Assembly (NCBI GenBank): GCA_903933995.1
Contig: CAIZMD010000693.1
Location: forward strand, 1 to 32,382
DNA length: 32,382 bases
Direction of reading: 5' to 3'
Source: an uncultured Bacteroidota bacterium
GTDB taxonomy: Bacteria > Bacteroidota > Bacteroidia > Chitinophagales > Chitinophagaceae
In this document: piece by piece, positions 1-32,382 of the stretch
Position numbering within the stretch: the first letter of the stretch is position 1
Layout of the letters: each line of letters starts with the position of its first letter
Notes under the pieces: model-generated
The model's database searches: none
Told to the model about the DNA's origin: nothing
What the model saw: only the letters and a program-made list of their open reading frames with translations
Translations under genes and position numbers: made by a program

Positions 1-176
1 ATAAAAGCTGCCGCTTTTTCAATAGCGGGACTAAAGGTTCTGCGACCCTGCATCTCATCAGAAGCAAGGGTGCGTTCAATACGTTCTACTTCTTTGGCAT
101 TGATAATTTCATCAATATTCTGCGCCTGTAAATAAGACACAGCAAATAGGCAAATAGCCAAACTAATTTTTTTCAT
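1..176 (-). CDS. Probable M28-family aminopeptidase/peptidase, N-terminal fragment (runs off window)
   Basis: Reverse strand translates to MKKISLAICLFAVSYLQAQNIDEIINAKEVERIERTLASDEMQGRRTFSPAIEKAAAFY: signal peptide plus the '(A/S)DEMQGRRTFSPAIEKAA' segment typical of secreted M28 peptidases. Only 58 residues are visible. Confidence 0.6.
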   Translation of the reverse strand, partial: MKKISLAICLFAVSYLQAQNIDEIINAKEVERIERTLASDEMQGRRTFSPAIEKAAAF

Positions 177-296
177 AGCAATTTTTTCAGTGTTCAATAT
201 AAAACAAAAAAATAGGCGCAACTAAATCACGCCTACCTAATATTTCTAAATGTCTAAACAGTTCCTTCCATTCTTCACTCTTCACTCTTCACTTAA

Positions 297-1028
297 TTAC
301 AGGCTCATCATTTCTTTAAATTTCACTGTCTGCCTCCTGCTCACTTCAATTTTCTCACCACCTTTTAGATCTACTAACAAACCACCATTAAAATAGGGTT
401 CAATTTTTTCAATCCAACGAAGGTTAATGATATGCTTTCTATTAGCACGGAAGAACATGCGTTCATCCAGTCTTTCTTCTAGCGCATTGAGTGATTTTAA
501 GATCAATGGTTTATTGGTACCAAAGAATACTTTGGCATAATTACCCACGCTTTCAAACAAACGAATCTCTCCTAGTTTTACAAACCAGCAACGCTCACCG
601 TCTTTTACAAATACTTGGTCAAACTCTGTTAAAGGACCACGATTCAAACCATTGAGACCAGCGTTTTCCTTGCTGATTTCCAAATGTAATTTTTGGATAG
701 CATCGGCCAAGCGCTTGGGTTCTACGGGTTTCAACAAATAGTCCAAAGCATTTACTTCAAAGGCTTTGATGGCGTATTCGTCATAAGCTGTAGTGAAAAT
801 GACACGGGGTGCTTTTTCCACTTCGGCCAACAAATCAAAACCGGTTTTACCAGGCATTTGAATGTCTAGAAAAATCAAATCCGGATTTAGGGTTTCAATT
901 TTTTCAATGCCGTCATCCACATTGGCGGCTTCTTCAATGACTTCAATGTCTGAGTGGTCTTGCAAGAGTTTTTTAAGCTCATTGCGGGCCAATCTTTCGT
1001 CGTCAATAATGATTGCTCTAATTGCCAT
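297..1028 (-). CDS. LytTR-family response regulator
   Basis: N-terminal receiver domain (IIIDDERLARNEL, DLIFLDIQMPGKTGFDLL, TTAYDEYAIKAFEVNALDYLLKP) and C-terminal LytTR DNA-binding domain (FRANRKHIINLRWIEKIEPYFNGGLLVDLKGGEKIEVSRRQTVKFKEMM). Confidence 0.95.
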   Translation of the reverse strand: MAIRAIIIDDERLARNELKKLLQDHSDIEVIEEAANVDDGIEKIETLNPDLIFLDIQMPGKTGFDLLAEVEKAPRVIFTTAYDEYAIKAFEVNALDYLLKPVEPKRLADAIQKLHLEISKENAGLNGLNRGPLTEFDQVFVKDGERCWFVKLGEIRLFESVGNYAKVFFGTNKPLILKSLNALEERLDERMFFRANRKHIINLRWIEKIEPYFNGGLLVDLKGGEKIEVSRRQTVKFKEMMSL

Positions 1029-1045
1029 AATGCTATAATCAAGGT

Positions 1046-2104
1046 TTAATAATGCAAATCTTTTACGGGCATTTTTACTATTGCTTCTACCATGCCACCA
1101 GCCGTATCCCGAATATCAAAACTAGCTTTTCCGCCAAATAATAATTTTAGTCTATTACGGGTACTATTTATTCCAAAACCATCGGCGGCAGCCTCTAAAT
1201 TGCCATTTAAGTGACCAGAATTCTGCACAATTAGTTCATGGTGGTTGTCTTTGAAATCAGAAATCACGCGCACTACCCCACCTTCTTTTTGTTGGCTTAT
1301 TCCGTGCTTGATGGCGTTCTCTACCAAGGTCTGCAACATCATAGGAGGCACGGGCTGACCCATGGTATCTTCATCAATATCGTACTCAATACGCAAACGG
1401 TCTTCAAAACGAATATGTTCCAAAGCCAAATAATCTTTGACAATCCCCAACTCTTTTTCAAAAGGAGCCAGCTCTAATTTCTCCGCCTGCATGCTGCTGC
1501 GCAAAATATTACTTAACTCTGTAATAGCTGTTCTAGCTCTGTCAGGGTTCTCGTCTACTAGGGCACGAATGCTATTAAGGGCATTAAAAATAAAATGAGG
1601 ATTAATATGACTCTTGATGGTCTTGAGTTCCAGCTCTTTGACCAAGGTTTCTAGTCTTACTTGTTGGATCTCATTTTTTCTACCCGCTTCAATATAATGC
1701 CAAACAAAATAGATAGAAGTCCAAACAAAAATCAAGGGAGAATCAAAAATCAGGTTACCCAGAAAACGCTTTTCAAAAGAGATTTTCTTAACAGGGTCAT
1801 AGAGTTTGAACCATTCTACCAAGGCAGAATTGGCCATATTATAGAGTACGCAAATGGTCAGGATTAATAAGGCCAACTGAAACCAGCGCTGTTTCTGTGT
1901 TGGAGGGCGCATGTTAAAGCGAATGATCAAGAGCCTAAGCAAATGGGTAAAGAACATGCCGGCAAAAACGCCAATGGCCAACCTAGAATAGAAGATATTG
2001 GTGTATTTCTGCTCAAAAACAAAGGCAAAAAACACCATGGCTAGGCTGTAAAACAACCAACCGCCTAACTGGCACCACCAATATGCAGATATTTTCCATC
2101 TCAT
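1046..2104 (-). CDS. LytS/YehU-type sensor histidine kinase (His_kinase domain plus HATPase)
   Basis: ORF 1046..2164. Internal Met at 2104 (MRWKISAYWWCQLGGW) is the more likely start. TM segments, then LKSHINPHFIFNALNSIRALV...LENAIKHGI...GFGINSTRNRL. Adjacent to the LytTR regulator. Confidence 0.92.
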   Translation of the reverse strand: MRWKISAYWWCQLGGWLFYSLAMVFFAFVFEQKYTNIFYSRLAIGVFAGMFFTHLLRLLIIRFNMRPPTQKQRWFQLALLILTICVLYNMANSALVEWFKLYDPVKKISFEKRFLGNLIFDSPLIFVWTSIYFVWHYIEAGRKNEIQQVRLETLVKELELKTIKSHINPHFIFNALNSIRALVDENPDRARTAITELSNILRSSMQAEKLELAPFEKELGIVKDYLALEHIRFEDRLRIEYDIDEDTMGQPVPPMMLQTLVENAIKHGISQQKEGGVVRVISDFKDNHHELIVQNSGHLNGNLEAAADGFGINSTRNRLKLLFGGKASFDIRDTAGGMVEAIVKMPVKDLHY

Positions 2105-2292
2105 GTTCCTGCAAAGATACCCCCTAAACCAAGCCCAGCTGCTCCATTTTGGGATTAAAGGCAAAATCGGTATCTGTTTGGCAGAAATTCCCCTTACCCG
2201 CGGCGAACTATCTGTTTCAAAGGGTGTTGTACTATTTTAATGGCAGCGTTTGCAAGCCGTAAATGCTTATTTTTACATCTAAATAAAGTCAC

Positions 2293-4227
2293 ATGGATAT
2301 AAAGGCCGGTCCACTTCTACAGCAAATTGACTGCCCCGACGACCTTAAAAAGCTCAGCAGGGAACAATTGCATCAAGTAAGCGACGAGCTGCGTCAGTAC
2401 ATCATTGACGTAGTGAGTGTTCACGGAGGTCATTTTGCAGCCAGTTTGGGTGTGGTAGAATTAAGCGTGGCCCTTCATTATGTGTACAATACCCCTTATG
2501 ACCAATTGGTTTGGGACGTAGGTCACCAGGCTTATGGACACAAGATCCTCACTGGCAGAAGGGACAATTTTGCCACAAACCGCAAATACAATGGTCTTAG
2601 CGGTTTCCCCAAAAGAAGCGAAAGTAAGTATGATACTTTTGGTGTAGGCCACTCTTCCACCAGCATTTCTGCCGCCTTGGGTATGTCCATGGCAGCCAAA
2701 TACAAAGGAGAAGACAGAAAGTCTATAGCGGTGATTGGAGACGGATCCATGACAGCGGGTATGGCTTTTGAAGCTATGAACCATGCGGGCGTGGCCGATA
2801 GTGACGTCTTGATTATCCTCAATGACAACTGTATGAGCATTGACCCCAATGTGGGAGCGCTTAAAGGTTATTTAACGGATATTACCACTTCACCTACTTA
2901 TAACAAAATGCGCGATGAGGTTTGGAACCTAATGGGCAAACTACCCGTGGGCAAAACCTTTAGCCGTGAAATGGCCAGCAAATTAGAAGCCAATATCAAA
3001 GGTGTAGTGTCTAAAAGCAGCAACCTGTTTGAAGCTTTGAACCTGCGTTATTTTGGACCCATTGATGGGCATAATATTACCAAGTTAGTAGATACACTAA
3101 AGGACCTGAAAAATATTCCCGGACCCAAACTATTGCATATTGTTACCGTAAAAGGAAAGGGATATGCACTAGCCGAGAAAGATCAAACCAAGTGGCATGC
3201 CCCAGGTTTGTTTGATAAGGTAACGGGAGAGATTGTAAAGAAACCAATTACTGCGCCACAACCACCCAAGTACCAAGACGTATTTGGACATACCTTATTA
3301 GAATTGGCAGAAATGAATGATGCCATCATGGGGGTTACACCTGCTATGCCTAGTGGCTGTTCCATGAAATTCATGATGGAAAAAATGCCACATCGTGCTT
3401 TTGACGTGGGCATTTGTGAGCAACACGCGGTTACTTTAAGTGCTGGCTTGGCTACACAAGGTATGCGTGTGTTCTGCAATATTTATTCTTCTTTTATGCA
3501 GCGCGCTTTTGACCAAGTGGTGCACGATGTAGCTATTCAAAAACTACCCGTAACCCTTTGTTTAGACCGTGCAGGATTAGTAGGAGAAGACGGACCCACC
3601 CACCATGGTTGTTATGATATTCCTTATATGCGTTGTATACCCAATATGGTGATCAGCGCACCCATGAATGAGCAGGAATTGCGCAACCTCATGTTCACGT
3701 CTCAATTGCAGGAAAACCAATACCCCTTTGTGATTCGTTATCCAAGAGGTGAAGGCGTGATGGTTGATTGGAAAACACCATTCCAAGCATTGACTATTGG
3801 TAAGGGACGCAAACTCAAAGACGGAGAAGGCGTTGCTATTTTGAGTTTTGGACACCCAGGTAATTTTGCCCAAGCAGCTATTCGTGAACTCAGAACCGAA
3901 GGCATTAATCCAGCACATTATGACTTACGTTTTGTAAAACCTATTGACGAGAATTTACTACACGAAGCCTTTAGCAAATACAGCAAAATTGTGACCGTTG
4001 AAGACGGAACTGTAGTTGGTGGATTTGGCTCTGCCGTATTGGAGTTTATGAACAAATATGGCTATAAAGCCGATGTAACTATTTTGGGTATTCCAGACCG
4101 TTTGGTAGAACACGGAAGCCCCAAAGAATTGTATCGCGAATGCGCTTATGATGCGCAAGGGATTGCTGCAGCTGTAAGAGAACTAATGAAAGAAAGCATC
4201 ACCGTTAGTACCACTATTGCGGGATAA
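2293..4227 (+). CDS. dxs: 1-deoxy-D-xylulose-5-phosphate synthase
   Basis: Thiamine-diphosphate transketolase-like motifs: DVGHQAYGHKILTGRRDNF, VIGDGSMTAGMAFEAMNHAG, FEALNLRYFGPIDGHN, FDVGICEQHAVTLSAGLA, DRAGLVGEDGPTHHGCYDIPYMRCIPNM. Confidence 0.98.
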   Translation: MDIKAGPLLQQIDCPDDLKKLSREQLHQVSDELRQYIIDVVSVHGGHFAASLGVVELSVALHYVYNTPYDQLVWDVGHQAYGHKILTGRRDNFATNRKYNGLSGFPKRSESKYDTFGVGHSSTSISAALGMSMAAKYKGEDRKSIAVIGDGSMTAGMAFEAMNHAGVADSDVLIILNDNCMSIDPNVGALKGYLTDITTSPTYNKMRDEVWNLMGKLPVGKTFSREMASKLEANIKGVVSKSSNLFEALNLRYFGPIDGHNITKLVDTLKDLKNIPGPKLLHIVTVKGKGYALAEKDQTKWHAPGLFDKVTGEIVKKPITAPQPPKYQDVFGHTLLELAEMNDAIMGVTPAMPSGCSMKFMMEKMPHRAFDVGICEQHAVTLSAGLATQGMRVFCNIYSSFMQRAFDQVVHDVAIQKLPVTLCLDRAGLVGEDGPTHHGCYDIPYMRCIPNMVISAPMNEQELRNLMFTSQLQENQYPFVIRYPRGEGVMVDWKTPFQALTIGKGRKLKDGEGVAILSFGHPGNFAQAAIRELRTEGINPAHYDLRFVKPIDENLLHEAFSKYSKIVTVEDGTVVGGFGSAVLEFMNKYGYKADVTILGIPDRLVEHGSPKELYRECAYDAQGIAAAVRELMKESITVSTTIAG

Positions 4228-4244
4228 GCTTAAGAACATAGTAA

Positions 4245-4278
4245 TAAAAAAGCACCAAGAGGTTTGGTGCTTTTTTTA
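4245..4278. terminator. Bidirectional rho-independent terminator between convergent dxs and scpA
   Basis: AAAAAAGCACCA-AGAGGTT-TGGTGCTTTTTTT: perfect 7-bp stem (AGCACCA/TGGTGCT) flanked by A-run and T-run. Confidence 0.9.
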
Positions 4279-4298
4279 TGTCTTGATGGAACTGCCTA

Positions 4299-5111
4299 TT
4301 AGTCCTCAAATCTACTAGCGCTGATTTCCTCTTCGGTTAAACCAGCATCGGCCAAGTCTGCTTCCCTGTTATCATTCCACTCCACTATAAAATTGTTTCT
4401 ACCCTCACCCACCATCATTTTCATGAATTTTTGTTGGGTCAATTCTAAGATGGATAGGAATAAGAAAATGGCGTGGATTTTGTCTTCGCAATCTTCAAAT
4501 ACTTTTTCAAATGCAACCGTTTTTTCCTTTTGTACAAAAGTGAGCATATAGTCACGGCTACCTTCCATGGTATGGTTGTAGCGCACCACCGTATGTACTG
4601 GTTTATTCTGTCTTTCTTGCACGCGAAGCATCACTTTCTCAAAAGCCTTCATCAGCTTAAAGAGCGTGATGTTCTGAATCTCGGTTCCTTCAGAAGCTTC
4701 TTCTCCAATCTCGGCAATTTCACGGTGAAGGTTACCCCGTTTTACCATGAGCATACGCACGGCTTCCATATCTGCCATTTGAGTAGCTGCTTCTTTAAAG
4801 CGCTTGTATTCCAGAATCTTATCTATCAATTCTTGCCTAGGGTCAATTTCATTACCGGTGGAATCTATTTCTTTTCTAGGCAACAAAAGTCTGGCCTTGA
4901 TGCGCATTAGTGTAGACACAAATAGAATGAACTCACTACTCAATTCAATATTGAGCTTTTCACCCTGGTGAATAAAGTCCAAGAAATCATTGATGATCTT
5001 GGTAATGGGAATATTATAAATATCCAACTCGTCCCTTTCAATAAAGAAGAGCAGAAGGTCAAAAGGACCTTCAAACTGGTCCAGTTTGATCTGATAATTC
5101 GCGGTAGCCAA
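4299..5111 (-). CDS. scpA: Segregation and condensation protein A (ScpA)
   Basis: YQIKLDQFEGPFDLLLFFIERDELDIYNIPITKIINDFLDFI... matches the ScpA/kleisin N-terminus. Confidence 0.95.
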   Translation of the reverse strand: MATANYQIKLDQFEGPFDLLLFFIERDELDIYNIPITKIINDFLDFIHQGEKLNIELSSEFILFVSTLMRIKARLLLPRKEIDSTGNEIDPRQELIDKILEYKRFKEAATQMADMEAVRMLMVKRGNLHREIAEIGEEASEGTEIQNITLFKLMKAFEKVMLRVQERQNKPVHTVVRYNHTMEGSRDYMLTFVQKEKTVAFEKVFEDCEDKIHAIFLFLSILELTQQKFMKMMVGEGRNNFIVEWNDNREADLADAGLTEEEISASRFED

Positions 5112-5136
5112 AGGAAAATGTTTAGATGCAAAGAAA

Positions 5137-5168
5137 CTAAAACAGCTGCAAAACAGCAGCTGTTTTAG
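5137..5168. terminator. Perfect 13-bp inverted repeat; candidate terminator of mscL, upstream of scpA
   Basis: CTAAAACAGCTGC-AAAACA-GCAGCTGTTTTAG. It lies between the mscL stop (5194) and scpA start (5111), both minus strand. T-richness downstream is modest. Confidence 0.6.
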
Positions 5169-5193
5169 GAATAGTTATCCACCAAATAGGGGC

Positions 5194-5628
5194 TTATTTT
5201 TTTAAAGCGTCCCTAATCTCAATCAATAATTGGTCTGTGCTGGAAGGTGCAGGAGGAGCCGCTGGTGCTTCTTCTTCCTTCTTCTTCAGTTTGTTAATGG
5301 CTTTGATAACCAAGAATACGGCAAAAGCCACAATGATAAAATCAATCAGGTTGGTTAGAAAGCTGCCGTATTTCACTGACACTTCTGCAATAGCTTTTTC
5401 AACTACTTTTCCAGCAGCGTCTTTTACTTCTGGGGTGGCGTCTTTGAGTATCAACTTCTTATCATTAAAGTCAACACCACCAGTCAACATCCCTACTACG
5501 GGCATGACCATACCATCTACAAAACTGCTGACAATTTTGCCAAAGCTGGCACCCATTACAAAGGCTACTGCTGTATCTACCAAGTTTCCCCTAACGGCAA
5601 ACTCTTTGAATTCCTTGATCATACCCAT
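5194..5628 (-). CDS. mscL: Large-conductance mechanosensitive channel
   Basis: MGMIKEFKEFAVRGNLVDTAVAFVMGASFGKIVSSFVDGMVMPVVGMLTGGVDF: canonical MscL N-terminus. The ORF track extends to 5688, but the internal Met at 5628 fits MscL length. Confidence 0.95.
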   Translation of the reverse strand: MGMIKEFKEFAVRGNLVDTAVAFVMGASFGKIVSSFVDGMVMPVVGMLTGGVDFNDKKLILKDATPEVKDAAGKVVEKAIAEVSVKYGSFLTNLIDFIIVAFAVFLVIKAINKLKKKEEEAPAAPPAPSSTDQLLIEIRDALKK

Positions 5629-5754
5629 AAAAACAATTTTTTGGTTTTGCTGAAAGTAAAAAAAATATCCACAAGAACCATATTCCACCCTTTTTTCGGA
5701 GCTTTTTTTCTCCCCAACTTGGGTTTAAAGCTAAAAACCCCAACTTTGCCACCC

Positions 5755-6627
5755 ATGCAAACCAAGGACAAACTGATTAACTGGGGCATATTTGCAGCAC
5801 TTTCCCTGATCTGGGGCAGCAGTTTTATGCTCATGAAATACGGGATGCATACTTTGAGTCCCTACCAAGTGGCCACCATCCGCATCTTAAGTGCGGGTTT
5901 AGTAATGACGCCTTTTGCCCTGGAAGCATTTAGAAAAATTCCCAAAGAGAAATTCTTATTGGTGATTCTTTCCGGTTTGATTGGCAGCTTTTTTCCTGCT
6001 TATTTGTTTTGCATTGCGGAACTAGAAATTGATTCTTCCTTGGCAGGAATCCTCAATGCCCTAACACCCTTATTCACCATTATTGTAGGCGTATCTTTTT
6101 TTCAATTGCAAGCCAGCCGTCTAAAAATCATTGGGGTCTTGGTGGGTTTTGTGGGTCTCTGTTTATTGTTTGCCGCTCAAAAGAAAGTAAGCTTTGAAAA
6201 TATCTCTTATGCCTCACTAGTTCTTTTAGCCACACTACTCTATGGCATCAATATCAATATGGTGGGTCGTCATTTAAAAGAGGCTGGCTCTTTAAATATC
6301 GCCAGCATGGCATTTGTATTCCTGATTATTCCTTGTTTAGTTATCCTATATTTTACCGGCTATTTTAACTTAGACCTTAGCTCTAAAGACGTATTGCTTT
6401 CAACTGGTGCATCCATGTTATTAGGACTCATGGGTACGGCCGTAGCCACCGTGATTTATTATATGTTGGCCAAAAGAGCGGGTAGTTTATTTGCTTCTAC
6501 TGTTACTTATGGGATTCCCTTTGTTGCGGTGTTCTGGGGATTGTTAGGAGGAGAAGAAATCAACCTCATTCAATGCGGATGCATGTGTATTATTTTATTG
6601 GGGGTTTGGTTGTCTAATAAAAAATAA
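5755..6627 (+). CDS. EamA/DMT-superfamily permease
   Basis: Start set at the internal ATG 5755 (MQTKDKLINWGIFAALSLIWGSSFMLMKYGMHTLSPYQVATIRILSAGLV). Roughly ten hydrophobic helices in two EamA repeats. Confidence 0.9.
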   Translation: MQTKDKLINWGIFAALSLIWGSSFMLMKYGMHTLSPYQVATIRILSAGLVMTPFALEAFRKIPKEKFLLVILSGLIGSFFPAYLFCIAELEIDSSLAGILNALTPLFTIIVGVSFFQLQASRLKIIGVLVGFVGLCLLFAAQKKVSFENISYASLVLLATLLYGININMVGRHLKEAGSLNIASMAFVFLIIPCLVILYFTGYFNLDLSSKDVLLSTGASMLLGLMGTAVATVIYYMLAKRAGSLFASTVTYGIPFVAVFWGLLGGEEINLIQCGCMCIILLGVWLSNKK

Positions 6628-6629
6628 AA

Positions 6630-6651
6630 GGAGGTGATAGAAATCACCTCC
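6630..6651 (-). terminator. Rho-independent terminator, PUL-side (minus strand)
   Basis: GGAGGTGAT-AGAA-ATCACCTCC stem. On the minus strand it is followed by TTTTATTTTTTATT. It lies just past the last PUL gene (stop 6714). Confidence 0.75.
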
Positions 6652-6713
6652 GAATTAAACGATTGCGAATCTGTTAAAATCGCTTGCTTGCCGAAAAGCA
6701 TTTAAAAAAGGTT

Positions 6714-9575
6714 CTAAAATAATATGGTGTTTTTTATATTATACCCATCTGCTTTTATATTATACTTGTTTGAACTTTCATTATATCCAACACGCACTAT
6801 TTTTTTCTCACCCGGTAAAAGCGTAAAATAACCATCACTAAAATAAGCGGGCAAAACAATCATCCCTTTGTCATCTATTAAATTTAACTTGATGCCTATT
6901 GCAGGAGTAGTAGTATTATTTTGTATTTCAAATACAGTTATCCCTTTTTGGTTACTAATTTGTTTTCCTACAAGTGTAACTTTTGATAGTTGATTGAAGG
7001 CTTCATAATTGATAGTTGTAGAATTTGTTTTCCAGTAATCATTTTCAGCTAGAACTTCTTTTTTATTGTTTTCAATTTCAAGTCTGGCTAAATAGACTGA
7101 GGGTAAATTTACTGTTGAAAGATCAGGAGTAAATGCTTCTACTTTTTGATTAGTGCCAATACTTACTTGTTGAACTTTAGTATAGAATGCTGTCCCTTCA
7201 AGGTCATACAATTTTAATATTACTTTCAGATTTTGATAGCTTTCAAGTGCGCTATTGATCACAATTACTTTCTGATCATGCAAATTCATTTGAACATGCA
7301 AGGGCTCACATGCTTTCTTTGAACCATAATAGGAACCATGGGTTTCAAAATCCCATGAATAAGTTTGCCAGATCATACTTGGCCATGCTGGATGTGTCAT
7401 CCACAATAAAACACCACTGGTATTATTCCATAGTTTACTGTTCCATGCCTCAAAAATGGCCCTATGGCTTTCATAATTAATCAATTGAACTTTTTTATTA
7501 AAATCATCCAGTCCAATTACTTTTCCATATAAACTATCAACCGCACTCAAGTATCCTTTTAGATTTTGATTAGAAACTTCAGAATGAAGATCATGATAGT
7601 TCCAAACATCATTGATTGGCCATTGATCTTCTTTTCTTATAAACTTCTGGATGGTACTAGCTGTTGGAATAGAAAAGGTTCCAATTTCGGTAGTAAATCC
7701 ATCAACGTTCTTAGTAAAATATTCAGCTGGATTATTGATATACCTCCAAGCCCCACTTTGTCTAAGATTCATTTCACGCGAATTTCCATTATAGTGCCTG
7801 GTGCCATCTTCTATTGCTAGGATCTCAGAAATTTTATATTCCATACTAACTGGCGCATATCCTTCATTCCGCGGACACCAGATTGCTATAGAGGCATGGT
7901 TACGAAATCTTTTTACAACTTCTGTTATATTATCAAGTGTGAGTTGATCATTGTTTGGTGGTACATTATATCCTTCTGTTGACATCCAGAAATCATTCCA
8001 TACTAACATTCCATATTCATCGGCTAGTTCATAAAACACTTCTTCCGTGCATTCTCCTGTCCAATTTCTTATCATATTGTAATTGGCTTCTTTGTGCAAA
8101 CGAAAAGCTGGTTCCAGCCTTTCTCTTTCAACCCTTTTCATTGCATCATCCATTCCCCAATTACCACCTTTACAAAAGATTTTCTGACTATTTACGTTAA
8201 CCACCAAATAGGGATTATTTGAATCTGGAATAGTTTCAAAATGTTTTTCATCAACTCCCGTATAGATACTTGGAATAGTAAATCCCCCTGCCACTTTTAC
8301 GCGATTAATATTATCGAAAAGTGGTTTACCCTGAATGGCATTTGTAGGCTGATAACTAATGCGCCATTCCTTTTTACTTGGCGCATTTACCATTAGTTCA
8401 TAAGAAAATTCACGAACACCAAATCGAATATTTTTTTCATCTGAAATGACATTGTTATTTTCGTCAACTGAAAGTTTCAAATCATATAAATTTTGGCTTC
8501 CATAACCATTTGGCCACCATAGTTTTGGGTGTTGAAGATGTAAGGAAGGGATATTATCAGGAGAGAGTTTCACTATTTTCTGTTCACCGGGCATTAAATT
8601 GATAGGCAAAGAAAAATTCAAAGAACCTATCTTACCCTGAACAGTGCATTTTTTAATGACTGATGAATGATTCGTAACCAAGGCTTTGATGATTAATTTT
8701 GCTGAACTAGTATCCGGAAGTGGCAAATCAGTAATTACTTGAGGGTCTTGAATAGTAATAGCCCCAGTAAAATGAAGGGATACGTTTTGCCAGATGCCAA
8801 TATTTCTATCTCTAATGCCAGGCATCCAATCCCATCCTTCTGAAGCAATAAAAGTTGGTCCATCTAATGCCAGACTACCTCCGTTGGGCCCAGCACCTGC
8901 AATGGCTGATTGCTCGTGTGGAATGCCGGGATTAGGGGGTGGAAGAATATGTACAGCAAGAATATTTTTTTCACTTTTATGCAAATATTTGCTGACATTA
9001 AAATTTCCCCTTGAAAACGCACCATTAATAGAGCCTATACAAGTTCCATTTAGCCATATATCTGCATTATAATTGATTCCATCAAATTGAAGCCAAGTAA
9101 GTTTATCAAATGATTCAATGGGGCTGGCAAAACTGATTCGATACCACCAATCCTTTCGGCATAAACTATCTGGAATAGAAAGATTATTCAAGCCCACATA
9201 TGGATCAGGATATACACCTTGCTGTACTAAGGTAGTTAGCACTGTTCCTGGAACAGTAGCGTTATACCAGTTTTTAGTTTGATAGTTTTGATTGAAAATA
9301 GATTGTGTATTAGCAATAACTGTATTGCCATCTGTCATTTCCCAACCATTTTTTAGAATATAATCGTTCTGCTTATTCTTATGCAAAAGGGTAACTGGAA
9401 TATGTTTTGTTTTCCTGATGGCTATTTCAGGTTTACTAATTCCTACAGGCAAGGTATTGTCTGGCTGTTTTTGTGTTAATCCAAAGTTGGGTTTGTATTG
9501 AGCGTGCACAATAATTGATGCTATCACTAAACAACTTGAAATGATGCATTTAAGTTTATTAGAATTATTTTTCAT
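6714..9575 (-). CDS. Glycoside hydrolase family 2 protein (beta-mannosidase / exo-beta-glucosaminidase-like layout), secreted
   Basis: Signal peptide, then sugar-binding domain (WYRISFASPIESFDKLTWLQFDGINYNADIWLNGTCIGSINGAF). TIM barrel with 'IRNWTGECTEEVFYELADEYGMLVWNDFW', candidate acid/base Glu in 'IAIWCPRNEG' and candidate nucleophile in 'GFTTEIGTFSIPT'. Confidence 0.9.
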   Translation of the reverse strand: MKNNSNKLKCIISSCLVIASIIVHAQYKPNFGLTQKQPDNTLPVGISKPEIAIRKTKHIPVTLLHKNKQNDYILKNGWEMTDGNTVIANTQSIFNQNYQTKNWYNATVPGTVLTTLVQQGVYPDPYVGLNNLSIPDSLCRKDWWYRISFASPIESFDKLTWLQFDGINYNADIWLNGTCIGSINGAFSRGNFNVSKYLHKSEKNILAVHILPPPNPGIPHEQSAIAGAGPNGGSLALDGPTFIASEGWDWMPGIRDRNIGIWQNVSLHFTGAITIQDPQVITDLPLPDTSSAKLIIKALVTNHSSVIKKCTVQGKIGSLNFSLPINLMPGEQKIVKLSPDNIPSLHLQHPKLWWPNGYGSQNLYDLKLSVDENNNVISDEKNIRFGVREFSYELMVNAPSKKEWRISYQPTNAIQGKPLFDNINRVKVAGGFTIPSIYTGVDEKHFETIPDSNNPYLVVNVNSQKIFCKGGNWGMDDAMKRVERERLEPAFRLHKEANYNMIRNWTGECTEEVFYELADEYGMLVWNDFWMSTEGYNVPPNNDQLTLDNITEVVKRFRNHASIAIWCPRNEGYAPVSMEYKISEILAIEDGTRHYNGNSREMNLRQSGAWRYINNPAEYFTKNVDGFTTEIGTFSIPTASTIQKFIRKEDQWPINDVWNYHDLHSEVSNQNLKGYLSAVDSLYGKVIGLDDFNKKVQLINYESHRAIFEAWNSKLWNNTSGVLLWMTHPAWPSMIWQTYSWDFETHGSYYGSKKACEPLHVQMNLHDQKVIVINSALESYQNLKVILKLYDLEGTAFYTKVQQVSIGTNQKVEAFTPDLSTVNLPSVYLARLEIENNKKEVLAENDYWKTNSTTINYEAFNQLSKVTLVGKQISNQKGITVFEIQNNTTTPAIGIKLNLIDDKGMIVLPAYFSDGYFTLLPGEKKIVRVGYNESSNKYNIKADGYNIKNTILF

Positions 9576-9661
9576 GAGAACAAGATTAAATAGTTTAACA
9601 GTTTGAATAAATTCAGTGCAACATTACAGTTCAGAAAATGGTATTATAAAAGCCATCAAAA

Positions 9662-11635
9662 TCATTCGTTTATTTTTTCATTAAAAGGAAACATAGGTAA
9701 TCCTTCTTGATTATACAAAGGGGCTGAAGGATTTGATTGCCACGCATACTGAATTCTTGTAGGTTTTTTTATGGCCTTAAGGTTTAATACAATTTTTTTT
9801 CCATAAACCTCAGCGGTGGTCCAACTCCATTTACCATTTTCATCTAATAATGCAAAACAAGAGTCAAGAGAGCTACCTTTTGATACAAATCCATTAGGTA
9901 CATTTCTAAACGATATAACCACTTTGTTCCCATCAAAGCTAGCATCTTTGAAAAGAGGACCCATGCCTACTACTTGCTGTTTGTAGGCTATTTCTTTTGC
10001 AGCCTCATAAAGTCTCCTCCCTACTTCTTGTTTGTTACTAGGGTGAATATTGAATTCGTCACCAATATCAATAGCAGAGGCAATTGCTACATGCTTTGTA
10101 TTTTTTAATGTTTTTTGTTGTGCATCTCTTAGTTCTGCCCATGCATCATTTGATAGCGGAACAAAAGAACGTTGTTTATAATTGGCTAATTGAACAAATA
10201 GAAAAGGCAATTCAGCATTTTGCCAAAGCGAACGCCAGTTATTAATCATCAGCGGCATCAAATTTTCGTACTGTTTTGCTTTACTAGTATTGTTTTCACC
10301 TTGATACCACAGAAATCCTTTAATACTAAATGGTATTAAAGGGTAGATCATAGAATTAAAATTAACCGTCTCTTTATTGTAATAGCCCTGCCACTGTGCT
10401 ACATCCGGCTCAATTTTATTGTGGTGTGTCCAAAAACCTGATAAGTCTATTTGATCCCCATCTAGGGCTTTAAAAAAACAGTTTGATGTTCTATCACCCA
10501 CATCGGCAATACCCCAGTTAACATACATTCTTATAGTTAAGATGTTTTTTCCTGATTTCAAGAGATTTAATGGAATATCAATTGACTTTGATTTGGCTTT
10601 AGAAACACCTGTTGCTATTTCTTTTTCATTCAAATAAACTATATCATTTTGGTCGCGCAATGGGAGCGTTAAGATCCATGACTTAGTAGCTTGCAAGTCA
10701 CTAATTTGAAAAGTTTTTCTTATCCAAATGATACCCCAAAAAGAGGGATATCCCATTTTCTCGCTACTTAACGGAAACAATGTTTTACGCCACTCAGCAT
10801 CATTAAAATCAACTTTATGAATACCTAAATCAATACCCCTAAAAGAGGTTCTTGCAATAGTTTCTCTATCAGCATTTGCTTTATTGCTGTTTATAACAAA
10901 ATCCTTCCAATGAGTTGAATCTTCGTCTCTTTTTTGTAACCCTTCTTTAAATTCATTCTGAGTCAATAAACTCTCTTTACTCATCCAAGATTCTATACTT
11001 GTAGCTCCTTTAGCAGAAACTATAATACCAACAGGAACCTTTTTATCAATATGTAATGAACGTGCGAAAAAATAGGCTACTGCTGAAAAATCAAGCACAT
11101 TTTGTGGGTTACATACTTTCCACTCTCTAGAAGTCATATAATCGAGTGGAATGATTGATGTATTATTATCAACTATACGAAATCGTATATCTGGATAGTT
11201 GGCATTTTTAATTTCTGTTTCTTTATTCAATAAATCGCTACTAATTAGATAGGCCATATTAGATTGCCCAGAAGCTAACCACACTTCTCCTAAAAGGATA
11301 TTAGTGAATATAATTTTTCTTCCTTCGGATTCAATTTCAAGTTGATGACTTTTACCGTCGGCTTTCATAGCAGGTAAAAATAAGGTCCAATTTCCTTTCT
11401 CATCAGCTGTTACCTGTTTTTGATATTTTGCAAATGAAACCGTTACAATGGCCTTAGCTTTTGCTTTACCCCAAATGGGCAGTTTTACCTTTTGTTGAAA
11501 TATGGCATTATTCCCGAATACGCCAGCAGGTTCTAATTGTGCAAAACAATATTGGCAAGTAATACAACTTACCATCACCAATGATATTAAATAAAGTGTA
11601 TGAAAATGAATAAAACGAAACTTTAAAGGGAACAT
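9662..11635 (-). CDS. Sialate O-acetylesterase-like (SASA/SGNH) carbohydrate esterase
   Basis: VFGNNAIFQQKVKLPIWGKAKAKAIVTVSF...LLGEVWLASGQSNMAYLI (nucleophile GQSN), 'IKGFLWYQGENNTSKAKQYENLMPLMINNWRSLW', 'DIGDEFNIHPSNKQEVGRRL'. A jelly-roll-like insert sits between the SASA halves. Confidence 0.92.
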   Translation of the reverse strand: MFPLKFRFIHFHTLYLISLVMVSCITCQYCFAQLEPAGVFGNNAIFQQKVKLPIWGKAKAKAIVTVSFAKYQKQVTADEKGNWTLFLPAMKADGKSHQLEIESEGRKIIFTNILLGEVWLASGQSNMAYLISSDLLNKETEIKNANYPDIRFRIVDNNTSIIPLDYMTSREWKVCNPQNVLDFSAVAYFFARSLHIDKKVPVGIIVSAKGATSIESWMSKESLLTQNEFKEGLQKRDEDSTHWKDFVINSNKANADRETIARTSFRGIDLGIHKVDFNDAEWRKTLFPLSSEKMGYPSFWGIIWIRKTFQISDLQATKSWILTLPLRDQNDIVYLNEKEIATGVSKAKSKSIDIPLNLLKSGKNILTIRMYVNWGIADVGDRTSNCFFKALDGDQIDLSGFWTHHNKIEPDVAQWQGYYNKETVNFNSMIYPLIPFSIKGFLWYQGENNTSKAKQYENLMPLMINNWRSLWQNAELPFLFVQLANYKQRSFVPLSNDAWAELRDAQQKTLKNTKHVAIASAIDIGDEFNIHPSNKQEVGRRLYEAAKEIAYKQQVVGMGPLFKDASFDGNKVVISFRNVPNGFVSKGSSLDSCFALLDENGKWSWTTAEVYGKKIVLNLKAIKKPTRIQYAWQSNPSAPLYNQEGLPMFPFNEKINE

Positions 11636-11663
11636 AAATATTCAATAATTTATTAAATCAATA

Positions 11664-12551
11664 TTATTTACATAGTGAAGCTGCCCCCAAAATAATTGCA
11701 TTCTCGCCAAGGGTAGATATTTTCAAATTAACTTCATATCCTTTCTCCGTAATTTTTTCTAGGAAACTATCTTTAAATAGATGATATGCTTTAGAAATAT
11801 TCCCGCCCAAATAAAGTATATCTGGATTGGCTTCTGGATATATGGCAATGATAAAATCAGCCAAATTATGACCAAATTCCTTAAATATATTTTTACAGAC
11901 AATTCGTTTATTTAAATCAGAATCTGACAATTTAGTGGCAATATCTTTAACCGAAGTAATTAATTCACCAGTTAAAGAATTGTATCTGGTTGAAAACCAT
12001 TTTGATGATAAATAATCCTCTGCTATCCCCTCTTTAAAAGGCATATTCCAATATTGTGCATCCACTACCGTGCTATTTACTATTCTTGAAGACCCAAGCC
12101 CCGTTCCTAATGTTATTCCTACAGGGAATCTAGCAGACTCCATTGTATTACTAAATAATTCTCCTTTCAAAAAACATGCTGCGTCATTAGAGAAATAAAT
12201 ATTATTCGCATCTATATTCAGTTTGCTTGCTAAATATGATTTAATATTCAATCCAAAAAAATTATCAAATTTATTCTGATTTTGAATCCAACATATTCCT
12301 TTCTCAAAATCAAAGGGTGCTGGAAATGCAATACCAATTCTAATAATATCAATAGAACAATCACTAATAACAGATTGAATCAATTTGGACCATTTTTCAA
12401 CAATCTCCTCAGGATTACCATTTGAATCAAAGTCCAATCTTTTGGTGAATTCTAGCAAAACCTCTCGTTTATTTAAATCAACTGGGGCAATTGTTAGATG
12501 CGTTCCGCCAACATCAATTCCAATTACAATATTTTTTTTCATTGGATACAT
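11664..12551 (-). CDS. ROK-family sugar kinase-like protein (atypical)
   Basis: IGIDVGGTHLTIAPVDL (phosphate-1), IGIAFPAPFDFEKGICW, FSNDAACFLKGEL, 'VGITLGTGLGSSRIVNS', 'ILYLGGNISKAY'. The start overlaps the upstream lyase stop (TAATG); an alternative start is MKKNIVIG at 12542. Confidence 0.85.
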   Translation of the reverse strand: MYPMKKNIVIGIDVGGTHLTIAPVDLNKREVLLEFTKRLDFDSNGNPEEIVEKWSKLIQSVISDCSIDIIRIGIAFPAPFDFEKGICWIQNQNKFDNFFGLNIKSYLASKLNIDANNIYFSNDAACFLKGELFSNTMESARFPVGITLGTGLGSSRIVNSTVVDAQYWNMPFKEGIAEDYLSSKWFSTRYNSLTGELITSVKDIATKLSDSDLNKRIVCKNIFKEFGHNLADFIIAIYPEANPDILYLGGNISKAYHLFKDSFLEKITEKGYEVNLKISTLGENAIILGAASLCK

Positions 12552-14476
12552 TACATTTTAAGAGGTTGAAATATTACCTCAATTTTATCTGTCATTTTAC
12601 TTTCCAATTTAATTGCCAATTTATTAAACCCTTTATTTACAGAATTTTGGGTGAACGGAAATGTTTCACCTGGCAGATATGAAGCACCTAATATTTGAAA
12701 ACTAGCATTAGTAGGATTTTTAATAGTCACTGCCATCTGCTTGCCATTTAACTTTAACAATGCTGTCTTACCTTCCGATACTAATTCAATTTTTGCTTTA
12801 GTATGCATTGACCACCAAACAGTGGCTTTAGGTTTTGAAACAAAATCATCCTCTACGGTAATAATAGACGTTAACTTATTTAATTGAATTTTTCTAGAAT
12901 AAGAAGTAACATCACGAGAATAGCAATTAGCAAGATCTAGGGTATAGGAACTTTCATTAACTCCTATCAATTGACTTTTCAAAGTAGCTGAGCCTCTTTC
13001 ATTTTGATCTGGACTGGCAGATGGATTAAAGACTATGCAATTTTTACCTTCGGCCCTAAGTCTGTAAAAATGCCATCGCCCTGGAGCTGTTTGAGGCGAA
13101 TCAATCCCGGTGTAAGTAGGCAAGCTGGTTTTAGAAAAATAACCAGGATAGGTATAATTATCACTGCCTAGATTACCATATGCCCAAACTTCACCCAAAG
13201 CCTGAATATCAAAACTTCCAGCATCTAAATGCCCATGATTGGCAAAATTATTGCCGCCATGCATGGAAACGAATACCGCATTTTTATTCCATCCATCCCT
13301 TAGTGACATTACTTCTATACCATGAATATAATTTTCTAATGAATTAATTCTAGCTGTAGATTTTGTATAGACCATACCTGGATTGTAATACAACATATCC
13401 ATCCAATTCATTGTATTGGTTTGTTTACAAAGCTCGTATTGCATTTTTGCTAAGGCAGAATCGTTATTGTTTTTAGCAAACCAGAAAAAAGACTTGATCT
13501 TAGAATTCTTTAAAGGATCATCACCAATGCTTAAACTAGTTACAGGACCGGATACATAAGTAGGGAACCATCCTGTTTTTCTAAAGCCAGGAAATTGATC
13601 TAAGCCAAAAGCTGTTCCTAAAACCCGCTGCATACTTTCCATTGCAATAGTAGTATACATTAGTCCATATCCCCAATACATTAAACCTTCTTCACTTTGA
13701 CCATCCGGTTCAAAAGATTGAATATATTTAGGAAGTGCATTGATAGCCAAAGCAATGATTTCACTCATTCCTTCAGGGTCATCTTCATATAATGCTAAAG
13801 CTGCCATAATGATTCCACCATTGCAGATGCCGTTCCAATTATGATTAGCGGTTGACCACCATACTTTCTTTTGCAATTGCAGCTTACCTGGTATTAATAC
13901 ATGCTTAACTACTGCATCTTTCATCATTTTCCTTTCGGCCTCATTCATGAAATTATGTAGTGCATCATATGCTAATGCAAAATCAAATCCGCCTATTCCA
14001 GCATCTAAGAAATGACGATTGGCTCCCCAGTCAGGAAAATTACTCAACTGTATAAACTGATTGATTACTCTGCGAGCATAATTAGTATCCCCAGTTAGTT
14101 GATACATCATTATTAATGCTGGCAATTGAACAGCAAACTTATGAACCGAGGGCACCCTAAGTTTTGCATCATCTAGAAAGTACGTTAACAATGGTTGTTT
14201 CAAGACTTCATCAGCATCCCTCCTATTTTGCCTATATCCTATACGAATGAGAGAATCACCATTTTTATTCAACTGTATTAGCTTAGTAATATCCTCTTTT
14301 GAAAAAAACAATCTTGGATGAATATTTTTAACTAAAGAATTATCTAATCGCAGTTTAACCATTCCGGGAGTGACATCAAACTTATCTATCCCACTGATTT
14401 GACAAAAAGGTTCTTTACATAAAATGAGTAAAAGAAAAAATAAAAAATGTTTACGTCTAATATTCTTAAAGATCAT
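12551..14476 (-). CDS. Heparinase II/III-like polysaccharide lyase (Sec signal, likely periplasmic)
   Basis: HPRLFFSKEDITKLIQL; WGANRHFLDAGIGGFDFALAYDAL; 'NHNWNGICNGG'; 'YWGYG'; 'NFANHGHLDAGSFDIQ' (Heparinase_II motif); C-terminal beta-sheet region with 'ITVEDDFVSKPKATVWWSMHT'. Confidence 0.88.
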   Translation of the reverse strand: MIFKNIRRKHFLFFLLLILCKEPFCQISGIDKFDVTPGMVKLRLDNSLVKNIHPRLFFSKEDITKLIQLNKNGDSLIRIGYRQNRRDADEVLKQPLLTYFLDDAKLRVPSVHKFAVQLPALIMMYQLTGDTNYARRVINQFIQLSNFPDWGANRHFLDAGIGGFDFALAYDALHNFMNEAERKMMKDAVVKHVLIPGKLQLQKKVWWSTANHNWNGICNGGIIMAALALYEDDPEGMSEIIALAINALPKYIQSFEPDGQSEEGLMYWGYGLMYTTIAMESMQRVLGTAFGLDQFPGFRKTGWFPTYVSGPVTSLSIGDDPLKNSKIKSFFWFAKNNNDSALAKMQYELCKQTNTMNWMDMLYYNPGMVYTKSTARINSLENYIHGIEVMSLRDGWNKNAVFVSMHGGNNFANHGHLDAGSFDIQALGEVWAYGNLGSDNYTYPGYFSKTSLPTYTGIDSPQTAPGRWHFYRLRAEGKNCIVFNPSASPDQNERGSATLKSQLIGVNESSYTLDLANCYSRDVTSYSRKIQLNKLTSIITVEDDFVSKPKATVWWSMHTKAKIELVSEGKTALLKLNGKQMAVTIKNPTNASFQILGASYLPGETFPFTQNSVNKGFNKLAIKLESKMTDKIEVIFQPLKM

Positions 14477-14486
14477 CTTGATTTTT

Positions 14487-16292
14487 TTATTGCAATAGGA
14501 CTGACCAATTACCTGAATAATAGGCTATGTCAACCTTTTTCAATAATGCTACATTATTGTTAATGCGAGTTTGATACCTAAGGTCTTGATAAATATAAAA
14601 ATTGAGCCAAAAAGAATAATCATACTTCTCGTGCAAAGAATGTGGCTGTTTATAAAATGAATACCAATTTGTATTTATTTTATACTTTTCAGCCACTTTT
14701 AAAGCAAGCAAAGCACGGCTCCAATTATTATTAGTAATTGTTTTAAAAAGCGTTGAATAATCAGCATAGCGCATTTTGGCAGTTTCAATAACTGATTGCC
14801 TATCGTTTATATTCATTTTGATGAGAGATACCGAATCTTCAAAAAAATGATCTCCATCTAGGTCATACAGTATTTGATCTGCAAAACCATTTCCATCAGT
14901 GTCTTCATATTTTACACTTGCAAATTTTTTAGGCATTAACTGCAATCTTTTCCGATTCCATTTTTCATAAAACCCTCCAAACCCTTGGTAGGAAAATGCG
15001 GTTTGATCTATTCTCCATCCACCCCATTCAGCTCCAAATAGATGAATACGGCCATCGAAGGCTCCAATATACAATCTCCCTTTTCCTGAATTATCCATAT
15101 CAAATTCGCCCCTGTCTCCTATTGCATCAGACTGTCCATTATTATCAAGGCCACCACCCTCTATCCCTGTTTTCCAAAAATCAAGTGGATCATAAAATTC
15201 AACTCTTTCCCATCTATTGCAATCATCATCTTCATCAAATATTAACCTGCATTGCTGCCAATCACCTTTTTTAAAAATCATTTGATACGCCGTATCTCTA
15301 TCAGGATAAAAAAGTGTGTCAATATTGCGCCATCGGCTATCGTACATAAAACTATTTGCTTGAGAAAGACCTTTTAATCCTTTGAAATGATGGCCCTGGT
15401 CATCATAAGCAAATCCTTTTCCTTTAAAAAGCAAACTCATGTCAAAATCAAATTCATTTCCTGCGCTGTTATCATTATCCAAGTCCCAAGTGACAGCAGA
15501 ATAGTCAATTCTCTTTGTAAATTTGACATCAAAATTTGAATCAATATTTCCAAAACCGTTTTTGGAATTATCAATTTTATCCCTGAATTCGGGAGTATCA
15601 ACCAGTCTTATAGCCCATTCCGTTAGTCCATCCCGGTCTGTATCATAAAAAATGAATGGGTTCTCCCAATTATACCTTAGATCACTGATTCTAAAACTGG
15701 AAGCATGCATTTTTAGAAAAGTAGAATTGCCGCTATAATCTTTGTAAAAGTTAGCATGGCCATAATGTTCCCAAGCCCTCATCATAATACTATTCCAATC
15801 AATATAATGCATTATCTGGTCTTTGTCTACGTCTAACACATACATAAAATCGGCGCCCCAATCAAAATAATTTCTAACTTTTGTTCCTGCATTATTTACA
15901 ATTAATTGAATATCTGCTTTACCATCATGGTCTTCATCAATCCAATCAATACTAAAATCAAAAGGTCCAGCAAATATGCTATCTCTGTTCTTATCAATTA
16001 ACAAGCAATCATTATCAGTATCTCCCTCTATATCTCCCTGCTTCATATCATCGTCATCATCTATCCAAAGAATGGGAATTGAGTCATTCAACATCGCTTT
16101 TAAGATGTCTGGGTCTCCGTCTTTATCTAAATCTAAATAATCAATTTTAGAGATTATTGGAACTATTCTAAATGGTATTAACTGTGTATTAGAATTCCAA
16201 TAAGGAATATTGTTTTTTTGAGAGCATACACTTGATGAATAAAAAATAATTATCAAAAAAACAACCCCATTAATTAAATACTTTTTTACCAT
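14487..16292 (-). CDS. Secreted Asp-rich protein of unknown function with repeated calcium-loop-like motifs
   Basis: ORF 14487..16373; internal Met at 16292 (MVKKYLINGVVFLIIIFYSSSVCSQ) gives a signal peptide and a 1-nt gap from the sulfatase stop. Repeated loops: DLDKDGDPD, DTDND, DEDHDGKAD, DVDKD, DTDRDG, DLDND, DEDDD, DNNGQSD, DMDNSG, DTDGNG, DLDGD. Confidence 0.75.
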   Translation of the reverse strand: MVKKYLINGVVFLIIIFYSSSVCSQKNNIPYWNSNTQLIPFRIVPIISKIDYLDLDKDGDPDILKAMLNDSIPILWIDDDDDMKQGDIEGDTDNDCLLIDKNRDSIFAGPFDFSIDWIDEDHDGKADIQLIVNNAGTKVRNYFDWGADFMYVLDVDKDQIMHYIDWNSIMMRAWEHYGHANFYKDYSGNSTFLKMHASSFRISDLRYNWENPFIFYDTDRDGLTEWAIRLVDTPEFRDKIDNSKNGFGNIDSNFDVKFTKRIDYSAVTWDLDNDNSAGNEFDFDMSLLFKGKGFAYDDQGHHFKGLKGLSQANSFMYDSRWRNIDTLFYPDRDTAYQMIFKKGDWQQCRLIFDEDDDCNRWERVEFYDPLDFWKTGIEGGGLDNNGQSDAIGDRGEFDMDNSGKGRLYIGAFDGRIHLFGAEWGGWRIDQTAFSYQGFGGFYEKWNRKRLQLMPKKFASVKYEDTDGNGFADQILYDLDGDHFFEDSVSLIKMNINDRQSVIETAKMRYADYSTLFKTITNNNWSRALLALKVAEKYKINTNWYSFYKQPHSLHEKYDYSFWLNFYIYQDLRYQTRINNNVALLKKVDIAYYSGNWSVLLQ

Positions 16293-16293
16293 G

Positions 16294-17820
16294 TTAATTA
16301 TTAAATAAATAATCAGGGAATTTTGATTCTTTAGAGCCAAAAGGATTTCGTTTATTAGATTGCTTACCTTCATCTTTGTTCAAAGGCAAATACATACCTT
16401 TTGTTTGTTTTAGCAATTCAAATAAATTATTATTCATTTTTTTCACTATAGGTGAAAAGCTCAATTCATTAATAAGGTTTTTTGATTCAAATGGATCAGA
16501 AAGAATATCGTATAGCTCATCGGTATCCCAAATTCCCTGATAATGAATATACTTATATTGATTAGTCCGTAATGCATGCATGGTAGGTGTTTGAGGATAA
16601 TTCCTTTCCCAATAATATTCATATAATAATTCATTCCGCCAAGGGATAGAGATTCCACTGAGTTGCGGAAGGAAACTTTTTCCATCCATATGTGAAGGCG
16701 CTTTTAAGCCTGCAGCATTTAATAGCGTTGGTGCAATATCAATATTTGCTACAATATCCTTAATTAATGTACCTGGTTTGATAATATCTGGGCAATAAGC
16801 AAGCATTGGAACACGCATTGACTCTTCATAGGCGTTACGTTTATCAATTAATCCATGTTCTCCAAATAAGAATCCATTATCGCCCATATAAATAATTAAT
16901 GTAGACTCAAGTAAACCATTTTCTTTTAAATATTTCATAATACTGCCTACAGATTCATCTACCCCTTTTAACGTTCTTGCGTAGCGTTTATAGTATTCTT
17001 CAATATCTAAAGTAGTATGGTATGGAAAATCTATCCCATGCCATGAATTACGTTGATTTTGAACCCACATAGGTTGATTAGAGTGAGCGTCCGGTTCCAT
17101 AGTAATTGGCTTTTTAAAACTATCATTAGGATGATCATTTTTAAATCGGTCCGGTGGAATGAAATCGGCATGAACCCCTTTATGTGAGAGATATAACATA
17201 AAGGGCATTTTCTTATCAACTGATTTTAACCAATCAATTGCATAGTCAGTTAGTTCATCAGTTATATACCCTTTTTGTTTTGTTTTTACTCCATTAACGT
17301 TCAATCCATTTTCATCAGGCAAATAACTACCCTGACCAGGAAATGAAATCCATTGATTAAATCCACGTTGAGGATTTGCACTTTCTCCACCCATATGCCA
17401 CTTTCCTACAAATCCAGTTTTATAACCAACTTTCTGAAGATATTGAGCAAAAAACACTAATTGTTGGGAAACTGGTTTATTATTATCTATTACTTGATGT
17501 TTATGTGCATATAATCCAGTTAAAATAGAGGCTCTAGAGGGAGAACACAATGAAGTAGTAACAAATGCATTGGGTAAATAGGCTCCCTCTTTTGCTATTT
17601 TATCTAGATTTGGCGTTTCTATAAACGTTTGAGTATGTAAAAAACCAATTGCATCGTATCTATGATCATCAGTTAAAATAAAAATGATGTTTCTTTGTTT
17701 ACTATTTGTAATTCTTTCTACTACAATGGAAGCATTTTTTTGTTGAACAACTGCATTTTGGGATAATCCTATTACACTCTTAATTATAAGTAAAATAAAG
17801 TAAGCAGTTTGCTTTTTCAT
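16294..17820 (-). CDS. Type I (formylglycine) sulfatase, secreted
   Basis: NIIFILTDDHRYDAIGF, 'TTSLCSPSRASILTGLYAHKHQV' (C-x-P-x-R motif), 'GKWHMGG', 'IYMGDNGFLFGEHGLIDKRNAYEESMRVPMLAYCP', 'NIDIAPTLLNAAG'. Confidence 0.96.
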   Translation of the reverse strand: MKKQTAYFILLIIKSVIGLSQNAVVQQKNASIVVERITNSKQRNIIFILTDDHRYDAIGFLHTQTFIETPNLDKIAKEGAYLPNAFVTTSLCSPSRASILTGLYAHKHQVIDNNKPVSQQLVFFAQYLQKVGYKTGFVGKWHMGGESANPQRGFNQWISFPGQGSYLPDENGLNVNGVKTKQKGYITDELTDYAIDWLKSVDKKMPFMLYLSHKGVHADFIPPDRFKNDHPNDSFKKPITMEPDAHSNQPMWVQNQRNSWHGIDFPYHTTLDIEEYYKRYARTLKGVDESVGSIMKYLKENGLLESTLIIYMGDNGFLFGEHGLIDKRNAYEESMRVPMLAYCPDIIKPGTLIKDIVANIDIAPTLLNAAGLKAPSHMDGKSFLPQLSGISIPWRNELLYEYYWERNYPQTPTMHALRTNQYKYIHYQGIWDTDELYDILSDPFESKNLINELSFSPIVKKMNNNLFELLKQTKGMYLPLNKDEGKQSNKRNPFGSKESKFPDYLFNN

Positions 17821-17868
17821 AATGCTTTATATATTCAATAGTGTAAAAAAATATCCAATAATATATAC

Positions 17869-19971
17869 CTAATTACTTGTTGTCCAAGACTGCAATCCAA
17901 TTAATGGTTGAACTACTGTTGAAGTTGATTTAACAAAATCTACTCTCACTGTTACTGGGGTTGAAGCAGCCAAGCCTGTTAGTTTTATTTGCAACTTTCC
18001 ATACCATTGATTAATAGAGTTCTTTCCTGCCATTATACCTGAAAATATTCCAGCCGTTTCTGTTAAATAATTAATTTGAGAAGTAGACCGATCTATTTTT
18101 TGAAAAACTGCAGTAGAGGGGGATTGAATAATGGCAAAAAATGTTTTTCCATTTTTTGACATAGTTGCGGTTTTCCCATTGGCACTAATGATAAGACCGT
18201 CAGTTGCTGGGCTATGCATTAACCAATAAACTGTTGAATTATTAATAGAAGGATTGAATTCATCCTGCACTGTAATTACGCCAGTAGTTCTATTTAACTT
18301 AATACCTCTTTTATATGAAGAAACATCTTTGCTATAGCATGTTTGTAGATCTGCAACATAAAAACCGCCAACGCCATCATTTGCTTTTGACAACATTGTT
18401 GCATTACCCAGAGGATTTTGTTCTGGTCTAGCATCGGGGTTAAATACAAGACAATTCTTCCCTTCTGTTCTAACTCGATAATAATAATATCTTCCACTAC
18501 TAGTAGCTAAATTGGTTGGCGAAGCAGTATATAAAGGTGCTGTAGTGTTAAAATAATCCGAAGGATATGGTGACTCTAAACCTAAATTTCCTTGTGCCCA
18601 GGTTTCTCCGATACCTTGAACAAAAAAACTACCAGCGTCTAAATGACCATGACTGGCATTATTATCGCCACCATGCATACCAACATACAAGGCATTATCA
18701 TTATTTGTATTTTCCTGTAAATACATATATTCAATCCCTTTCAAATATCCTTCTAATGGAAGATTAGTTGTACTTCCTTGTGAAACCAGTGATTTATCAT
18801 AGAATAGCAAGTCAGTCCAACCATTCATCTTTTCTGCATCTAGCGCATTTACAGATAAACAAGCATCGTAATGAGCTTTTGCCAAAGCGGCATTTTTGAA
18901 GTATTTAGAAAACCAGAAATAGGATAAAAATTTATTGGTTTTTCCAACATATAAATAATCATCTCCTATTGTGGCTGTTCCAACTGGTCCAGACATATAA
19001 TAAGGAAACCATCCAGTTTTTGCAAACCCCGCAATTTCGGCTAACCCGTAAGTTGTACTTAAACATCTTTTTAAACTTTCAAAAGCTAAAAAGGTGTTCG
19101 TCAAACCGTAACTCCAATAAGACATTCCTTCCTCACTTGCGCCATCAGGTTCTAAAGACTGCATGTATTTATTGATTCCATTGGCAGATTGAGCAATAAT
19201 GTTTGCATTAAATGTTGAATCAAATTCATATCCGGCAAGTGCTCCTATAATCATACCACCATGGCAGATTCCGTTCCAATTATCATTGGATAAATACCAT
19301 TTCCAAACTCCGGTATTGGTTTCAATTTGTGTTTTGCCGGGTTGCAAAACAAAATTTTTAATGCCAGTATACAACCTAAGCCTTTGAGTTGCAGTTAGGT
19401 AGTCGTATAACCCATCCAAAGCTATACCAGCTCCTTTTGCAGCAATTCCTGCATCCAAAAAATGTCTATTTGCTCCCCAATCAGGCCAAGAACACATAGC
19501 ATCTAATTGCTGCCAACAGCGTGCTGCATATCTACTATCCTTTGTAAACTGATAGGCAAGTACCAAGTATGGAAGTTGATCATTAGAAAAAGTATGAATA
19601 TTGCTGATTCTTAATCCTGCTGCGTCTAATCCATAAGTTAAAATGGGAGATGACAATAATGCATTGGCTTTAGCAATAATATTGTCATAAGTAGCTTTAG
19701 CAAAAGGATCAGACTGAACCAATATTTTAATTTGATCAATGTCTGCAGTAGAAAACAGTAGTCTGGGGTGAATGTCTTTCATCTTCATTCCAGTAAAGCA
19801 TTCAGAAATTGTAGCTGGGCTTACAGGAATTTTTGCAGAACTACTAAAAACCCCTCCTCCATTTGAAGGTGGGGGTGTGATAGTTGAATTAGTTGCAGGT
19901 GAAGAGTCCTTCTTATTACATGCTATTATAACTAAAGAGGATACTATAAAAACATATAAAATATTTTTCAT
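17869..19971 (-). CDS. Heparinase II/III-like polysaccharide lyase, lipoprotein (likely surface-anchored)
   Basis: Lipobox in MKNILYVFIVSSLVIIACNKKDSSPA, then HPRLLFSTADIDQIKIL; WGANRHFLDAGIAAKGAGIALDGL; 'NDNWNGICHGG'; 'YWSYG'; 'NNASHGHLDAGSFFVQ'. Clear paralog of the product of 12551..14476. Confidence 0.88.
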   Translation of the reverse strand: MKNILYVFIVSSLVIIACNKKDSSPATNSTITPPPSNGGGVFSSSAKIPVSPATISECFTGMKMKDIHPRLLFSTADIDQIKILVQSDPFAKATYDNIIAKANALLSSPILTYGLDAAGLRISNIHTFSNDQLPYLVLAYQFTKDSRYAARCWQQLDAMCSWPDWGANRHFLDAGIAAKGAGIALDGLYDYLTATQRLRLYTGIKNFVLQPGKTQIETNTGVWKWYLSNDNWNGICHGGMIIGALAGYEFDSTFNANIIAQSANGINKYMQSLEPDGASEEGMSYWSYGLTNTFLAFESLKRCLSTTYGLAEIAGFAKTGWFPYYMSGPVGTATIGDDYLYVGKTNKFLSYFWFSKYFKNAALAKAHYDACLSVNALDAEKMNGWTDLLFYDKSLVSQGSTTNLPLEGYLKGIEYMYLQENTNNDNALYVGMHGGDNNASHGHLDAGSFFVQGIGETWAQGNLGLESPYPSDYFNTTAPLYTASPTNLATSSGRYYYYRVRTEGKNCLVFNPDARPEQNPLGNATMLSKANDGVGGFYVADLQTCYSKDVSSYKRGIKLNRTTGVITVQDEFNPSINNSTVYWLMHSPATDGLIISANGKTATMSKNGKTFFAIIQSPSTAVFQKIDRSTSQINYLTETAGIFSGIMAGKNSINQWYGKLQIKLTGLAASTPVTVRVDFVKSTSTVVQPLIGLQSWTTSN

Positions 19972-19981
19972 GTTAGAAATT

Positions 19982-21781
19982 TTACCAACCAGGATTTTGA
20001 GTAATCAATCCATTACTTTTAGAAATCTCTGTAAAAGGGATAGGATACAAATACATTTTAGTAGTAAATACCCTTGGTTCCACTGTAAATCTTTGATAAG
20101 AAAAAGTTGATACTCCTGTTGATGTAACTCTCATGCCAGCGAGCGGAATTGATTCAGTCTGTTCTGCAATTTTCCATCTGCGAACATCAAAAAAACGATG
20201 CTCTTCAAATGCAAGTTCTACCCTTCTTTCATTTCTTATTCTATCTCTTAACTGAGCTTGAGATATTCCAGCAACAATAGCTGGCAAACCTGCTCTAGCC
20301 CTCACTAAATTAATAGCCTCTCGAGCAGATCTAACTGCAACTGAAGTACCTAAAACAGGTTTTGTTTCAGGTCCGAATGCTTCATTTGCCGCCTCAGCGT
20401 AATTTAAAAGTACTTCTGCAAAACGCATTAAAATCCATGCTTTTGCTCTTGTACCTCCCAAAGAAAGATTATAATTTTCAACACAAAACTTTCTTAAATA
20501 GTATCCTGTTGTAGTAGCTCCGTCTTTTGCACCAATTGCATCCGCCCCACCAGTAAAAGATTGAACAGTTCTAACTGTATTATCGGTATTTAATCCCATA
20601 GTCGACCCATTCAACACTACAATCCAACCTAAGCGTTGATCTCTGTATGCATATGGATTATTAGGATCATAACCTGACGCTGGATCGGAAATGGGCAATC
20701 CATTGGTACGCATTTCAAAAGCATCTAATAAATTTTGTGAAGGACAAGTAGCCCCTTCGCCACCATTTACCATTCCAACTGGATAATTAGCTCTTTCGAA
20801 TGTATTTGAATTAAGTTGAAATGGTCTTGTAAGAATGATACCTGAATTTATCCCTTTTCTTGGAGTCAAATTATTGGTGGTATTCTGTGCCATGAAAAGA
20901 TCTTTATATGCTGCATTCAAAAAGTTTACATGGGCACAATTGGGATCTGTAAAAATTTGCTGTGCTGCTTCAGCTGCTTTTTGCCAAAGTGCTATGTTAC
21001 CACTGGCATTATTTAAAGGACTCGCAGCATACAATAATGCTCGTAATTTTAAAGCAACTGCTGCTGGCTTTTCTATTCTTCCCAATCTATTATTATCTGA
21101 TCCAGCATCTCCTCTTCCAATAGTTTGACCTGCAGGGATTCCGTAATTGATATAATGATTGGTCAAGTCTAAATAAGAAGAATCACATTGTTCAACAATA
21201 TAATCAACGCACTGCTGGAATGAAGATCTTGAAACTCCAAACGCTTCATTTTCGTTAATGACATTTTTTATAATAGGTACACCCCCATATCGCTTTATCA
21301 ACTCCATATAGTAATACGCGCGTAAAAATCTAACTTCTGCTCTTAGTTTTATAAAATCGTCTACATCTAACACATAATTAGCCTTATTATTGATGGTGTC
21401 AACAACTAACAATTTTCTAAAATCTACTGTTTTTTCTAAAAACAAATTAGCGTGGCGTATGCCTCTATAATAAGTTGCCCATACATCATCCGGATTAGTA
21501 AATGGGTCCCAGGCTCCGGCATTAAAACGTTGTAAATTATTAAAGCGAGCATAATCTGCTTCATCTGATCCAGCAGCCAACAAGGCGTTTCCACCAAATC
21601 TATTCATTTGAGGTAGATAATCATATACACCCATTCCTAATGCTTTCAGGTTAGTAGGGCCAGAATTCAGGAATAGATCCTCACTAAAATTTTGTTGTAT
21701 TTGTGTATCTAAAAGATTCTTCTTACAAGCTGTAGAAAGCAAACTTGTAATTGCAATAATCAGGAGAATATTTTTTCTCAT
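19982..21781 (-). CDS. SusD/RagB-family nutrient-binding outer membrane lipoprotein (second pair)
   Basis: Lipobox MRKNILLIIAITSLLSTACKKNLLDTQ; 'EVRFLRAYYYMELIKRYGGVPII'; 'RIRNERRVELAFEEHRFFDVRRWK'; C-terminus 'NGLITQNPGW'. Confidence 0.97.
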   Translation of the reverse strand: MRKNILLIIAITSLLSTACKKNLLDTQIQQNFSEDLFLNSGPTNLKALGMGVYDYLPQMNRFGGNALLAAGSDEADYARFNNLQRFNAGAWDPFTNPDDVWATYYRGIRHANLFLEKTVDFRKLLVVDTINNKANYVLDVDDFIKLRAEVRFLRAYYYMELIKRYGGVPIIKNVINENEAFGVSRSSFQQCVDYIVEQCDSSYLDLTNHYINYGIPAGQTIGRGDAGSDNNRLGRIEKPAAVALKLRALLYAASPLNNASGNIALWQKAAEAAQQIFTDPNCAHVNFLNAAYKDLFMAQNTTNNLTPRKGINSGIILTRPFQLNSNTFERANYPVGMVNGGEGATCPSQNLLDAFEMRTNGLPISDPASGYDPNNPYAYRDQRLGWIVVLNGSTMGLNTDNTVRTVQSFTGGADAIGAKDGATTTGYYLRKFCVENYNLSLGGTRAKAWILMRFAEVLLNYAEAANEAFGPETKPVLGTSVAVRSAREAINLVRARAGLPAIVAGISQAQLRDRIRNERRVELAFEEHRFFDVRRWKIAEQTESIPLAGMRVTSTGVSTFSYQRFTVEPRVFTTKMYLYPIPFTEISKSNGLITQNPGW

Positions 21782-21819
21782 AACATTAATTGTTATAATA
21801 ATCGTTTAATAAAATATAA

Positions 21820-24705
21820 TTATAATTTAAGTGTGAATCCGAAATTGAAACTTTTCATTGGAGGATGTACAAAAGTGTTCATGATCTCAGGATCTACATT
21901 TATTTCATTAATATCATCTATAGTAAATAAATTATTGCCACTAAAGAAGAGTCGAACTGCATTCATTCCAGCTTTACTAGTAATCTTTTCCGGAATAGTA
22001 TAACCGATTTCTAAATTTTGAATTCGAACAAAGGAACCATTCCTTTGCCATAAAGTAGAAGCGCGATAATTATTATCATTTTGTATAGTAGTTAAGCGAG
22101 GGAATTTAGCATTATCACCCCTTGCAGGCGTCCAATAATTGTCTCTTACCCAAGGAGTAGGTTTTACACCTCCATTCAAAAATGGAATGATCATATTATT
22201 ATCCAATAAAGAAACAGTTCGCTTAGCTGCACCTTGAACAGTTACATTGAAATCAAACCCTTTATAATCTCCTCCCATATTAAAACCATAAAATATTTGG
22301 GGGAGAGCAGTATATCCAAAAGCTTTTCTATCACGATTATCAATCACACCATCACCATTCTGGTCTTTGTATTTAATGTCACCAGGTACAACAGTTCCAA
22401 ATAGTTGGGTAGGGCTTGCACTGATATCTGCTTTGTCTTTAAAAAATCCAAGAAATTCCAATACGAAGGGTTGATTAATTGGATTTCCTTTTGCAGCTAA
22501 ATATGGATCTGATGGAGTAGGTTCTGCAATATCAACTATTTGATTTTTAGTAAATGAAATATTACCGCCTGCATAAAAATTAAAAGCTCCAAATTTCTCT
22601 TTATACATTACTTCAATCTCAGCTCCAGTAGTTTTTGTTTTTCCTTTGTTTACACTGTTAAATGAAGCTCCCATAAGAGAAGGAGTATAGCTACTTGGGT
22701 TAAGGAAAATATCACTTCTATTTTCTTTAAAATAATCTACTGAAATTGATAAACTCTTGAAAATAACTGCTTCAAAACCAATATTAAATCTGGTAGCTTT
22801 TTCCCAAGTTACATTAGGGTTTGCTAAAGCACTTTGGTTAAACATTGGTGCATTTACACCTAAAGCATTACCAATTAAATAATTGCCAGTACCATTATAA
22901 TATTGATTGTAGATGAATCTTCCAGCATTTCCTGTATTGTCATTACCCAACAAACCAGCAGACGCTCTTAATTTAAGAAAATTAATAACATGCTGATTAG
23001 ACATAAACTTTTCATTACTCATTACCCAACCGGCAGATAATGCAGGGAAAACACCAAAACGATTGCCTTTTGGAAAATTTTCAGATCCACCATATGAAAC
23101 GTTTAAATCGGCAAAATAGCGTTGATTATAATTATAACCTACCCTACCCATAAAACGTTGCTTTGCATAGGGCATATCAGAACCATCACCATTGTATTTT
23201 TCTTGAAAATAAGTTAGTGATGAATAAATGCTATGCTTCCCAATTTTCTTTTCGTATTCTGCTCCACCTAATAAACTTGTTCTATTAAACTGATTACCAT
23301 TGCCCTGAGTTATAGTAAAGTTGTTATCCACCGTTCCTCGTGTAAAAATGTCGTACGGAATTATTCCAGGAGTAGTAACAAGGTCTAAACGCGGCACCAC
23401 TTCATCATAATATAAGGGTCGGGTTTTGTTATAGGTATCAAAGAAAAAATTGCTAAAGTTTAATTGCCAGAAAAATTTGAGGCCTTTTGTAATAAAGTCC
23501 ATATTGCCAATCAACTTAACATTAGCATCAATTGTTCTATCATTAATTGATTGAAATCCACGCTGCAAAATTGAAGCAGTAGGATTATCGGCGTAACCTT
23601 GTGCACCACCCCATTTTCCATTCTCTGTTTTAACGGCATATGGAGTAAATAATGTCATTGATCTCCATAAAGTATTTTCAGGCGTGTTAGGAAAATACTT
23701 ATCCATCATAGTTGCGCGAAGATTTGCCTGAGCGCTTAAAAAAGAGGTGATATTTACATTAAAGTTTGCACGTAAATTATATCTTTTAAGATTGTAATTG
23801 GAATTACTTGTTCTGTCATTATCAGTTCCCGCATATAACCCTTTATAATCGGCATAACCCATTGCCAAAAAATACTTTACATCCTTTTTACCACCGTTAA
23901 ATGATAAGGTATAATCTTGACTTAGTGCATTTGGACGAACTACTTGATCATACCAATTAACATCTGGGTATAAATAAGGAAATTGTTGATTTTTGAAGAA
24001 ATTGACAATTGAATCATTTCTAAAATAACCATCACGAATGGATCTTCCATCATTCACAATGCCAACATTGAATAATTCAGCATAGTCCCCGTTATTTACT
24101 ACTTCAGGAAGATATCTTGCAGAATGAATTCCAAAACGTGAACTAAAATTAATATTTGTTTTTTTTGATTCTGCACCTCTTTTAGTTGTGATTACTACAG
24201 CGCCATTTGCAGCATCCATTCCAAATTGTGCCAAAGCTGCTGCATCTTTTAATACAGTTACACTTTCAATTTCTTCAGGAAGTATTGTGAACCAATTAGA
24301 TTCAAACCCATCTACAAGTACCAATACACTATTATCTTGAAAGGTTTGTCTTCCTCTTACAAACAATGAAGGGTAATCTGTATTACCAGGTGACCCTCCA
24401 GATTGCTGAACATACAGACCACTTAATTGTCCAAATAAAGTATTACTTAAAAATGGTGTATTTATCCGTTTTAATGTTTCTCCGTTTACAGAAGAAACAG
24501 AACTTGTAATATATTTCCTTTGAACACGGTTAGCAAAGGGCACTTGAATAGTTTGATCTATAAAACTATTTTTTGAATTATTCCCATTCACTATTAGGGT
24601 ATCATTCTGTACCTGAGCTATGCTTTGTGCATCAACAGTATTTAATAATAGCGTAGAAAATAAAGGAATAAACAAAAAACGTTGCATATTGTAATAAAAA
24701 GCCAT
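21820..24705 (-). CDS. SusC/RagA-family TonB-linked outer membrane protein (second pair, short N-terminus)
   Basis: Plug 'GQLSGLYVQQSGGSPGNTDYPSLFVRGRQTFQDNSVLVLVDGFES...ESVTVLKDAAALAQFGMDAANGAVVITTKRG' and a TonB-dependent barrel ending 'PPMKSFNFGFTLKL'. No CarboxypepD_reg-like domain before the plug. Confidence 0.96.
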   Translation of the reverse strand: MAFYYNMQRFLFIPLFSTLLLNTVDAQSIAQVQNDTLIVNGNNSKNSFIDQTIQVPFANRVQRKYITSSVSSVNGETLKRINTPFLSNTLFGQLSGLYVQQSGGSPGNTDYPSLFVRGRQTFQDNSVLVLVDGFESNWFTILPEEIESVTVLKDAAALAQFGMDAANGAVVITTKRGAESKKTNINFSSRFGIHSARYLPEVVNNGDYAELFNVGIVNDGRSIRDGYFRNDSIVNFFKNQQFPYLYPDVNWYDQVVRPNALSQDYTLSFNGGKKDVKYFLAMGYADYKGLYAGTDNDRTSNSNYNLKRYNLRANFNVNITSFLSAQANLRATMMDKYFPNTPENTLWRSMTLFTPYAVKTENGKWGGAQGYADNPTASILQRGFQSINDRTIDANVKLIGNMDFITKGLKFFWQLNFSNFFFDTYNKTRPLYYDEVVPRLDLVTTPGIIPYDIFTRGTVDNNFTITQGNGNQFNRTSLLGGAEYEKKIGKHSIYSSLTYFQEKYNGDGSDMPYAKQRFMGRVGYNYNQRYFADLNVSYGGSENFPKGNRFGVFPALSAGWVMSNEKFMSNQHVINFLKLRASAGLLGNDNTGNAGRFIYNQYYNGTGNYLIGNALGVNAPMFNQSALANPNVTWEKATRFNIGFEAVIFKSLSISVDYFKENRSDIFLNPSSYTPSLMGASFNSVNKGKTKTTGAEIEVMYKEKFGAFNFYAGGNISFTKNQIVDIAEPTPSDPYLAAKGNPINQPFVLEFLGFFKDKADISASPTQLFGTVVPGDIKYKDQNGDGVIDNRDRKAFGYTALPQIFYGFNMGGDYKGFDFNVTVQGAAKRTVSLLDNNMIIPFLNGGVKPTPWVRDNYWTPARGDNAKFPRLTTIQNDNNYRASTLWQRNGSFVRIQNLEIGYTIPEKITSKAGMNAVRLFFSGNNLFTIDDINEINVDPEIMNTFVHPPMKSFNFGFTLKL

Positions 24706-24730
24706 AAAGAATCGTTTTATTAATTAATTT

Positions 24731-26689
24731 TTACCAACCTGGGTTTTGGACAATAAACCCTTTATTCACTTCATTTTGAGCAAAAGGGAAAAAATACATT
24801 TTATCTTCCCAAACTCGCGACTCAAAAGTTTCAATACGATAGGACAATAAATTATCATTCGCCAAACGTTGTGCGGGTGTTAATGCTGTAGTTGGATTTA
24901 CATATGGTGTACTACTATTTTCATACAAGAAAATTCTAGTAAACTGACCTTTCATTACGCCGTCATTGCTAGCAATTTTCCATCTTCTTACATCAAAAAA
25001 CCGATGCTCTTCTCCATATAATTCAACTGATCTTTCACGTTGAATATATTCTCTCGTTTTTGATTTATCACCATAAATAGAAGCATAAGTGGAATTACCC
25101 GGAGCTAAATCTGGCAATCCCCCTCTTTTTCTAATTACGTTAAGTGCAGTAAATATTTCTGCATTCGATGGGTTGATTTCATTTAGTGCTTCAGCATAAC
25201 CCAAATAAAATTCTGCTAAACGGAAAATAGGCCAATAGAAATTAGCGGTACCATTAACTTGATTAACTAAATTAATAAACTTCTTTTGATGTATTCCATT
25301 AGGTATTCCATTTCCTATTAAAGCAGTACCTGCTCCAATTTGAACAGTATTCCCTGTTAATCCTTTTTGTTTGTAAAGAAACTTAGCTGTATCACTCCCT
25401 CCTTGCGCAGGCATCAACCCAGTATTGGTGTAGGCAGACCCTGGCCACCATGCAACTGCTTGGAAACGTGGTTCCATTCGTTTCATGATTGATTTTAGTT
25501 GTGTAAAAGTTCCATCCGTTGGAATACTCACATCATTACCATTTACATCCCTAAATGTTTTAGTGATAAAATTCATTGGAAGGGCCATTACAGTATTACC
25601 CCAGGAAAAATATATAGGGCAACACCATCTTACTACATTAGCCCCACCAGCTTGTTGCCCATGAGATTTATCATAAAACAACAATTCTTTATTTCTTGGA
25701 TCAAGTGCTGCACCTGTAGCATAGTTATAACTTTCACTTTTTCCTAGTGACGCATCATCTAATAAAGAATACCCATTGCTTAGGGCCCAGTCCAAAACAG
25801 TTTTATGAGCATTCGCAGCCAAAATCCAACGATTAGGATCTGCGGAACCCATACAAACAAGGCTATCATTTGCACTTGAAACTGGAGGTGTATTGGTATT
25901 AACCAATGGACTAGCTGCCCACAATAAAGTAACCGCTTTAAGTGAAAGTGCTACGCCCTTATTTACTCTTCCAATATCAGAAGCCGGAAAATTATCTGGT
26001 AAATTAGGAATAGCTTCATCACAGCTTTTAATAATAAAATCAATGGTAGATTTTAAACTTCTTCTATTACCTGAAGGAATTACCTGAGCTTGGTTAACTC
26101 CATTAACTTCGTTGATTTGAACTATCGGCGTTTGATCAATGATTGGAATACCTCCATATCTAATCATCGCTTCATAATGCATTAAAGCTCTAAGTAGTTT
26201 TGCTTCTGCAATAGTTTGATCTCTAAGTTGGGCTGTCCAATTAATTGAACCAGTATTTCCAATAGGAACTTTACTTGCATTTTCAATATAAATGGATGCA
26301 TTTCGCATGCCAATTGTTACTCTATTATATGAAAATTCATCTTGAAATGAAGGGCCCCAAGTACCAGCATTAAATGCATTAGCTCTTCCTCCAGTACCAA
26401 ATTGATCGCCCTCATCACTAGCTGCTAATAATAGTCCATCCACACTACCTGCATCACTTAATCCAGATCCTCCATCACCTGTAGGAAATCCATTGATAAC
26501 ACAAGTTGCATATACATTCCAGAGAGCACGTTGTGCCGCATCTGGAGTGGTAAATACCGAATCAACCGTAATGATACTACCACTTGGTTGCTCAAGAAAC
26601 CTTTTACAAGAAGTATTGAACAATAAAATACACAACACAAGTACAGGTGCAACTTTAAAGTAAAATTTCATTTTAATATATTTTGGCAT
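24731..26689 (-). CDS. SusD/RagB-family nutrient-binding outer membrane lipoprotein (first pair)
   Basis: Lipobox 'VLCILLFNTSCKRFLEQPSG'; 'EAKLLRALMHYEAMIRYGGIPII'; 'REYIQRERSVELYGEEHRFFDVRRWK'; C-terminus 'KGFIVQNPGW'. The true start may be the internal Met at 26671. Confidence 0.97.
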   Translation of the reverse strand: MPKYIKMKFYFKVAPVLVLCILLFNTSCKRFLEQPSGSIITVDSVFTTPDAAQRALWNVYATCVINGFPTGDGGSGLSDAGSVDGLLLAASDEGDQFGTGGRANAFNAGTWGPSFQDEFSYNRVTIGMRNASIYIENASKVPIGNTGSINWTAQLRDQTIAEAKLLRALMHYEAMIRYGGIPIIDQTPIVQINEVNGVNQAQVIPSGNRRSLKSTIDFIIKSCDEAIPNLPDNFPASDIGRVNKGVALSLKAVTLLWAASPLVNTNTPPVSSANDSLVCMGSADPNRWILAANAHKTVLDWALSNGYSLLDDASLGKSESYNYATGAALDPRNKELLFYDKSHGQQAGGANVVRWCCPIYFSWGNTVMALPMNFITKTFRDVNGNDVSIPTDGTFTQLKSIMKRMEPRFQAVAWWPGSAYTNTGLMPAQGGSDTAKFLYKQKGLTGNTVQIGAGTALIGNGIPNGIHQKKFINLVNQVNGTANFYWPIFRLAEFYLGYAEALNEINPSNAEIFTALNVIRKRGGLPDLAPGNSTYASIYGDKSKTREYIQRERSVELYGEEHRFFDVRRWKIASNDGVMKGQFTRIFLYENSSTPYVNPTTALTPAQRLANDNLLSYRIETFESRVWEDKMYFFPFAQNEVNKGFIVQNPGW

Positions 26690-26709
26690 TGTACAATCGT
26701 TTTAAAATT

Positions 26710-29700
26710 TTAAAACTGAATATTTAAACCGAAATTCAAAACACGCATCATTGGATAAACTGATCCATTAGAACTCGGAATCTCAGGATCAAAATATGGC
26801 ATTTGAGTCCATGTAACCAGATTTTGACCGTTGAGGTAAACTCGCAAAGACTTCATTGCCAATTTTTCCAATATTTTATTTGAGAAACTATAAGCAATCT
26901 CAATATTTTTTATTCTTAAATACGATGCATCTCTCATCCAATAAGAAGACACTCTATAATTATGCCTATTGGCATCTGGTGCGGCGGTTAATCTTGGTAA
27001 AGAAATTGGACTTCCACTTGCATATCTTTCAGCTGACCAACTTTCTTTTGCATTTTCAAATGCTGTTTTAGTTCCAGCTATAAAGGGCCAAGCAGATTCT
27101 CCGGTTAAATAAGTAGATACATTTCCAGCACCTTGAAAAAATATAGACAATTCAAATCCTTTGTATTGAATTCCAAAAGTGGCTCCATAAATTATCCCTG
27201 GTATGTTTGGGTTTCCAATATTTGTTCGGTCATTATCATCAATTAAACCATCTCCATTAACGTCTTTATACCTAATATCTCCAGGCTTTAAGCCAGCACC
27301 CTCCCATGCAGATTTAGGTCTTTTAGGATCGTTGATTTCCTCTAATGTATTAAAGAGGCCTTCTGCAATTAAACCCTTAGGTTGCCCAATTCTATTTGCA
27401 GTCATAGCCAATCCTGTGAAGGGTTGGGGGGCTTCATCCATATATATAATTTTATTTTTTGTATAGGTAAAATTGGCGTTTGCAAAATACGTTAAGCCTG
27501 ATTTTGCAATAGTATTTCTATAGCCTATTTCAATTTCAAATCCTTTATTCTCAGCTATACCTATATTATAGGGAGAAATTAGATTAGTTGGGCCAAATGT
27601 TACGGGAACATTAAGATTCCACAGAATTTTTTCCCTTCTTTCTGAGAATAAATCCGTTGTTAAAGAAAGTTTGTTTTTAAAGAATCTAAAATCCGCTCCA
27701 ATGTTGGTTTTACGGGCAACCTCCCAAGTTACTCCTGGATTTCCAATACTAGACTCTCTATACCCAGTAACTGGAGTATTAGCTAGGCCTAAAAAATAAG
27801 ATCCTCCTGAAGCAAAGGACGATGGCAAGAATAAAAAACGATTCCCGCCAATTTTATCATTTCCTACGGTTCCGTAAGAGCCTCTTAACTTTAAATAATT
27901 AAATGCATCCGATTTAGGAAAGAAATTTTCTTGTGATATTAAATATCCTGCACTAAATGAAGGGAAAAAACCAAATTGTTTTCCAACAGCAAAATTCTCT
28001 GACCCATTGTAACCAATGTTCAAGTCTGCAAAATACTTATTTTGAAAATTATAGGTTACCCTACTAACCAGTCCTAGGTAATTAAACGGCAATTGATTGC
28101 CACCATCATATAACCTCTCTGCAGTTCCTAAAAATAAGCCTGTAACTGTATGATTGCCAAAAGTTCTATTGAATTCTATTGCTGCTTCACCGTATATTTT
28201 TCTGTTTTTACTAAAACTTTCGCTTTGAAAACCAACAGGACCTTCAAATTGATTTACAACTGGAATTGGCACGATAGAATCTTGGAAAGTTGATGCTCGA
28301 GGATTCCTTCTTAAATCCCACATTGGAATTTGCTTTCTTCTTGAAACAGCTTGTAAATAATAACTATCATATGCACCCATGGCCCTTACTGACAAACCTT
28401 TAGTAATGCCATCTAATTTGTATTTTCCGCCAATATTAATATTTAATCGGCTGCTATAATTTACGTTAAAACCATTGAATAACATTTGATATAAGGGCGT
28501 ATTAGAAATATTCCAAGCAGCTAAGCCATCAATATTCCTAACTAATTTACCCTCATATAATACTGGTGTCATAATTGGGTTGGCAGAAAGAATTGTACCA
28601 AAAATGTCACTAGTGGCACTATTGGAATAATTAGAATTTTGAATTTCAGCAGAAGATTTAACGAATAATGTGAGGTTTTTAGAAATATTGAAATCGAAAT
28701 TACTTCTAATATTATAACGCTTGAAATTGGGATTTGCGCTAAACTCTGGAAAAAGACCACCTGTTGTGTAGATACCATCTTGATTCAAATAGCCAAGTGA
28801 AACAAAATATTTAGCATCTTGTGTTCCCCCACTTACATTCAAGTTATACTGTTGCTGAGGAGCAAAATCTTTAAGCATATAATCCATCCAGCGAACATTA
28901 GGATGAAAAATTGGGTCATCTCCTTTTCTAAATCTTTCAATATCATAATCACTAAACCTTTTGGCATTGGGATTATTTTGATCATTTACTTCTGCTTCAT
29001 TCCTCAATAAAGCATAGTCTACCGCATTTAATTCTTTAGGAAGACGAATTGGATTTTGCCAACCTAGATTACTGGAGAAGGTAAATTGAGGTTTGCCTAA
29101 TTGACCTGTTTTTGTAGTAATGATAATAACACCGTTTGCTCCACGTACCCCAAATACCGCTGTAGCAGAGGCGTCTTTTAAAATATTAAAAGATTCAATT
29201 GTGTAAGGGTCAATTCCATTTAAACTTCTCTGAACACCATCTACTAAAACAAGTGGGGTTGCGCTTGTTCCTCCGGCAAATGTAGCAACCCCTCTAATGA
29301 AAATATCAGCGATATCCCTTCCAGGTTCACCACCGCGTTGAACGGTATAAATACCTGGAGCCCTTCCCGCTAAAGCATTTGCAACACTTGAAACTGGCGC
29401 TTTTAATATGTCTGTTGGAGAAACGGCTCCAATGGCCCCTGTTACTGTAACTTTTTTCTGAGTACCATAACCTACAACAACTACATCATCTAACTTAGTA
29501 ATACTTGAAACCAAAGATATCCCTAATGAGCTTTGATTACCCACAACCACTTCTTGAATTGTATACCCAGTATAATTGAATACTAAAACAGATGAGTTGT
29601 CATTAACTTTTATTGAAAATTTTCCATTGGCATCAGTTGTAGTTCCTGCTTTTGTACCTTTCACTTGAACAGATACACCTGCCAGAGAATTCCCTTTTTC

Positions 29701-30102
29701 GTCAGTAACAGTTCCAGTAATTATACTGGGCTCTTTAAAATTATTTATTTGCTTACCAGGATCAGTTGTTACAATTAAAGATGTTTCTTTTTCAATTTGT
29801 TTTAAAATAATTAAATCATTGTTAACCTCAAAAATAAGATCCATGTCTTTAGAGATTTTTTCTAAAAAATCTAAAAGAGGTTTGTCAATAATTTTAATGG
29901 AAATTTTTCTAGAAGCTTGAATTTTTTCGACACTATAAACAAACCTAACTGCAGCCTGTTTTTCAATTAGTGTAAGTACTTTTTTTAATTCCAAATTGTT
30001 AACCTGAATATTGATTTTTTTTTCAGTAACATTTTGCGAATTAGCATACCCACATATCTGCACAAAAAACAATACTATAAAGGGAAAAAATGATTTTCTC
30101 AT
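26710..30102 (-). CDS. SusC/RagA-family TonB-linked outer membrane protein with N-terminal STN signalling domain
   Basis: STN domain (INIQVNNLELKKVLTLIEKQAAVRFVYSVEKIQASRKISIKIIDKPLLDFLEKISKDMDLIFEVNNDLIILK), CarboxypepD_reg-like domain (ITGTVTDEKGNSLAGVSVQVKGTKAGTTTDANGKFSIKV), TonB-box region (LDDVVVVGYGTQKK), plug and barrel. Confidence 0.97.
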   Translation of the reverse strand: MRKSFFPFIVLFFVQICGYANSQNVTEKKINIQVNNLELKKVLTLIEKQAAVRFVYSVEKIQASRKISIKIIDKPLLDFLEKISKDMDLIFEVNNDLIILKQIEKETSLIVTTDPGKQINNFKEPSIITGTVTDEKGNSLAGVSVQVKGTKAGTTTDANGKFSIKVNDNSSVLVFNYTGYTIQEVVVGNQSSLGISLVSSITKLDDVVVVGYGTQKKVTVTGAIGAVSPTDILKAPVSSVANALAGRAPGIYTVQRGGEPGRDIADIFIRGVATFAGGTSATPLVLVDGVQRSLNGIDPYTIESFNILKDASATAVFGVRGANGVIIITTKTGQLGKPQFTFSSNLGWQNPIRLPKELNAVDYALLRNEAEVNDQNNPNAKRFSDYDIERFRKGDDPIFHPNVRWMDYMLKDFAPQQQYNLNVSGGTQDAKYFVSLGYLNQDGIYTTGGLFPEFSANPNFKRYNIRSNFDFNISKNLTLFVKSSAEIQNSNYSNSATSDIFGTILSANPIMTPVLYEGKLVRNIDGLAAWNISNTPLYQMLFNGFNVNYSSRLNINIGGKYKLDGITKGLSVRAMGAYDSYYLQAVSRRKQIPMWDLRRNPRASTFQDSIVPIPVVNQFEGPVGFQSESFSKNRKIYGEAAIEFNRTFGNHTVTGLFLGTAERLYDGGNQLPFNYLGLVSRVTYNFQNKYFADLNIGYNGSENFAVGKQFGFFPSFSAGYLISQENFFPKSDAFNYLKLRGSYGTVGNDKIGGNRFLFLPSSFASGGSYFLGLANTPVTGYRESSIGNPGVTWEVARKTNIGADFRFFKNKLSLTTDLFSERREKILWNLNVPVTFGPTNLISPYNIGIAENKGFEIEIGYRNTIAKSGLTYFANANFTYTKNKIIYMDEAPQPFTGLAMTANRIGQPKGLIAEGLFNTLEEINDPKRPKSAWEGAGLKPGDIRYKDVNGDGLIDDNDRTNIGNPNIPGIIYGATFGIQYKGFELSIFFQGAGNVSTYLTGESAWPFIAGTKTAFENAKESWSAERYASGSPISLPRLTAAPDANRHNYRVSSYWMRDASYLRIKNIEIAYSFSNKILEKLAMKSLRVYLNGQNLVTWTQMPYFDPEIPSSNGSVYPMMRVLNFGLNIQF

Positions 30103-30155
30103 AGCAAGCGTAGTTTTATTTTATATTATATTAAATTGATCCAAAAAAAAGGCAA

Positions 30156-31295
30156 CTATTTTTTGAAACAACCTTTTGCATTAATTATGACTCTACCATC
30201 CAATACTTCGTAATAACCATTTAAAGCTTTACAAATAATATTCAACTGCTCATACAAACTATATCCTTCCAGATTGGCGTTTAACGTACAACCAGCCAAA
30301 AGTTCTTCATCAAATACAATGTCAATTCCATAGACATCTTTTAAAATAGCAAACACTTTATTAATTGGCGCTTCATCAAAATTGAATAGTTTTTTAGCGT
30401 CTGTTTCTGGCTTTAATAGAATGGGTTCATTAACTAAAGTCTTTACAAGACTAGCATCTGATTTTAAAAAACTTACTTTTTGATTCGGTATCAAAACAAT
30501 ACTGGATAATTCATTTGAAACCTTTTTCTCCGTAGTTACAAATTTTGGATTGGTAAATACCGAAACTCTACCCGAAGCTACTTCTACTACAACTTCTTTA
30601 TCCATTGCGTATGATCTAACTCTAAATTTAGTGCCCAATACTTTGGTGACTAATCCATCAGCGTATACTAAAAATGGCTTTTGAGTATTTCGTACAACTT
30701 CAAAAAATGCTTCCCCAACTAGAAATACTTCTCTTTTTTCTAAATTGATAAATTTTTCTGCATAACTTATTTTAGACTTTGTACTTAATGTAGTTCTAGT
30801 TCCATCAGGTAATGTAATAATCAATGGTGCATTTGTTTGATTAACTTTTTCAATGAGTCGATGGGGTACTTCTTTAATTAAATTTTCATAAGTTGGTTGA
30901 AAAGAAAGATTTACAGAATTCTTTTGTTCAACCCAAACTCCACCCATGACTGCCATTAATAAAATGGAAGCGGCTATGATCAAATATTTAAAGGAACTTT
31001 TTACTGGAGTTGATTCAATAAAAATCGAGTCTTCAATATTGTCTAGTTCAAGTATTCTTTGTGTATCCCTAACTAACTCTTGCACTTCATCTTCGTGAAA
31101 AATATCATTATCAATATAAACGGAAAGTATCAACAACTTTGCTTTTTCAATAATTGGTTCTTTATCAGGATATTGTTTTACCCACTGTTCCCAATAGGCA
31201 AAATCTTTACCACCATTCATCACATCCGTTCTAAAACGCTCATCCCAGAAGAAGTCTTCAAGGCTATAGTGCAAATATGGATCTTGTATTATCAT
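30156..31295 (-). CDS. FecR-family anti-sigma factor (FecR plus C-terminal DUF4974-like domain)
   Basis: Single TM (YLIIAASILLMAVMGGVWV), 'ITLPDGTRTTLSTKSKISYAEKF...REVFLVGEAFFEVVRNTQKPFLVYADGLVTKVLGTKFRVRSY', C-terminal 'FDEAPINKVFAILKDVYGIDIVFDEELL'. Confidence 0.95.
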   Translation of the reverse strand: MIIQDPYLHYSLEDFFWDERFRTDVMNGGKDFAYWEQWVKQYPDKEPIIEKAKLLILSVYIDNDIFHEDEVQELVRDTQRILELDNIEDSIFIESTPVKSSFKYLIIAASILLMAVMGGVWVEQKNSVNLSFQPTYENLIKEVPHRLIEKVNQTNAPLIITLPDGTRTTLSTKSKISYAEKFINLEKREVFLVGEAFFEVVRNTQKPFLVYADGLVTKVLGTKFRVRSYAMDKEVVVEVASGRVSVFTNPKFVTTEKKVSNELSSIVLIPNQKVSFLKSDASLVKTLVNEPILLKPETDAKKLFNFDEAPINKVFAILKDVYGIDIVFDEELLAGCTLNANLEGYSLYEQLNIICKALNGYYEVLDGRVIINAKGCFKK

Positions 31296-31356
31296 ACAAA
31301 AATGAAGTGTTAAAAATTATAGAGACCAACTATTTAATTCCATACCATGGATTCAA

Positions 31357-32016
31357 CTAAAATATATTTTTGACAAATAATAAAACCAATAGTATTTTAT
31401 ATAGCTTCCAAACAGATTCTGGAGTAGCACTTTTCAACTTTACTAAAGCAATTTGAAGGATATTGGATACAGTTTGTGGTGCTATTTCTAACACATTGGC
31501 AATTTCTTCTCTACTTAACGTCTCAAAAAACTTTAAATAAACTACTTCCTTTTGACGAGCGGGTAATTTGGCTATTAGTTCATTAAAGTGCTTAGATAAA
31601 ATTTTTGCTTGTTCCGATGCAATCATTTTATTGTCAATTCCTAAAACAAAGGAAAAAGATTCCATGTAAATTGGGTCCAAATTTATAGTGGATGTTTTGT
31701 GCAGTTTTTTGATCTTTCTAAGTAGCAATCGTCTAAAGGATGTAAATAGATATGATTTAAGATTTACAGAAGTTGCTAATTGGTTTCTTCGCTCCCATAA
31801 AACAATGAATAATTCTTGAACAGAATCTTTAATTAACTCTTTGTCAGAAGTAAACCTTAATCCATAATTTGCAAGAGGCCGAAAAAATGATTGCATCAGC
31901 TTTGCTAAAGCATTCTTATCTCCCTTAAGAAGATCTTGCCAAGTTGAATTATCATTTTCCAGATTAAAACTCACATATATGCATTGAAGTAGTTCAGCTT
32001 CTAATATAGAGCACAT
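31357..32016 (-). CDS. ECF-type RNA polymerase sigma-70 factor (FecI-like)
   Basis: Sigma region 2 'FFRPLANYGLRFTSDKELIKDSVQELFIVLWERRNQL' and region 4 'LPARQKEVVYLKFFETLSREEIANVLEIAPQTVSNILQIALVKLK'. Adjacent to fecR and an STN-SusC. Confidence 0.94.
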   Translation of the reverse strand: MCSILEAELLQCIYVSFNLENDNSTWQDLLKGDKNALAKLMQSFFRPLANYGLRFTSDKELIKDSVQELFIVLWERRNQLATSVNLKSYLFTSFRRLLLRKIKKLHKTSTINLDPIYMESFSFVLGIDNKMIASEQAKILSKHFNELIAKLPARQKEVVYLKFFETLSREEIANVLEIAPQTVSNILQIALVKLKSATPESVWKLYKILLVLLFVKNIF

Positions 32017-32152
32017 TTTTAGTTCTTCATACCATATAATTTGTGATTATTTTTAAAAGAGTGGGAGTTACATTTTCAATCTAACCATAAATCATACTTA
32101 AATAGGCCAGTTTTTGAACCCAATTTTTATAAGTCGGGAGAGAACCCCTAAA

Positions 32153-32190
32153 TAAAAAAGGTCCGGACTTTCATCCGAACCTCTCTTTTT
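32153..32190. terminator. Rho-independent (probably bidirectional) terminator downstream of frr
   Basis: AAAAAAGGTCCGGA-CTTTCA-TCCGAACCTCTCTTTTT: 9-bp stem with one mismatch, A-run on one side and T-run on the other. Confidence 0.75.
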
Positions 32191-32207
32191 GATTAAGTAA
32201 TAACCAA

Positions 32208-32382
32208 TTAGATGGTCATCATTTCTTTTTCCTTTGCAGCTAAGTGTTTTTCAACCAGTGCAATGAATTTATCAGTTAGGTCTTGAATGGTTTTTTCTGC
32301 GTCTTTGGCAACGTCTTCACTCAAGCCGTCTTTTTGTAATTTCTTTACCTGCTCAATACTATCGCGGCGGATATTGCGGATG
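32208..32382 (-). CDS. frr: Ribosome recycling factor, C-terminal fragment (runs off window)
   Basis: Reverse strand encodes IRNIRRDSIEQVKKLQKDGLSEDVAKDAEKTIQDLTDKFIALVEKHLAAKEKEMMTI*, the RRF C-terminus. Confidence 0.93.
   Translation of the reverse strand, partial: IRNIRRDSIEQVKKLQKDGLSEDVAKDAEKTIQDLTDKFIALVEKHLAAKEKEMMTI

Follow-up and report, generated by a model that had tools for sequence, protein, structure and literature searches.

A conserved family of secreted Asp-loop proteins with a proposed role in polysaccharide breakdown

Analysis of a 32,382-nucleotide stretch of bacterial DNA (hereafter the window, always meaning this whole stretch) led us to a 601 aa protein encoded at 14487-16292 on the minus strand (ORF call and translation), which, judged from its sequence, is a member of a coherent, strongly conserved and unnamed family of secreted Asp-loop proteins. 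It belongs to none of the known families tested. With modest confidence, we favor its interpretation as a calcium-stabilized catalytic protein of an undescribed family. Repeatedly found beside glycosaminoglycan-lyase-type enzymes and sulfatases, or fused with them, it is a good candidate for an activity so far missing from the degradation of acidic and sulfated polysaccharides. Should its fold truly be absent from the PDB, the protein would also show that calcium loops can be assembled into a protein in a way not seen before.

Protein architecture and predicted structure

The start codon is the ATG at 16292 (minus strand); starting instead from the in-frame ATG further upstream, at 16373, would make the gene run into the sulfatase gene. 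The gene begins immediately past this sulfatase gene and stops 10 bases short of the following lyase gene, a spacing as in a tight operon arrangement. At the N-terminus, a signal peptide without a clear lipobox is predicted at aa ~1-25 (16218-16292, minus strand), with its type judged by eye and a helix predicted at residues 2-24. By the same visual criterion, most relatives likewise carry SPI-like signal peptides, while L069 looks like a lipoprotein. One family member (L081:2833-4905) ends in a type IX secretion (T9SS) sorting tail, its sequence implying export past the periplasm in some hosts. The signal peptide is followed by the Asp-loop beta region at aa ~46-490 (14823-16157, minus strand), delimited by structure prediction and motif conservation and made up of conserved strand-loop-strand elements whose loops lie at aa 54, 78, 91/100, 119, 154, 217, 270, 353, 398, 464, and 477. 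Alignment and predicted structure place a helical segment at the C-terminus (aa 509-600; 14493-14768, minus strand), in which W524, Y557, and W562 are near-invariant. The mature protein consists of 13.5% Asp, 3.5% Trp, 5.7% Tyr, and 6.9% Phe. An earlier sequence-only reading had described a secreted protein with a signal peptide, sequence rich in Trp, Tyr, and Phe between the loops, and a second, alpha-helical module at the C-terminus; all three descriptions agree with the prediction of beta structure to ~490 and helices at 509-600, the helix at 2-24, and the measured composition.

With overlapping starts included, we count 18 instances of the motif D-x-[DN]-x-[DNSG], compared with a mean of 5.3 (SD 2.3, maximum 14) in 2000 shufflings of the mature sequence. 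Across 63 relatives, the motif shows 92-100% retention at twelve positions (54, 58, 78, 91, 100, 119, 217, 270, 353, 398, 464, and 477), of which 54 and 58 form a single loop; retention amounts to 75% at position 154 and 65% at 282. Several of the conserved loops fall between predicted beta-strands. The claim of at least ten DxDxDG-like loops is thereby corroborated, and every loop on the original list was found. The list itself needs some correction: the motif at 251 is retained in only 8% of the 63 relatives, and DNNGQSD at 383 falls outside the pattern, its D383 and D389 being invariant all the same. Pairwise comparison of eight blocks, mostly of low probability and with a best value of 50%, did not support a clean ancestral repeat.

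The structure prediction and Foldseek search that had been suggested along with the sequence-only reading were carried out. AlphaFold2 models of the window protein (pLDDT 89.7, pTM 0.88) and of a KSB1 relative (pLDDT 89.0, pTM 0.88), which are not fully independent as their input alignments have most rows in common, both show beta-strands and loops to approximately residue 490 followed by a helical C-terminus. Neither model had a Foldseek match in the PDB at E<=0.001, and the window protein model had none among viral models. The best weak hits were teneurin/Rhs shells, DDB1, IFT-A, and OspA with probabilities of a few percent; because their TM-scores are around 0.1, these model-based hits are no evidence of kinship. 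Propellers appeared among some low-ranking hits. A new fold is no more than a possibility raised by the models. The boldest reading, in our estimation possible rather than probable, is that the family comprises carbohydrate-active enzymes of a new kind whose fold, itself new and built on calcium, has as its catalytic body a meander of beta-hairpins clamped by Asp loops.

Family distribution, conservation, and searches for known families

A single scan of species genomes in GTDB yielded 118 confirmed relatives, and 80 of these were retained. The main alignment comprises 63 members sharing 45-90% identity with the query over most of its length, with a mean column identity of 53% and ~75 invariant columns. 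Family members are found mostly in Bacteroidota, in addition to KSB1 and Ignavibacteriota MAGs; one contig with a member is labeled Thalassovita, possibly through mis-binning. Members are uncommon, occurring in 2 out of 299 sampled Bacteroidota genomes (the window's own genome counted among them), and 14 member genomes hold one or two copies each. An outlier with 34% identity (L083:1483-3270), representing a divergent subfamily, keeps 59 of the 73 near-universal polar or aromatic positions, including W166, W174, Y186, K194, W209, E210, R229, Y296, R322, R360, and E362 as well as R363, R394, E396, H417, E422, and Y462. The gene of this outlier adjoins an unannotated 451-aa gene without Pfam match. 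C96 and C358 are invariant in the 63 members and both missing from the outlier, a joint pattern of presence and loss that is consistent with a disulfide between them.

Sequence comparison further suggests stronger conservation of the target than of the genes around it in the operon. In loci holding both genes, the target homologue resembles the window's copy more closely than the partner does in 15/15 and 12/15 loci for the two PL35-type lyases, 10/11 for the sulfatase, 9/10 for the GH2 enzyme, and 8/9 for the esterase, figures that are biased insofar as loci were picked by similarity to the target and partner genes may be paralogues.

The query gave no Pfam match up to E=1, no NCBIfam match, and no PDB sequence match, and profile searches of the PDB with alignments of 63 and 55 members found nothing. 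The initial impression that no known family signature can be recognized was thus borne out in these libraries. Its likening of the loops to those of EF-hands or dockerins was not, since the corresponding Pfam profiles matched neither the query nor any of the 63 relatives. The suggested resemblance to FG-GAP loops is weak: FG-GAP_3 is matched at low significance by 21/63 members (best 2.4e-4), but the query itself matches no FG-GAP family profile. Membership in PL11, judged by similarity to RGL11_C, was rejected, as hhalign against one PL11 sequence from the same genome reached a probability of 2.8% and aligned one 24-residue Asp-loop stretch. The target likewise has no sequence or fold match to PL35 or other heparinase II/III-like lyases, which are matched only by its neighbors and fused partners. 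Searches of a plasmid collection yielded no match and of PHROGs no meaningful one, and no paper describing the family was found in a literature search of incomplete coverage.

Operon context and neighborhoods of relatives

Within the window, all genes discussed here lie on the minus strand. The target is located between a lyase homologous to PL35 glycosaminoglycan (GAG) lyases (12551-14476; best PDB match 8khv, 2.4e-53) and a sulfatase with Sulfatase and SGSH_C Pfam domains (16294-17820), whose PDB matches include mucin-desulfating and GlcNAc-6-sulfatases; a second PL35-homologous lyase is encoded at 17869-19971 (8khv, 6.5e-43). Both heparinase II/III-like lyases match PL35 broad-spectrum GAG lyases (8khv, 8khw, 9o3q) above other solved structures, while Pfam assigns them only DUF4962, plus a weak Hepar_II_III_C for one. 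The operon further contains a ROK family sugar kinase (11664-12551; Pfam/NCBIfam profiles), a SASA-type carbohydrate esterase (9662-11635; Pfam), and an exo-beta-D-glucosaminidase-like GH2 enzyme (6714-9575; Pfam, PDB match 2vzt, 1.3e-59). Two SusC/SusD pairs occupy 19982-30102 (SusD 19982-21781, SusC 21820-24705, and SusD 24731-26689 by Pfam/NCBIfam and BLAST relatives; SusC-like 26710-30102, assigned from position and BLAST relatives). A FecR-type anti-sigma factor (30156-31295) and an ECF sigma factor (31357-32016) together span 30156-32016. The placement of the target within a lyase/sulfatase operon is hence confirmed, and the gene set would suit a glycan that contains uronic acid and hexosamine and may be sulfated. 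Elsewhere in the same genome, we noted a PL11 rhamnogalacturonan lyase (L102, contig C518) and eight matches to the GH88 family that exceed the cut-off. The latter weaken the idea that the target is the missing unsaturated glucuronyl hydrolase of the operon.

Among the 41 loci of relatives that are 20 kb or longer, BLAST with the window copies detected a SusC or SusD homologue in 26. The other neighbors of relatives varied, comprising sulfatases, GH2, GH3, GH29, GH43, GH78-type/rhamnosidase-like, GH88, GH92, GH95, GH123, and PL8 enzymes as well as esterases. In view of this variety, the association with lyase and sulfatase is real for the query neighborhood and no rule for the family. A dedicated PL35-lyase partner as a family-wide rule was rejected, many loci holding other enzymes, with lyase absence being uncertain for loci on short contigs. 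Loci associated with a lyase do not form one clade (4 changes versus a shuffled mean of 5.3). The neighborhood survey for heparinase II/III-like lyases, proposed with the sequence-only reading, gave no family-wide rule, and the restriction to sulfated uronate glycans is unsupported, considering the GH2 to GH123, PL8, and esterase neighbors listed above. The best evidence for a shared pathway is provided by single-frame fusions in five relatives, three to heparinase II/III-type lyases and two to sulfatases (L027, L033). Two of the lyase fusions are of PL35 type (L016, with an esterase also in frame, and L019), and L050 is fused to another heparinase II/III-like lyase, assigned from sequence. 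These natural fusions strengthen the early assumption of a role in the same degradation pathway.

Several neighbors deserve mention on their own. Two conserved families without Pfam match recur, one of 417 aa in 14 loci (L015:6648-7901) and one of 171 aa in 6 loci (L035:7262-7777). In Parabacteroides, a polysaccharide pyruvyl transferase-like gene lies close to the target homologue (L044:7591-8859, with an equivalent in L039), which is unusual for a degradation locus.

Proposed function, rival readings, and known systems

We propose that the secreted, probably periplasmic protein catalyzes one step of polysaccharide degradation, with glycan lyase or glycosidase as the likeliest activity. In this model, Asp loops located where consecutive beta-hairpins turn would take up calcium and clamp the hairpins into a scaffold. 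The substrate site would be built from Trp, Tyr, Arg, Glu, and His residues that are near-universal in the family and lie outside the loops, with the C-terminal helices capping or buttressing it. The protein would share its substrate, an imported glycan, with the two PL35-type lyases, sulfatase, esterase, glucosaminidase-like GH2 enzyme, and sugar kinase. Whereas the family, its conservation, the fusions, the operon context, and the confident models lacking a PDB match are observed, calcium binding, active-site location, catalysis, and substrate are inferred. The following observations favor this reading: ~75 invariant columns across 63 members, 59/73 polar or aromatic positions surviving in the 34%-identical outlier, Asp loops kept in 92-100% of members, greater similarity to relatives than the operon partners show, the single-frame fusions (L016, L019, L050 to lyases; L027, L033 to sulfatases), an operon in which degradative enzymes accompany SusC/D and a sigma/anti-sigma pair, and a signal peptide without obvious lipobox, accompanied in one member by the T9SS tail. 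Against catalysis, no known enzyme is similar in sequence or fold, so that catalytic residues are unassignable by homology; the enzymes next to relatives vary widely, which is odd for one substrate-specific reaction; the partner comparison carries the bias of locus choice and possible paralogues; and the strong conservation would also suit a binding or structural protein.

The main rival reading is non-catalytic: a glycan-binding or scaffold protein that depends on calcium, holds oligosaccharides for lyases and sulfatases, and is fused to them as a binding module in some species. We regard it as possible rather than probable. The aromatic-rich sequence, fusion to enzymes as is typical of binding modules, the company of many different enzymes, and the lack of a catalytic family match all speak in its favor, whereas binding modules do not usually reach 600 aa with ~75 invariant columns, the obvious lipobox of surface glycan-binding lipoproteins is missing from most members, and Arg/Glu/His conservation persists even in the outlier. 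The variety of contexts and the fusion to two unrelated enzyme classes would also fit a structural or folding helper without glycan contact, such as a calcium-dependent periplasmic chaperone or carrier for the operon enzymes; with no similarity to known chaperones, and a conserved Trp/Tyr/Arg set that appears closer to sugar sites than to protein-binding surfaces, we deem this improbable. A further alternative concerns the fold, not the function, and is compatible with a catalyst, a binder, or a helper: the protein might be a divergent calcium-blade (integrin/FG-GAP-like) beta-propeller, as in PL11 rhamnogalacturonan lyases, masked by irregular blades. The weak FG-GAP_3 hits, the strand-DxDxDG-strand elements, the single stretch aligned with PL11, and the low-ranking propeller hits point this way. 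We doubt it, given that neither of the two confident models matches anything in the PDB at E<=0.001, that the top weak hits include no calcium-blade lyases, and that the PL11 probability is 2.8%.

Among known systems, calcium-blade beta-propellers (integrin FG-GAP, PL11 rhamnogalacturonan lyase, PilY1, fungal lectin) share with the target the repeated succession of beta-strand, Asp loop, and beta-strand; the calcium blade is characterized by Dx[DN]xDG loops between strands (Rigden et al. 2011, PMC3123361). The target differs by its irregular spacing, extra helical C-terminus, and lack of a significant PDB fold match, and it fails the profile comparison with PL11. PL35 GAG lyases (GAGases) combine an (alpha/alpha)6 toroid with a beta-sheet and Mn2+ (PMC11262172, PMC12088678). 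They have no common sequence or predicted fold with the target, yet share its operon and, in L016 and L019, its reading frame. Surface glycan-binding proteins of Sus-type loci resemble the target in being secreted, aromatic-rich, and encoded in SusC/SusD loci. Such proteins are defined by features such as a lipoprotein signal peptide and a gene directly after SusD. The target is highly conserved, shows no lipobox that is obvious by eye, and is usually encoded at other positions than directly after SusD.
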